Source: Cafeteria roenbergensis
Lineage: Eukaryota; Sar; Bigyra; Bicosoecida; Cafeteriaceae
Reading direction: 5' to 3'
DNA length: 64,000 nt
Assembly (NCBI GenBank): GCA_008330645.1
Contig: VLTN01000059.1
Location: 124,001-188,000, forward strand
Numbering within the stretch: position 1 is the stretch's first letter; every line of letters starts with the position of its first letter. A program made the translations under genes and the position numbers. Below the pieces are notes generated by a model that saw nothing but the letters and a program-made list of their open reading frames with translations, was not told the origin of the DNA and did not search any database. This document shows positions 1-64,000 of this stretch, in pieces.

Positions 1-1587
1 CTGGGGCAGCGCCTCGTGGCCTGGCCGGCCGCCGCGCCCGCCAACGGACCCGAAGGAGCTTCGTCGGGCGTGCCGCGGGTGCTTGGCCTGTTTGGCCGCC
101 GCGGATCCGCCGGCACGGGTCGCGGGCGCAGCGGCGCCAGGGGCGGCGAAGGGTCCGTGCCTGGCTCCCGCCGCCCACGCGCCCTCCGCAGCTGCAAAGC
201 CGCCAGCTTGCTTCGCGTGGCCTGTTGAGCGGGCAGGACTGGCCAGCACCGTTGCTGCTGCCGCAGTAGTGGTCGCAGCGGCTGCACTGGCGGCTGCGCT
301 GGCGGCCGGGCTGGCGGCGAGCGGCGACCGCATTCTCGCAGCCGCCTCGCTCGACCGCGACCAGCCGCCGCCCCCCAATACCTTGGCTCGGTCCAGGGCC
401 GCCATGTCTGCGTTCCGGCCGCCGGGGCGCACCAGCCCGGCGGGGGGAAGCATCGACGGGCCGAGCTTTCGCGACTTGGGGCGCGCCAGGCCCGGCCGCG
501 CGCCCCCGCGCCCTCCGCGAAGCAGCTGCGCCTCATGCGCATCCCACTCGGCCCACTCGGCCAGCGCGGCGCGGGCTGTCGTGTGCGCGGGGGAGGCCGG
601 CCTCACCACCAGCAGCGGGGGCCGCCCCTCGTCGAGCACCTCCTGAACCGATAGGGCGCCAGACTCGGAGGCGGCACGCACCGCCTCTGCCGCCTGGCTG
701 CCGAGGGTGAGCCGAAGCAGCGACAAGGGGTCGCCTGTTTCGGGAAGCCCAAAGGCGCCGCACTCGCCGCAAGTGAGAGACGCGGTCCGCGCGACGGATG
801 GCAGCGGCGGCGGCGGCTCCCGGAGCAGACGCTTGTCGCGCTCCTCCGCCTCTGCCTCCTCGCGCTCCGCGGCCGCCTTGGCCAGCGCTGCTGCGGCTCG
901 GGCGGCCGCCGCACGCGCTGCTGCTGCCTCCGCGTCTGCGCCCACTCCGCCTGCGCCGCTGTCCCCGCCTCCGCTGCCAGCGACGGTGCCCGCGGTGCCG
1001 CCTCCTCCGTGCGATGAGGAGGACGAAGGGGCGCCAGCTCCGCTGCCCGATCCATGCACGACCTCCCCCGAAGCTGTCACCGGGTGCTCCCCCCCCGTAC
1101 CGCCCCCGGCTGCGGCGCTCACCGCGCTGGAAGCAAGGCCGGGCGGCGGCAAGCCGCCCAGCGGCGAGAGAGGGCCGCCCCTGCCTCCCCCGCCCCCCTG
1201 GTTCCACAGGCCCGGAAGCTGGGCATCATCTCGCGAGGACCCGAGCGCTGAAAGTCCGGCTCCCGCCGCGTGGGGGCGGACGGGAAGCAGCGCGGGCTGC
1301 AGAGCCTCGGCCTGGGCCTCCAGCCGCGCCCGCCGCCTGCGGAAGCGCCTCATCCCTGCGTGGGCCTTTTCCTGGACCGCCTCCGCGTAGCGAGAAGACT
1401 CGGAGTTGGCGGGGAAGGCGTTGGTGCTGGTGCAGTTGGGGCACACCCACTGGAAGAGCCGCCGCGCCGCGGTCTCTGGCGAGGAGCCGATGACCCGCTC
1501 CAGGAGCCTGGAGGCCGAGACCTCGGCATCTCCGGCCGCGGTCGGAAGCAGCATTTTAGTGGGCTGCCCCCAGGCCATCGCGGCCAT
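1..1587 (-). CDS. partial low-complexity protein with two CxxC pairs
   Basis: An open frame without stops runs from an ATG at 1587 to the left edge of the window, so at least 529 residues are present and the C-terminus is missing. A second in-frame ATG lies three codons on. Residues 47-52 read VCPNCT and residues about 270-276 read LTCGECG, a possible split zinc ribbon. Between them lie a short Arg-rich helix (about 68-90), Gly/Ser-rich sequence and an Ala/Glu-rich probable coiled coil (about 215-255). After the second CxxC comes a more complex segment (about 280-345, LLVVRPASPAHTTARAAL), then Ala/Gly/Arg-rich sequence to the edge. I do not recognise a family. The coding call rests on the long open frame in the only frame that yields paired cysteines and ordered segments. 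No intron is needed in the visible part. Confidence 0.55.
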   Translation of the reverse strand, partial: MAAMAWGQPTKMLLPTAAGDAEVSASRLLERVIGSSPETAARRLFQWVCPNCTSTNAFPANSESSRYAEAVQEKAHAGMRRFRRRRARLEAQAEALQPALLPVRPHAAGAGLSALGSSRDDAQLPGLWNQGGGGGRGGPLSPLGGLPPPGLASSAVSAAAGGGTGGEHPVTASGEVVHGSGSGAGAPSSSSSHGGGGTAGTVAGSGGGDSGAGGVGADAEAAAARAAAARAAAALAKAAAEREEAEAEERDKRLLREPPPPLPSVARTASLTCGECGAFGLPETGDPLSLLRLTLGSQAAEAVRAASESGALSVQEVLDEGRPPLLVVRPASPAHTTARAALAEWAEWDAHEAQLLRGGRGGARPGLARPKSRKLGPSMLPPAGLVRPGGRNADMAALDRAKVLGGGGWSRSSEAAARMRSPLAASPAASAAASAAAATTTAAAATVLASPARSTGHAKQAGGFAAAEGAWAAGARHGPFAAPGAAAPATRAGGSAAAKQAKHPRHARRSSFGSVGGRGGRPGHEALPQ

Positions 1588-2110
1588 GGTGCCACTGGCC
1601 CGTGCGGGCCCTGGGGCATCGACAGTTGGGCCACGCTCTCTCTCGCTCTTTTTTCGGCTGCGAACTGCAGAGTCGCCAGAGTTGAACGCGTAGTCCGAGC
1701 TGCCCACTCACGGCGCGTGGATCCACAGTCACAGGCCTCTGTCTTTGGTGGGGCCTGGCAGCCAAGCTCTCCCTTGGCGCACGCAGCAACGGGGAGGCCC
1801 GCACCCCCCCCCCCCTGAGGTGCTGCAGCACGATGTGTGACTGAGCGTCGCTTCGCCCGGTCCGCGCTTGTTGGGGGCAGGCAACCCGTGGACTATGCGC
1901 AGCCTGGGCCAAGCCGAGCGCGGAAACGCCCCTCGGCAGCATTTGGCTGCGCGATGCCACTTGCTCGGCCCACGCGCACACGCACGTGCAAATACAAACA
2001 GACACAAACAAACACAAACAGTGGAACCACCCGGGACGCGGGCGGGCACAGCTGCATCCCGTCGCACGCGAGGGCGGCTGAGCGCATGCGCAATCGCTGC
2101 TCGCGCTCGC
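1588..2110. other. intergenic region
   Basis: This 523 bp spacer lies between two minus-strand genes. It holds the 3' end of the TmcB-like gene on its right and presumably the promoter of the CxxC gene on its left. A GT-rich tract on the minus strand (about 2021-1972) follows the TmcB-like stop. A C-run sits at about 1806-1816. No convincing gene is visible. Confidence 0.6.
1972..2021 (-). promoter_or_regulatory. GT-rich 3' tract of the TmcB-like gene
   Basis: Read on the minus strand, this stretch is dominated by G and T (units such as TGTTTGTGTTTG) and begins about 90 nt after the stop of the upstream gene. Its strand and position match tracts downstream of seven other genes here, so it may be the GU-rich downstream element used in 3' end formation. 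That role is inferred from position and composition only. Confidence 0.45.
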
Positions 2111-5100
2111 TCAGGCCCGACCGCCGCTGTCCCCGTCATACGCCGCCATGGCGCCAGACGGAAGCGATACGCCCATTAGCTTGCGGATGTCGATGCGCGA
2201 GGGCAGGAAGCTCAGGAACGTTGCCACACGCGTGGTCTCCATGCTCACTTGCCGGATGATGGGGCCGAAGATGATCTGGTACGCGACCGAAAGGCCGAGC
2301 AGCTGGATCACAAAGAGAGCCGACCGGAAGCCGTACATCTGGCCGGTGGCGTCCGTGGCCACTGCGAGCAGCGCCTGCCGGACCGCCTCAATGCCGACGG
2401 TGGCGTCTCGCTGGGCGAGCCAGGAGATCATGGCGAAGCGTCCGTTTTGCGGGGCCAGGTCCTCGTCGACGTCGCCAGCGAGCTTGGCTGCCTGCAGTAC
2501 CATGGAGCGTATCATGGCATCGAAGCCCATGTGGCCGTGGATGAAGAGCCTGTGCGAGGACGGGAGGCAGTCTGTGGTTGCGCACTGGCGCAGCAGCAGC
2601 AGGTCGCGCACGTCGCGAGAGATGTGGACTGCGCCCCACTGCGAGATGCGGACAGCGTCGGCCGCGCCGTAGCGGGAGAGGGGGCGGCCGGCCGCGTCGC
2701 TCAGGGTGGCGGAGCTTTGGTTCAGGAAGCGGTACATCTCCGGAGAGGGGACCTCGTACTCCGGGGCGGTGAGCACCTCGCTGCCCTCCGGCTTGGGGCC
2801 TGGGCTGGCGGACACCCGCTGCCACGGGGAGCCCCACGCGCACGCTTCCCCGGAGCAGTCGGCGTGGTTGTAGCCAAACAGGAGCGTGTTCTGCAGCGAC
2901 TCGAGCGTGGCTGCAGTGTCGGCGAGCACGGCCCGCAGAGCCCTGGAGTTGGGCGCCTGCCGAACAGGGCTGCGCGGGGGCAGGGCCACGCTCGTGCCGT
3001 TGGCGACCACTGAGCGCGCGAGAACGAGCTCCTGGGCCGTGCTGTGAAGGATCTCGAGGTGGGCCTGGTGGGCGCCAGCGACGTTCATCAGGTGCACCGC
3101 GGCTGCGCCTCGCCAGGCCAGCAGCACGATGGCAACCACCTCAGCGACCACGAGCAGCGGGATGACGAGGGCAAGGAAGACGAGCCGCGGCTGGGACGCG
3201 ACCCTGGAGACCCTCCAGCAGATGCGGCCGCAGCAGCCGGCCTCGTTGTCCTTGGCCGGAGCGGAAGACTGCGGCACAGGGGAGTGAGCCCCCGCGGCGT
3301 ACTCGGAGTCGGGCAGCACGGCCGAGGAGGAGCGGCGCCGGCAGCAGAAGACGCACAGGCACGTGGACTTGATGCAGCCACATGCGCGGGCGCAGCAGCC
3401 CTTGCGAGGCGAGCTGCCTGGCGAGTCGTCGGCGCCGAGAAGGTGCGCGCCACTGCTTGCGCCGTCGAGGGAGAGGGAGTCTCCCTTGGCGGCGGCCGCC
3501 GCGCGGGCAGCGGCGAGAGTCCGGGCCACGTCGGCGACGGAGCCCATGCTTGGCTGCTCGGCGTGGGTCGCGACTGCGGGCTGCCCGTGGTCAGAAAGCA
3601 CGGACTCGTCGTCGTCCTCCTCGTCGGAACCGCCCTCGTCCGACCCCTCGCCGTCGCCCCCGTCGCTGTCGCCGCCGCCACCGTCCCCCGCGGAAACATC
3701 CTCGTCGCTGTCGTCCTTGGAGTTGGACTGTCCGATGCGGATGGACTTGGAGGCGAGCGAGGAGATGATGTTCGAAGGGAGCAGGAAGAAGGTGCGGAAC
3801 ATGGCTTGGCGGTCGTCCTCGAGCTTCTCCAGGGCAGGGGCGATGATGCTGAGGGAGGCCAAGCCTGGGAGGACGATGAGGATGGCGCCCAGAATGATTG
3901 CGAGGTGCTGGAGCTGGACCAAGACGTCAACGGCCGCAACGGCCTCCTCGTGAGCAGCCTCGGACAGGGACGCCCCCACAGTGGCGGCGTTGTCCATGAT
4001 GTAGCGCCAGGAGGGGTTGGTTGCCAGCGGGTACGGCACCGCGTGGATGGAGTCCGTGCCGGCGTTCGGCTCGCCCTGAGGCTGCGACCCCGAGGCGGAT
4101 GGCAGAGGCGACGGCGAGGCAGCAGTCGTTGAGGCGACAGACGAGGCCGCGTCTTCTGTGCCGGGAGCGAGCGTTGCAGCAGCCTGGGCAATGGCCGTAG
4201 CCGCGTCGAACACGGAAGTCTCTTCAAGGCGGTAGCCGGGGAGGTCGGCCGACTCGACATAGCGAGCGATTAGGATGCGCCGGGAGTAGACGTCCAAGGC
4301 GCGGGCTGACGGGCTGCCCGCAGTGAAGCCAGAGCCGATGCCAACCTCCAGCCCCACTCCGAGGCGGCGAACAGCCTCGGAGGCAGTCCACAGACCGACT
4401 CTGGCGGACAAGATTGCCGAGGTGGAATTTGCCTCAGCCGCGACCTGAAGGTTGCGCGCGTACAGGGGCATGCGCTGCGTGGAGACAGCGCGGTCTGCCG
4501 CCCCGGTCACGTAGGCCAGGCGGTTGGAGCTGACCTGCAGAACTGACAGTGTGACTGCGAACTCGGCGACGAGCAGCACGGCGAAGAGGCCCAGCGACGC
4601 GCGGAACGCGGTTCGCAGCGCCGCCACGGAGCGGCGGATAAGCTGGGAGCGCTTCACGCGGCGAAGCTGCTTCATGCGCTGGCGATGGGAGCGGCGCGCG
4701 GCGCCAGTCATGGCCATGGTTCCGTCGCTGGCCTCCGACCGGTCGTCGCGGTCTCCGCCTCCGCCGCCGGCTCCCCCACCGCCTCCTTCGGCAGCGTCTG
4801 CGATGAAAGCTCCGTCGAGGCTCTCCGACTCCTCTGCGTGGGCGCCGTTGACGCCGACCAGGCACCCAGCAATCTCAGCAAGGCCCTCGTCGCCTCCCGC
4901 GGCCAGGGCAAGCTGCAGGATTGCCGGGTCCGGGGCTGGGGCGCCGCCCTCCTCCTCGCTGGACCGGTCGTCGGCCGCGCCGTCCGAGTTGCCGTCGTTT
5001 CCGCCCAACCCGTTGCCGAGAGCGCGGCCGCTTTGGTCCAGCTGGCGCCTTGCGGTGGACTGGCCGCTTGGCTTTCGGCCTGTGGCAGCGTCGAAGATGT

Positions 5101-8100
5101 TGACGCGGCCGTTATCCTCGAACGCGCTCCTTCGAACGTCGTCTTCGTCGTCCTTGTGGTACATTGCTGGGTCGGGCGCGATGTGGGCGCGGTCGAGCGG
5201 GAGCCGCCCCAGCGCGGAAATGTCCTGTGCCACGGAGTCGTTCATGGCGCCCAAATCGGGCGGATCGCCAGTCGGCGTTGAGAAGACGATGAGCGGGTTG
5301 ACGAGTTCGTCCTGGGCGTCCAAGAGTGGGACCACTCCGGGGCCAGTGGGGGCAGCGATGTCCTTCTCTGACTTGCTTTCGGACTCGTCGTCGCTCGTGA
5401 GCCGGCCGGAAGCGGCGAGCTTCCGGCGCGAGCTCCCGGTGACCGCGCCTGGGCGCTTTGCGGCGCCAGTGACTGCCATCGGGGGGCTGACCGGCTCCTC
5501 CGCTGGGGTGCCTGAGATCTCGTCCGCTCGCGGGGACGACGGGCGGGAGCTTGCCGCTGCTGCTGCGCCCATTCCGTCCTCCACGCCTCGCGAGTTGTCC
5601 GACCCGCCAGCTGCAGCGTCGGTGGCGCCGCTGACCGAGCCCGGGCCCACGGCAGCGAAGGAGCTTCCTGCCTCCGCACTCCTGCTTGCCCCGGCCTGGC
5701 CGTAGGCCGTCGCCCCGCCCATTACCATGGAAGGCATGGCCGTGGACTGGCCCGCCACACCGGAAACAGAATCGAGGGCCACGGCTGCCCGCAAATCAGC
5801 GTGAGATTCTGATGGCCCAGGAGCGGCTACGGCAGCGTCCGTGGCGTCACTGGGTCTGCTAGGGGCTGCCTTGAAGTCCGCTTGGGGCGATCGCCCGGTG
5901 CCAGGCGACCGGCCAAGGCACCCGGGGGGGTGCTGCTGGGGTGCGACGATGGGCGGGGGCAGCATTCGCGGCGCAGCGGCGCGGTGCTCCATCGACGGGG
6001 CCGAGGAGCGCGTGCCGAGCGCCGAGGTGACGACGGAGGAAGAGGCAGCGTTTCGGTCGTCGATCTCGGTGACGCGCTTCTGGACCAACACTTCGGCCTC
6101 GTGGGCAGACATGGGCGCTGCAGTGAAGCGCGCCGCGAGGCACTCGCCGAAGCGGGCGTCGACCACCTTGGCGATTTCCGCCTGCACCGTGACCTCAGTC
6201 CCGTCCGAGTGGAGCGCGGGAACGATCTGGCGGCGGCCGGTGAAGCGCACCTGGCCAGTCTGCCGGTACCTGCGGAGGTGGGCGTCGTGGTCCTCGGCGA
6301 AGCGGCGCGGCATGATCATGCGCACGTTTTTGCCGATGATGGAGGTGAGCTTGTAGCCCAGGAGGAAGCCCATGGCGTCGTTGGCGTGCAGGATCTTCCC
6401 GTGGTAGTCCGCGATAATCTGCGCCTCGAGGTCCGCGAGGGTGCGGATGGTGCCGTGGAACACGCGGTGGCTGCCGACGCGCTCCTCCTCCACGGCCAGC
6501 GACATGGGGAAGAGGTGGCCGTCTGCGTGCAGCGCAAGCATGTGACGGCCCGGCGTGCCGATGACGCGGGCCTCCCCGCCCGCCACCCGCCGGGCCACGA
6601 ACGAGTCGTGGTTCTTGGCAATCTCCGGCGGCGTGAGGATCTTCACGTTCTGGCCGAGCAGCTCCTTCTCGTGCGAGAAGCCGAACATCGCCACGACCTG
6701 CCGGTTCACGAACTGGATCAGGCCGCGCTCGTTGATCGTCACGCGACCGAGCAGCGGGTCCGAGTCGTCCGCTGCCGAGCCGCCGCCGCCTCCGCCGCCC
6801 TCGCCCGGTGCTGGGTTCGGCGAAGCGGACCCGTCGCCGGCAGCCTGGGCTCCGCCACCGCCGCCGCCGCCACCAGTTGCGGCCAGGCGCTTCGACGCCA
6901 GCTCGATGTTGCCCGCGAAGAGCCGCTTGCCCCGCGAGTCACGCACGGCCGAAACGCGCAGGAAGATGTCGATGATCTGGCCGTCCACGCGCTTCCCTTG
7001 CACGTAGCGGCCGTCGCCGCCCACGATGCGGCCCTTGCCCGTGGCCAGGAATCGCTCGATGTAAGACTGGTGAAACGTGGCGTACGGCTCGGGCATGAGG
7101 ATGGTCACGTTGCGGCCCACGATGTCCGACGTCCCTGCGAAGCCGAAGAGAGCAAGCAGGGCCGAGTTGCAGCTCTGCACCAGGCCCCTGGCGTCCATGG
7201 TGAGGACGCCATGGGCGGAGGAGAGCTCGGTGATCTTGCACCTGATGAGCGAAGCGGCGCCCTCTCCCTCGAACGCCGCCTCCACCGCGATGGGAAAGCA
7301 CATTCCGTGCTTGGACAGGCCGTTCGTCCAGGCCTTTGCGAGGCTCGTGGCCTGCCCGGCCGCACCGGCGCGCCTCGCGGTCGCCTCGTAGCTCTTCTGG
7401 TCCTTGCGGGGCATGAACCGGCGCACGCTCTTGCCCGTGACGGCGCGGATGGACCAGCCGAACTGCTTGGCGAAGGTGCGGTTGCACGTGACGACGATGC
7501 CCTTGCGGTTCAGGGTGAGCACGCCGCTGGCCTCGTCCTCGCGCAGCTGGTGGATAACGCCCGCGAATGTGATCCCCTGAGGCGTGTCCACGCGGTTGAT
7601 GGCAATCTCGATGGGGAAGGTGAAGCCGTCGCGGTGCAGGCCCTCCACACGGCGCACGCTGCCCAGCACGTGGGCAATTCCGGTGGAGAGGTAGCGAGAG
7701 ATGAAGCGGTCGTGCTGGTGCGCGTACGTGGGCGGCATGAGGACGGAAACGTTGCGGCCGACAAGCTCGGACTCCGCTCGGCCGAACATACGGCGGGTGT
7801 TGGAGTTGGCGCTGAGGATGATGCCCTTGGCGTTGATTACCACGAGGGCGTCAGTGGCGTCGTCCACTGCCGTCGTGATGGAGAGCTCGCCAGCCCTGCC
7901 GGCAAGGGTTCTGCCTCCGTCCGCCCCGGTGTCCTCCTCCTCGGCCCCCTCGGTCTCGATCTTGTCCGCCTCGGCAACGTACCGCTCGCCTTCGGCCTGC
8001 GCCAGCTGCACGTCCATGAGGAAGCGGGCCGCAGCGCGCAGCACCTTGGTGTTGCTGGGGTAGCGCTCGATGAGCGCGCGGTAGATGGCCTCGGCGGTTC

Positions 8101-11100
8101 GCGCGTCCTCGTCCACGAGGCTGCACTGGCGTGAGAGGCGGCGCAGAGGCAGCCGGATCGAGGCGGAGACGGCGACGCGGGACCGCGCGGTGGAGCGCGC
8201 AGTCTGAGGCGGGAGCTGGCGGAGGCTCCCTCCCGAAACGAGGCTGGGCGCAATCCCTCCGAGCAGCGACCCGCCGTGCTGCTGGCCGGCCGCCCCCACC
8301 TCGGCGCTGCCTAGCTTAGACGCCCACGGGTCAGCACCGGCGGCGAAGGCTGCGGCGCCGGCGGCGCCCAGGCGCATGGAGCCAAGGCTGGGCTCCGCGC
8401 TGGCCATGAGGGAGCTGGCTGGGCCCGTGTTGGCTGCGAACTCTCCCACGTGCTTGAAGCGGGGCGCCGGAGGCATGCGGCGCCGCGATGCCGCGCGGGC
8501 TGCGCTCAGGGCCGCGCGCATCAGCGCGGCGCCCCGAGCCCGCAGGATGGCGCGGCGGCGCTCCTTGAGGGCCTGGACCGTTCGCCAAAAGGTGCGGATG
8601 CGGATGAGGACGCGGCGGTGGGCCTTGAGGGCCACGCGCATCTGGCGCGTGAACTCCACATAGCCTGCCAGGTCGAGGCCGGAGCTCGAGCCACGGGCGG
8701 ACCCTGCTCGCGAGCTGACGAGGCGGCGCTCCACGATGTAGAGGAGAATGCGGTCCATCCAGCCCGTCTCGAGGCGGGCCGCGGCAGACACGGCGGCTGT
8801 ACCCCGAGCCGAGTCCCCGATCACCTCAGCGAGCCAGCAGCCGTAGGCGATCCACAGCCACGCGGAGCGAGGGTGCTCCTCCGTCGCGGCGTCCCACACA
8901 GCCTCGGCGCGGTGCATCACGATATCCCCGGCCGCCTTGGCCAGGGCCTGGATGCCGATGCGCAGCGCGAGCGGTGCGCTCTCGACGCCGGCGAGCGACT
9001 CCTCCTCGTCGCTGCCGTCGGCCACGGCAAGGGGCATGCCGCTCGTGCCCATGGTGCCCCTGAAGCCGCCCGTGTGGCCGATGGCGCTGTTCGGCTGGCC
9101 GGAACGGCTCTCGTTCCCGCCGCTTCGGCCTCGCTGCTCGGAATCGGCGCCGGACGCGACAGCGCCGGAGGCCACGAGGCTTCCGAGGCGGGCAGCCGCC
9201 GCCGCAACGTGCGGCATCATCGTCCACCGGGAAGCCAGCTCTGCCGCCCACGGCTGGTCGAAGCTTGTTTCCTCCTCGTCGCTCATGAGGTTGGTGACGG
9301 AGGCGAGCCTGGCAGGGTTGCGCAAGCCGCCTGCGATGCGCGGGTTTGCTGCGGACAGGGGCGGCGCCTCGCCATACATCTCTGAGCCTGGAGATCCCAT
9401 GCCGATGGCAGCCGATTTTGAGCTGTCCGGGAAGGACTTCTCGCGCATGGAGCGCTCCCCCGGCTTGCGCAAGGCGGGGCCGTGCTGTGTCCCGACGCGC
9501 TTGAGGCCGGCTGCGGCCTCAGAGCGCTGCGCCGTGCGCGCGGACGACGCGTGCTTGCGGCCGTTGATTCGGGAGTGGGCCTTGTCCAGGATGTAGTGCG
9601 ACGACCGCATCATCTTCACGGACCGCTCGAGTGAGGCGTCGTCGCTGTGCTCCGCAATTGCCTTGGCGACGGTGAGGAGGGCCGCCTGGTACCCCACGAC
9701 GGTCGCGATGATGGGGAAGATGACGCACCCGCCCAAGAGCGTGAACTGGGCGTACAACAGCGCGTCCCCGGTGATCTTGACCTGCTCCACCGCGAACCCG
9801 ACCAGGCCTGCCCACGACACCGCCACGAGCGCGCCGCCGGCAAGGATGTTTGTGGACGTCCAAATGAACGGCATGCGCCGAAGCAGGACCCACGCAGCGT
9901 AGGCTGCAAAGGCCATCTGCGCCACGTGCTGCCAGAAGCGGAGCGGCGCGAGCAGGGCCTGGGCGGCGGCGATGAGGACGAGGCAGCCGTAGACTACCAG
10001 GGCCGACGAGGGGGACGCCGTGGCAAAGGCGTCGTACACGAGGGGCGATGTGGTGAAGGGTACGACGGCGGCAAGGACGATGACGGGCAGGATGAACACG
10101 AAGGTGATGGCGGCCGTGACAGCTGCGCCGAGCATGGGCGACCCGCCAGCCCAGCACTGCACAGGGCCCACTTCGACCTCCAGCACCCCGGAGGACGCGT
10201 CGTCGCCGATGGTAGTGAGGGACTGGGCCATGGAGAGCGTGGAAGCGGCCTGGATTGGGTACATGGACACTCCGACTGCCGGGTTGAGCGCGGGGATGTC
10301 CTCAAACACTCCGGCAGACCCCACCACGCCGACTGTAAACGGGTCGCCCGGCGCGACGGCTGTGCCGTCGTAATTGCAACGCAGAGGCGCAAGCATGGAC
10401 GCCGCGATGGACGGCAGCAGCGGGATGGCCACGACGCGGAGCATGGCGCGCGTCCAGCCGAGGATGAAGCCCGGCGTCGGCGCCCCGGTGAACACTGCCG
10501 CAGAGAGGCCGATGGCGCCCGCCAGCAGCAGCAGGACGACGACAAATGCCACCCAGTAGGCAGCAAGAAGCGCCTCGGCGGTGCCGCCAAAGTTTGCTGC
10601 CGCGCTGGGGGCCAGCAGCCCACCCAAGAGTCGCACGCTCCACTGGCGAAACGCTGGGGACCACCCGAGGGAGGGGTCGATCTGCGAAGGGGCGCAGGCG
10701 GCGGACCAGAAGCGGAGGGCGCCTGTGACACAGCCGGAAGCAGGCGGAGGCACGCGCCAGAGGTCCCGGACGGGCCTCCCTGGACAAACGGCCGCAGCCC
10801 GGGTGGCCAAAATGTGCGCTGTCCGGGCCCCACGCCAGCGGAGACGCGGGGACGCGGCAAGCTGGAGCTCGCGGGCATCGGTGGCGGGGGGATGGGGCGG
10901 TTGCGGGCGCTTGAGTCCACGGGTCAGTGATCCCCGACTCCCCCGCCGCGCAGGGCGCGCCGGCGCGTGGGCTCTGGCGGGAGGGCGCGGCTGCCAGCCC
11001 GGGCGAGAGGCGAAGATACGGGGGCGGCGGGGGGAGGAGCGGGCTTGGGCGGGCCAGCGGGGCGGCCTGGCCTGCCGGAAACGACGGGCTTGCTGGACAA

Positions 11101-11441
11101 GACGAGAAGAGGCGGGCGCTGCTCGGCGAGGCAACGCACGCGACGGCGGCAGGCCTTGCCCAGCGCCTCCCGGCGCCGGCGACTGGAGCCTGATGCCGCC
11201 AGGAATGCGCGAGCAAGCGTCGCCTGCGAGGCGCACTCACGCTGAGGCCCACGATTTGCGCAAAGAAGACGACCTGCAGTCCGCGCGACAGCCAGCCGCG
11301 GGTCCAGGGCCGCCGGCCGAGCCGGAAGAAGGTCTCCCGCACCACGGCGGTGAGCCTATCGAGGCTCGAGATCGACCGCGTGGACGCCTGCGCGGCGGTT
11401 CGGGCCGTGGAGCCGTCATCGCTCTCCTGGCCACGGCGCAT
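2111..11441 (-). CDS. TmcB-like multi-pass membrane protein with five PAS domains
   Basis: Two exons, 11441-11241 and 10681-2111, are joined in phase 0 across a GTGAGT...CAG intron of 559 bp and give about 2,923 residues. Residues about 45-500 hold many hydrophobic helices (for example YWVAFVVVLLLLAGAIGLSA), as in the tiny macrocysts protein B family. Two TPR/HAT-like helical stretches lie near 655-690 and 925-960. Five PAS domains follow, starting near 1005, 1117, 1222, 1377 and 1486; most repeat a G[RKQ]NV..LMP core, and several add a HD or HQ pair and RY..TG. Residues about 1600-2080 are Ser/Ala-rich and look disordered. Further hydrophobic helices lie near 2090, 2325, 2560 and 2850, separated by an acidic DDSDED-type segment and a Cys-rich patch. 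TmcB-like proteins are large sensors of protists; the ligand is unknown. The gene is divergent from IFT20, with 353 bp between the start codons. Confidence 0.85.
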
Positions 11442-11794
11442 GGTTCCTCGCCGCGAGCGGTTGTGTCGCAAGCGGCCGAAGCGCGGGCACTTGGAGCCTC
11501 AGCTCGGGCGATCGTGCGACCGGCACCGAGCGGCTGGTCGATCCCGCCGAGACCCCCTCCGCGAGGCAAAGTGCTCGCGACGGTGTCGGGGAGCAAGGGG
11601 AGCGGCGAAACGGCCTGCTCGTCGGCCCGACGGTCCGAGCCAGTGGGCACCTTCACTTGATGCAGCCGCGATCGCGGTCGGGCGGGCTCTGTTATCTCTC
11701 CATCTCTGTCCCCCCATCCCAGCCAATCAAGCATATTTGTGCGGAAGCAAGCAAGTCCGGCGGCCGCCGTTCGCCCACAGAGGCGCCCCCGACC
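11442..11794. promoter_or_regulatory. divergent promoter region, TmcB-like gene / IFT20
   Basis: These 353 bp separate the start codons of two divergently transcribed genes and must carry both promoters and 5' UTRs. A relatively T-rich stretch (ctctgttatctctccatct, about 11688-11706) lies about 90-105 bp before the IFT20 ATG. No TATA box or other defined element stands out. Confidence 0.4.
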
Positions 11795-12436
11795 ATGGAG
11801 CGGCCGACCATCGCCTTCGACGACGAGGGGCGCATCCGGGTGCTGGACCCCGCCAAGTTCGAGAAGGCGGAGCAGCTGGACAAGGAGTGCGGCGCCTTCT
11901 CCGAGAGTGAGCGCTTGGTCGGGCTGTTCTGCTGAGCGCGGGCGAGGGTGCGCTCGCCCCCGTCCCGCACAGGCGTGGAGAGCCGTGCTTCCGATGCAAA
12001 GAGGGTGGTGCGGTGCCGCGCAGCGGTGGCAGCGTGTAGCCGCAGCGGGCCGCCCGTCCGCCGCCCTCCCCTCGGCCTGGGAGCCTGCGCCAGCCGTTGC
12101 CGAGCGCCACGCGGCTGCCCCCCTCTCCCGCCCCTGCGCCTGGCCGGTCGCTGCGTCGCAGGCATTCGCCAGTTTGCGGAGCTTGTTGCCTCCCTTGTTG
12201 AGATCCTGGAGCGCCAGGCGGCGGCGATTGAGAAGGTCAAGCTGAAGGCGATTGGGCGCCGCAACCTGGTCGACGCCGAGCCCGAGAGGCGTCGGCGCCT
12301 CGAGGCGGAGCTGGCCGCTCTAGTGAGCGAGAAGATCGCAGAGCAAGAGCGCCTGCAAGCCGAGTACGACTCGCTGGCGCGTGTGCTGGCGGACCAGGAG
12401 GAGGTGATGGAGCGCCTCACCAGCGCCGACGCGTGA
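11795..12436 (+). CDS. IFT20: intraflagellar transport protein IFT20
   Basis: Exons 11795-11906 and 12162-12436 are joined in phase 1 across a 255 bp GTGAGC...CAG intron and give 128 residues; human IFT20 has 132. The N-terminus carries the IFT20 pattern RVLDPAKFEKAEQLDKEC, then, across the junction, QFAELVASLVEILE, then KLKAIGRRNLVDAE (human KMKAIGARNLL), and a coiled coil to the end with IAEQERLQAEYDSLARV (human ERYRVEYEALCKV). IFT20 is a small coiled-coil subunit of the IFT-B complex that pairs with IFT54 and also works at the Golgi, sorting membrane proteins to the cilium. The ATG at 11795 was chosen because family similarity begins there. A GT-rich tract follows the stop. IFT81, another IFT-B subunit, lies 4.4 kb downstream on the same strand. 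Confidence 0.93.
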
Positions 12437-12803
12437 GCAAGCAGGAGCCCCCCCCCCCCCCCGACCGCAGCGCCCGGAGCGCTTCGCGGGGCACCAGCTG
12501 CCTTCGGCCAGCACCGGGTGCCCGCCGCCGGCGCGCCCCCCTCCTTGCCTGGCAGTGTGTGCGTGCGTTTGCGTGCGAGTGCGTGCCTATGCGTGTTTGT
12601 GTGTGTTTGTGTGCGCGTATCCGCGACTTCGCCATGGTGCATGCGCGTCCATAAAGGATCCCACGCCCTGCTGCCAGCGCTGAGCGGCGACGGCTCGACG
12701 CGAGCCCACTCAGGCAAGAGTGCACCGCTGCCAGCCCCGGCCAGCTCGGCGCCCCGCACAGTTGCCCTGGCCGCTCCGCCGCCATGCCCCCTTACTCTAG
12801 CCC
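12437..12803. other. convergent intergenic region IFT20 / CIA30-1
   Basis: The 3' ends of two convergent genes meet here. The region holds a run of 12 C (about 12451-12462), a GT-rich tract on the IFT20 strand (12556-12619) and an ATAAA-like site (ccataaagg, about 12649-12657) that could be an IFT20 polyadenylation signal. No gene is visible. Confidence 0.5.
12556..12619 (+). promoter_or_regulatory. GT-rich 3' tract of IFT20
   Basis: The sense strand of IFT20 reads as alternating G/T with scattered C (gtgtgtgcgtgcgtttgcg and so on), starting 120 nt past the stop. It is one of eight such tracts, all with G/T on the coding strand of the gene just upstream. Probable 3' processing element; inferred. 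Confidence 0.45.
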
Positions 12804-13860
12804 TCAGCTGTCAGCCACCCCGCCCGGCTTGCCCTCGCGCTGCAAGAACTCGTCCATGATGCGGCGGCGGCCAGCGCGGTCGCGGGAGTTGCGCCACTGG
12901 GACCGCTGGTCGTCTGTCATCGTGTAGGGGGTCACACGCCTGCCGTCGGCGGTCTGCCCTGCCGTGGGCCCTCGCAGCTCGTCCAACTTTGACTCCACGC
13001 TGGCCCTGACTCCACCCCCGCGAGGCTGCTGCTGCTGCCCCTGGCCCCTGCCCCTGGCCCTGCCCGCTGCCCGGGGCGGCCACCCGGCCCCCGCTGCCTT
13101 GCGACCGCGCCCACGCCTCCTCCTCCGTCATCACGGCCGAGGCAGCCCGCGACGGCGCGCCCCACACCTCGTCCCGCCACTCGCCCAGCGCCACCACGTG
13201 CTGCACCTCGCATCGAAACGGCCCGTTCCGCCCATCCGCCACGGTGAGCCCGAAGCCGTCGATCTTGTGCGGCTCCAGGTTCATCTGCACCTCCCTCACC
13301 AGCCCGCGCGACACATGCGCGAACCCCGACCACGGAAGAGCGAGTGTTTCCCAGCGGAAGGGGGCGGTGCGCACCTCTGCTTGCCACACGTCCTCGTCAG
13401 TCGTGTCCCTGCACTGGAAGTTCAGCAGGAAGGGCCGTCCGTCCGTCTTTACGCGGAGCTGCACGCCCTCCGTGGCCATCATCTCCTCGTCGTCCTCGCG
13501 CACGGGCTTGCGCTCCCGCAGCCGCACGTTGCAAAAGCCGCCTCGCGACTCGCGGTCCTCCGACGTCCAGTCCACCACGCCCTCGAACACGCCCGCCATG
13601 AAGTGCTTGTACTGCTTCACTCGCATCGTCGCGCGACTCTTGCCCCCGAAGAGCTCGTCCGTTGTGATGAGGTAGCGGGCCGCCTCCTCTTCGTTCCGGA
13701 ACGCGTACATGGGCACCGTCACTCCGGTGGCGCTCGGCATCGCCACGCGCGCCGACGGGTCGCCCATGAGCATCGCAAGCGGGTTGACCTTGGGGAGGCT
13801 TCCGGCTCGGGACGCCGCGGCGCCAAACAGACGGGCAAGTGCGTCGCGCGACGGCGGCAT
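12804..13860 (-). CDS. CIA30/NDUFAF1-like complex I assembly protein, copy 1
   Basis: The frame from the ATG at 13860 encodes an Arg/Ala-rich N-terminus (SRDALARLFGAAASRAG) that suits a mitochondrial presequence. A CIA30 domain follows at about 50-240, with FGGKSRATMRV, AGVFEGVVDW, LRVKTDGRPFLLNFQ and HKIDGFGLTVAD. CIA30/NDUFAF1 helps assemble the membrane arm of mitochondrial complex I. The C-terminal tail is odd. Near 13100-13010 the coding signature moves to another frame, whose tail (VESKLDELRGPTAG to GKPGGVADS, stop at 12804) has nearly all G or C third positions. The original frame loses that bias and stops at 12811. A very short intron, a sequence error in the CAGGGG-type repeat or a true frameshift would each explain it. 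The span given uses the high-GC3 tail. A second CIA30 gene lies at 38604-39807. Confidence 0.78.
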
Positions 13861-14178
13861 CGTCCTGCTGCCAAGGCGCGCCAGACCGGGGCCAAGGGAG
13901 GCGAGGGGGTGGGGGCGGCTTGCGGGCGGCGAATTCCCGACGTGGGCAAGCGGGCAGCTGCGCGCACCGCCAGCCACGTGTTGCGGTGCGCGCCTTCGGG
14001 GAGCCCGCACGACCGCGCCGTCGCCAATTTGGTGGGAACGCCAGCTCTGCCGCGGCTTGCCGAACATCTGCCGCGCCCGAAGCGAGCAAAGGGACGGGCG
14101 CGGCACCACCCCTGGGCGCAGCAGCAGCTCGTATCCGCAGGCACGACCTGTGGGGGTGCTGGGGGGTGAGGCCCAGGG
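13861..14178. promoter_or_regulatory. divergent promoter region, CIA30-1 / MORN gene
   Basis: These 318 bp separate two divergent start codons. They are GC-rich with no distinct TATA box or repeat. The CIA30-1 frame stays open upstream of its ATG, so a short N-terminal extension or upstream exon cannot be excluded. Confidence 0.35.
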
Positions 14179-16614
14179 ATGCTGGCGCCCGAGCCAGAAA
14201 TCATCGCCGATGGCTCCGACTCCGGCTGGCGAACCGAGGTCACGGCGGAAGGGGAGGTGCTGGTGTTCAAGCGGGGCCGAATCAAGATGCCCAACGGGGA
14301 CGTGTACACCGGCGAGTTTCTTAACAACCTGCGGCACGGAAAGGGGCAGCTTCGGCGCTCCAACGGCGACGTGTACATCGGTGAGTTGCACCAGCGGCAG
14401 GCTCAAACTGGCCCCCACGGCAGGGAGGGGGGAAGAGGCCAGGGCGCAGGCCAGGCGCGCGTGGCGAGCTGGCGGGAGTCCCCGGCCCCGGATGGCTCGC
14501 GGCCTTGCGGCAGCTGTATTCCGGAGACGATCACGAGGCCAACCGTCCGCGCCCGATTTGCGAGCGGCCCTCGTGCCGGTGCCCGCAGGCCACTTCCAGA
14601 ACGACCTGTTTCACGGGAAGGGCACCCTTTCGCTCTCGGAGCACCGGGTGGGGGGGCGGGAGGTGATCGGCTGGAAGTACAGCGGGACCTTCGCCCAGGG
14701 GCTGAAGCAAGGCAAGGGGCTGCTGCTGGACGGCGAGGGGGGCGTCTACGAGGGCGAGTTCCAGAACGACCTGTACCACGGCGAGGGGACGTTCAAGTGC
14801 GCTGCTAACACGTACACGGGCGGGTGGGTGGCGGGCCGCAAGTCGGGAAAGGGCCGCGCGCAGTACACGAGGGGGGGCTGGTACGAGGGGCAGTGGCGCC
14901 GGGGAGAGCCCCACGGGGAGGGCGAGCGGCTCTACCTGAAGGGCGGAACGTACCGTGGGGCGTGGCGCATGGGCCAGCGACACGGCGTCGGCCGGCGCGT
15001 GTGGGCCAGTGGCGCCGAGTACGAGGGCGAGTGGGCCGACGATCGGCGGTGCGGCCGGGGCGTGTACCGCTCCGCGGCGGGAGACACGTACGTCGGCGGC
15101 TTCGAGGACGACGTGTACAGCGGGGAGGGGTCGCTGCAGCTGGCGCAGGGCGACCGCTACGTGGGCCAGTTCAAGCGGGGCATGTTTTGCGGGCGGGGGC
15201 GGTACGAGTTTGCGTCGGGGGGCTGGTACGAGGGCGACTACTGGGCCCTGCTGCGCACCGGCATCAAGTGGCGCCGCGACGACCGCGACATTGCCGAGGA
15301 GGCGGCCGAGGGCGCTGGCAGCATGCGCTGGGCGGCCGGGCAGGGGCCCGTCACCGGGCTGAAGCGCCGCCAGCAGGACGAGCGGATGCGGCGGCAGGCG
15401 CTCGCGGCGGCGTACAGCGTGAAGACGCCCATGGCGCGAGAGGCCAGGATGCGGCTGGTGGCGCTGAACAAGCGGTACGGCCGCATGCTCGTCGGCTCGG
15501 AGTGGGACGACCCGAAGCGGGGCGGCGTGCTGGTGCCCGCGGCCGACGGCAAGCGCCACGGCCGCGGCGTGCGGGTGTGGAGCTCCGGCGCCCGGTACGA
15601 GGGCGACTGGGTGCAGGACGCCATGTCGGGCTTCGGGATCCTCATCGGCGCGGGGCCCGCCGGCCTGCGCTACGAGGGGCAGTTTCAGGACGGGCGGTTT
15701 CACGGCCGGGGCGTGTGCTCGTGGGGCCACTCGGGGGGGGAGAGGTTCGTGTGCCCGCTGCAGCGGTCGCACCTGGGGTCCGTGGGGCGCTGCATCTACG
15801 ACGGGATGTGGCGGCGCGGCGAGCTGCACGGCGAGGGGCGGTTCGTCTGCTGCGACGGCAGGTCCTACACTGGCATGTTCGAGCGGGGAAAGCGGCACGG
15901 CTACGGGGTGGAGGTGATCATGACCCGCCGCCAGAAGCTGGAGGCCTTCCGGAGGCGGGGGGCGACGGCCATGTCCAACTCGGCGGAGCGGTACGAGGGC
16001 ATGTACGTTCACAACGTGAAGGAGGGGCGGGGCAAGTTGCTCATGGCCGTGGGAGACGTCATCGAGGGGGAGTTCGTGCGGGGCAAGGTTCACGGCCGCA
16101 CCCGCCTCACGTTTGCAAGGTGAGCGGCGATCCGCTCGTGTCCCGCGGAGCGCAAGGCGCGCCCCCTGCGCCTTGGCTGCCCCCCCCCCCCCCCCCCGCG
16201 GAGCGCGCCGACGCGCGGACACCGCACAGCGCAGCGCCGCCTGGCATGCACGCCACGAACTGCGCGCCCGTTCCCCGCAACCCCGCCCCCTTCCCCTCCC
16301 TGCGCCCCTCCCGGCACGCTCCTTCTGAACGCAGTGGCAAGGTGTCGAGCGCCATGTTCGAGCACGGCCAGCGCAAGCGCTGGATCGACGGGGCAGAGCT
16401 GGCCCGCATTCAGGCCGCAGAAGCAGCTCTGGACATGCTCACCTCGGGAGGCGTGTCCACCCACGACCTCATGGGCCGCGCCCGCGCGGACCGGGAGCTG
16501 GCGGGGCCTGCAGCCAGGGAGCAGTTTGACATGCAGCGGCTGCACGTCGGCAGCGCCAGCGGGTTCGAGCGGGCAAGGAAGCGCGACGCCGGCCGCGGCA
16601 GTGGCGCAGAGTAG
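14179..16614 (+). CDS. MORN-repeat protein
   Basis: Three exons (14179-14380, 14589-16119, 16335-16614) join with matching phases across GTGAGT...CAG (208 bp) and GTGAGC...CAG (215 bp) introns and give 670 residues. Exon 1 ends inside a MORN unit (NGDVYIG) that exon 2 completes (HFQNDLFHGKG), which confirms the junction. About eleven MORN units fill residues 30-360 (for example GEFQNDLYHGEG, GGWYEGQWRRGEPHGEG). A charged spacer follows, then about six more units to about 575 (GMWRRGELHGEGRF, GMFERGKRHGYG). The last 90 residues are helical and not MORN. MORN repeats form elongated scaffolds and bind membranes or partner proteins; many-MORN proteins such as RSPH10B belong to axonemal radial spokes. 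With IFT81 193 bp downstream, a ciliary role is plausible but inferred. No kinase, SET or other catalytic domain is present. Confidence 0.85.
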
Positions 16615-16618
16615 CGCC

Positions 16619-16647
16619 GCGTGCGTTTGTGTGCGTGTGGCAGCCAC
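16619..16647 (+). promoter_or_regulatory. GT-rich 3' tract of the MORN gene
   Basis: A sense-strand G/T-rich run (gtgcgtttgtgtgcgtgtgg) begins within a few bases of the MORN stop. It belongs to the recurring class of tracts described in the findings; a 3' processing role is inferred. Confidence 0.35.
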
Positions 16648-16807
16648 GAGTGTGCGCCACAGCGAATGTTGCGGGAAGCCTGCGTCACAGCCTCCACACT
16701 CCGGAAGATATTTGCAAATCGTTGTACATCTCTCGGCAACGGCGCCCAGGCGCTCGGTCGGACGGCTGCGACCCCCGCCGCACTGCCAGGGGCCACGGCG
16801 CTCGCCC

Positions 16808-19526
16808 ATGGCAGAACCCGTCAACGTGCAAAAGATCGTGGCGGGGCTGAACGCTCCGCCCTTTGAGAAGAAGCTCTCGTTGGTGAGACGAGCACGAGCA
16901 ACGGCCTCCTGCGCTCGCGCTGGGAGCAAGCCGCCCTCGGCCCTCCCTCCCGCGCCAAGCCGCGCCTCGCTTGTCCTCGCCTCCCCCGCAGGTGACATTT
17001 GATGAGCTCTCGCCGTCGGAGCTGCTTCAGCTGCTCAACGATGTGTTCGCCCACCTGGACGAGGCCCACAAGATTGACGTTCGGGACGAGCCGCCCGAAA
17101 TCGGAGGCCCGCGCATGCTGCAGTTCCTCAAGGTGCTCAAGGTGTCCGTGCCAAGCGACCCAGACTCGCAGTGAGTGCCTCCCGCCGTCCGGGCCCGAGC
17201 TCCCGGCGTGGTCCGCGCGGCCCGGGGCCGGCGAACGGCCCATGGCTCGGCGTTGCGAATTGGACTCACGCGGCGCCGGCGGGCCGCCTCCCCGTGCCGG
17301 CCTCGGCCCGCCGTGGGGCGCCACACAAGTGGGAAGGGTGGAGCAGCTGTGCAGCAGCGCCGTGGGGCGCTGCGCTGGCGCCCGCCTGCGCCAAGGCACC
17401 CGCCACCGCAGTTCGCTGTCGTTGCTCCGTGCCAGGGCTGCATCCCCCCCCCCCTCCCTCCGTTCGCGCTCGACCCCGCCGCGCCTGTCCTGCCACCACC
17501 CTCCCCCCACACTGCAGAGCCGCGTTCCAGTCCGCCCTGCTGGCGGGCGACCGCGGGCGCGTATACCCCGTCCTGCAGTACGTGCTGGACCGCCTCGACA
17601 TCCTGAAGAAGCGAGCGTACGTGGCGAAGTTCCTGCTTCCCGTGCCCATTCCCCCCGAGTACGTGCACGACGAGACCACGCAAACGCTGCTCGAGCAGCT
17701 GGGCGACCTGCAAGAGGAGTTCCGCGAGACGCACAAGGCCCTAGACGCCATGCGGGCGGATGGGTCGGACCCGGCAGAGCTCAAGAGGGAGATTTCCCAG
17801 CTCGAGAGCGAGAGGCGCCAGCTGCTGGAGCGCATCGAGGGACTCAAGAAGAAGACAGGGTCACTCAGCGGTTTCGCCGCAATCTTCGAGGCGACGTCCA
17901 ACCTGCGCAAGGAGCAGGAGGAGGAGGCGAAGCTGGCGGACAGGCTGGCCGACCAGCGGGCGGCCCTGGCTGAGGCGGAGGTGCTGCACCGGGCGGCGGC
18001 GCGGCGGCTAGCGGAGGCGCGGGCCAAGAGCCGGGCGGATGCCTCGGCCTCCGAGCTGGTCGCGGCTGCCAGGAGGGAGGAGGAGGAGCACCGTGGCTTG
18101 CTGGACAGGGTGCTTCCTGAGGCGATGGAGTCCCGCCGTGCGACGCTCGCGCGCCTGCAGGACAAGCTCAGCGGGCCCCGGCGCGGCATGGACGACGTGG
18201 CATCCCTCCAGGCCTCTGTGCGCGACGCCGACGCCCGCCTCGCAGCCACGATCGAGCACCTCGCTGAGAAGGAGCGGGCGGCCGGGGAGTCCAAGCTCGG
18301 GCTCTTCCGCCAGCAGAGCCTGCTCGTGTCCCGCAAGCTGCAGAGCAAGGCGGTGGAGGTGGAGCGGGCCAAGCGGGCCGTGGAGGAGGCCAGCGCGGAG
18401 GTGGAGCGACGCGAGGCCCGCCTCGCGGAGATGGCTGGCGCGCGGCACATGCGGAAGGAGGACTTTGTGGCATACGCGGCCTCGGTGCGCGCCAAGCTGC
18501 AGCAGATTAAGCGCCTCAAGGCGGAGCAAGCGACCATGCGCGCAGAGACCGCGGTGCTTGGCCGCACGGAGCAGCTCCTCAAGGGCCGGGCCGGAAGTGA
18601 GCACGCCACGTGGGTTGGTGGTTGCGCGCCGTTTGCCGGCAAGGCCGGTGCCTGCCCGCCGGTGCCTGCTCGCCGATGCCTGCCCGCCGATGCCTGCCCG
18701 CCGATGCCTGCCCGTCGATGCCTGCCCGCCAATGCCTGCTCGTCAATGCCTGCCCGCCGTCCCCACCCCACCCCCTCCCGTCTGCTTTCGCGCCGCAGAC
18801 GTGGACGAGCTGCTTGCCAAGCTGGAGGAGCGGCGTGGCGTGGCCGGCTACACGCTGGTCGAGTCTGCCATCGACAAGGTGTCGGGACAGAAGGCCCGCG
18901 TCGATGCCACCAAGGGCGCCATGCTGGAGGAGATCTCCCGCCTGGTGCGCGACATCAAGGCGCAGGTGCAGAGCATGTCGCCCATCCTGGCAGAGCTGCG
19001 CAAGGTTCGGACCGAGTTCGCCGACGTGGAGGGCGCGCACAAGAAGGCCAAGGCTCGTTTCGCCACGGAGGCAGCCGGCTTCACGGCTCGGCGCGCCAGG
19101 CTGGAGAAGGAGGCGGACACGTATCAGGCGGACGCCATCGGGACGGAGCAGCAGTACCAGCAGCTGGTCACCTTGATCAGCGTGGCGGACATGCGCCTGG
19201 AGCGCGCGGAGTCGGAGCGCTCGTTCCGCGCCGGCGACGGCCAGCTGCTCCGCGACATCGAGACGCACGAGCGCCTGCTTCACGAGACGTTCGAGCGACA
19301 GGACAAGCTGCACTCTGTGCTGACGGGCCGCCAGCGCGAGATCCAGGAGTTCTCCACGGAGCACGCTGCCCAGCGCAGGCACTTCGACGCCATGGTCAAG
19401 CTGCTGGGCGCCAAGGCGGCTGCGATGCGGGACGAGGCTGCCGCGGAGGCGGCCCAGGCAGGGGCGGGCGGCGCCGGCATCGGCATGACGGAGGTGGGCG
19501 GGGCAAACGTGATGACCATCGAGTGA
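16808..19526 (+). CDS. IFT81: intraflagellar transport protein IFT81
   Basis: Four exons (16808-16882, 16992-17170, 17518-18596, 18799-19526) with consistent phases and GTGAG...CAG introns of 109, 347 and 202 bp give 686 residues; human IFT81 has 676. Residues 1-125 form the IFT81 calponin-homology-like domain (NAPPFEKKLSLVTFDELSP, MLQFLKVLKV, VYPVLQYVLDRL, LKKRAYVAKFL), which together with IFT74 binds tubulin cargo. The rest is coiled coil with family landmarks: LFRQQSLLVSRKLQSKA (human LYRQQASIISRK), TEQLLKGR, and RRGVAGYTLVESAIDKVS (human KKGISGYSYTQEEL). It pairs with IFT74 in the IFT-B1 core and carries tubulin along the axoneme. The ATG at 16808 is followed at once by family similarity. 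The third intron carries a 14-bp minisatellite. The 3' end converges on the Myb-like gene 131 bp away. Confidence 0.95.
18647..18758. repeat. 14-bp minisatellite in IFT81 intron 3
   Basis: Eight head-to-tail copies of a 14-bp unit (consensus gatgcctgcccgcc) fill 112 bp of the 202 bp third intron of IFT81. Copies differ by one to three bases. The unit is not a multiple of three and lies wholly within the intron, so it does not affect the protein. Length variation between strains would be expected. Confidence 0.9.
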
Positions 19527-19657
19527 TGCGGTGGTGACTGCGTGCGCGTGCGATGCCTGCCGCGCTGCATAGCAAGTGCATTGGGACCCACTCAGAGGGC
19601 CGGACCTCACGCAAGCACCGCCAGCGAAGCCGCTCTGGCCGCCGCAACAACCCTCAC

Positions 19658-21423
19658 TCACATGAGCGTGTTCTGGTCCACGCCTAGCGTATCAGCTCCC
19701 CGCGTGTGCCCCAGGCGGCCCAGCGCACTGCCCACCCCGGACGCCCCCAGCCCAGGCATGGCCCCGCCGTGCCTGTGCGGCTCGTGACTGGCGACCGCGC
19801 GGCGGGGCACGGGCGCGGGCCGCCCGGCCTCGCTTGCCGGGCGCTGGACCGCCCTTGTTGCAGCTCGAACGGCCCGAGCCAGGGACGCGTGGTCTGGCTC
19901 CGCAGGGCGCCCGCTGTCTGCAGCCGCCTCCCCAGCTGGACCGGCTGCGGAGGCGGACGGCAGAGTGGCTGGCAGTGTCACGCTGCCCGCGGCAAACGTT
20001 GGCGCAGCGGCCAACTGTGCAGACGACGCCGCTGCAGCTGGCTGCTGCGCTGGCGACTGCGGGCCCGGCCCGTCACCCGCAGCGTGGTCGGCTGCCGGCG
20101 ATGTGAGCCCTGCAGCTGTGAGCTCTGTCGCAAGGTCTCTCCGGCGCGCCGCTCTTGCTTGCTGCCGCTGCTCCGTGCGGATTCGGGTTCGAACTTGCTC
20201 GGGCGTTACCCCTCCCACGTGCGCAGCCAGCGCTCCGTACTCTGCAATCAAGCTCGCAAACACGATTGGGGGGGGGGGGGGAAGACCGGTGGCGGAGGGG
20301 TGTGAGTCCCCTGAGCACAGCGTCGGCTGCAAGCGCTCAGGATTACACAGCGCTGACTCTTGCGGCCCCGACAGAGAGGTGGCGCAAACACCCCATCACA
20401 CGGCTGGGGGCGGGGCTGGGCCGTCGGGACGCGTGCAGAGGCGAGGGGAGGGCTGGGCGGGGGGGAGGGGGCGCAGGCTGCCAAGGCGTGTGCACCTGTG
20501 CTTGCTCACCGGACCGTCCCATGAGACTCAAACCCTGCGTCAGGCGCGCCAGCTCCTGCGCAGTCCACACGTGCCTCCGCGGAGCGGAGGCTGGCTGCCG
20601 AGCGCCCCCACGGGCGGTGGTTCCGGTGTCGCCCTCAGGAGGAGCTGAAGAGCAGCCCGCTCCGCCCCCAGCTCCGCCGCCAGCTCCACCGCCAGCTCCG
20701 CCGCCGCTACTGCTGCTGCTGCTGCTGCTGGGCAGGTGAGACACGTGTGACACGGATGGAGTGCTCGAAGGGTCGGGCGGCTGTGCTGCACCAGACGGGG
20801 CACCGGCACGTGTCTGGGCAGCGGCTCGGCTGGCGTCGGCTGCCTGGGCCCGGGGAGGCGCCACTGCCACAGCCGCATAGGGGGACGGGACGGCCGGGGC
20901 CACGGCGTGAATTGTGGCCATGGTGGCGATCGTCCTGTTCACCTCGTGCTCCTGTTCCGCCTCGGGGGGCGGCCGAAGCTGCGAGAGCAGCACGGGCTGG
21001 CAGCTGGCTACACGTTGCAAACCCTGCGCAAGAACACCTGGCAACGCACGCCAGGTTGCCTTGGCGCCCCTTGTGCGCCGCCACAGGTCTCACCTCGCGC
21101 CGCTCCGGAAGCTGGGCCGCGCAGAGTGTTTGAAGGTCCATCAGCTTGCCAAGCCGTGCCACGGACGAGGTCAGCCGCTCCAGATAGATGGCCATCTCCC
21201 GGACGCGCCCCTCCCGCTGGGCCTCGTGCACAGCCTGTACGAAGACCTCGTTTTCGCGAAGGAGCTGCGCAGCGAGGGCATTGGGCAGGTTGGCGGATTG
21301 AGCCTGAGCAACCGCACAAAAACAGCCACCGCCAATGCGGGGCAGCCGGGCAAGAGCGACCAGCATTTGACGAACCGTGTCTATGTACATGGTTACCGGC
21401 GCTGGCGGCAGCTCCGAGGCCAT
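19658..21423 (-). CDS. Myb/SANT-like domain protein
   Basis: Three exons (21423-21094, 20978-20510, 20241-19658) join with matching phases (0 and 1) across GTGAGA...CAG (115 bp) and GTGAGC...CAG (268 bp) introns and give 460 residues. Exon 1 is helical (DTVRQMLVALARL, REMAIYLERLTSSVARLGKL). Exon 2 holds low-complexity Ser8 and GGGA repeats, then WTAQELARLTQGLSLMGR. The junction continues it as EYGALAAHVGGVTPEQVRTR, which together fit the spacing of a single Myb/SANT repeat (W, second helix, then Q-V-R in the recognition helix). A basic stretch (RTEQRQQARAARRR) follows, then Ala/Pro-rich sequence. Single SANT repeats occur in chromatin-complex subunits and transcription factors; the exact family is not clear. 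The ATG at 21423 is the first in frame. Intron 2 has a C12 run just before its acceptor. Confidence 0.7.
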
Positions 21424-22393
21424 GCCGCCTTGCCGTGGACTGCTGTGGCGGGCAGTTGGCAACTGTGCTCATTGTTGCATTGATGCGAATATTGACCGTC
21501 GCGCCATGTTGCATGAAGAATCCCCAGGGCCGGTTGAAGCGGCGCAGGGGCGGCCGCACGCAGTGTAGCTGACACACTCGTCCGTTCGCCGAGATGGGAT
21601 AGCTGGAGTGGCAGCGCCAGGCAAACTTCGCGATGCTTAGCCCTCCTCGCGTTTGGCTCAAACGCACAGCAATCAGCTGAGCTCGACGCTCCGAACCAGC
21701 GCATGATCGGAGACGAACGGCAGGTCTGCATTTGCTGTGCACGGGCAAGGATTGTTTTTCTCAATTTTTCGTGCTGCGTTGTGGCATCCTTTTCGAAGCC
21801 CGAGCCTGATTGTGTGCGGCGGACAGCAAGGATACAGAGCGATCAAAGTTGCGCAGCAGTGGGCTAAAATCCAACTACCAAATGAACTGTCCGCCCGAAA
21901 CCGGCATTGCCACCCCAGCCAAGCGTTTCTTGATTGCGATTTCGATATGACCAAGCTGTTTATGCCCAGAGGGAGCCTCCAGGGAAAGGGGGAGCATTGA
22001 GCTCGCAAAAGACGCCTGTCAGTCAAATCCCAAGACTTCTGACCAGGGGCAAACCCTGTAGCAGGATTCCGGAGCTGGCTAGCAGAGCCCGAAGCCCAAG
22101 CACCACGCAGCAGATTCCCAGACTTTCCCTGCTGCCACGCATGGCATATTTGAGCGCAGCACAGGCAAGGCCCTGGTTTTAGCCCAGCAGTGACACACAT
22201 GCATTGGGCTGCTGCGCAGCGCTGATTGGCAGGTGACGGGTGCCACAAAGCACAAAATTCTGTGATGACTGACGCACATGGTTCGTCCCCTGTCCTGGCC
22301 TCCGACTCAAGGACAGCCGTCCAGCCGCACTTCCGACAAGCGCGAGTGCTGTACAGCTCTCCCGCAGCGAGGTCGCCGTTGTAAAACAATCCG
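21424..22393. other. AT-richer intergenic region
   Basis: This 970 bp lies between the Myb-like gene start and the urea transporter stop, both on the minus strand. From about 21,600 its base composition is visibly less GC-rich than the rest of the window. One minus-strand frame stays open from an ATG at 22425 to a stop at 21673 (251 codons) and encodes a Cys-containing sequence of no known family. Its codons lack the GC third-position bias of neighbouring genes, so I do not call it a gene. Confidence 0.45.
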
Positions 22394-25300
22394 TCATGGC
22401 TCCGCCGCGTCTCCCCTGCGAGCATGTTCCACCTCGAGCATGTCCTCATCCGCAGAGTCGACATCACCGTAGCGAGTCGAGGCCTCGGGCGGCACAAAAG
22501 GCTTGCCTGTGGGGCTGGCTGCAACGGTGCCCCACGCGGCTTCTTTCGCAGCGCGACGCCGCTGCTGTGCCTGGCTAGCGTGATTGGGCCCAGATCGACT
22601 CTTGGGCGCCCTGCGAGGCGCGAGCGGCGGCGGCTCGTCCTCTGGCGTCGCACCGCGATCCTCAGGGGCTCGGCTTGGATCTAACCCGGGCTGGCCGGCG
22701 GGGTGCGACGCTTGCTCCACGGCTGAGCCATCTGCGGAACTGCCCATTCGGCGCCTGGAGTTTGCGCCCCGACGCTGCTGTGGCTGGGCACCGCGGCCGA
22801 CATTTTCGGCAGCTGACCGGGCGCGCCGGAGGCTCGCAGCCCCCTGCGGTTTGTCTCTGGCTGCTGGTGGCGTTGCAACCCGCAACGACCCACCCAAGCC
22901 ATGGAGCGCGCCGACGCCGGACGGTGCCACGGCCGCTGGTCCAGCCTCGCGAAAGGATACCAGCCTGCCAGCCGGGCTCTTTGGGCGGGACGCCGGCCCC
23001 ACCGGCTTGAGCGCGCTGCGGGGCGGGTCCCCGCGCGACGCGGACGACCCCCGAGGCAGCGAGCGCCCAGCGGCGTCCACTGCGCCGCTGAAGGCCTGCG
23101 CCTCCAACGCAGCCGACCTGTCGCCTGCCCGGCCAGCTCCACCACCTGCAGCGAGCGCGTCATCATCGTCGCCGTCAAGGCCGTCGTCGTCGCTCATCGA
23201 CTCGGACAGTCGCCTGCCCCGCGCCACCCGCTCAAGCACCCTCGCTTCGTCTCCGCTGCTCCCGTCCGCCTCGGTCCCGGACAGCGCCGCGGCGCCGGCT
23301 ACTCGACCCCTCCCGCCGCTCGCCGCCCACGCAGCCTCCGCCGCCGCAGCGGCCTTCGCCCTTCGCTCTGCGTCTCTCCTGGTCCTGGCTTGCGTCTTTG
23401 CCGCCCTGGCCTCGGCAGCCTCGCCGGTCAGCCCCTCCATGGAAAGGCCCATCATCCCACGAAACCCGGCGTATGTGTACTTTTCCGAAGCAAAGCCTTC
23501 CAGCTCGTCGCTGTCCGACTCGGTATCGTCCGGTCCCCGCTGGCGCCCAGCCCCCCGGCCAGACCGCTCCTTGCGGACCCGGGCACGGTCCTTGTGCTCC
23601 CGAGCTGCCTTCGCTTCCGCTGCCGCTGCCCCGGAGCACGGCCGGCACCGGACCAGGTCGCGGCAGCAGTACCACCGCAGCCGCCACCCCTGTCGCCGCG
23701 AGTACTTTCCTGGCCACGCAACTCCCAGCACCGTGAACCCGCAGCGGCAGCAAGCGTCCCGCACGCACCCGCACCCCCTGCCCAGCGAGTCGCAGCACGC
23801 GTCCACGACGCTCCCCGCTTCGCCGCCGCCCGCAGCGTCGCTGGAGGGGAGGTCGCCCGTTGCAGTGTGCACCATGAGCGGGGGCGCCCTGGGTCCGCCC
23901 CTCTTGCGCTCGCGCGGGGCACAACCACAGCAGCGGCGGCATGCCAACGGACACCCAAGCACCCGGCACTTGGTGTGCTGCTCGGGAGTGGACACGCGCT
24001 CAAGCGCGATGGGCGCCGGCCAGCGAAGCAGCACGAACACGGAGCAGACGAGAGCAAACGGAAACGTCAGCGGCGGCAGGCCCACCACGCTTAGGCCTGC
24101 CAGGCATGCGGCAGTGGCCACGCCAGCGGTCGCAGCTGCCAGCGCTGCCATGAACACCGACACCTCCTCCAGACGGTAAAAGATTCCCGCCATCGACACC
24201 GCGGCAAGCGCGCTGCTCGGCCCCCACAGCCCCGCAGTCACAGCCGCTGCCGGGGCTCCCAGCAGCATCCCAACCATGGCTCCAACCAGCGATCCGCCCA
24301 CCGCTGCCGCGGCCGAAACCGGCGAGCTGATAGCCAGCGCAACGGAGATGACGAACCCCGCTTCCCAGGAAGGGTTGAAGTACACCTGAGAGACGCCGCG
24401 CAACGTCGCCAGGACCAAGCCCTCCCCCGTGGGCCCGGTGTACGCCTCCCACCCCGCGCCTGCTCCGCCCCTCTCCACCGCGATCACCGCCAAGCTGTGC
24501 CGATGCAGCGCCTCCGCCACGCCCAGGGACGCGTTGCTCGTTGCGCTCCACCCCCGCACGGCGCTTTCGTTCACGCACAGCGCGGTGCCGGGAATCCTCG
24601 TGACGACGTCGCTGGGTGGCAGGGCCAGCAGATTGAGCGACGCGTTGCGCAGCCGCGACGCCTCGTCCGGCGTGAGAGGCCTGCTGCCCTCCCCGCGGCG
24701 CACCACGAAGGAGCTCTCCGCCGCAGCGGCGGCGGCGGAGCCAGCAGCAGGGGCCTCTGCCTGCCACGTCGCCCCCCTCGCGAGCGCCGTCGCGTTGCCC
24801 CGCGCGGCAACAGACGCGCTCCACTGCTGAGCTCCGGTGGGTGCATCGCCCCACTGCGCCGAATCGGGTTGAGCGGCCGATGCGAACCCGTCGCAGAACC
24901 CCAACCAGCCAGCCTCGCGCCCCTGTCTAGTCGCAGCGGCGTCAAACACCGCCACCTGCGCCAGCACGAGAGCGTCCATCGCGGACACCGCCGCCCCTTG
25001 CCCAGGGTGGGCCCCGATTCCCGGCTGCAGCGTGAACACGTGAAAGCCCTGCCGGAGGCTGCGCTCGGACCCGCCCGGACCCGCCCGCTCCCGCGGGTCC
25101 GTTGCCGCCACAGCCAGCAAAACCAGCGCCGTGACGACGTTGAAGGGGACGGTGAGCGGCGGAAGGCCGCACGTGGCTCGGCAGGTATTGCTCATGGCTC
25201 GCGTGAGCACGACGATGAGGACGGCGCCAAAGACAGCCAAGCCGATTGCAGCCACAAGCGGAGTGCGGGCCCCGAGCGACGGCCCCGTGCCAGGAGCCCC

Positions 25301-25984
25301 GGCCGCAGATGGCAGCAGCGAAGACACGGGCGGCCACGTCCCGGGCGAGTGGGCAGAGCCGGAGCCCGCACGAAGTCCCGCCATGGCTGCCTGAGACGCC
25401 GGCCTGGCAGCCTCGGCGGCCTCCGGGCTGCTGGCCTGGTCGCCAGCCTGTCCCAGAATCCCGCCCACCGACGAGCTGAGCAGGCCCACTGCGGACTCTT
25501 GCGCCTGCTCGGAGCCGCTGACGGCGTCGGCGTTGATGACCAGGAAGGTGGCAAGCGCCGCGCCGAAGAGCATGGAGCTCAGACCGTACAGCCCGGCGCG
25601 GACCTCGGCGGCCGGTGCGCCCATGCACCGTGCCGAAAGGGTCGCCGACGCAACCGCTGCAGCGGTGAGGACTGTGTAGTGGACGGGCGAGGTGGCAGCG
25701 AGCGCAAGCCAGACCACGGCGCCGGCCAGCGGGTTGCTGAGCAGAAACACCTGTGACACGGCCCGAAGCCCCGCGTTGAGAACCATGTCCAGCAGGGGAA
25801 CCCTTGCGATGCTCCGCGTCAGGAGGGCCGGGGCCGAACCCACCAGGAAGTCCGCCAGCGCCGTCCACACGGAGCACGCTACTCGCGTGAGACACCACTG
25901 TCGCTCGGCGCCCCCTGCCTCCCGGCGCTGCTTGTCCTGCCCGGCAGGGGCAGGGCGGCCTGCGCCGACTCGGTAGCTTGCCAT
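22394..25984 (-). CDS. urea transporter with long cytoplasmic tail
   Basis: A single exon gives 1,196 residues from the ATG at 25984, which has a better context (A at -3, G at +4) than an in-frame ATG at 26053. Two homologous membrane halves match the SLC14/UT fold. Half 1 (about 40-300) has VFLLSNPLAGAVVWLALA, AGLYGLSSMLFGAALATF and CGLPPLTVPFNVVTALVLLA. Half 2 (about 525-660) has YFNPSWEAGFVISVALAISS, AGLWGPSSALAAVSMAGIFY and VVGLPPLTFPFALVCSVFVL. UT proteins form trimeric channels for passive urea flux. A soluble loop of over 200 residues with candidate N-glycosylation sites (NASL, NESA) separates the halves. The tail (about 660-1196) starts with Cys-rich blocks (CPLACRRCCGC, CCDSLGRGCGCVRDACCRCG) and becomes Ser/Asp/Arg-rich; typical UTs of 340-400 residues lack it. 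It is divergent from the orphan gene, 167 bp away. Confidence 0.88.
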   Translation of the reverse strand: MASYRVGAGRPAPAGQDKQRREAGGAERQWCLTRVACSVWTALADFLVGSAPALLTRSIARVPLLDMVLNAGLRAVSQVFLLSNPLAGAVVWLALAATSPVHYTVLTAAAVASATLSARCMGAPAAEVRAGLYGLSSMLFGAALATFLVINADAVSGSEQAQESAVGLLSSSVGGILGQAGDQASSPEAAEAARPASQAAMAGLRAGSGSAHSPGTWPPVSSLLPSAAGAPGTGPSLGARTPLVAAIGLAVFGAVLIVVLTRAMSNTCRATCGLPPLTVPFNVVTALVLLAVAATDPRERAGPGGSERSLRQGFHVFTLQPGIGAHPGQGAAVSAMDALVLAQVAVFDAAATRQGREAGWLGFCDGFASAAQPDSAQWGDAPTGAQQWSASVAARGNATALARGATWQAEAPAAGSAAAAAAESSFVVRRGEGSRPLTPDEASRLRNASLNLLALPPSDVVTRIPGTALCVNESAVRGWSATSNASLGVAEALHRHSLAVIAVERGGAGAGWEAYTGPTGEGLVLATLRGVSQVYFNPSWEAGFVISVALAISSPVSAAAAVGGSLVGAMVGMLLGAPAAAVTAGLWGPSSALAAVSMAGIFYRLEEVSVFMAALAAATAGVATAACLAGLSVVGLPPLTFPFALVCSVFVLLRWPAPIALERVSTPEQHTKCRVLGCPLACRRCCGCAPRERKRGGPRAPPLMVHTATGDLPSSDAAGGGEAGSVVDACCDSLGRGCGCVRDACCRCGFTVLGVAWPGKYSRRQGWRLRWYCCRDLVRCRPCSGAAAAEAKAAREHKDRARVRKERSGRGAGRQRGPDDTESDSDELEGFASEKYTYAGFRGMMGLSMEGLTGEAAEARAAKTQARTRRDAERRAKAAAAAEAAWAASGGRGRVAGAAALSGTEADGSSGDEARVLERVARGRRLSESMSDDDGLDGDDDDALAAGGGAGRAGDRSAALEAQAFSGAVDAAGRSLPRGSSASRGDPPRSALKPVGPASRPKSPAGRLVSFREAGPAAVAPSGVGALHGLGGSLRVATPPAARDKPQGAASLRRARSAAENVGRGAQPQQRRGANSRRRMGSSADGSAVEQASHPAGQPGLDPSRAPEDRGATPEDEPPPLAPRRAPKSRSGPNHASQAQQRRRAAKEAAWGTVAASPTGKPFVPPEASTRYGDVDSADEDMLEVEHARRGDAAEP

Positions 25985-26151
25985 CCTGCTGGGCCGGTGC
26001 GTGCCCGGGCAAGCGTCCCGCGGGGCCCGGAGCTCGCCGCCCTGGCTGCCCATCAGTTGCACTGGCCGAGCGAGCGAAGGCTCTGCCGGGCGGGAACCCC
26101 CAGAGCTGCGCAGGCGCACCCGGCTTGCCGTGAGGCAGCAAGGATCCTGCC

Positions 26152-27690
26152 ATGGCGGATGCCTTCGCCGGGAGTGGGCAACGCGAGGGGGGGCGCGAGG
26201 AGGAGGCCTCTTCGGACGAGCCCACTCTCAAAGAGTGAGAGCGTGTCCAACACGCGTAGCCATCTGAACTTTGCAACGTTGCACTCGCACGGACCGCAAG
26301 GCTGCAACTGGGTCCATGTCACAGGTTCAGGATCGCCACAGCAGAGCAGTGACGGCCCACTTCAAGCCAGGGGCAGTCCGGGGAGCTGAAGGGTCGCGTG
26401 GGGCGAGGGAGGACCGCTCGGTGCGCGTCAGGTCAGGTATTCCAGATTTTTTCGCCGGAGGGCCGTCGGAGCGTTTCCACGCATTGCGCTCGACTTGCTG
26501 CGGCTCAAGTCTCCCGCTCCCGAGCTTGTCTGTTGGGCATCGGCCGCAGCTTCCCACTGGACGGCGCAACAAGGTTCCTGGCCTCACGGAAATGGTGCGC
26601 AGACCCAGAGCAAGTCGTCGAGCTGGCCACGGAGCTCCTCCAGCTTGCCGAGCGCGGCCATCCAGTCAACGAGCTGCTAGCGCAGGCAGTAGTGATGCTC
26701 CCTGACAAGTACAGGCACAAATGCCCCCCCAAGGCGCTGAGCAGCGCAGCTGAAGCCGGCATCAAGGCATTCGGGCGTGTCAACACAGACAAACTCAAGG
26801 TGGTGCGGATCCAGTGGAGACTTCCGCAGTCGCATGCAGAGCCAGGGGCAGCTTCAGGAGGGCTCACGACCGAAGCAGCACGGAAGATTACCGACAAGAT
26901 TTTCCTCTTACTCCGCATCAAGAACAAATACGAGGGAGCATGGCGGCACGAGGTCGCTCATGAACGCCACACTCTCGAAGTTGATGCCCAGTACTTCGAC
27001 GAGGTGAACTCTCCCAGTGCCCAGAATTCCGGAACAAGTGTGGCATTCGAAAGCCGGGAAGGCGACGCCGAGACCCGCTTCGTCCGGGTGGCAAGCACTC
27101 AGGCACGATGCCTGCCGCAGTCGTCGCACTTGATGCTGCTGCTTCGCCTTGGATCGGAAGGAGAGAGCCCTGAAAGCTTGCTGAAACAGCTCCGAGAGGA
27201 GCTCAGCTCCAGCACCCTCCCCGAGCCGCTCCCGGCGGCGCACGAGCGAGCAGCGAAGCGGGGCGCAGAGGCGGCTGCCGATTCATCCGCGGCGAAGCGG
27301 CTGTGCGCAGATAGCACAGGCAGTTCTGCGCCGCATGCCTCGCCAGGCGCAGCTCCAGCCGTCCCAGGCGCCGCGTGCATGCCCAAATCCTACACCAGCC
27401 GAAACACGACCGTTTCATCGCCAGCCGAAGCAATGCCCGCTTCGTTTGTCTTGCCCCACATGGCCATTCGCCGCTCTTCCCAGGATGCAACATTCCTGCC
27501 CAAGTGGGCGGACAAAAGCGGGAGTTTGCAGCCTCAAGAATTGGCTCGCGCCTTCTCGGATGATTCTCTCGATCTTGGCTTGGACCAAACCCCAGCCTCG
27601 TCTCCGTGGCAAGCCGGTCAGCTCCACACTGTGGGACCCGAGGCGACGATGACTGCGCCAGTCACCCCCGGCACGGAATCGCAACTCTGA
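26152..27690 (+). CDS. orphan protein
   Basis: Exons 26152-26234 and 26550-27690 join in phase 2 across a 315 bp GTGAGA...CAG intron and give 407 residues. The N-terminus is acidic (REGGREEEASSDEPTLK). Residues 30-180 look folded and helical (EQVVELATELLQLAERGHP, NELLAQAVVMLPDKY, KFGR-type GIKAFGRVNTDKLKVV, ITDKIFLLLRIKN). After about 190 comes a mixed segment, then a Ser/Ala/Pro-rich tail with a possible nuclear localisation signal (AAKRGAEAAADSSAAKRL). I do not recognise the family. Codon third positions are less GC-biased than in neighbouring genes and the locus is AT-richer, so the gene may be fast evolving or acquired. The model is supported by the standard donor and acceptor, by phase agreement and by the divergent arrangement with the urea transporter. 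Confidence 0.6.
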
Positions 27691-28186
27691 AGGAACAAAA
27701 CCAGAGGAGACATCACTGGGACACCGTTAGGTGGCTGCGTGCCATCATCTCCGGTCCAGCGACGTGGCCAGGGTCTGCATGTCACTGCTTTAGAGTACGA
27801 GCTCGTAAAGTTTTGACCTCCAGGCCCTGGCACGCCGTTTCGGGGACCGGCGACGATGATATGCAGCTACTGAAATGGCGTCCCGTGGTTTCTCCTGGCG
27901 CAAGGGCCTTCGCCCCTGCGCGCTCCAGTCGAGTTGTGTTCCATGCTTAAGCACACGGCGTCCGCGCCATGCCACAATGGCACCAACAATTCCTCTCCCA
28001 TTGGCCCCGCGCTCGGCAAGCACACACGCCCTGGCCGTGCGCATGGCCAGCCGCCTCGTGCTCCCCCGCCCGGACTCGTTGCCCCGGGGCGCGGCACGCG
28101 CTCTCTGGTTCAGAATGCCAAAGTCACAGCTCTGCCAATCGCGCGAGGGAGCACTAGCCACCGCTGTGATCGGCAAGCGGTGGGCC
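27691..28186. other. intergenic region / possible 5' extension of RF1
   Basis: The 3' end of the orphan gene and the promoter of the release factor gene share these 496 bp. The RF1 frame stays open here back to an ATG at 27875, with further in-frame ATGs at 27977 and 28043. A longer presequence is therefore possible, but the best mitochondrial targeting sequence starts at 28187. Nothing else is visible. Confidence 0.4.
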
Positions 28187-29540
28187 ATGCTGCGGCAAGC
28201 AGTCGGTTTGGCGAGCCGCTCAGTGATGGGGAGGGCAGGGCCCGTTGCCAGGCTCCAGCGGTTCTCCCCCGTGCTCGCGCTGCGGAGAGCCTGCGCTTTC
28301 CGCGCACTTGGGAGCGTCGCCAGCGGGGCAGCCGAGGCCCGCCTGCAGGAGCTTCGCGCTCGACACAGCGAGCTGTCTGACATGTTTGCGGAGGGCAAGG
28401 TCGCCCCGTCGGCGATGGCGAAGCTCTCTCGCGAGCTCAATTTCGTGAGCCGGGTGGTCGAGACGGCCGATGCGCTCGCCGCTGCCGAGGAGGAGCTGCG
28501 CGATCTTCGGGCCATGATCGACGAATTTTCCGGCCAGTCTGGGTCCGAAGCCGCGGAGATGGTGTCGATGGCAAAGGACGACGCGGGGCCAGTGGCGGAG
28601 CGAGCCGCCGAGCTGGACGAGGCGCTGGCAGACTTGCTGGCTCCGCGCGACGAAGCCGACGACCGCGACGCAATCGTGGAAGTCCGCGCTGGCGCCGGGG
28701 GCGACGAGGCCGCCCTGTTCGTGGGGGACATGGCGGGGATGTACAGCGCCTTCGCCGCCAGAAAGGGATGGACCTGGGAGGTCATCGAGGAGTCTCAGGC
28801 GCCCTCGGGAGGGTTCAAGGAGGTTTCCGCAACTGTGGCGGGGGCCGGGGCGTACGGCGCGCTCAAGTGGGAGCGCGGCACGCACAGGGTCCAGCGGGTC
28901 CCGGCGACAGAGTCCGCCGGCAGAGTTCACACCTCGACTATCACAGTTGCGGTGATGCCGCAGGCGGACGAAGTGGACATCGACATTCGCCCCTCGGACA
29001 TCAGGATCGACACGTACCGCGCCAGCGGGGCGGGTGGCCAGCACGTGAACACCACCGACTCGGCCGTGAGACTGACTCATATCCCGACCAACACAGTCGT
29101 CACCTGCCAGAACGAGCGGTCGCAACACCAGAATAAGGCAATGGCGATGAAGGTCCTGTACTCCCGCATCTTCGAGACGGCGCGCGAGAAGGAGGCCGAG
29201 GCCCAGGCGGCCTCGCGGCGCTCCCAGATCGGTACCGGCGAGCGGTCGGAGCGAATCCGCACCTACAACTGGAACCAGGACAGAGTCACGGACCACCGCG
29301 TCGGCCTCACCAAGTGAGTCGCGCGCGTTCACTTCATTCGCGCGGTGGTGGTGACTGGTGTATGACTCGGAGGAGACGCACGTGTGGCGCGCGAATCGAG
29401 TTTGGGCTGCGCAGCCGACCCCGCCGCGCGCAGCGGGGCAGACCTTGATGTCGGGTCATGCTTCCGGCGCTCCATGCCCGCCGTCCCCGTCGCGGTGCAC
29501 GCTGCAGTCGTTGCCGCAGTTGTTGCTGCCCCGCGCCCTC

Positions 29541-29571
<31 letters not shown>

Positions 29572-29738
29572 CTCTCGCGCCCGCTCCCTGCCCCCCCCCC
29601 CCTCCCCCCTGCCGCTATCTCTCCCCCTCGTGCAGGCACGGAATCACGGACATGCTGCAGGGTCGACTGCTTGACGAGTTTGCAGAGGCGCTCGCGGCAG
29701 AGCACCGGAAGCAGGAGATGGCGGGCGCCGCGCCATGA
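28187..29738 (+). CDS. mitochondrial peptide chain release factor 1
   Basis: Exons 28187-29313 and 29636-29738 join in phase 2 across a 322 bp GTGAGT...CAG intron and give 409 residues. The N-terminus ([18 protein letters not shown]) is basic and free of acids, as expected for mitochondrial import. A helical domain 1 follows, then [20 protein letters not shown], the codon-recognition region [14 protein letters not shown] with a PAT tripeptide of the RF1 PxT type, the catalytic GGQ loop ([18 protein letters not shown]), [13 protein letters not shown], and [16 protein letters not shown]. The last exon supplies the usual end ([15 protein letters not shown]). RF1 reads UAA and UAG and triggers peptidyl-tRNA hydrolysis. 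The codon loop lacks the insertions of vertebrate MTRF1, so it is closer to MTRF1L. A plastid role has no support here. The intron carries a C-run before its acceptor. Confidence 0.93.
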
Positions 29739-30021
29739 TGCGCGCGCCGCACCCGCAGCTGCAGCTGCAGTTGCTTGGAGCGGGCCGGGTGCAGTGCGCG
29801 GGGGCACCGCAGTGCCCGAGAGGCCGCACGCGAGCTCGCCAAGAGGACGACGGGCAAGACTGAGCGCGGTGCGGCGGTTGCGGACGCGCGTTTGCGCAAA
29901 ATCGACCGAGACGGCCTTGGATCGCGTGCTGGCGCGTGCGCGTGTCGGCAGGGCAGCGGCGGGGGTGGGGCGCGAGCCGAGGGCCGAGGCCCGACTGTCT
30001 GTGTCAATTGTGGGCCAGCCT

Positions 30022-31096
30022 TCACATAGAGGCCATCTCATCAACGGCGGCACGCAGCGACTCCGTGACAAGCTCCTTCGACTTGCCAGCAGCGCGCTTG
30101 CAATCGCTAGAGGTGGCCCCAGAACCTGCCTCGGCACTGGCGCGCACGCTCAAGTCGAAGTCGTAGCCGTCGTAGTCGCACATCTCGTCCGCTGACACGG
30201 TGCCCTTGCCCAGCACAACGGTTGCGTCGTCAGTCGCCGTGAGAGAGAAGGAGGCCTTGAGCTTGATCTCGAAGCCAGGCTTAGCCTGCGGGCGCCAATG
30301 GGGTCGAGCGCACGGGCCGGCGCAAGTGGCGAGCAGGGTAATGATGACAGCGCACGCAAGGCCGCGTGACTACCCACGGCCCAGCATACGGGACGGCCGT
30401 GTTTGCCGCCTCTGGTGAGGCTCTCACCTTGCCCCTGACGTACACCACGGAGGAGGAGCCCTCGCACTTGTCAACCGCAGTGAATGCAAGGCGCGCCGCG
30501 CGCGCGCCCACCGCCACGTCCGCGCCGGCCGCAAGCAGGCGAGTGGTCAGCGCCTCCTTGAGCCACTCCGTCGTGTCGCGATCCTCCCTGCACGCACAGG
30601 GCCGAGGCGCGCGAGTGGGGGACGCGTGGAGGCAGGCTGGCGAATTCGCGAGAAGGCCACGCGCGCCGCGCTCCGCTGTCGGCTTGCGCCGGCGAGCCGG
30701 GCCTGCGTCTGATCCGCCACGGTCACCCAAGGGCGCGCAGCGCACCAGCCTGGGCGCGGGCGGCAGCAGGGCGCCGGCGCTGCCTTGGGCGGGCAGCACG
30801 GCAAGGCACTGCGGCAGGCAGCACTCTGGAGCCTGACCACGTGGCCAGGCGCCCACTCACCACGTGCCCCCCGTGTTCCACGCGCTGCCCTTGCTCTTGG
30901 ACTTGGCCAGCGCGTCTCCCGCATCGTCCCCCCCCGCGCTCCCCGCGTCGATCGCCTTGGGCGTGGTGTCCACTCCGAGAGCCTTGAGCTCCTCGCCGCG
31001 CCGCTTCATCTCCTCCGCCCACTTGTAGTGAGCCGAGTCGAACGGCTTCTTGTCGCCGGCCACGCCCTCTTCCGGGGTGCTCGAAGCTGCAGCCAT
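30022..31096 (-). CDS. Aha1 N-terminal-domain Hsp90 co-chaperone
   Basis: Three exons (31096-30861, 30587-30428, 30285-30022) join with matching phases (2 and 0) across GTGAGT...CAG (273 bp) and GTGAGA...CAG (142 bp) introns and give 219 residues. Residues 1-70 are a charged N-terminal extension (AHYKWAEEMKRRGEEL). From about 72 the Aha1 N-domain follows: SAWNTGGTWEDRDTTEW (compare the NNWHWTERD..NW signature), LAFTAVDKCEGSSSVVYVRG, FEIKLKASFSL, YDGYDFDLSVRA, and a C-terminal helix (SKELVTESLRAAVDEM). Aha1 binds the Hsp90 middle domain through this region and stimulates its ATPase. The C-terminal AHSA1/START-like domain of full-length Aha1 (about 340 residues) is absent, as in yeast Hch1. The start is 300 bp from the divergent ankyrin gene. 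Confidence 0.85.
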
Positions 31097-31396
31097 GCCC
31101 GCGCGTGTGCGGATTTCTTGGAGCGCAGTGCCGCTCGGGGCGCCTGCAGCTGTCGCGGGCCGCGCGGGCCGGCGGCCGCTCCGCCGTCGGCGGCGCTGCC
31201 GAGCCAGTGGCTCTGCCGGCTGGCCTTTGGTGCCGCCGCGCTGCCGAGCAGGCCGGCGCCGCGCAGCGCTGCAGGCGCAGCGGCGGGACAGGCGCGGAGC
31301 ACTCTCTCGCTCGCAGGGATGCCAAGCGCGCGGACTGGCCCGGCGGCGAGAGTCTCGCTGACCGCCGAGAGACCGCCAACGGCCGACTCCCAAGTC
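31097..31396. promoter_or_regulatory. divergent promoter region, Aha1-like / ankyrin gene
   Basis: These 300 bp separate two divergent start codons. They are extremely GC-rich with G/C-rich repeats and no clear TATA box. Both promoters presumably lie here. Confidence 0.35.
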
Positions 31397-34300
31397 ATGA
31401 GCCGGGACGATGCTGCCGCCCTCCTGCGAGAGAATGCGATGCTGCGCGAGGGTGAGACGGGCTGGCGCATACGGCAGGGCGCCCTCACCCCGGGCCGGGC
31501 CGTTTGCAGAGTGCGCCCTTGAAGGGCGGCTGCTTCGCGATCAAACCGTGCGCCTTGACAGTGATGCGCGAGCGCTCCCGTCACTGGGTCGCCGGCGTGT
31601 GGCCTAGCGCGTGGGTGCCGACCGCACGCGTTGCGCCGATCGTGAACGTGCTGCCGCGTGAGCCCCGCAGAGGTGGGGCGCCTACTGGAAGCGTCTCGCG
31701 CGCTGACGGAGTCTCACGAGGCCACGCTGCGCCGCCGCAAGCGCCACGACGCGATCCGGCGCAGCATGTGCCTCCGGACCACGGCCCCCGCGGACGCGCC
31801 AGCCCAGGCCGCGCGCCAGGGCCTGTTCAAGCTCGTGTCCGGGAGCGCTACGTCCAAGGTTGAGCGGCTGGGGCCCGACGACGCCAAGGAGCTGCTCGCT
31901 TGGCACCGCACCGGGTACAGCCACAAGGCCAGGTCGCTCTGCAGCTTCGATCCCACCGAGGTGCGCTGGGAGAACGGCAAGGTCTTCAGCGGGTCGCTGC
32001 TCCACGCGGCGGCCTTCGAGGGGAATCCGTTCACGGTAGCAGTGCTGGTGGACGCGCTGGGACTGCCTGTGGACGACGAGGACCTGCTGGGCCGCACCCC
32101 CGCGCACATCGCCGCGATGGAGGGCCAGAAGCTCGCCATGCGCACGCTGCTGGCGCGGGGAGCCGACCCCCTGGCCAAGGACGCCGCGGGCCAGACCCCG
32201 CTCAGCCTTGCCTGGTTTCGCGTCCGCAGCAACGCCTTGCCGAAGCGCGGGTGGGAGAACGAGGACATGGTGGTCGTGCTTCAGGACGCTGTAGACAGGG
32301 AGCGCGAGACAGGGTCCCGTGACGGCGCGGAACCCTTCCCAGTCCCTGCCGAGATGGCCAAGATTCTCAGCTGGGACCCGGAGGGGGCCGGGCCAGGGGA
32401 CGAGGGAAGCAGCGGCGCGAGGCCAGACGCCGCTGGCGATGTCGCCGGTGCTGCCTCTCGCGCTGGTGCCGGCGCTGGCGCTGGTGCCGGCGCCCAGGCG
32501 GCAGTCTCGGACGAATCCAAGGCTGCCGGCGGCGACGGAGCGTCCACGCGGAGCCCCCCCGGCGGCGACGCCGCGGCCCCGACGCCCTCAACTCCCCGCT
32601 CCCGCGTCGCCCGCTTCGCGCCGGATTGCCCGAGGACGCCGTCGCTGTTCAAGTCCCCCGGGGCGTCCCTGTGGTTCGGCAGCGGCTCCGCCAAGAAGCG
32701 CGCCCGGACCCCCGGGAGCGCCGGCGGAGGCCCGCTTGTGTTCACGCCCATCGAGGCAGTGCCAGCGCCCCTGTCCCGCCTGCCAGCGCTCGCCAAGCGC
32801 CTGGGCCACCTGCTCCTGATCCGAGGCACGGTCCGCGGGGCGCGGGCGCGCGAGGAGTTCGACCGCCGCGTCTTCGTCCTCTGCACGGAGGCCGCTGCGG
32901 CGGCGAGGCAGCTGCCGCCCCTCGACGCTGGCCCGGCCGCCGCTGGCGACGGCAGCGCTGGCGGGCCGGCCCTGCAGGCGCTGATGGACCGAGCATTTTC
33001 GCTTGCGTTTCCGCCCGCGACCGTCGCTGCCACCGTGCTGTTCGACCCGTCAACGCGCCGCTCGCGAGCCTTTGAAGCTGCCATCGGAGCGGCACTGGCG
33101 GACCTGCCGCCGTCCGACCGGGGAGCGTGGGCGGAGGGCCTGCGAGGCATGTCCTGTGCCGTCGGGATGCCCGAGGGCACCGGCTCACCGTTCCGCAGCC
33201 AGCTGTGGTTCGCCGTGCTGACAGTGGACAAGCGCAGCCGCTTCCCAGCGCAGGGCTCGCCCCACGACAGGGAGCGGCGCCAGCCCCGCGTCACTCTGGA
33301 GCAGATCAGCTGTCCCGAGGGCGCAGGCGTGGACAGCTCTGTGCTCAGCGCGATCAGCGCGCAGGTGCTCAGCCCGACGTCGCCCTACGCAGTGGAGGCG
33401 GTGGTGGGGCCGCTGTCCCGCCGCCAGGGGTCCGCCGTGGTGTCGCAGTGGCGGGCAGCCATCAACGCGGCGCTGGCGGCGTCCAGGTGCGACGCCGACT
33501 GCGACAAGACTGGAAGCGCCATCGCCGATGAGGCAGAGGGTCCCCGCCCGCACCCGACCGCCGCCCCGGGCGCCGATCCCCTCTCCGCCGCCATTGCAGC
33601 CGCAGTGCTGCCCTCCGGCGCGAGCCGCGACGAGGGCACTGCCGCCGCGCTCCAAGCTGCCGCCCAGCTCGCCAGACGCTCCCCGCACGCCCTCCGCTGC
33701 CCCAGCAGGACCGGTGCGGGCTTCTGCGAGGCCTCTGCGTTCCAGGCAGGCAAGGCCGCTGCAGAGAGCCTGAACCTGCAGCATAGCGCCGCCAGGTGCA
33801 CAACGGGCGCGCACTTCCATTCAACCGACAGGACCATGGTGCTCTGGGCCGAGGCCAAGGCGCACGCGGCCAGAGTGGGTCCTGTCGGCGGCGGCGGCGG
33901 CGCCAGCAGCGGCGCAGGGAGCGCCGCGGGCGGCCTGCCAGACCAGGGTTTCAAGAGGCTTGCCTTCAAGCAACTCTTCAGCCCGGGGGCGGTGCCCCAC
34001 AGCCCGTCTCACGCCTCGCCAGCGGGGCAAGGCGGCCAACGGCACAACCTGGCGCCGTTCCCGCTGTCCAGGGCGGCGCAGGGCGGCGGCTGGACCGCTG
34101 CCGATTCCGAACGCCAGAGCGATCTCCGCGCGCAGCGCAGCACCCACAATGGCAGCGACGGCGGCGCCGGCGAGGCCTCGGCGTCCGGCAGCGCCCTCTC
34201 CACCGGCATGCGGTCCGCCGTCAGCGCGAGTCTGTCGGCCCGCTCGGCTGCGCTCAGGCACGCCGAGGGCGAGGACGGCGACGTCGCCAGCCCCAGCTCG

Positions 34301-36175
34301 TCCTTCGACGGCGACGCCGCCTCTCCGCCCGGCCCCACGCCCATCAGAGACCTCTCAGCCGTCATGCAGCAGGCTGCGGTTTCGCCCGTTTCGGCGGAAG
34401 AGCGCAAGGCGGCAGAGCCTGACGCCAAAGCCGGGCGTTCTGGTGAGGCAGAGCCAACGACTGAGGTGCGGGAGAGCCGATTGGCTGACATGTTCGGCGG
34501 GAGCGGCGCTGGTGACGAGCTGCCGGCCACTGGCGTGCCGGGTGCGGCGGAGGCTGGGCCCGAGGAAAGAGCTGAGCCAGAGCCGGCGGAGGCGCCGGCG
34601 GGCGCGGAGGGCTTGGGACGAGGCAACGCAGAAGGCGCGTGGGCTGACAGCGACGAGGACTGGTCGCTGGGTGCCATGGAGGGCGAGCAAGAGGGCGCCG
34701 AGGCCGAGGCCGGGGCGGAGACCCAGGCCGACGAGGCAGTGACTGCCGTCCCCCCGCCGCTGCCGGAGAATGAGGCGCGGGGGCAGCCTGGCGAGCCCGA
34801 GGGGGCGCAGGGGACAGGCGGGGATGCCCTGCCGGACCCGGCTTGGGGCGAGGGCGAAGGGCCGATGGTGGATTCGGTCAGCGCATCAAGCATGTTCGCC
34901 GACCAAAGCGGGGCCGATGGGGGCCCCTACGCGAGCGTCGGAGACGGCGGCGACGCGATGGGGGGGAAGGCGACCTCCATCCCCGAGCCAAACGGGGCGC
35001 CAAGCGCGGACGCGTGGGGCGACGCGGACTGGGACGTGCCGGACGCCTCGGACGAGGAACGCGCGGTGGCAGAGGCAGAGGATGCCGAGGAGGCGGTGGC
35101 GGCAGAGGAGGCAGAGGAGGAGGAGGCAGAGGAGGAGGCGGTAGAGGACGAGAAGGCAGAGGAGGCAGAGGAGGAGGAGGAGGGAGGGGGGGCTGCTTCC
35201 TCCGTGCTCGAGGCCGCATCGGCCGTCACGTCCTCGCTCTTCCAGGCTTGGAAGGACGCCACCGGCCAGGAGGCGGAGCAGGGCGGCCAAGATGAGGGCC
35301 GGAGCCCGGGGGACGACTCGGCCGGGGAGCCTCAGGCCGGCGAGGTCGCTGGGGCAGGCGACACGGCCGGCCAGCACTCTCAGCAGGCGGCAGAGCCCGA
35401 GGAGGGGGCCCTTTCGGCTTCGTCATTCTTCGGCGGGGAGGAGGCAGGCGACGGCTGGGCCGACAGCGCGTTCGAGGACGACGCCTGGAACGAGGCTGCC
35501 GGCCCGGACGCGGAGCCGCAAGACGCAGAGCCTGCTGCTGGAGCCGCGGATGCGGACGCCGAGGTTGCCGAGGAGGGCGGTCGGGGGGAGCGAGAGGCTG
35601 AGTTGGAGGACGAGGCCGATCGGGAGGACGCCGGGAGCCGCTTGGATGCGGGCAGCGAGGCTGCCGCAGCTGAAGAAGGTGTCGCAGCGGGTCCAGCCAG
35701 CGACGAGGGCTGGGACGATGACCAGGCGTGGGAGGAGGCCGAAGAGCCTGGCAGCACCGGGGGGGTGTCTGCTTTCCCGCCGCTGTCGCCGTCGGACGGC
35801 ACGACGCCGACTGGACAGGGTGCAGGCAGCTTCTTCTCGGCCCCGGCCGGGGGCGAGGACAGCGCGGCTGCGGGTGCTGCCGAGGCTGGTTCGCACCGCG
35901 AAGACAGCGGCAGCGGCGGAGCGGCGCTGTCGTCCTTCTTTGAGGGCGAGGCGGGAACCGAATCGGCTGCCGAGGGCTTGTTCAGCTCGGCGCCGGCACC
36001 GAGTCCCGAGGCGATGACGACACAGGTGATGCACGCTGTGACTGACATCATGGACGCGCACGAGCAGCCCGCTGCCTCGGCTGCAAGCTTTTTCGAGGAC
36101 GGGGCCGCAGCTGGAGCGCCTGCCGGCCTCGACGGAGACGAATTCATTGCGCCCGACAGCAGCGACGACTGGTAG
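31397..36175 (+). CDS. ankyrin-repeat protein with long acidic tail
   Basis: Exons 31397-31451 and 31671-36175 join in phase 1 across a 219 bp GTGAGA...CAG intron and give 1,519 residues. Residues 1-45 form a coiled coil (ALLRENAMLRE joined to VGRLLEASRAL). Ankyrin repeats lie at about 120-205 (GSLLHAAAFEGNPFTV, GRTPAHIAAMEGQKLAM, AAGQTPLSLAW). A disordered Ala/Gly/Ser stretch follows. Residues about 380-650 may be folded (LAKRLGHLLLIRG, RVFVLCTEAAAAARQL, VTLEQISCPEGAG), of no family I know. From about 955 the protein is very acidic, with runs such as EEAEEEEAEEEA, recurrent tryptophans in acidic context (DEDW, DADWDV, GWDDDQAW) and a recurring SSFF/SMF motif. Inside the intron an open stretch (31510-31600) could be an extra exon, but it lacks a GTGAG donor. 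Function is unknown; scaffold or trafficking adaptor is a guess. Confidence 0.75.
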
Positions 36176-36506
36176 CAAGCGCCCTCGCCGAGAAGCTGGG
36201 TGCACTCGGGTGCGCGGCGTGCGTGTGCAAGTATGTGTGTGTGAGCGTGTGCGCGAGCGCGCGCGCGTGCTGGCCCAACCTGCTGTTCATTGGCAACACG
36301 AACCGCCGGCCAGCTGCTGGCCAACCCGGTCCGCGAGAGCGAGTGCGGCCATCACGCGCCCGCAGCTTGACAGCGACCCCACAGCTTTCGCGCCGGACAG
36401 GCGCGCTGCGGCGCCCCGGGTACATCGGGTTCCTCCCTTGTTCGGCTGGGCCGGCGCGGACTCGCACTGCTGACTTGCCGCGAGGCCTCCGTTGGGCTGC
36501 AGCGCC
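36176..36506. other. intergenic region with GT-rich tract
   Basis: This 331 bp spacer lies between two genes on the same strand. It holds the 3' GT-rich tract of the ankyrin gene (36199-36270) and the COX10 promoter. No gene is visible. Confidence 0.5.
36199..36270 (+). promoter_or_regulatory. GT-rich 3' tract of the ankyrin gene
   Basis: The sense strand reads tgcgtgtgcaagtatgtgtg and continues as GT and GC alternation, starting 24 nt after the stop. It belongs to the class of sense-strand GT tracts that follow many stops in this window. Confidence 0.45.
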
Positions 36507-38201
36507 ATGCTCGCGCCCCTTTCCCGCTTCGCCGGGCGGCGCGCGCTGCCGCGCTCGGCGGGCGGTTGCCTGAGGGAGCCCGTGCTCGTGAGGCAAGCAG
36601 GCCCAGGCCGCCAGCGCCTGGTGTTTCCCGCCGTGACCTTCTCCGTGGCCAGCCGGGCGGGCGGGAGCGGCACCGACCGTCCGTCAAGCGCCAATCGGAC
36701 CGCAACTCCGGCTTGGTGCGACCTGAGCGTCAGCCCGCTGGCGCCGGGCTCCAGGCCGGTATCCACGAGCGCCCCCTTGTCGATGAGGGCGAGTGCGGCT
36801 CTTGCAGCGGCGGATGAGCCGCAGCAGCTGGGCGCGTCTGGCGCAAAGCCGCCGTCCGCCCGCCCGCTCACGATTGGCCGCGCGGTGCGCATGTACAACC
36901 AGCTGTCCAAGCTCAAGCTCTCAGTCTTCGTGACGGGCACTGCGGCACTTGGGTTCCTGACCGCCGGCCCGCCCGTGTCGGTCCCGGCGCTCATCGGCGT
37001 GACGCTGGGCACGTACCTGTGCTCCGCCTCGGCTGGCACGTGGAACCAGCTGTACGAAATCAAGAACGACGCTCTCATGTCGCGCACTCGCGCCAGGCCG
37101 CTACCGTCGGGCCGCATGTCCAAGGCGCACGCGGCCACGTTCGGCGCGGTCGCCGGCCTCTCGGGCGTGGGCCTGCTTGCGGTGGCGTGCAACCCGCTGA
37201 CCGCCGCGCTTGGCGCCGCAAACATCGGCATTTACTCCCTCATCTACACGCCCATGAAGCAGGTGTCCTTCCTCAACACGGAGGTCGGCGCCATTGTCGG
37301 GGCCATCCCTCCCCTGATGGGCTGGGCCGCGTGCACTGGCTCCATCACGGCAGAGCCCGCCGGGGCGGCGCTCTTCGCTGCTCTGTTCCTGTGGCAGATG
37401 CCCCACTTCTACGCCCTAGCGTGGCGCCATCGCGCCGACTACGCGCGCGGCGGCTACGCCATGGTGTCCAAGGACGACCCCGACGGCCGCCGCACCGCCA
37501 CGCGCACGCTTGGCTACTCGCTGGGCCTGCTGGCCTTCCCGGTGGCCACCACGCTGGCCGGCGTGACGTCGCCCATGTTCGTGGTGGAGGCCACTGCGGC
37601 CAACACCCTGTTCATGCACAAGGCCTGGCGTTTCTACCGCGACCCCTCCGACGACACGGCGAGGGGCGTCTTCTTCGCCTCGCTGTGGTACCTGCCCGTC
37701 ATCATGTTCTTCCTCATGTTCCACTCGCACCGCTGGCGCTCCGCCACCGACGCCGAGGACGCCAGGGAGCTGGGCGAGGCGGTGCCGGCCGTGGAGGCGA
37801 GAGTGGGCGAGGGGCAGGGCGAGGTGCCCCAGTGGCTCGAGGAGGTGGACATGGTGCTGGCCACCGCCTTCGCCGACGACCCGGTCTCGCGCTGGGTAAG
37901 CGAGAACCTCTCTGGCGCCGCCGCCCGCGCGCGCCGTGTGCTCCGCTCTCACTGCCCCCACGAGATCCTCACCTCAGCCCCGCGCGTTGGCGAGGGCAAC
38001 GAGACGGAGGGGTCCCTTTCCGTGGCGAGGGCCTCAGCGGCGGCCGGCGAGTGCCCCGTGTCCCACAACCGCGGCTCGTCCGCCGCCGTGGACGCCCTGG
38101 GCAAGGTGCTCCCCTGCCCGGTCAGCAAGTCTCAGCAGCAGGTGGCTTCCGTCCGCAGCGCCGCAAAGGGCTCTGCGGTTGCCACCTCTGAGTCCCTCTA
38201 G
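36507..38201 (+). CDS. COX10: protoheme IX farnesyltransferase (heme O synthase) COX10
   Basis: A single exon gives 564 residues from the ATG at 36507. The N-terminus (MLAPLSRFAGRRALPRSAGG) is a good mitochondrial presequence. The UbiA-family membrane core spans about 130-415. It has the first Asp/Asn-rich motif N-Q-L-Y-E-I-K-N-D-A followed by MSRTRARPLPSG, then YTPMKQVSFLNTEVGAIVGA, WQMPHFYALAWRHRADY (the COX10 W-Q-x-P-H-F signature) and YAMVSKDDPDGRRTATRTLG. The enzyme attaches farnesyl to heme B to make heme O, the precursor of heme A for cytochrome c oxidase, in the inner membrane. A C-terminal extension of about 140 residues is unusual. It contains three Cys-Pro dipeptides (SHCPHE, GECPVSH, LPCPVSK) resembling heme regulatory motifs. 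A GT-rich tract starts 16 nt after the stop. Confidence 0.95.
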   Translation: MLAPLSRFAGRRALPRSAGGCLREPVLVRQAGPGRQRLVFPAVTFSVASRAGGSGTDRPSSANRTATPAWCDLSVSPLAPGSRPVSTSAPLSMRASAALAAADEPQQLGASGAKPPSARPLTIGRAVRMYNQLSKLKLSVFVTGTAALGFLTAGPPVSVPALIGVTLGTYLCSASAGTWNQLYEIKNDALMSRTRARPLPSGRMSKAHAATFGAVAGLSGVGLLAVACNPLTAALGAANIGIYSLIYTPMKQVSFLNTEVGAIVGAIPPLMGWAACTGSITAEPAGAALFAALFLWQMPHFYALAWRHRADYARGGYAMVSKDDPDGRRTATRTLGYSLGLLAFPVATTLAGVTSPMFVVEATAANTLFMHKAWRFYRDPSDDTARGVFFASLWYLPVIMFFLMFHSHRWRSATDAEDARELGEAVPAVEARVGEGQGEVPQWLEEVDMVLATAFADDPVSRWVSENLSGAAARARRVLRSHCPHEILTSAPRVGEGNETEGSLSVARASAAAGECPVSHNRGSSAAVDALGKVLPCPVSKSQQQVASVRSAAKGSAVATSESL

Positions 38202-38216
38202 TTGCGTCCTTGTATC

Positions 38217-38290
38217 ACGTGTCACGCGTGCGTGCGTGCGTGCTTGCGTGCGTGCGTGCGTGCTTGCGTGCGTGCTTGCGTGTCTGCGGG
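38217..38290 (+). repeat. GTGC/GTGT tandem repeat downstream of COX10
   Basis: A tetranucleotide array built from gtgc, with some ttgc and gtct variants (cgtgcgtgcgtgcttgcgtg), begins 16 nt after the COX10 stop on its sense strand. It is the longest and most regular of the post-stop GT-rich tracts. Confidence 0.8.
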
Positions 38291-38493
38291 TGAGAGCGCC
38301 CACGAACCTGGGCGCGGGCGCAGCCAGGAGCGAGCATTCGAATCTATCAACATCACGTGCAACCCGCGTGCCCCGGCCGGCGCCAAACCTCGGCGCACCC
38401 GGTCCAACACCTCTCGGAGTGCGAGCAGGACACCATCGGCGCAGCTCGTCGCGGCGCCCGACGCTGCGCGATGCGTGCTCGGGGTCACGAGCC

Positions 38494-38568
38494 GCGGAGC
38501 GGTTTGGAGCCGCCGGGCTCGCGGCGCTCGGCGCCCGTCTGGAGCTCGGCGGCTCCAAACCGCTCCGC
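38494..38568. repeat. 22-bp perfect inverted repeat (hairpin)
   Basis: The left arm at 38494-38515 begins gcggagcggtttggagccg. The right arm at 38547-38568 is its exact reverse complement over 22 bp, and the loop is 31 bp. Transcribed from either strand it would form a strong GC-rich stem. It lies between two convergent 3' ends. Confidence 0.9.
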
Positions 38569-38603
38569 ACTGCCGAGGGGCGACGGGCGCCGAGGCAGCC
38601 GCT

Positions 38604-39807
38604 TCAGGCTCGCGGGTCGTAAGAGTCATCGTCGGCAGCCGGGCCCTCAAGGCGCCGTGCAGGCGCCCCGACGCTAGGCTGGCCGGACTGCGACTGCCGC
38701 CGGTGGCTCGCAAGCCCGCGCTGCTTGCGCCTCGACATGCGGCCGCCTGGGGGCAGCATCAGCGTGCTGTCCGCGTGCGAATGATACCTCACGGCGCGAA
38801 TTCCTCGGAGGCACATGCGGAACTCGCCCTTCACCCCATCGGCAAGCACCACGGAGAGCTGCGGGGGGCGCGAGCACAGCCGAAGCGGGCGGTGGCAGGG
38901 GGGGGGGGGGGCGTTTGCAGCCCGCGAAACCGGCGTCACCAGCAGCACATGCAGCAGCAGGGCGCGAAAAGGCGGCAGAGCACGCTGCCCGCTCACCGAC
39001 TGCAGCGTGGAGGGGTCCGGCCCCCTGAACTGCGGGCCGAGCTCGTCCTCCTCCCGGGGCCGCTGGGACACTGTGACGTGGCCTCTGTCCACGCGCAGAA
39101 ATGAGTCAAACGGCGCGGTGGCGGTCACCCAGCGCCCTCCAGGCACGCACAGCTCACACTGCCACGTGTCGACGGCGTTGAGAGCCTGCGCCTCGTCCAA
39201 GTGGGCCTCGTACGCGTGGCTGCGCGTCGTCAGCAGCACCACGTACGGACGCCCGTCGGTCTTGACCTGAAACTGCAGGCCGGAGAAGGGCGCAAGGTCC
39301 GGGAGCGGGTGCTGCACCTTGGTGCGAAAGCTCGCGTAAGTCGCAGTCCTGCCGTCCGTGGACTTGAAGAGCTCGTCGTCGTTGCGAAGCACCCCCTCGA
39401 ACACCCCGATGACGCCGTCGCGTGTGTCCTTGACGCCGAAGCTGCAAACCGTCATGCCGCCGATCGCGCGGTCGGTGGCAACTTCGAATTTTCCGATGTC
39501 GGCCAGCGAGTCGAAGCGAAAGAGGGGCGCGTCGCCGAGTGCGGAAGGCCAAAAGGCTGCGGCCGCGAAAGACAAGTAATGGCGCCCCCACACTCGCTCA
39601 GGTTCTGCCCGCGCACGCGCAAACGAGGTACTCTCGCGGCGGCAGCTCGACGCACCCCCATCCCAACCTCCCAACACTGGGCACACACTTGCACACACGC
39701 AGCCGCTCCTCACTGGCCGCCAGCCGAGCGCCGGTCGTGCCGAGCACCTCGAGCGGCCGCATCGCCGTGGCCCAGGCCACGCGGACGGCGGTGGCCAGTC
39801 GGCCCAT
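38604..39807 (-). CDS. CIA30/NDUFAF1-like complex I assembly protein, copy 2
   Basis: Three exons (39807-39714, 39556-38997, 38858-38604) join with matching phases (1 and 0) across GTGAGG...CAG (157 bp) and GTGAGC...CAG (138 bp) introns and give 302 residues; human NDUFAF1 has 327. Exon 1 encodes a presequence-like N-terminus (MGRLATAVRVAWATAMRP). The CIA30 domain covers about 40-245: LFRFDSLADIGKFEVATDRA, IGGMTVCSFGV, GVFEGVLRNDD, LQFQVKTDGRPYVVLL, then VVLADGVKGEFRMCLRGIRAV from exon 3. A basic tail follows (SRRKQRGLASHRRQ). It likely aids complex I assembly in the matrix. It differs strongly from CIA30-1, so the duplication is old. Intron 2 has a C12 run about 40 nt before its acceptor. 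The start is 220 bp from that of the divergent PTPMT1-like gene. Confidence 0.88.
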
Positions 39808-40027
39808 GGCAGGAGCCGCCCAAATAGCCTCCCGGCCGCGAGACTGGTCGAGGCCGGGCCGGCCGACTTGTGTGGCGGCCGTGGACCGCGCGGCCGGCCG
39901 GCAGAGCGCTCTCGAGCAGTAGCAAGCGCCGCGAGCGCCACAACTCGGGCCGCCGCCGCCGCAGAGATCCTCCGCCACCCTCGCGCCTTCCCAACAGCGA
40001 TCAGCAGCGCGCATCAAGGCGGTTGTC
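39808..40027. promoter_or_regulatory. divergent promoter region, CIA30-2 / PTPMT1-like
   Basis: These 220 bp separate the start codons of two genes that both act in mitochondria, which would allow joint control. The region is GC-rich with cgccgcc-type repeats and no clear TATA box. Confidence 0.4.
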
Positions 40028-40750
40028 ATGTCTGGCGTGGTCGCTGCGGCCAAGGCCGTCCTGGGATTCCCGTTTGCAGTGTTCAGGCTGTTTCTGGAGA
40101 GCTTTCCGGCTGTGCGCACATGGGCCAGCTGGTTCCTGTGGTACCCAACCATCGCCTTCAACCGGACTGTCTACGTGCTTCTCCCGGCGTGGCGGCCCAT
40201 GTTCTCTCTGGTGGACGCGGAGCACCGGCTGCTTCTGGGCGCGGTCCCGCTGTTCGAGTCCGACGTGCAGTTCCTGCACTCGTCGCACCGCGTCTCAGCC
40301 GTCCTCAACATGTGCTCTGAGTGGGAAGACCACCTGCCCTTGTACGCGTCCCTTGGCATTCGCTATCATCGCGAGAAGGTGGTGGACTTCACCGTTCCGG
40401 CTCGGCTGCAGCTGCTTCGGTGCGCTCAGTTCATCGAGGAGTGCGTGGCCGAGGGCCGCACCATCTACTGCCACTGCAAGGCCGGCAAGGGCCGGAGCAC
40501 GTGTGCGCTGCTAGCGTGGTACATGGTGTTCCAGGGCCTGGCGCCCGAGCGGGCGTGGGCCGCGCTGCGAGTTCACCGCCCCCACATCAGCAAGAAGCAC
40601 CTGACTGAAGGGATTCAGGCTTTCTGGGCGGAGGTACTATCGGGGGCAATCACCCCCGACTCGGTGCGGGCAGGCGCGTGGCCAGGGAAGCGCAGCGCTC
40701 TCAGCGCTTCGGCGGCAGAGTCAGCGAGCCGAGTTGTGCCCTCGGCTTGA
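40028..40750 (+). CDS. PTPMT1-like dual-specificity phosphatase
   Basis: A single exon gives 240 residues. The N-terminus has an amphipathic or hydrophobic stretch and a probable membrane segment (about 30-55, WFLWYPTIAFNRTVYVLL). The phosphatase domain (about 60-205) has RLLLGAVPLFES, VSAVLNMCSEWE, a VVDFTVPA segment at the position of the general-acid loop, and the signature HCKAGKGRST with nucleophile Cys150 and Arg156 (CX5R). This is nearly the P-loop of plant PTPMT1 (HCKAGRGRST). PTPMT1 removes phosphate from phosphatidylglycerophosphate in cardiolipin synthesis on the inner mitochondrial membrane; related PLIP enzymes act on phosphoinositides. The last 35 residues are Ser/Ala-rich. The start is divergent from CIA30-2, and a GT-rich tract follows the stop. 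Confidence 0.85.
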   Translation: MSGVVAAAKAVLGFPFAVFRLFLESFPAVRTWASWFLWYPTIAFNRTVYVLLPAWRPMFSLVDAEHRLLLGAVPLFESDVQFLHSSHRVSAVLNMCSEWEDHLPLYASLGIRYHREKVVDFTVPARLQLLRCAQFIEECVAEGRTIYCHCKAGKGRSTCALLAWYMVFQGLAPERAWAALRVHRPHISKKHLTEGIQAFWAEVLSGAITPDSVRAGAWPGKRSALSASAAESASRVVPSA

Positions 40751-41803
40751 TTGGGATGGCTGCGCTGCGCGAAGCGTGTGCCGGGCTGCGCTCCCCGCGC
40801 TGCCAGCAAGTCTCTGCGGATGCGCGAGTGCGAGTGCGAGTGCGTGCGTGCGGCTGCGTGTTCGCCGGCGGCGCGTCGGCCAGCGAGCCTGCTGCTGACG
40901 CTCAACTTGCAAGTTTGTTTGGGCTGCCCGCGCGGGGACCAAGCGACCAGAGCTGCTGCTCCCCTGGGTGGCCAGGGGCGGAGGAGCGCAAGCGCGCAGC
41001 CTTTTCGTGCGCGTCAGTCCATGGGGGCTGTGCTGCCAGGCAATCGGGTGCAATGCCTTCGCGCCGTGCACGCAGCGCGTTTCTGCACAGGAAACGGACG
41101 GCACCTGTTTGTTACCGGTGCGTGCGCGTGCCTTAGTCACGCAGAGTTGGGTTCCAAATGAGGCGAAATAAGGCGCGGTCGACTGAAGCGAGCAACCCGG
41201 CTCAGCGGCACTATTCGCGAGCGTCCGCCCCCTAGCCACCGCGGGTCCGCAGCGCACGCCGGCCTTTGGGGCTTGGTCGTAGCGCACCGTCGGCGCGGGG
41301 CCAGGGCGCGCGTCCCCTCGGTGAGCGGCCAGATTCGCGGGCGTTGTTGCCCGAACAGCCGGTACTGTCGCGGCGTCTCCCACTCGCGGCTGCCGAGCGG
41401 GCACGCGCCATCCAAGCGCGGGCCCAAGGGTTGGGAGCGCCGGCTGCTTGGCCAAGGTGCCGCGCACCCAGGCGGGTGGCGGTCTCTGGGTGCGGGGACG
41501 CGCGCGTCGGTGCCGCGCCTCGCTCCTCCATCAGGCCTGGCGCAGCGTCCTGCTGGCTGCCAGGCGCACTGCCTCCCAGCGCCAAGGTGGCCCCTGCGCG
41601 AAGATTCAGGCGCCGCACGAAAACGGCTGGCTGCACCCTTGAGGCGGCCTCGGAGCCGGCTGGTCAGCAAGTCATCGCGTTCGCGTGGGCCGGGATCACC
41701 GCCAGTCGTGCCTAGTTTTGCCAGGCAAATCGCATCCCTCACCGGCCCCCTCCGCGTGCCCTCGAGCTGCCTCGCCCCGCTCGCCCTCGCAGGTTCCGGG
41801 CCC
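40751..41803. other. intergenic region and probable 5' UTR of the cyclase gene
   Basis: This 1,053 bp spacer holds the PTPMT1-like 3' tract (40819-40863) and the promoter and leader of the cyclase gene. A GTGAGC at about 41320 and a strong CAG acceptor at about 41789-41791, 12 bp before the ATG, could bound an intron in the 5' UTR of about 470 bp. The frame before the ATG is open but shows no recognisable protein. No other gene is visible. Confidence 0.45.
40819..40863 (+). promoter_or_regulatory. G/T-rich 3' tract of the PTPMT1-like gene
   Basis: A (gcgagt)n run followed by gcgtgcgtgcggctgcgtg lies 69 nt after the stop on the sense strand. It belongs to the same class as the other post-stop tracts. 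Confidence 0.4.
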
Positions 41804-44800
41804 ATGGACCAGGACGAAAGGCGGCCGCTCATCGCCGAGCCCGCCGCCGGGTCCGCCCGCAAGGCCGCCGAGAACAGGCCAGCAGCGGCAGTTCATGACG
41901 AGGAGCTGCACGGTGCGGCCGACTCAAAGCGCGCCCCATCCGCCGAAGGCGGTCCCGAGCTTGGCTGGCAGCAGCAGCAGCATGCCGAGCCAGACCCCCG
42001 CGCGGCGTACCACGGCGCCGGCGATGCGGACTTGCAAGGCCCGGACGGCGCAGAGGAAGCCGATTTGGCCGGCCTCGACGAACCCGAGCATGTCGAGCAC
42101 GATTTGATGCTGGAGGACCCGGGCGTGACCATCTGGGAGGAGTTTCAGGAGAAGCGAGACCTCAAGGCCGCGCCCTCGCTGGCCAACAGCTTCCTCATCC
42201 TCGCGCTGACGCTCTCGGCGCTGTGGCTGGCAATGCTGCCTGCCCGCCCGCTGCCGTGGAAGCACTTTTTCATCGAGCCCTTTGGCGCCCCGGTGCTCTT
42301 GGGCTGCATTGTCAGCTACGGGGCGGCCCTCTACGTTGCCAGCAAGAAGTGCGCGCACTCGCGCTTCTGGCGGCCGCTGAGGCTTCGGTTCGGACGCGTT
42401 GCGTCGGCGTTTGCCGGACTCGGCGCAGGCGCGATGTTCATGTCCTACGCGTTTTCCATCCAGCTCACCGCGTGGGCCATGGATCTCGACCTGGACCAGG
42501 CGTACGCCCTGGCTGCAGGGCTTCGGGCCCCCGATCCGACCAACGAGGCCCAGGTTGCATGGGCTGGGGACCTGACCACGTTCTTCGTGCTGCGCTCGCG
42601 GAGCAACGTCTTCAGCCCGCACACCCTCGCGGTGCTGCTGGGCATCCCCATGCTCGTGCGGCCCCTCATGCTGCGCCAGGTTGACTTCGTCATCTTCCTG
42701 GTTTGCTTGGCGCTGGTCTGCCTGGCGGGCGTCATCGTGCGGCTCTACCTCATTGCTCCCAAGTGGCGGCTCCAGTTCCAGCAGAACGATCCGTGGCTTG
42801 ACGACTCCGACAGCGGGGTCTTTGCCATCGTGCACCTGGCGCTCGTGTTCGTGGTCACGCTCGGGCTCTCGTACAGGCTGGTGTCCCAGCGGGAGGACCA
42901 GGCGTGGGGGGGATTCGTGCAGCGGAAGCGGCTGCAGCTGCAGGCGATCCGGGCGGAGGAGCTGCTCACGCTTGCAATGCCTCGCCAGATCGCCCACCGC
43001 CTCATGGCCGGCGAGCTGGAGCAGCGGCACTACAAGTCCGCCTCCGTTGGCTTCATCTACATCGCCGGGTACAAGGACCTGGTTTACGAGGCCAACGACG
43101 ACTTGCTCGGGCTCGTGGACGACTTGCACCAGCTCTACTGCCGCTTCGACGCGCTGGTGCTGCAGCACGACTCAGTGTACAAGATCGAGAGCGTGGCCAA
43201 CTGCTACATGGTGGCGGCGGGTGAGAATCGCGCGACGCCCCGCCCCGTTGGCCGCCCACGGCGCCGGCGGGAGCCTCGTGCTGCGCGCGGGTTGCGCTTG
43301 CGTGCTTGAGCCACGAGTGCGTGTGCTGGGCCAGGGGGGGGCGCGGGAGAGGGAGAGAGGGGGAACGTTGGAGCCGGCTGGGATCGTCGCGCCGATTTGG
43401 CGTGGCGCGGGTGGCGGCGGCGCCTGCTGCGTGATCGCGTGCCCTCTCGGCATACCTCGCCTTGCCACCACCCCTGCGCGTTGCGTCGCTCCTCGCGTTC
43501 GCAGGTATTCCCGACGAGGCGGAGGATCACGCCCCCGCCCTCCTGCGATTCTGCCTGGCCGCGCTGGAGCTCTGCAGGCACCTGCGCAGGGCCGACCCGG
43601 ATATTGACTGGAGGCTTAAGATTGGCATCCACTCCGGGTCGGTCACCTCAGGCGTTGTGGGCCTGAGCCGGACGTTCTTTCGGCTCTTCGGCGACACGGT
43701 GAACACCGCCAGCCGCATGGGCACTCGCGGCGAGGCGGACCGGGTTCACATCTCGGCGAGCACGTACAGACTCGTGGGCACGCCCCCGGTCATCAACCCG
43801 CAGGTGGAGGGCGACGACGAGGTGCTGGTGGGCGAGGGGGGCGAGGAAATGGGCCGCCACTTCGTGTTCGGCAAGGTGGAGAACACGCTCGAGCTGCTGG
43901 TGCTGCCCCCAGAGGAGGTGCTGTTCGACCTCAGGCCGGACGGGTCGGAGTTTGGGGACGACTCGGAGTCGGAGGCCGGCCTGCCGCTGCTGGGGTACAC
44001 GGTGGAGGCGCGCGGCGAGATCCCGGTCAAGGGCAAGGGCATGATGCGAACCTACTTCGTGGACCTGCCCCCCAGCATATGGGGGGACGAGGACGACGAC
44101 CTGTACTCGCAGTCCGACTACACCCGCTCGGGACCCTCCGACGCTGGCGCGGACAGTGCCCGTGGCAGCCCCGATGACGTCACAGCCCGCCCCGTGATGG
44201 CGGGGGCGAGGGAGGGGAGCCTGGCGGACCAGCTCGTGCCTCGCCAGCCGCCCGCGCTCGGCCTTGCCGCGCAGCCCACTGCGTCTGATGACCGGGACAG
44301 CAAGCAGCGCTCCATCAGCGGGGACTCACGCACCGGCTTGCACCACGCTGTGGGGGCATCCGACATGGCAGACAGCTCCGTCGCCTCCGTGTCGTCCGAG
44401 GCGCGCGGGTCGAGCCGGGCCTCCCAGCGCAGGATGTCGGGCGCGCAGTACCCTGCCAAGTCGATCCGGCGCGTCACGAGCCGGCCCAGGCAGCAGCTGG
44501 AATCGCCCTCGGCTCCCCGCTCCGCAGCCGTTCAGGACGCCACCGCGCCCATGCAGGACAGCCTGGGGAGCGTCTCTCAGATTCGCTCGCTAGCGGCCCG
44601 CGCCTTGGCTCACTCGGGCGCGGGGTCGCCGGGCAAGTCGCCGCCCAGCTCCCCGGCTGGCGCCTACCTTGGCCTGGCGCTCGGCCCCACCATTGCCGCG
44701 CTGTCGGCCGTCAGCAAGATGCGCCGCCGCCGCGCCTCCCAGACGACGCAGAGCCGCCGAGGCCGCGCGGACGCCCCTGCCTACGGGCAGGTGTCAGGGA

Positions 44801-47800
44801 GGGGCGTGATGGGCCCGGGGACCCCGCTGCAGTCGCCGCAAGCCCCCTTCGCGTCGTCCGAGGCAGGGTCGAGGCCGCGCGGATACACGGGCTTCCTGCT
44901 CATGCCCGGCGCAGCAGCCGCCGGCATGCCCCTGCCAGCGCCCTCCCCGCGGGACCGATCCGGTTCGAACAACCGACGGCCCTCTCACAGAGGCACGCGG
45001 GGCGGCGGCGCGGGGTCCAGTGAGGCCCCGTCGCGCTCCCGCGCCTCGGCCGGCACGCCGAGAGGCCGGCCGGCCACGGGCTTTGACCCCGCCCGCCAGG
45101 TGGCGCCGAGCCCCTCGGGAAGCGTTGCGTCGTCCGTGGGAGCGGACTGGCAGGGGTCCCAGGGCAGAGCTGCTCGCGGGTCCATAGCCCGCAGCGCCGC
45201 TTCCCACCGCAGTCGAGCAACGCACGACCTCACCCTAGACATCAACGAGCTCTCTGGCCAGACGTCGACCCGGCGCCTCCTGGCCGCAGCGAGCATGCGC
45301 CGGCCCAAGTACCACCGGTCGTCCTCGACGCCCCGCCGCGACGCGCGCGAGGGCTTTGCCCCCAGCCTGGAGCAGTCTCGGCGCTCGCTCTCCAAGGACG
45401 CTGCCGAGGGGCCGTTCTTCCCGTCAAGGGGGGACGCCGGACTCTTGTCAGGCCCGCCGGAGGACGACGACTGGGACGCAACGGACAAGGCCGGCCGCCG
45501 TGCCAGCGTGAGGCTGCACCGCCGCCAGCAGTCCGCCTGCACCCCCTCCACGTCGGCGCAAGGGCTGTTCCCGCCGCAGGCGCTTGCGCGGAGCGGCGTG
45601 ACGCCCGCGATGCTGGCGCAGGTGGCGGGCGGCGCCCCCCCCGTCCAGGGCCTCAACTCGGACGGGACCTCCTTCGTGCCCCGTCGCTCGAGCCTCATTC
45701 AGCAGGGGACGCTTGCCGGGGAGCCTCTGCGGCCGAGCGCCTCCTTTGCCGTCACCTCCACGCTGGACAGGCAAGGGGCCGGCCGGGGAGGCGGGCTCGA
45801 CAGCGGGTCCCGCCCCGAGGGCAGAGCCGGCGATGACAGGGCGACCATCATCAGCGCATCAACGGGGGCTCGCGTGCGAGGAATGGGCAGCATGGAGCCC
45901 GAGGAGGACTCACGCCTGGCCGGAAACACGGACGTCACCGATGCTTCCCCGACCCAAAAAGCGCGTGTTTTGCGTGGCCTCGGCTCTGCCGACCGCTCCC
46001 AGGACCTCGACGCTGGGTCGCACAGCCATCATGGTCGGTCCATTTCGCCAGAACGCGGCCAGGTGGGCCTGCGTTCCGACACGTTTTCCTCGTCGGGGCC
46101 CGAGCAGCGCACCAGCAGGGCGCACGAGGGCAGCGGCCGAGACACGGCCGCCGGCCAGGACCCCATCCGCACCGGGTCGGCCAGGGCCAAGTTTGCGGCC
46201 GGGTTCGACGCCCGGGCAGCGCTTGGCAAGTCCGACACCGAGCTGTCCGCTCAGCTGGGCGACGGCCCTGGAGCCGCTGCGCAGGCCGGGGACGCACACG
46301 CTGACGAGCTCACCGGCGACCTCGGGGCGACGGCGGGTTCGCTCGCGGCGGCGGCGAGGCGGGGCGATCCCAGGGCGCTCTGGGCCCGCCGCAACAGCGA
46401 CGGGGGCGCCCTGCTGACGTCTCTGCAGGTTGACACGGCTCTGCAGGCGGCGCGGCAACTGCTGAGCGTGCCCTCTGGTGACGGCCTCGTGGACGTGACG
46501 TCTGGACGCACGGACGACGCTGACGGGCAACACGGCGTTCAGGGCGGCGACGGGTCCGGGCGCGCTGGCAGAGGCTCCGCATCGGGGAATGCGCCGTTCC
46601 ACGAGCTGGGCCCGCGCAGTCCGGTGCGAGGCGACGCTGGGTGCCTCAGCCCCCAGCACGCGCACGCGCCGCGCGGGCTGCGTGTCCAGGCGTCGGTGCA
46701 CCGAGGCGCTGCGTTGGGGATGGCTCACCGGCGCGCCACAGGAGAGGCGAGCCCAAACGCGAGCGATGGGGGCGACGCGGTTTCGGACGCCGGCAGCGGC
46801 ATGGAGGTTGGCCGAGCGTCGCTGTCTCCAAATGCGCAGCTGCACCGACGAGCCATCATTGAGGCCAGGGCCAAGGCAACGGCCAAGAGTGCGGCGCAGG
46901 GCGACGGCCCGCTAGGGGCGCAGCCCCGGACCGCGATGGTGGTGGACCGCCCTCGTCGCCAGAGCGAGGGCAGCATCACCCAGAGCCGCGCGACGTCCAT
47001 CCACTCAGGGAGGGGGCTCGGCTCCGACCACACAGTGGAGTCCCAGCCCGGGGCAGCAGCGTCCACGGCGTCGCGCGCCGAGGAGGATCGCACGGCGCTG
47101 CCAACGGCAAGCAGCCCCCCGCTGTCCAACGCGCAGGACATGGCGCCTGCGTTCGTCATCGGCGCCAAGGCCGGCCCTGGTGTCGTTTCGCCGAAGCAGC
47201 AGCCGGCTCGGCCCGCGGCCGCCGTTGTTGCCCCTCGCATGGGCGAGATTCGCAAGCGGGGGGATGCCGCCAGGCGGCTGTCGCAGCAGCGGCTGGAAGA
47301 GGCAAAGCGGCAGCTGGAGTCCGCCAAGATTGCGCACACGCGAGCGGTGCTGTCCGGTCGCGAGGTGGTGATCCAGGAGGCGCTGGCAGCGGCGCAGGCG
47401 GCCGAGGCGGCGCTGCTGGCCGCGGAGCAGGAGCTGGCCAACGCCGGCACCTTCAGCTCCAGCGCGCCGCAGATGGGGCCGGACGGGAGGGTGGTCCGGA
47501 GCCCCGACAGCGGCAGCAGGCACAGCGAGCCCAAGGACGCTCCTGCCGCTGTGCAGATCGCCGCCGCGGCAGCGCGCGCGAGGCACATGTCCGCGTCCAG
47601 CGCGGCCGTCCGCGGGCAGGGCGCGACCGGTCCAGGCAGCGGGGCGGCGTCGGGCCAGGCGGGCGCGTGGCACGAGCCGGAGGCCGGATCGGGGGACGCC
47701 TCGGCTTGGCGGTCGCCGCGCCGGGCGTCCCAGCCGCTGCCCACCGACGTGCGGCTTGCCCGGATCAAGCGGCTGGTCGCTCTGAAGCGAGACATGTCTC

Positions 47801-50800
47801 GGCGCAGGCGGGAGCGGCGCCGTCAGAAGGCAGAGGATGCCGCGGCGGCGGCAGGCGGCGAGGGAGAGCGCGCAGGCGACGCGTCGCTAGCACCGGCGGG
47901 GACGACCCCACCGCGGGCAGCAGGCGGCTTTCACCAGCCACCGGCGCTGCACGTCCACAGCTCCAGCCTCAGCCCGAGGCCCGATGCGAGCCAGCATCCC
48001 ACGGGCGGCCTGCGGCAGGAGGCGCTTGCGGCGGCCGCAACGGCCCCGCAGCGCGGCGAGCGGCACCTTGGTCCGGACGGCCTTGCAGCCGTGAACAGCT
48101 GGGCCACGTCCGTGGCCGTGAGAGACTCCCCGCCGACGGCGGAGGCCAGCGCCGCTGCGGCCACCGGCAAGCTCCATCCAAGCACCGCGCGCGCGTCGAC
48201 CCACCGCAGGCGCCGGCGTCGGAGCAGCGCAGTCGTGCAGAGCCTGGGCGTGGAGGTCGCGGACGCGCTCGACACTGCCCGCGCCATCGGCGCCCTGGGC
48301 CAGCTGAGCCGGCTCGCCAGCCAGGACAGCACCATCCCCGGTTCCGAGGGAACCACCGTGGCCCCCAGCAGAGCCTCGCATCTGGACCGCGCCGGCCGCC
48401 CAGAGCGCGCGGCCCGGGCGGAGCGGGCGCGGATTCACGTGCTGCAGCGCCCGGGCAAGCACCACAGCGGCAAGCGGCGTGCCATTCCGCTCGGGTCCTC
48501 CTCCACGGGCCGGAGCGCCTCCGAGGGTATCGACGACAAGGCAACGGCGGGGCACCCCTCCGCGCCTCTGGGGTCGCCGAGCGACATGACGGCTGCGGGG
48601 CTGGCGTCGAACAACAGCGCCGACCCAACGGGCTTCGCCTCGGACGCGCTGGGCTCCGGCGAGCACGACCCCAACGCGTCTCCACCTGCCTCCGCTGCCA
48701 GCCAGGCTGTCTTCGGCTCCCGAGGCCGGGCAGGCCGGGCCACCGGCGGGCGGTCGGGCTCCGGCCGCGAGGACAGCGCGGGGCGGCCCCGCTGGGGCAC
48801 CCTCTCCGGCAGGGGCTCGAAGGGGGCGGCCGGGCTGGTGGCAAGCGACAGGCAGCTGGGGGGCTCCGAGTCGAGCGTGGGGAACGGCAGGTCCTCGTCG
48901 ACGTCCTCCTCGGGGGGCTCGTCTGAGGAGGGCGCAGGTGGGCGGCGGGGTCGAGCTCGCCGGGACAAGGAGCTCGGTGGCCGGGGGGGCGACGCAGCTT
49001 CCGACTCGACGGACGGGCGGGGCTTTCGCCGCGGCGCGGCGGGGCGCCACGGCGGGCACCGGCTCAAGGCGACGACGCAGGGCAGCGTTGCTGCCGGCGG
49101 CTCCGCGGGCGGGGACGCCGCGTGCCAGACCGCCGCCACGCGGGGCGCTACCGGCCGAGCCCTTGCAGCGGCAGGCATTGTCGCGTCCAAGGCGGGCCGG
49201 TCGTCGGCCGGCGGCCTGGGCGTCAGCCGCAGCAAGGCGGCCGGCAAGGAGGCCATCGACCGGCTGCTCCATGCCACGCACAGCGGTGTTTCGCCGGGGG
49301 CGGCGGGCGCCCGCGCTCGCTTGGCTTCCACGGGCAGGCACTCAGTCTCGCACGTGGAGGTGCCTGGCCAGCGGGCCGCCACGCGCCTCGCGGCCACGAT
49401 CAACACGGGCACAGCCGGCAGGCGACACAGTGTGGACGACGCCGCGATTGCGCGCCCGGCGCCTCTGCGTCTGGAGCGTTCCCTGGGGGTCGACACCCGC
49501 GGCCAGGCCGGCACGCGCCCACGGTCGCAGAGCGAGCAGCGGCGTGTCCTGGCGGGCCGCGTTAGCCCCGCGCTGCCGTCGCCCCGTCACGGCGCCAGCC
49601 TCGGCCCCGGCCTCGGCTTGGCAGCCACGGCCAACCCCGACGTCCCCCCGCGGCCGCGCCGCTCCTCCCGCCACCTCTCGCGCCGCCTCTCGCGGCGGAT
49701 GTCTAGCCAGGGCCGGGCGACGATGTCGCGCCGCCTCTCCCGCCGGACGTCAAGGGCGAGCGGCACCGGCGTCGCTGCCGGCGTCGGAAGCCACGTGAGC
49801 GGGTCGGGGGCCCACTCGGTGACAAGGGGGAGCCGCGGCGCGCTGCAGGAACCGGGGGCGGTGGCGGCGCACTCGAGCCGCCACGGGGCGACAGGGCGAG
49901 GCAGCCCCGCCCACGCCTCGGCAAAGTCTGTGGCTGGGGCGTCAGTCACCAGCGATGTCCACGGCCGGAGACGCCGGACCAGCGCGTCGATGCACGGCGC
50001 CTCCGTCGAGGAGGAGGGGGGCGGGGGCAGCCGGGCTAAGGACGGCGTGATGGAAACGGCCCAGGGCTTCCGGTTCGCGCAGATGCTATCCAGGGTGGCC
50101 GGCGAGCTGCTGGACGTGCCCCCTGACGAGGCGCTCATCGCATACCGGTACATGTCGGACCCGGTGACGGCCCGGTGCACCAACCACTTCATTCGCACGA
50201 TGGAGAAGGCCTACCTCATGCGTTACCAGCAGCGCGCGCTCAAGCGGCAGCTGGATCTCAGGGCGCAGGCCAAGGCGAAGCGGGCCTTGCGGCGGGCCGG
50301 GCGAAGGGCTGGCCGGGCGTCGAGCGCCCAGCGGCGCGCGGGCGGCAGCAGCGCGCGCAGGTCGTCCAGCGGGCGGCGCACCCGCCCCCACGGCGCAGGC
50401 GCGTGGTACGGCGACGCAAACCCGGGCCAGGAGGCTGGGGATGCGCTGCTGGCCCTGCCCGGCAGCTCGTCGCGGCCAACGCCGCGCAAGGGGATGGGCG
50501 GGTGGTTTGGGAGCTCGCCGGCCCGAGTGGCGCCGCTGGCGGCTGGGTCCGGGGCAAACGGGGGCTCTGGCGAGGACGGCGAGTTGGGCCACTCCCAGCT
50601 CGACGCCGACCGGGGCGAGCGAATCCGCGTGGGGAGGCGAGGGAGAGGGTCGGGTTTGGCGGACCGCGACTCCAGTGCCAGCCACGGCCGCGGCGGCAGG
50701 CCCTCGCGGTCGCGGTGTGGCAGGATTGGCAGGCGGACGCATGCCCGCTCACAGTCGGGCGGGGGGCGGCCCGACTCAGTCTCGAGCAACTCCAACCGGA

Positions 50801-51489
50801 GCGGCGGCGGGTTGGGCCGCCGCCCCAGCTCCAACGGGAGCGACGCCAACCCGCGGGACCGGCGCAGCAGCCGGCGCCAGCACCGGCGGGGCGGCCGGAG
50901 CACCCAGTGGTCGTCGCGCCACCGCTCTGGCAGCTCCTCCGACGAGGACGACGACCTGCTGCCGCTGTCCAAGCAAGCAGCCCTCCAGGCCAGCAATGAC
51001 GCGAGGCTGCGCCAGCTGACCGACCCGTCGTTCAAGCTGATGCGCACGATGAACAAGCGCCGAACGTCCCAGCTCGGGCTCGACGGCGTCTTGCAGCAGC
51101 GGCCGCTCGAGCCCGCTGGCGGAGGCCACGGTGTCGGGTCGGGCGGCAGCGGCCGCGAGCTGCGGCCCAAGCGGTCTAGCAGAGCGGCAGACCCCGGGGA
51201 GGCGGTGGAGGCAGTCTTTGGGCGCGCCGCTCGCGACTCCATCGCTCGCAGGGCTGCCAGCGGCGGGGCGGAACCGGGCAGCGGCGCGTCGTCGGGCAAG
51301 GTCGTGCCCCCTCCGCCGCCCCGGGCGCCCTCGGGAGCATCAAGTGGGCGGGCGCGCTCTGCCGCAGGTGGCTCTGCCGACGGACGCCAGTCGGGCCAGG
51401 CGCCTCCACCGCCCGAGCGAGCTGGCGAGCCGTCCCCCGCTTCAACCGACCGCAGCCAGGCAGCAAAACTGGGGCCGGTGCCAGCGCCA

Positions 51490-51546
<57 letters not shown>

Positions 51547-54500
51547 AAGCAGGCGTCCTCTCCCCCGGGGAGCGAGAGCAGGAGGTCGACCCGTGGGCGC
51601 TCGCCCCCGGCAGCGGGCGGCCACTCAAGCACCGCCCGTGTGGATGCTGCCCGCCGCGGAGCAGCCAGCGGGCGCGGCAGGCCCGGGGCCGTCGCTGGCG
51701 GCGCCGACGCTGGTGCTGGCAGCGCCAAGCCGGGCGCCACGGCCGGGCGCCTGCAGGGCAGCAAGAGGAGCGTGAGCCCCCTCAACTCTGTCACGGGCAT
51801 GGCCGCCTCTGTGCAGAGCTCGCAGAACAGGGACCATGCGGGTCCTGCCCGGGGCACGGCGGGCACCATGGGGCAGCGCCGGTCGTCCCGCACCCGTCTC
51901 GCAATCCGACACGCCCAGGCGGAGATGTCGCTGCAGACCCAGAAAGTCAAGCGCGCTCTCAGCTTCCGGCCGGAGCCCGGACCCGCACGGCGGCGCGGAG
52001 GCGGGCCTCGTGGAATCGTCGGCAACACCTCAGCCGGCGGGGACTCGGCCGGCGAGGCCGCCGGCGTGGAGCGAGGGCTGGGCTCCAAGGCCAGGAGCGG
52101 AGTTGGCCCGCTCCTGAGCGAGCAAACCAGTGGCCAAACGTCCAAGCTCGGCTCCAAGCGGACCCGGCGCACCCGCCGCCGCGAGCCTTCGCCGCAGAAC
52201 GCCGCAAACCTCCCCGGCGCCGTTGGGTTCGGCGCCTCGTCGCTGGCAAAGGTGCTCGTGGCTTCCTCGACGCACAAGGAGCGAGGCAGGGGCCCCCACC
52301 CTGGCAGGCCAGAGCACGGGGCGAGCTTCTCCAGCGGGGGCACCGGCCTCGGCCAGTCCGACAGCGAAACGAGCGGAAACGGGCGGCAGCGGGCTCCGAG
52401 CGGGGCGGCACGGGGAGGGGTGTTCAAGCGGCAGGTGGCGACGACCTCCGTCGCCAGGGCGGCTGGGGACAAGGGCGGCAGGTCCAGTGCCGACGGGCCC
52501 GCCTTCGTGGAGCCCCGGTCCGCGCTTGTGCCTGCCCACTCCAGCAACGGCCGCGACGGGAGCAGCTCCCGCGGGGACGGCGCCGGGTCGGCCTCGTCCA
52601 GGGGCCGTCCCGGCCTCTTCGGCCGGCTGTTCCGCGCAGCGTCCGGCTCCGGAGGCCAAATGGGTGCCGTCTCGCACCGGGCAGACGGCGCGATCAAGAC
52701 TCAGCGGACACGCGGCAACGACCGTTCGGTGCAGAACCTGCGGCACATTCTGGAGAAGGAGGAGGCCGCGGACCAGGCCACGCGCTTGGGCATCGACGGT
52801 CCTTCCGCGACGGGGCACCACGGGTCGGAGGGCTCTGCCATGAGCGTGGGGGGCGAGCGCATGGGCGGCCGGCGCAGCGGGATGATGGCTCTGCCCGGAG
52901 CGGCCAGCATCGAGGATGGAGACGACGACCGCACGTCGATGCATCCCGAGGCAAGGTCCAAGGCGGGCGAGCACCTTCGGCCACGGTCGGCAGCGGAGGG
53001 GCGGTCCGGGACAGTATCGTCTTCCAGCAAGTCCGGGGTGCTGGCGCGTGGCACGTGGGGCTCCTTCTCCAGGGGCGGCGCGAGGCGCGGCGGCGCCCCC
53101 TCGGCCCTTCAAGCGTCCAATTCTGCAGCAGCCTCCGGCGCCGACGCCCTTCGACTTTCGACGGTCGACGAAGTGTCGCCCCCGCCGGTCAGCGCTGGCC
53201 CGGCAAGAGCCTTCGGCCGCAAAGGCAGCACAACGCCCGACGTGCCTCGCTCTCGCAAGCGCGACGCCATGGCCTCCGCCAGGCACGCTGCGCAGGCTGC
53301 CAGCAGGCAGGCGCCTCACACCGTGGCCTCGGGCCACCGAAGCCTCTCGGCGCGTGATGTGGCGGACGGTCGCCGCGCCCGCAAGCCAAGCCGGAAGCAG
53401 ATGCAGTCCGCGTCCGCCACCTGGGGCCGCTCTCAGCCGGTGGCCGCCGGGACCCGCGGCGCCGTCAAGTCTGACCTCGGCTCCCTGGACGAGCTTGTGG
53501 ACGAGGGTGTCGTCGACGACGACGAGGATGACGAGGACGAAGAGGACGACGCCTCCTTGGCGGGCAGAAGGCCGACGTTCCCGACGGCCGCCACCGCCAC
53601 GAGAGAGCGGGCACGGGCCGACGCGAAGCGGCGCACTCGTCGCGAGCGCCAGCGCCGCCAACGCGACAGCATGGACTACCTCTCAGTCGACGAGAGCGAT
53701 CTGTACTCGGAGTCAGAGTCGTCGTCAGATTCCTCCACCGTGACCTCTGACCGGTGGGACCGGCGCCGCCGGAGCCGGTCCGGCCGGAGCGCCGCCAAGG
53801 ACCGCTCTGCCGGCGGAGGCACCGCCGACGCCGGAGGCGGGTGGACCGCCACCCGCTCTGGGCAGAACCCCAAGGCGGCGGGCAGCGGGTCGACCCTCAA
53901 CTCTGGCAACTCCCAAACCCACTCTGGCGGCGGCGACCGTCATGTCGCGATGACTGCTGTCCAGGGCTCCGCCACGCGGACGCTGCGGCCCATCACAAGC
54001 TGGCGCACCCAGGCCGGGGCCTCGGACGGCAGCAGCCTTGCGGTGAGCAGCAGGGTGCCTGTGGCCACTGCCACGCCGCTCGAGAGCGGCCTGACGGCTC
54101 TGCGGCCGCTGCGGCTGTCCACCGGCGAGCTTGGATTGACGTCCTCGGCGGGCGACGGCCCGCCCTCCTACCAATGGCGGGGCGGCCACGGAAATACTGG
54201 CTTGAGGGGCGTGCGGGGCGGACCGCGCCCGTCTTCGATGGACTCAAGGGGCCTCCCCTCCGCCGCGGGCTGGGCCTCAAGCGGCGGCACCGGCACCGGC
54301 GCCCGCTTCGCCGGCAGCGCCCCCTCGCTCCAGGGCAGTCACGGGGAGTTCAAAGCTGGCTCCGGCCTCACACCGGCCATGGGGTGGGGCATAGGCGGAG
54401 GCTCGGCGGGCCGCAGCGTCGGGTTTGGCAGCCAGGCCATGGTGGCGCATGGCAGCGGCAACACGCACCAGGAGTTCCCGAGCCGCGCTCCCTTCTCCGG

Positions 54501-57500
54501 CAAGGCGGCGTCTCCAGGCACGTCGCTGCGGGGCGGGGTGATCCAGACTGCGTCCGGGCACCGCCTCCCTGGGGTCCCGTGGACGAAACCGCCGCTGCTC
54601 GCCGGGAAGGGCAGGGACGCGTCCGGCATCGGCATGTCGTCCCTGCAGCTGGCGCAGCAGCGCGCTGTCGGCTCGCCAGTGCCCGATCCGCCAGCAAGCC
54701 GGAGCGAACGGTCGGGGCGCCGGTGCCCCCGCTGCGGGGGCAGGTCCGGGCAGAAATCGCACCGCTCCAGCCGCGACAGCTGCTGCGGGGGCCGGGGCAG
54801 CTGCTGGCGCCGCTTCCGGCGTCGGAGGCGCCGCTTCTGGCGGCGGAACGTGACCCGTCCGCTGAGCGCGCGCTGGCAAGCGATCGAGGAGTGGTACTGG
54901 GGGCTGGACCCGCGCTTCGACGACGAGCACACTGAGGCCGTGTTCCAGGCGCTGCGCATGCGCCGCACCTACCGGTCCGTGCGCGGCGTCCTGCCCGTGC
55001 TTGTCGTCATGTCGGTCGCGCTGCTTGCCTTGGCGTCTCTGGCGCTGTTCAAGTACGACGCCTGGGTGATTCTCCCCCTCGTCACGGGCGTGGGCAGTGT
55101 CCTGGCGATGCTGCGCGTCATCCAGCGGCACTCCCGAGAGTTCAGTGACTCTCCCAAGGCCGGCCACGGGCTTGCATCTGCTGACGGGAGGACGCCCGCC
55201 GACTCGAGCCACAGGCACGCGCACGGCGCGGACGACGAGTTGGAGGATGCCATCGCTGGCGCCGCGGGCGGCGAGGACGTGTTCGACGCGACCGATGGGA
55301 TGTTTCGCGACGACGGCACGCTCTCCGGCGACCTGGGGGGCTTTGCGCAGGACGAGAGCCCCCACGAGGCGGCGCAGCGCGCGATGAACGCGGAGCGCCA
55401 GCGCATGTTGGCTGGGCAGCAGCTCGGCCGCGGCCAGGCCAGCGGCCCAGGCGGCCCATCGGCTTCAGCGAGCTGGCAGCAGGGCGGCGGGCACGACCAG
55501 CTTGTCGCTGTATCCTCGCAGCCGCTGGTGGGCGACGCGACGGCCAGCCACGGCCTGCTCCGCCCGCCGCCGCCCGCGCCGGGAGCCTCGCCGCGGCTGT
55601 TCGACGGAGAAGTTGGCGGCCAGCGGCACACGCCGCCGGACGCCAAGACGGCGCCGGCCAGCGCGCTACGCTCCCCGTTTGCGTACGGGCCACAGGTTCA
55701 GACGGCAGCAGCCGGCGAGGAGGCATTCCCCGAGTCTGGGTCGTCAGTCATCGCGATGACGCCCGACGTCACCGCGGCGTCTGCGCGGGGGCTGGTGCAC
55801 CTGCGCGTCTCAAGCGGTCGCGGGCGAGGCGACTCGGCCGCGCAGCCTCTCCTGCCCAGCCACGACGGCTCGATTGACAACTTTGCGCCCGAGGTGCTGT
55901 CGGCGCCCGTCGGCCACAGCGAGGCGGTGCTTGCTGCGGGCAGCGCGCTCTCGAGCATCGAGGGGGCGTCTCCGCGCGTCCGACGCGGCGCCCGGGAGAG
56001 CGGCCTTCTGCCGCGGTCAGCGTCCGGCGCCGGCGCCGGCGACGGCGACGGCCCCGGCGCTGGCCCCGGGGCGGTGGGGCGGCACAGGCCCACTGCGTCG
56101 GCGGCTTCCTCCTTTGGCAGGAGCGAGGGAGCCATCGGATGCGTGGACGGGTCGGCCACCCACTCGGAGGCGGCGATGCTGCGCGCCACCTCGGGGCCCG
56201 TCGAATCGCTTGGCGCCGGGCCAGCGGCTCACTCGCACCGGAGCGGGCATTCCCACGCTGGGATGCACAGCGTCCCCCGGCACAGCACGGCTACGAGCAA
56301 GCGCAGCAGTCGCAAGCCGCGCCCGTCGGTGGGCGGCGCGGCCACCTTCTTGACGCCCTCCTTGTCCGGGCAGGGCTTCGGCTCAGCGACGGCGCTTCCA
56401 GGCTTTGCGGAGCGGGGCGTCTCGAGCGGCGGCGTGCTCAACTCCTCCTTCACAGGCAGTGGCCGGGTCCGCCACTCGGCGGCCTCTGAGCTCCCGGGGA
56501 TCACGGGCCGGGGGGATGCTGGGTCCCTCGGCGCCGGGCAAAAGACACCGCACCGGGCGCGCGGATACACGGTGGACTCTGAGCTCTCAACCATGGTGGA
56601 CGCCGAGGCGCTGTCGCTTCGCGCCAAGGGCGCCAAGGCCGTGGCGAAGGGGCAGCGGCTTGGCGGGCGGGAGAGGAGCGGGTCGGGGGCGTTCAGCGCC
56701 AGCGGGTACTCCGACGGCAGGCGCAGCGGGGCGGGCGACAGCGGCTTCCGCAGCGGCAGCATGACGGTCAAGGGCAGCGCTGCTGGGGGCCTTGCCTCCT
56801 CGGGCAGCCCGCGAATGAGCCGATCTCAGACTGTGCAGCCCGGGGCCACCAGCGGCGACGGCGTTGCCTCTTCCAGCCCCAAGCGACGGCTTGCGAGGCG
56901 GGGGCTGTCCTCAGCCTCGCCACGCGCCCAGCTGCGCGCGGCTCCCCGCCAGAGACCCGCCGGCTCGGAAACCTCTAGCGGACACGAGGCGGGCGCGGCC
57001 GCGCAGGGCAGCTCCCCGCGCAACAGCGGCGGCAAGGTCGAAGAGCGGCACCCGCCCCCCTCGCCAGGGAACTCGGCCGTGTCCCGGGGCTCGCGCGTTT
57101 CCGCTGCGCTGCCCTCCGGGGCATCCCCCGCGCCCATCGACCGCGCGAGCGCCAGGAGAGCCCTGGCCAAGCGCCAGCAGCGCAAGCACACGAGCAGGGT
57201 GCAGGCCGGACGCGCAAGCGTGGTGGACGCCCTGGGAGCCGGATCCGCTGGCGTAGCGGCAAGTCCCATCCACCCCCTCGCAGGGCCGGCCGGCCGGTCG
57301 CCGCACTCTGGCCAGCTTGCCGCCGGCGCAGGGTCAGAGCACGGCTCGGACTCCTCGCGCTCCCACAGCGTGGGCCGGAGCGGCGTGGTGGGCGCCGCGA
57401 GCGGGTCCAGCAGCTTCGCCAAGGGCAACGTTGCCATGGTCTCGGGGAGGCACTCCGCCGCTCGGTCGCGCAGCTCCTCGCCCCGGGCGAGCGCGCACGG

Positions 57501-60500
57501 GAGTGGCGTCCCCCCTCTGCCCAGCGGGTCCCCCGTCCCCGCGCAGGGCGCGGACCGGGCTCGCTTGCGCAGCAGGAGCGGAGATGGCGCGGCGGGCCGC
57601 GTCTCGCCTCCCCGCCCTCGTATCATCGGCACCGACTCCTCGCATCGCTTTCCCGGTCACCGCATCGCTCACATCAGCGACGGGTCGGACGTCGCCGCGG
57701 AGGTCGGTCTGGTGCCCTCGCCCGTGGGCGACGGCGCCTCCGGCGCTGCGGCTTCCCCGGCAGAGGCCGTGTTCGGCTCCAAGGTGCGCGCCTCTCGCAA
57801 GGGCTCCCCGGTGCCGCTTCATCCGGGGGCGAATAAGTCCTGGGCGAGCGGCCATTTCGCGGCCGCCTCAAAGGACTCGCAGGCCCCCGACACCCCGGCC
57901 GACGGGCCGGACGCGGGCGGCCTAAAACGGCGCACGGCCACGGCTCCGCCGGGCGCTTCCGTGTTTGCGCTCCGCACCGTGCAGTCCGCGACGCTCACTC
58001 CCGCGGCCCGTATCCTGGAGGGAACTGAGATCGCCGCGAGCGGCTCGCCCCACGCGCGGCGCAACGTTGCGCTGGCGTCCGGCTCCTCCGGCGCGCTGTC
58101 CAGCATCGCGGCGCGCCAGGCAGCCGTGGCCGCGGCAGGGACATCGACGTCCGACATGTCTTCGCAGCCGACTGGGCCCATCGTGGCCTCCTCCGGAGGG
58201 ACGGCTCGTGGCGGCAGCAAGCTCGCGGGCAACTCGTCGGCGACCACAGTGCAGGGCTATGCCGACAAGCAGGGCGGCACGCAGCAGGGCGTCCGTCGCG
58301 GAGGCCGGGTCCCCCAGGCTCGGAGGCCGGGCTTCGGCTTTGAGGGAACGTCAGCATCGGACAGCCAAGGCCCGGACACCAGCGAGCGGGTGCCCACGGG
58401 CCCGGGCGGCAGCGCGGTGGGCTCCAGCATCGGCAGCGGCGACGGGCTGCGCCGGCAGGGCGGCGCGGCGGCGGGCGCGCAGAACCCGCGTCTCGGCTCC
58501 CCGGTGGATTCCACGGGCTCCCGGCCGCCGATCCGGATGGAGGCAGTCGCTGAGGCACCGGCGGGGACTGCGGGTCACAGCGCTGCCGGGCCGGCGGCCG
58601 GCGGGGCTGCTGCCCCGCTGAGCAGCGTTCGCGACCAAGCCGCAGTCGCGGCCGGCACGGACGATCTCGCCACCCCACCGGCGCCCGTGTCTGACCACGT
58701 TGCCCCATCGAGCAGGCCAGGCATTGAGCGGCCAAAGCTGGACATCGACGCGATGCACACGTCCGGCTCTGCCCCTGGCCAGCAGGGGGCGGGGAGGGAG
58801 CACCCCGCTTGGATGCACTCGCCGACGGGGCGCGGACCCGCCGCAGCCTCCCCAGGGCACGCCTCCCTGGGGCACGCCTCCACCGCGCCAGACCCTTCGT
58901 CCAAGTGGTCGTGGCGGGGGAACAGCCCGGCGAACCAGCGGCCCAACGGCATCGTCTTCGCGTCCAGGGTCGACCAGCAAAGCGCCCCGGTTCACAGCTT
59001 CGCAGAGTCCGGAGGGGGCGGCTCTGCCGTCCGCGGCGACCAGAGCACCACGGACGGCATCGGGCAGCTCCACTCGACCAGGTATGCAAACGCGCGCAGC
59101 CGTGCCTGGGTCGTGCGCCGCGGCGCCGCCCGCTCCACCGCCGACGTCGTTTGCGCGTGGCTTGCCGCCCGCTGCGGCGCGGTGGCGTCCCGCGTGCCCG
59201 GCTGCAAGCACGCGCTGGAGGCGGACGCCGTGCTGGCGGGCCTCGTCTTCATGCTCCACACGTCTGTTTGCTGCACAATTGTGGCCAAGGAGTTCCTCGG
59301 ATACCCCTCCATCGCGCCCATCGTGGCCGCCATGGGCGACGGAGGCCTCAACGACCCGCTCACGGGCGGCAGCGGCACGGCGGAGCAGGCCTCCCTCTTG
59401 TCCTCCCAGGCCGCCTGCGTTCACTCGGTGCCCGTGCCCCTGGTGTTCATGTTCGCTCTGCCCCTCCTGCCCTTCAGCTCGGGCGCCATGGCCACGCTCT
59501 CCCTCGGCGGCGCGCTCTCCGTGCTGGTCGCCCGCGCCATCTTCGGCCTCCTCGACCCTACCGCCTGCCTTCCGGCAGAGCTGGCTGCCACCGTCCTGAT
59601 GCTCTTCGTCCCCCTCTTCTTCGCCGTGTTCGACGCTGCGGGGCAGGAGTCGCAGGACCGCCACGCGCTCCTGCAGCGGCTCGCGTCGCGCCGCGCCAAG
59701 ACGCAGGCCGACGGCGTGCTCGAGCAGCTCCTCCCCACCCACGTGAACGAGAAGCTCCGGCGCAACGAGCCGGTTCCATTCGAGATCCACCCCAACGACG
59801 TGGTCATGCTTTGGGCGGACCTCGTCGGTTTCACGGCCCTGTCCTCGTCCCTGAAGCCGCACCAGGTGATGGCGATTCTGAACGCGCTGTACAGCCGGTT
59901 TGACGCGCTGGTGGAGCGCGCACACCTGTGGAAGGTGGATACGATCGGAGACGCGTATGTTATCATCGGCGGCCTGGTGGACAGCCACCAGCTGCGGCCG
60001 GGAGAGGCGCCCCCGCGCAGCGACATGCCAGGGCCCGAGCTGGTAGAGCGGCTCTTCGGCGTCGCGACTAGCATGCGGGAGCAGGTGCGGGCCGTGGCCC
60101 AGGCCACGGGTCAGGACATTGGTATTCGCATCGGCATCCACAGCGGGCCCGTCGCCACTGGCATCATCGGCACGCTGCGGCCGCGCTGGCACGTGTTCGG
60201 CCCCACCGTGCTGGAGGCGGAACACATGGAGAGCGAGGGCCGCCGCAGCTGGATCCAGGTGTCGGAGGCGGCATTCCGCCTCTACAACATGCGCGGCTTC
60301 AGCCTGGTGGAGCGCGTCCGACACCCCGAGGCGGTGGTCCGCCCCACCCCGCCGGTGAACGAGTACGGGGAGCCGCTGGCGCCCCCTCCGCAGCCGCGCA
60401 TCGCGCTCCCGCCCGTGGACGAGGCGGCGCTCCCGGGGCCGCTTCCCAAGTGGCTCGACGCCCAGGAGGCCGCGGAGGCAGCCGTGGAGGCCAGGGAGGC

Positions 60501-61521
60501 CGAGGCCGCCGCTGCCAACGGCGGCAGGCACTGGGTGCGGCCGCCCCGCATGGACGGGGCCGGCGCCATCTGGTCCTTCTGGCTGCACCCGAACGAGGGG
60601 CCGCCGGCGGCCTCGGCAGTTCCCGGCGGCGGCGGCGCCGGGGCGTGGGGCGGCCCCGGAGGAGGCAACTTGCCCCAATCCCACGCCCTGCCGCCCTCCC
60701 CTGCAACCGCTGCCGCCAACTTCGGCGACGCGCTGGCTCTGCCGCCGTACCTCACGGCTCTGGCACCGCCGATCGACCCCATGTCGGACGTTGCGACGCG
60801 CGCCGTGACCACGACTCACGTGACGCAGGCCGTGGCGCCCCCCATGCCACCAGCCGCCCCGTCCGCAGCATGGGCCCCATCGCCGCCGGGCGCCCCGGCG
60901 GGCGCAATGCAGACCAGCGGCCCCGCGTTCGCTGGGGCCAACAGCCCCCTGGCCCGGGCGCTGGCGTCCATGGCGGCGGCCGGGGGCGATTCCACGACCG
61001 GATCCTCGCCTCCTGGCATCGAGTGGGGAGCGCACGCGCCCCATCCGGCGGCGCGGCCGCGCATTGAGGCCCCTGCCCCGCCAAGCGGCCCCCGTGTCCC
61101 TTTCGGCGGCTCCCAGCCGGCGCCCAGCGCTGCAGGGGCGTTCACGGTGCCGACCATTGACACGGCCGCGTCACAGGCTGGCCAGCCCAAGCCGGCGCAG
61201 CTACAGGGCGATGCCCGGGCTGCTCGCGACGCCACTGCCCCTCCAGCCACGGGAGCAGCCTTCAAGGCCCGCGACCACGCCGCGGCCGGCCCCTCCGCTG
61301 CCGGCGGCCGCCGCGGGAGCGGCCCCGTCATCGGCCCGGGCGGCGAGCAACTCCGGCCCGCCCAGAGCAGTGTGCGAATGTTCCTGCAGCAGGGAACCCT
61401 CGCCAACGTGGCGCCCGGCCACCTCCTCGCTGCCTCGCGGGGCACTGCTGGTGTGGCGGGCGCGCGCGGCAGCCAGTCCCCCGAGGCAGCCGCCCCTGCG
61501 CCTGCGGCTCGCCAGCTCTGA
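41804..61521 (+). CDS. giant twelve-helix class III nucleotide cyclase
   Basis: Exons 41804-43220 and 43505-61521 join in phase 1 inside the first cyclase domain (YMVAAG to IPDEAEDHAP) across a 284 bp GTGAGA...CAG intron and give 6,477 residues. Order: acidic N-terminus; six hydrophobic helices (about 130-370); cyclase domain 1 (about 382-655, with LFGDTVNTASRM and ending VKGKGMMRTYF); about 3,600 residues rich in Ser, Arg, Gly and Ala; two helices (about 4290-4345); about 1,370 more such residues; four helices (about 5710-5855); cyclase domain 2 (about 5870-6060, with WADLVGFT and TIGDAYVIIGG); Pro/Ala-rich tail. Domain 2 has both metal-binding aspartates (Asp5911, Asp5955); domain 1 lacks them (Tyr419, Asn466) but keeps the transition-state Asn539 and Arg543, which domain 2 lacks (Leu6042, His6046). 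The two should pair into one active site making cAMP or cGMP at a membrane. Substrate residues are ambiguous. Confidence 0.88.
51481..51546 (+). repeat. GCGCCC hexanucleotide repeat in the cyclase linker
   Basis: About eleven units of gcgccc or a close variant encode an Ala-Pro run near residues 3132-3153 of the cyclase. Ala-Pro runs are stiff and extended. The pure repeat is prone to length change; steps of six bases keep the frame. Confidence 0.85.
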
Positions 61522-61632
61522 CCTGCGCGGCTTCTTGGACCGCCCCGCTGTCAGCGCCCAGCGTGTGCGTATCATCTTGCAAGCTTCTTGGCATGCTTTT
61601 GCAGCAGCGAATCCGAAACGCTCGCAGCAACT

Positions 61633-61664
61633 CTTTTGTGTGTATGTGTCTGTGTGTGTGTGCG
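61633..61664 (+). promoter_or_regulatory. GT-rich 3' tract of the cyclase gene
   Basis: The sense strand reads ttttgtgtgtatgtgtctgt and continues as (tg)n, 112 nt after the cyclase stop. It is a candidate GU-rich downstream element for 3' end formation. Confidence 0.45.
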
Positions 61665-62004
61665 AGGTGCAGCCCTGCGGGTGTTCGCCTCGCTCTTGTT
61701 TGCCCGTTGTGCGACGAAAATTGTGCTCTGAGGCAAGTCCGCCGTGCACTGACGCCACTCGCTCTTGCCTCTGTCGCGCGCTCGAGCACCACCCCGAAGC
61801 CGCTCTTGGTGACGACTTCCCCAGGCTGCTGCGTCCCTGACCGCCTGCCGGGCTTGGGGTTCCGTGAACGCGCTGGGGTTCACCGGCTCCCGCATCGAAG
61901 CATCGAGCGAGGGTCTCTGGCTGCGTGGTCGGGCTTGGCGTTGGCCTTGGCATGGGCTGCGAAGGCCAAGCCTGATCTCGTTCCAGGCAAGAATGCAATT
62001 GCCC

Positions 62005-62022
62005 GCACACACACACACACAC
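62005..62022 (-). promoter_or_regulatory. GT repeat downstream of bL32m
   Basis: This is (CA)n on the plus strand and therefore (GT)n on the sense strand of the minus-strand bL32m gene, about 125 nt after its stop. It mirrors the cyclase tract on the other strand in the same convergent spacer. Confidence 0.45.
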
Positions 62023-62147
62023 TGACGGGAGGCGACCTCCGACGAGCGGAGCCACCGCATGGCCTCATCTGCGGCCACGGCGGCCGGCCCGCCTGCAGCC
62101 GCCCCCGCCTGTGGCTGCTGACTGAAAGAGAAAGACACGCCCGCGGA

Positions 62148-63004
62148 TCAGTCCGACTTGCCGTCCGTGCCCTTGGCCGCGGCGGCCTCCTTCTTCGTGC
62201 CGGTGGTCCTGGCGGCGGACGGACCCAGCTCCGCCGAGTCCTCTGGGGACTGGTTGACAAAGTCTGCGTACCGCACCTTGTCGCGCTTCGGCACGGGGAT
62301 CCGCAGCCTGCGGCAGCAGCACCGAGGACAGGAGAGCAGGAGCAGCTGGGTGGGGGGAGCACGAAGGCTGCGGCGCGCGGGCCCGCAGAGACAAGGCGCA
62401 TCACACTCCCTCGCAGCGCTTTGCGGCGAGGCCTCACTTCTTCATTGCGCAGACGCAGAGGTGGTGCCGCAGCTTGAGCCAACCCTCGTCGCAGTTGGGG
62501 CACGGGTAGAAGTGCTGCTTGTTCACGGCCTGCTTGCTGCTGTCCATCTGCCGCATGCGCTTGCGGGAGTAGCTCTTCTGCGGCGCGCAGGCCGAAGCGG
62601 AGGCGACGGGGGAGGAGCAACGCCGTAGGCGACCGCACACGGCAGCAGCCCACACGCTGGGGGGCAGCGGGCAGCGGAGGCGGCGCGGGAAGCGCGCCCC
62701 AGACGGCGAGGCGCGGCCGAGCCAGGCCGCAGCGTTGACGCCTCACCTTGCGCTTCGGCACGGCGAGCCACAGCGCCTGGCGGAAGACCTCAAGGGGGTC
62801 CGCGGCGGCGCTGCTGCCCAGATCGCTCCCCGACGTGGAGGCCATGGCCCCCTCCAGCGCGAAGGGCAGGGCGTCGTCGCGGCCGGGCGCAGACGCGGAG
62901 CGCACTGCCGTCGAGGCTGCCGCGAGCCAGCTGGCGCCCGCGTGCCGGGCCAGCGCTGCCGCGGACGACACGCGGATGCCGAACATGGCCGCTCGGACGG
63001 CCAT
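62148..63004 (-). CDS. MRPL32: mitochondrial ribosomal protein bL32m
   Basis: Three exons (63004-62747, 62577-62438, 62307-62148) join with matching phases (0 and 2) across GTGAGG...CAG (169 bp) and GTGAGG...CAG (130 bp) introns and give 185 residues. Residues 1-75 form a mitochondrial presequence and linker (MAVRAAMFGIRVSSAAALAR). The bL32 core starts with the family hallmark AVPKRK, where exon 1 ends, and continues KSYSRKRMRQMDSSKQ, then the zinc-binding end YPCPNCDEGWLKLRHHLCVC. The second cysteine pair is C-x-C, not the usual C-x2-C. The last 50 residues (PVPKRDKVRYADFVNQSPED and a Lys/Ala-rich tail) are an extension. bL32 is a large-subunit protein near the peptidyl-transferase side; in yeast and mammals its presequence is removed by the m-AAA protease, which licenses assembly. 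No plastid-type features are seen. Confidence 0.92.
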
Positions 63005-63707
63005 GGCTGCCTGGGCGCCGCTGCGGGCCCGGGGGCGCGAGTGCGCGGCAGCGGGAGCGCCGCCCTTCGGCGCATCAGCGCCCATCTCGCTGCGACGACG
63101 AATTGCTGGCCGGCCGGGCAGAGCCCTCCTCGCTTGCGGACTTGGCGTGTTGCCCTCGTCCAGATTGCGCGCATACCGCAGGCTTCCCGCGACCCGCTCG
63201 GGCCAGGCTGCCGAGCAGACCAGGCTCGTCAGGCTCCTGCTCGGCGCCGGGCCGTTTGCGGCTTGGAGCGCCAGCCCCAGCCCGCACAAGAGTCCTGCGC
63301 AATGGCGTTTGCGCTGCTCCCCGGCCTTCACGCCCAAGGCGTGCGTGCCGTGCGTGACAGCGCCAAAGTGGTCGCGCGCATCCAGCAGGCCCCTCCGTCT
63401 CGGCGCCGGGATGCGCTTGCGTGGTGCTTCAACGCGGCGGTGAGCAGCTGCGGCGCGCCCCATTTGCACTTGCGAGTCGATGTTTACGCGGCAGACTCGC
63501 CGTCTGGCGTCGCGCGCGCGGCAGGCGCAGGTGCTCTGCTGTTGAGATCCCACGGGGGGGGGGGGGGGCGGCCCGGCGGCCGGTTTGCGGCTCCGGCGCC
63601 ACACAGGGTTGCGGCGGTGCTTCTCAACACGTGCGGCTCCGCGGCTCCCTCGCTGTTGCCTGGCCGGTTCGCTCTCGCAGTCATCGACAAACGTCACCTG
63701 CTGTGTG
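63005..63707. other. intergenic region upstream of bL32m
   Basis: This 703 bp stretch holds the bL32m promoter and possibly that of a gene reading rightward from 63708. A run of 15 G lies at 63554-63568. No convincing coding segment was found; the open frames here are GC-driven and carry no recognisable motif. Confidence 0.4.
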
Positions 63708-64000
63708 ATGCTCGCGCTCCCTTGGGTGGGAGACCCTCTCGCGGGCCGGGGCTACATCCTGGCCTGGGCAATTGCGCTTCTGGCGACGACGGCTCTGCGC
63801 TCCGTCGCAGCGCTCCCCCGGCCCGACCAGGCCCTCGGGCGCCGGCAGAGCCCGCCGCACCACCGCCCCTCGGACCGCCAGAACCTCCCCATTGGAGCTG
63901 CCCCCTCCCCACACACCCAGGCCCCTCGCCCCAGCGTCTGGCGAGCAAACCCGCTGCCCCGTCTTCGTCGATCGCTGCTCTTCGCCGGGAAGACCCCGCC
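63708..64000 (+). CDS. possible start of a secreted or membrane protein (partial)
   Basis: From an ATG at 63708 a frame stays open to the right edge (97 codons). It begins with a hydrophobic stretch that could be a signal peptide or anchor (GYILAWAIALLATTALRSVA), followed by Pro/Arg-rich sequence. In such GC-rich DNA a frame of this length is not proof of a gene, and an intron could begin within it. The divergent arrangement with bL32m fits a gene start. No family can be named. Confidence 0.25.
   Translation, partial: MLALPWVGDPLAGRGYILAWAIALLATTALRSVAALPRPDQALGRRQSPPHHRPSDRQNLPIGAAPSPHTQAPRPSVWRANPLPRLRRSLLFAGKTP

Follow-up and report, generated by a model that had tools for sequence, protein, structure and literature searches.

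The gene that occupies positions 41,804 to 61,521 of the window (the whole stretch of 64,000 nucleotides analysed here) from Cafeteria roenbergensis, a bicosoecid stramenopile (PMC6972860), probably encodes a class III cyclase of the membrane with 12 predicted helices, in all likelihood a guanylyl cyclase, in which the two catalytic domains have exchanged roles and a single site is intact, the other being degenerate, a reading to which we give a probability of roughly 0.8. The first domain has Y419 and N466 at the metal sites and keeps N539 and R543, and the second keeps D5911 and D5955 and has L6042 and H6046 instead of the Asn and Arg. A preliminary description of this DNA had named these eight residues and a spacing of 44 between the two metal aspartates, and all of them were found exactly at the claimed numbers and distance. 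Judged from the sequence, the two domains would pair with each other, and the protein would have cyclase activity, use GTP as its substrate and be controlled through its membrane helices.

The window gene (C59; Table 1) is composed of two exons that, once spliced, translate into 6,477 residues with a single terminal stop, and no earlier ATG precedes its start codon within the open frame. The splice is predicted from the DNA and is supported by a paralogue (C1) that is intronless at the same place and aligns there gap-free. Exon 2 lies within a stop-free frame of 6,019 codons, for which chance alone, given the base composition, has a probability of about 10^-38, the remaining five frames over this stretch contain 41 to 88 stops each, and third-position G+C is even, 0.81 to 0.91 in 21 of 21 windows of 300 codons (the whole 64-kb window has about 71% G+C). 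The open frame and the even composition support, with the splice as predicted, the earlier claim that both cyclase domains belong to one gene. That two genes lie by chance in one frame, each domain having another partner, could be imagined from the 3,694-residue low-complexity linker that separates the domains, but it is highly improbable in view of the 6,019 stop-free codons, the even third-position G+C and the three paralogues (C1, C17 and C104) that carry both domains in one frame with linkers shorter than that of the window gene. In the window, 121 ORFs reach 200 residues or more, and apart from the cyclase gene and its fragments 18 of them were compared with Pfam in sets of 10 and 8, the smaller set including three antisense ORFs. 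Antisense ORFs over the cyclase gene were dropped as candidate genes, since none of the three scanned had a Pfam match at E 0.001 (the scan covered the longer ones).

Table 1. Coordinates of the window gene and of the features of its product (positions within the 64,000-nucleotide window).
Feature	Positions	Strand	Description
Exon 1	41804-43220	+	N-terminal tail, six predicted membrane helices, first part of cyclase domain 1
Intron (predicted from DNA)	43221-43504	+	284 bases, GT...AG, inside cyclase domain 1
Exon 2	43505-61521	+	rest of domain 1, low-complexity linker, helices 7-12, domain 2, C-terminal tail, stop
Membrane helices 1-6	42161-42868	+	hydropathy maxima, residues 120-355
Cyclase domain 1, first part	43025-43220	+	Y419 (43058-43060) and N466 (43199-43201) at metal positions; E462 at first purine position
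Cyclase domain 1, second part	43505-43776	+	R532 at second purine position; N539 (43702-43704), R543 (43714-43716)
Low-complexity linker	43888-54969	+	3,694 residues, A/G/S/R-rich; between domain 1 and helix 7; without Pfam domain
Membrane helices 7-8	54988-55095	+	two adjoining hydropathy maxima, residues 4301-4336
Low-complexity insert	55180-59220	+	1,347 residues, helix 8 to helix 9
Membrane helices 9-12	59227-59631	+	residues 5714-5848; five hydropathy maxima, two overlapping
Cyclase domain 2	59776-60324	+	D5911 (59818-59820), D5955 (59950-59952), L6042 (60211-60213), H6046 (60223-60225)

Mammalian membrane adenylyl cyclases have 12 helices, and the layout of the window gene is that mammalian plan with very long inserts. 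Hydropathy predicts six helices ahead of domain 1 and roughly six, in groups of two and four, ahead of domain 2, where helices 7-8 and 9-12 probably form one block. Three weak additional maxima in the linker (857, 1760 and 3375) and one within domain 2 were taken as noise. Both pieces of domain 1 (E 6.6e-7 and 6.5e-21) and domain 2 (E 9.6e-36) pass the cut-off of the Pfam family Guanylate_cyc, any other Pfam family was not found in the three gene pieces at E 0.1, and the best PDB relatives have E values of 6.5e-36 (domain 1) and 1.9e-30 (domain 2). An AlphaFold model, made from an alignment of 23 bacterial relatives and covering domain 2 together with the last of the membrane helices (positions 59410-60429 of the window), has a mean pLDDT of 77.2 and a pTM of 0.57, with residues 1-27 below 50 and most of the catalytic core above 90. 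A Foldseek search of this model against the PDB places class III cyclases on top, human soluble guanylate cyclase being the first, so that the model supports the predicted fold of domain 2 by itself, the pairing of the domains being outside its reach.

The reversal was read from an alignment of 41 domains (10 from the five membrane genes of this genome, six mammalian ones of AC5, AC8 and AC9, a single Chlamydomonas domain and 24 from bacteria), in which positions are named after mammalian residues. The 24 bacterial references, hand-picked for phylum spread from at least 80 loci rather than at random, all contain Asp/Asp, Lys/Asp, Arg and Asn/Arg, the complete set that a homodimer needs, which indicates that the alignment columns are right. 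In the mammalian rows, Asp/Asp is found in C1 and Asn/Arg in C2 (C1 of AC9 has the Asn but lacks the Arg); AC5, AC8 and AC9 therefore share with the window gene two class III domains with complementary losses, although the order of their roles is the opposite and C2 contains a Lys/Asp purine pair. The seven catalytic columns are gap-free in the ten Cafeteria domains and have Y419 and N466 where domain 1 had been said to lack the metal aspartates, so both this lack and the reversed order with complementary losses were upheld.

A profile search of the genome (36,303,456 bases in 167 contigs) with PF00211 gave 15 matches over six genes: the window gene, C46, C17, C104, C1 and C36. The first five are membrane double cyclases and all of them are reversed. 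In each, domain 1 has both Asn and Arg but at most one metal Asp (the metal positions are Y/N in C59, H/S in C46, Y/N in C17, E/S in C104 and D/K in C1; the start of domain 1 of C46, including the first metal position, comes from exons predicted from reading frames), and domain 2 retains the two Asp and the phosphate Arg, with other residues in place of the transition-state Asn and Arg (L/H in C59, Q/A in C46, V/A in C17, D/E in C104 and L/K in C1). This consistent retention of complementary halves suggests selection on a working pair. It speaks against this reading that, of the four paralogues, C1, C17 and C46 have a domain 2 interrupted by long inserts, whereas that of the window gene is uninterrupted. 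The sixth gene, C36, a control which was read by eye and which we take to resemble soluble adenylyl cyclase, has the usual mammalian order, with Asp at both metal positions and no Asn/Arg in the first domain (one of these Asp sits on a separate upstream piece) and Asn/Arg in the second. The two orders thus coexist in one genome, distributed by family.

In the proposed mechanism, the two catalytic domains would fold against each other within one polypeptide, as in mammalian adenylyl cyclase. The N-terminal domain would supply the transition-state residues Asn539 and Arg543 and the base-selecting Glu462 (together with Arg532), and the C-terminal domain the two metal-binding aspartates and the arginine for the gamma-phosphate, a pairing that would leave a single intact site beside a degenerate one. 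The extended linkers of low complexity may serve as tethers or regulatory surfaces.

A different view of such second domains comes from Halocafeteria seosinensis, which we take to be another bicosoecid. Some 10 membrane double cyclases are described in that organism, which like the window gene are membrane proteins with two PF00211 domains; also in common with it, both the purine and the Asn/Arg residues are missing from their C-terminal domains, for which a non-catalytic nature is suggested by the authors (PMC5447177). By extension, domain 2 of the window gene, or the whole pair, could be a pseudoenzyme with a regulatory role that makes no cyclic nucleotide. In the available portion of that account, however, only the E/K and N/R residues are considered, and metal residues, reversal and ATPase go unmentioned (PMC5447177), the comparison being one of descriptions. 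A dead pair would need neither the metal Asp pair that is present in all five second domains nor the Asn/Arg present in all five first domains of Cafeteria, which makes the loss of activity quite unlikely. Under the reading of a working reversed pair, the Halocafeteria observation is the same pattern viewed from one side, and the Cafeteria genes offer another reading of the domains that the available text of PMC5447177 holds to be non-catalytic.

The substrate suggested by the purine positions of domain 1 is GTP. The window gene has E462/R532 at these positions, C46 has E/R, C104 E/K, C1 E/S and C17 M/H; the Glu that marks guanylyl cyclases at the first purine position is thus found in the Asn/Arg domain of four of the five membrane genes, including the window gene, from whose Asn/Arg domain the Lys/Asp pair of mammalian-type adenylyl cyclases is absent. 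The second purine position of guanylyl cyclases is described as Cys or Ala (PMC6592433), neither of which is present in the window gene (R532), and this, together with the M/H of C17, makes the substrate assignment unsure. The Glu/Arg pair is charge-reversed with respect to the Lys/Asp of adenylyl cyclases, and its Arg could donate to the O6 of guanine. An adenylyl cyclase, or an enzyme of mixed substrate use, would agree with an Arg rather than a Cys at this second position and with the PDB lists of both domains, which are headed by adenylyl cyclases 5 and 8. However, AC5 and AC8 stand on top because the scores of their two domains are summed, and single-domain scores favour guanylyl cyclases for both halves: for domain 2 the Chlamydomonas guanylyl cyclase comes first (101.4 bits, AC5 having 62.6), and with domain 1 the cyclase of the atrial natriuretic peptide receptor reaches a total of 109.7 over a single stretch, compared with 63.5 for the higher-scoring of the two AC5 domains. 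As the marker Lys is also replaced by Glu in domain 1 of four of the five membrane genes, that of the window included, and the top Foldseek matches of domain 2 are guanylyl cyclases, the use of ATP is unlikely.

The inverted order had been likened to that of ciliate and apicomplexan guanylyl cyclases, with the difference that the P-type ATPase-like region of those enzymes would be absent here. This absence holds, as no P4-ATPase match was found on the contig or in the gene pieces (Pfam, E 0.1). A dual-specificity phosphatase ORF ends at 40750, about 1 kb before the ATG of the window gene, which leaves too little space for a hidden ATPase. A genome-wide profile search gave PF16212 at six places (five above the cut-off) and PF16209 at five (four above), and neither on the contig of the window. 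One of the paralogues, C1, combines a reversed cyclase with PF16212, PF00702, PF13246 and PF00122 in a single frame of 3,465 codons, and a PF16209 piece lies directly before this frame. The frame also has a DKTGT motif, the phosphorylation motif of P-type ATPases. The contrast between enzymes with and without the ATPase is therefore found within one genome, C1 having it and the window gene not.

Fusion of a P4-ATPase to a guanylyl cyclase has been described, in the text available, as unique to apicomplexans and ciliates (PMC7858053), and the Toxoplasma enzyme, ATPase-GC, whose domains are inverted, has been called alveolate-specific (PMC6592433). The alveolate P4-ATPase-guanylyl cyclases (those of Paramecium and Tetrahymena, GCalpha and GCbeta of Plasmodium and ATPaseP-GC of Toxoplasma) have two six-helix blocks, which hydropathy also suggests for the window gene, and like it two cyclase domains in reversed order (PMC6592433, PMC5746546). 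In Toxoplasma, N/R are in GC1, and D/D and L/M in GC2 (PMC6592433); like the window gene, this enzyme has a Glu in the first of the two purine positions and its metal Asp pair in the second domain (PMC6592433, PMC5746546). The window gene is set apart from the alveolate enzymes by the lack of a P4-ATPase, by an Arg instead of Ala in the second purine position, by the great length of its low-complexity linkers and by a non-alveolate host. A reversed cyclase joined to a P4-ATPase both in C1 and in alveolates favours shared descent, at least for that form. An independent origin of the reversal, which would be compatible with the mechanism proposed above, finds room in a tree (described below) that has no alveolate rows and in which the deep branches are unresolved, but it is fairly unlikely, since C1 joins the reversal to an N-terminal P4-ATPase as in alveolates, and both are unlikely to have arisen twice.

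The tree was built with the seven catalytic columns masked, leaving out the C36 domains and, except for AC5, AC8, AC9 and the cyclase from Chlamydomonas, the PDB relatives. All five second domains fall into one group with weak support (75/53), and the first domains are split in two. C59 pairs with C46 in either domain (96/70 in the first, 100/98 in the second). The tree has long branches and an unsettled bootstrap, and some of its joins, that of the C59 and C46 first domains among them, were flagged as possible long-branch artefacts. The preliminary description had expected domain 1 to group with C2-type and domain 2 with C1-type domains; these groupings are absent from the best tree, but they survive AU tests, which rejected none of seven groupings (p 0.22-0.42; 0.22 for domain 1 with mammalian C2 and 0.37 for domain 2 with mammalian C1). 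The order may have been swapped once in a common ancestor, or the halves may have degenerated in the opposite sense after a separate duplication. On balance we lean slightly towards reversed membrane guanylyl cyclases being an older family, common to at least stramenopiles and alveolates and occurring with and without the ATPase, of which this stramenopile keeps both forms, the window gene being a free-standing one with a charge-reversed Glu/Arg selector.

The reversed order itself is already known. In the open-licence literature, as far as its text is available and with subscription papers outside this scope, we came across neither the reversal nor an ATPase-cyclase described from outside the alveolates. 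GCA of Dictyostelium is a 12-helix guanylyl cyclase with two cyclase domains, and an ATPase goes unmentioned in the available part of its description (PMC1435932); it may be another ATPase-free reversed enzyme, perhaps already known as such. The voltage-sensor cyclases of stramenopiles and alveolates were set aside, being described, in the text available, with one cyclase domain (PMC12223298). What appears to be new, as far as we have seen, is a whole reversed family in a stramenopile, of which one member bears the ATPase and four lack it, as well as the Glu/Arg pair. In a cultured flagellate that feeds on bacteria and has both kinds of reversed cyclase, one fused to the ATPase and four free of it, the two parts could be compared within a single cell. 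Also in favour of the proposed cyclase, the same genome contains 15 matches to PDE and 42 to cyclic-nucleotide-binding domains, some of which are pieces of one gene.

At the C1 locus, a paralogue of the window cyclase, a double cyclase of the reversed kind, in which domain 1 keeps the transition-state Asn/Arg and domain 2 the metal Asp pair, shares a single reading frame with nearly all of the P4-ATPase domains. The genome carrying this ATPase-cyclase is most likely that of a stramenopile; a passage of the literature terms the fusion alveolate-specific (PMC6592433). In C46, another reversed paralogue, the second cyclase domain is interrupted between its metal and transition-state motifs by some 1,000 residues of low-complexity sequence that keep the frame, and shorter inserts are present at about the same site in C1 and in the paralogue C17.

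In the C36 frame two PDEase_I pieces accompany a double cyclase of the soluble type, and the product could be a cyclase-phosphodiesterase fusion. Proteins combining these domains are on record in oomycetes, as stated in part of PMC8115329.

Coordinates of the cyclase-related loci and of other ORFs in the window
Feature	Location	Strand	Basis
P4-ATPase domains + reversed double cyclase	G000:C1:559429-569944		domain matches, reading frame
Second cyclase domain with low-complexity insert	G000:C46:52001-62000		
Soluble-type double cyclase + two PDEase_I pieces	G000:C36:323318-335416	-	4,033-codon frame
1,201-codon frame, three cyclic-nucleotide-binding matches	G000:C59:204474-205514	-	
3,041-residue ORF, PAS + TmcB-type TPR domains	window 2111-11236	-	Pfam
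CIA30 (complex I assembly) ORF	window 12811-14418	-	Pfam
MORN repeats match, ORF	window 13709-16123	+	Pfam
IFT81 calponin-homology match, ORF	window 17171-19537	+	Pfam
Urea transporter match, ORF	window 22394-26119	-	Pfam
UbiA prenyltransferase match, ORF	window 36492-38201	+	Pfam
Second, separate CIA30 (complex I assembly) ORF	window 38604-39941	-	Pfam

The 1,201-codon frame, which we would only guess to be PKG-like, lies on the same contig as the window cyclase, some 19 kb farther downstream; contigs C24 and C25 likewise have frames with three cyclic-nucleotide-binding matches. Within the window, the two CIA30 ORFs are spaced about 24 kb apart.
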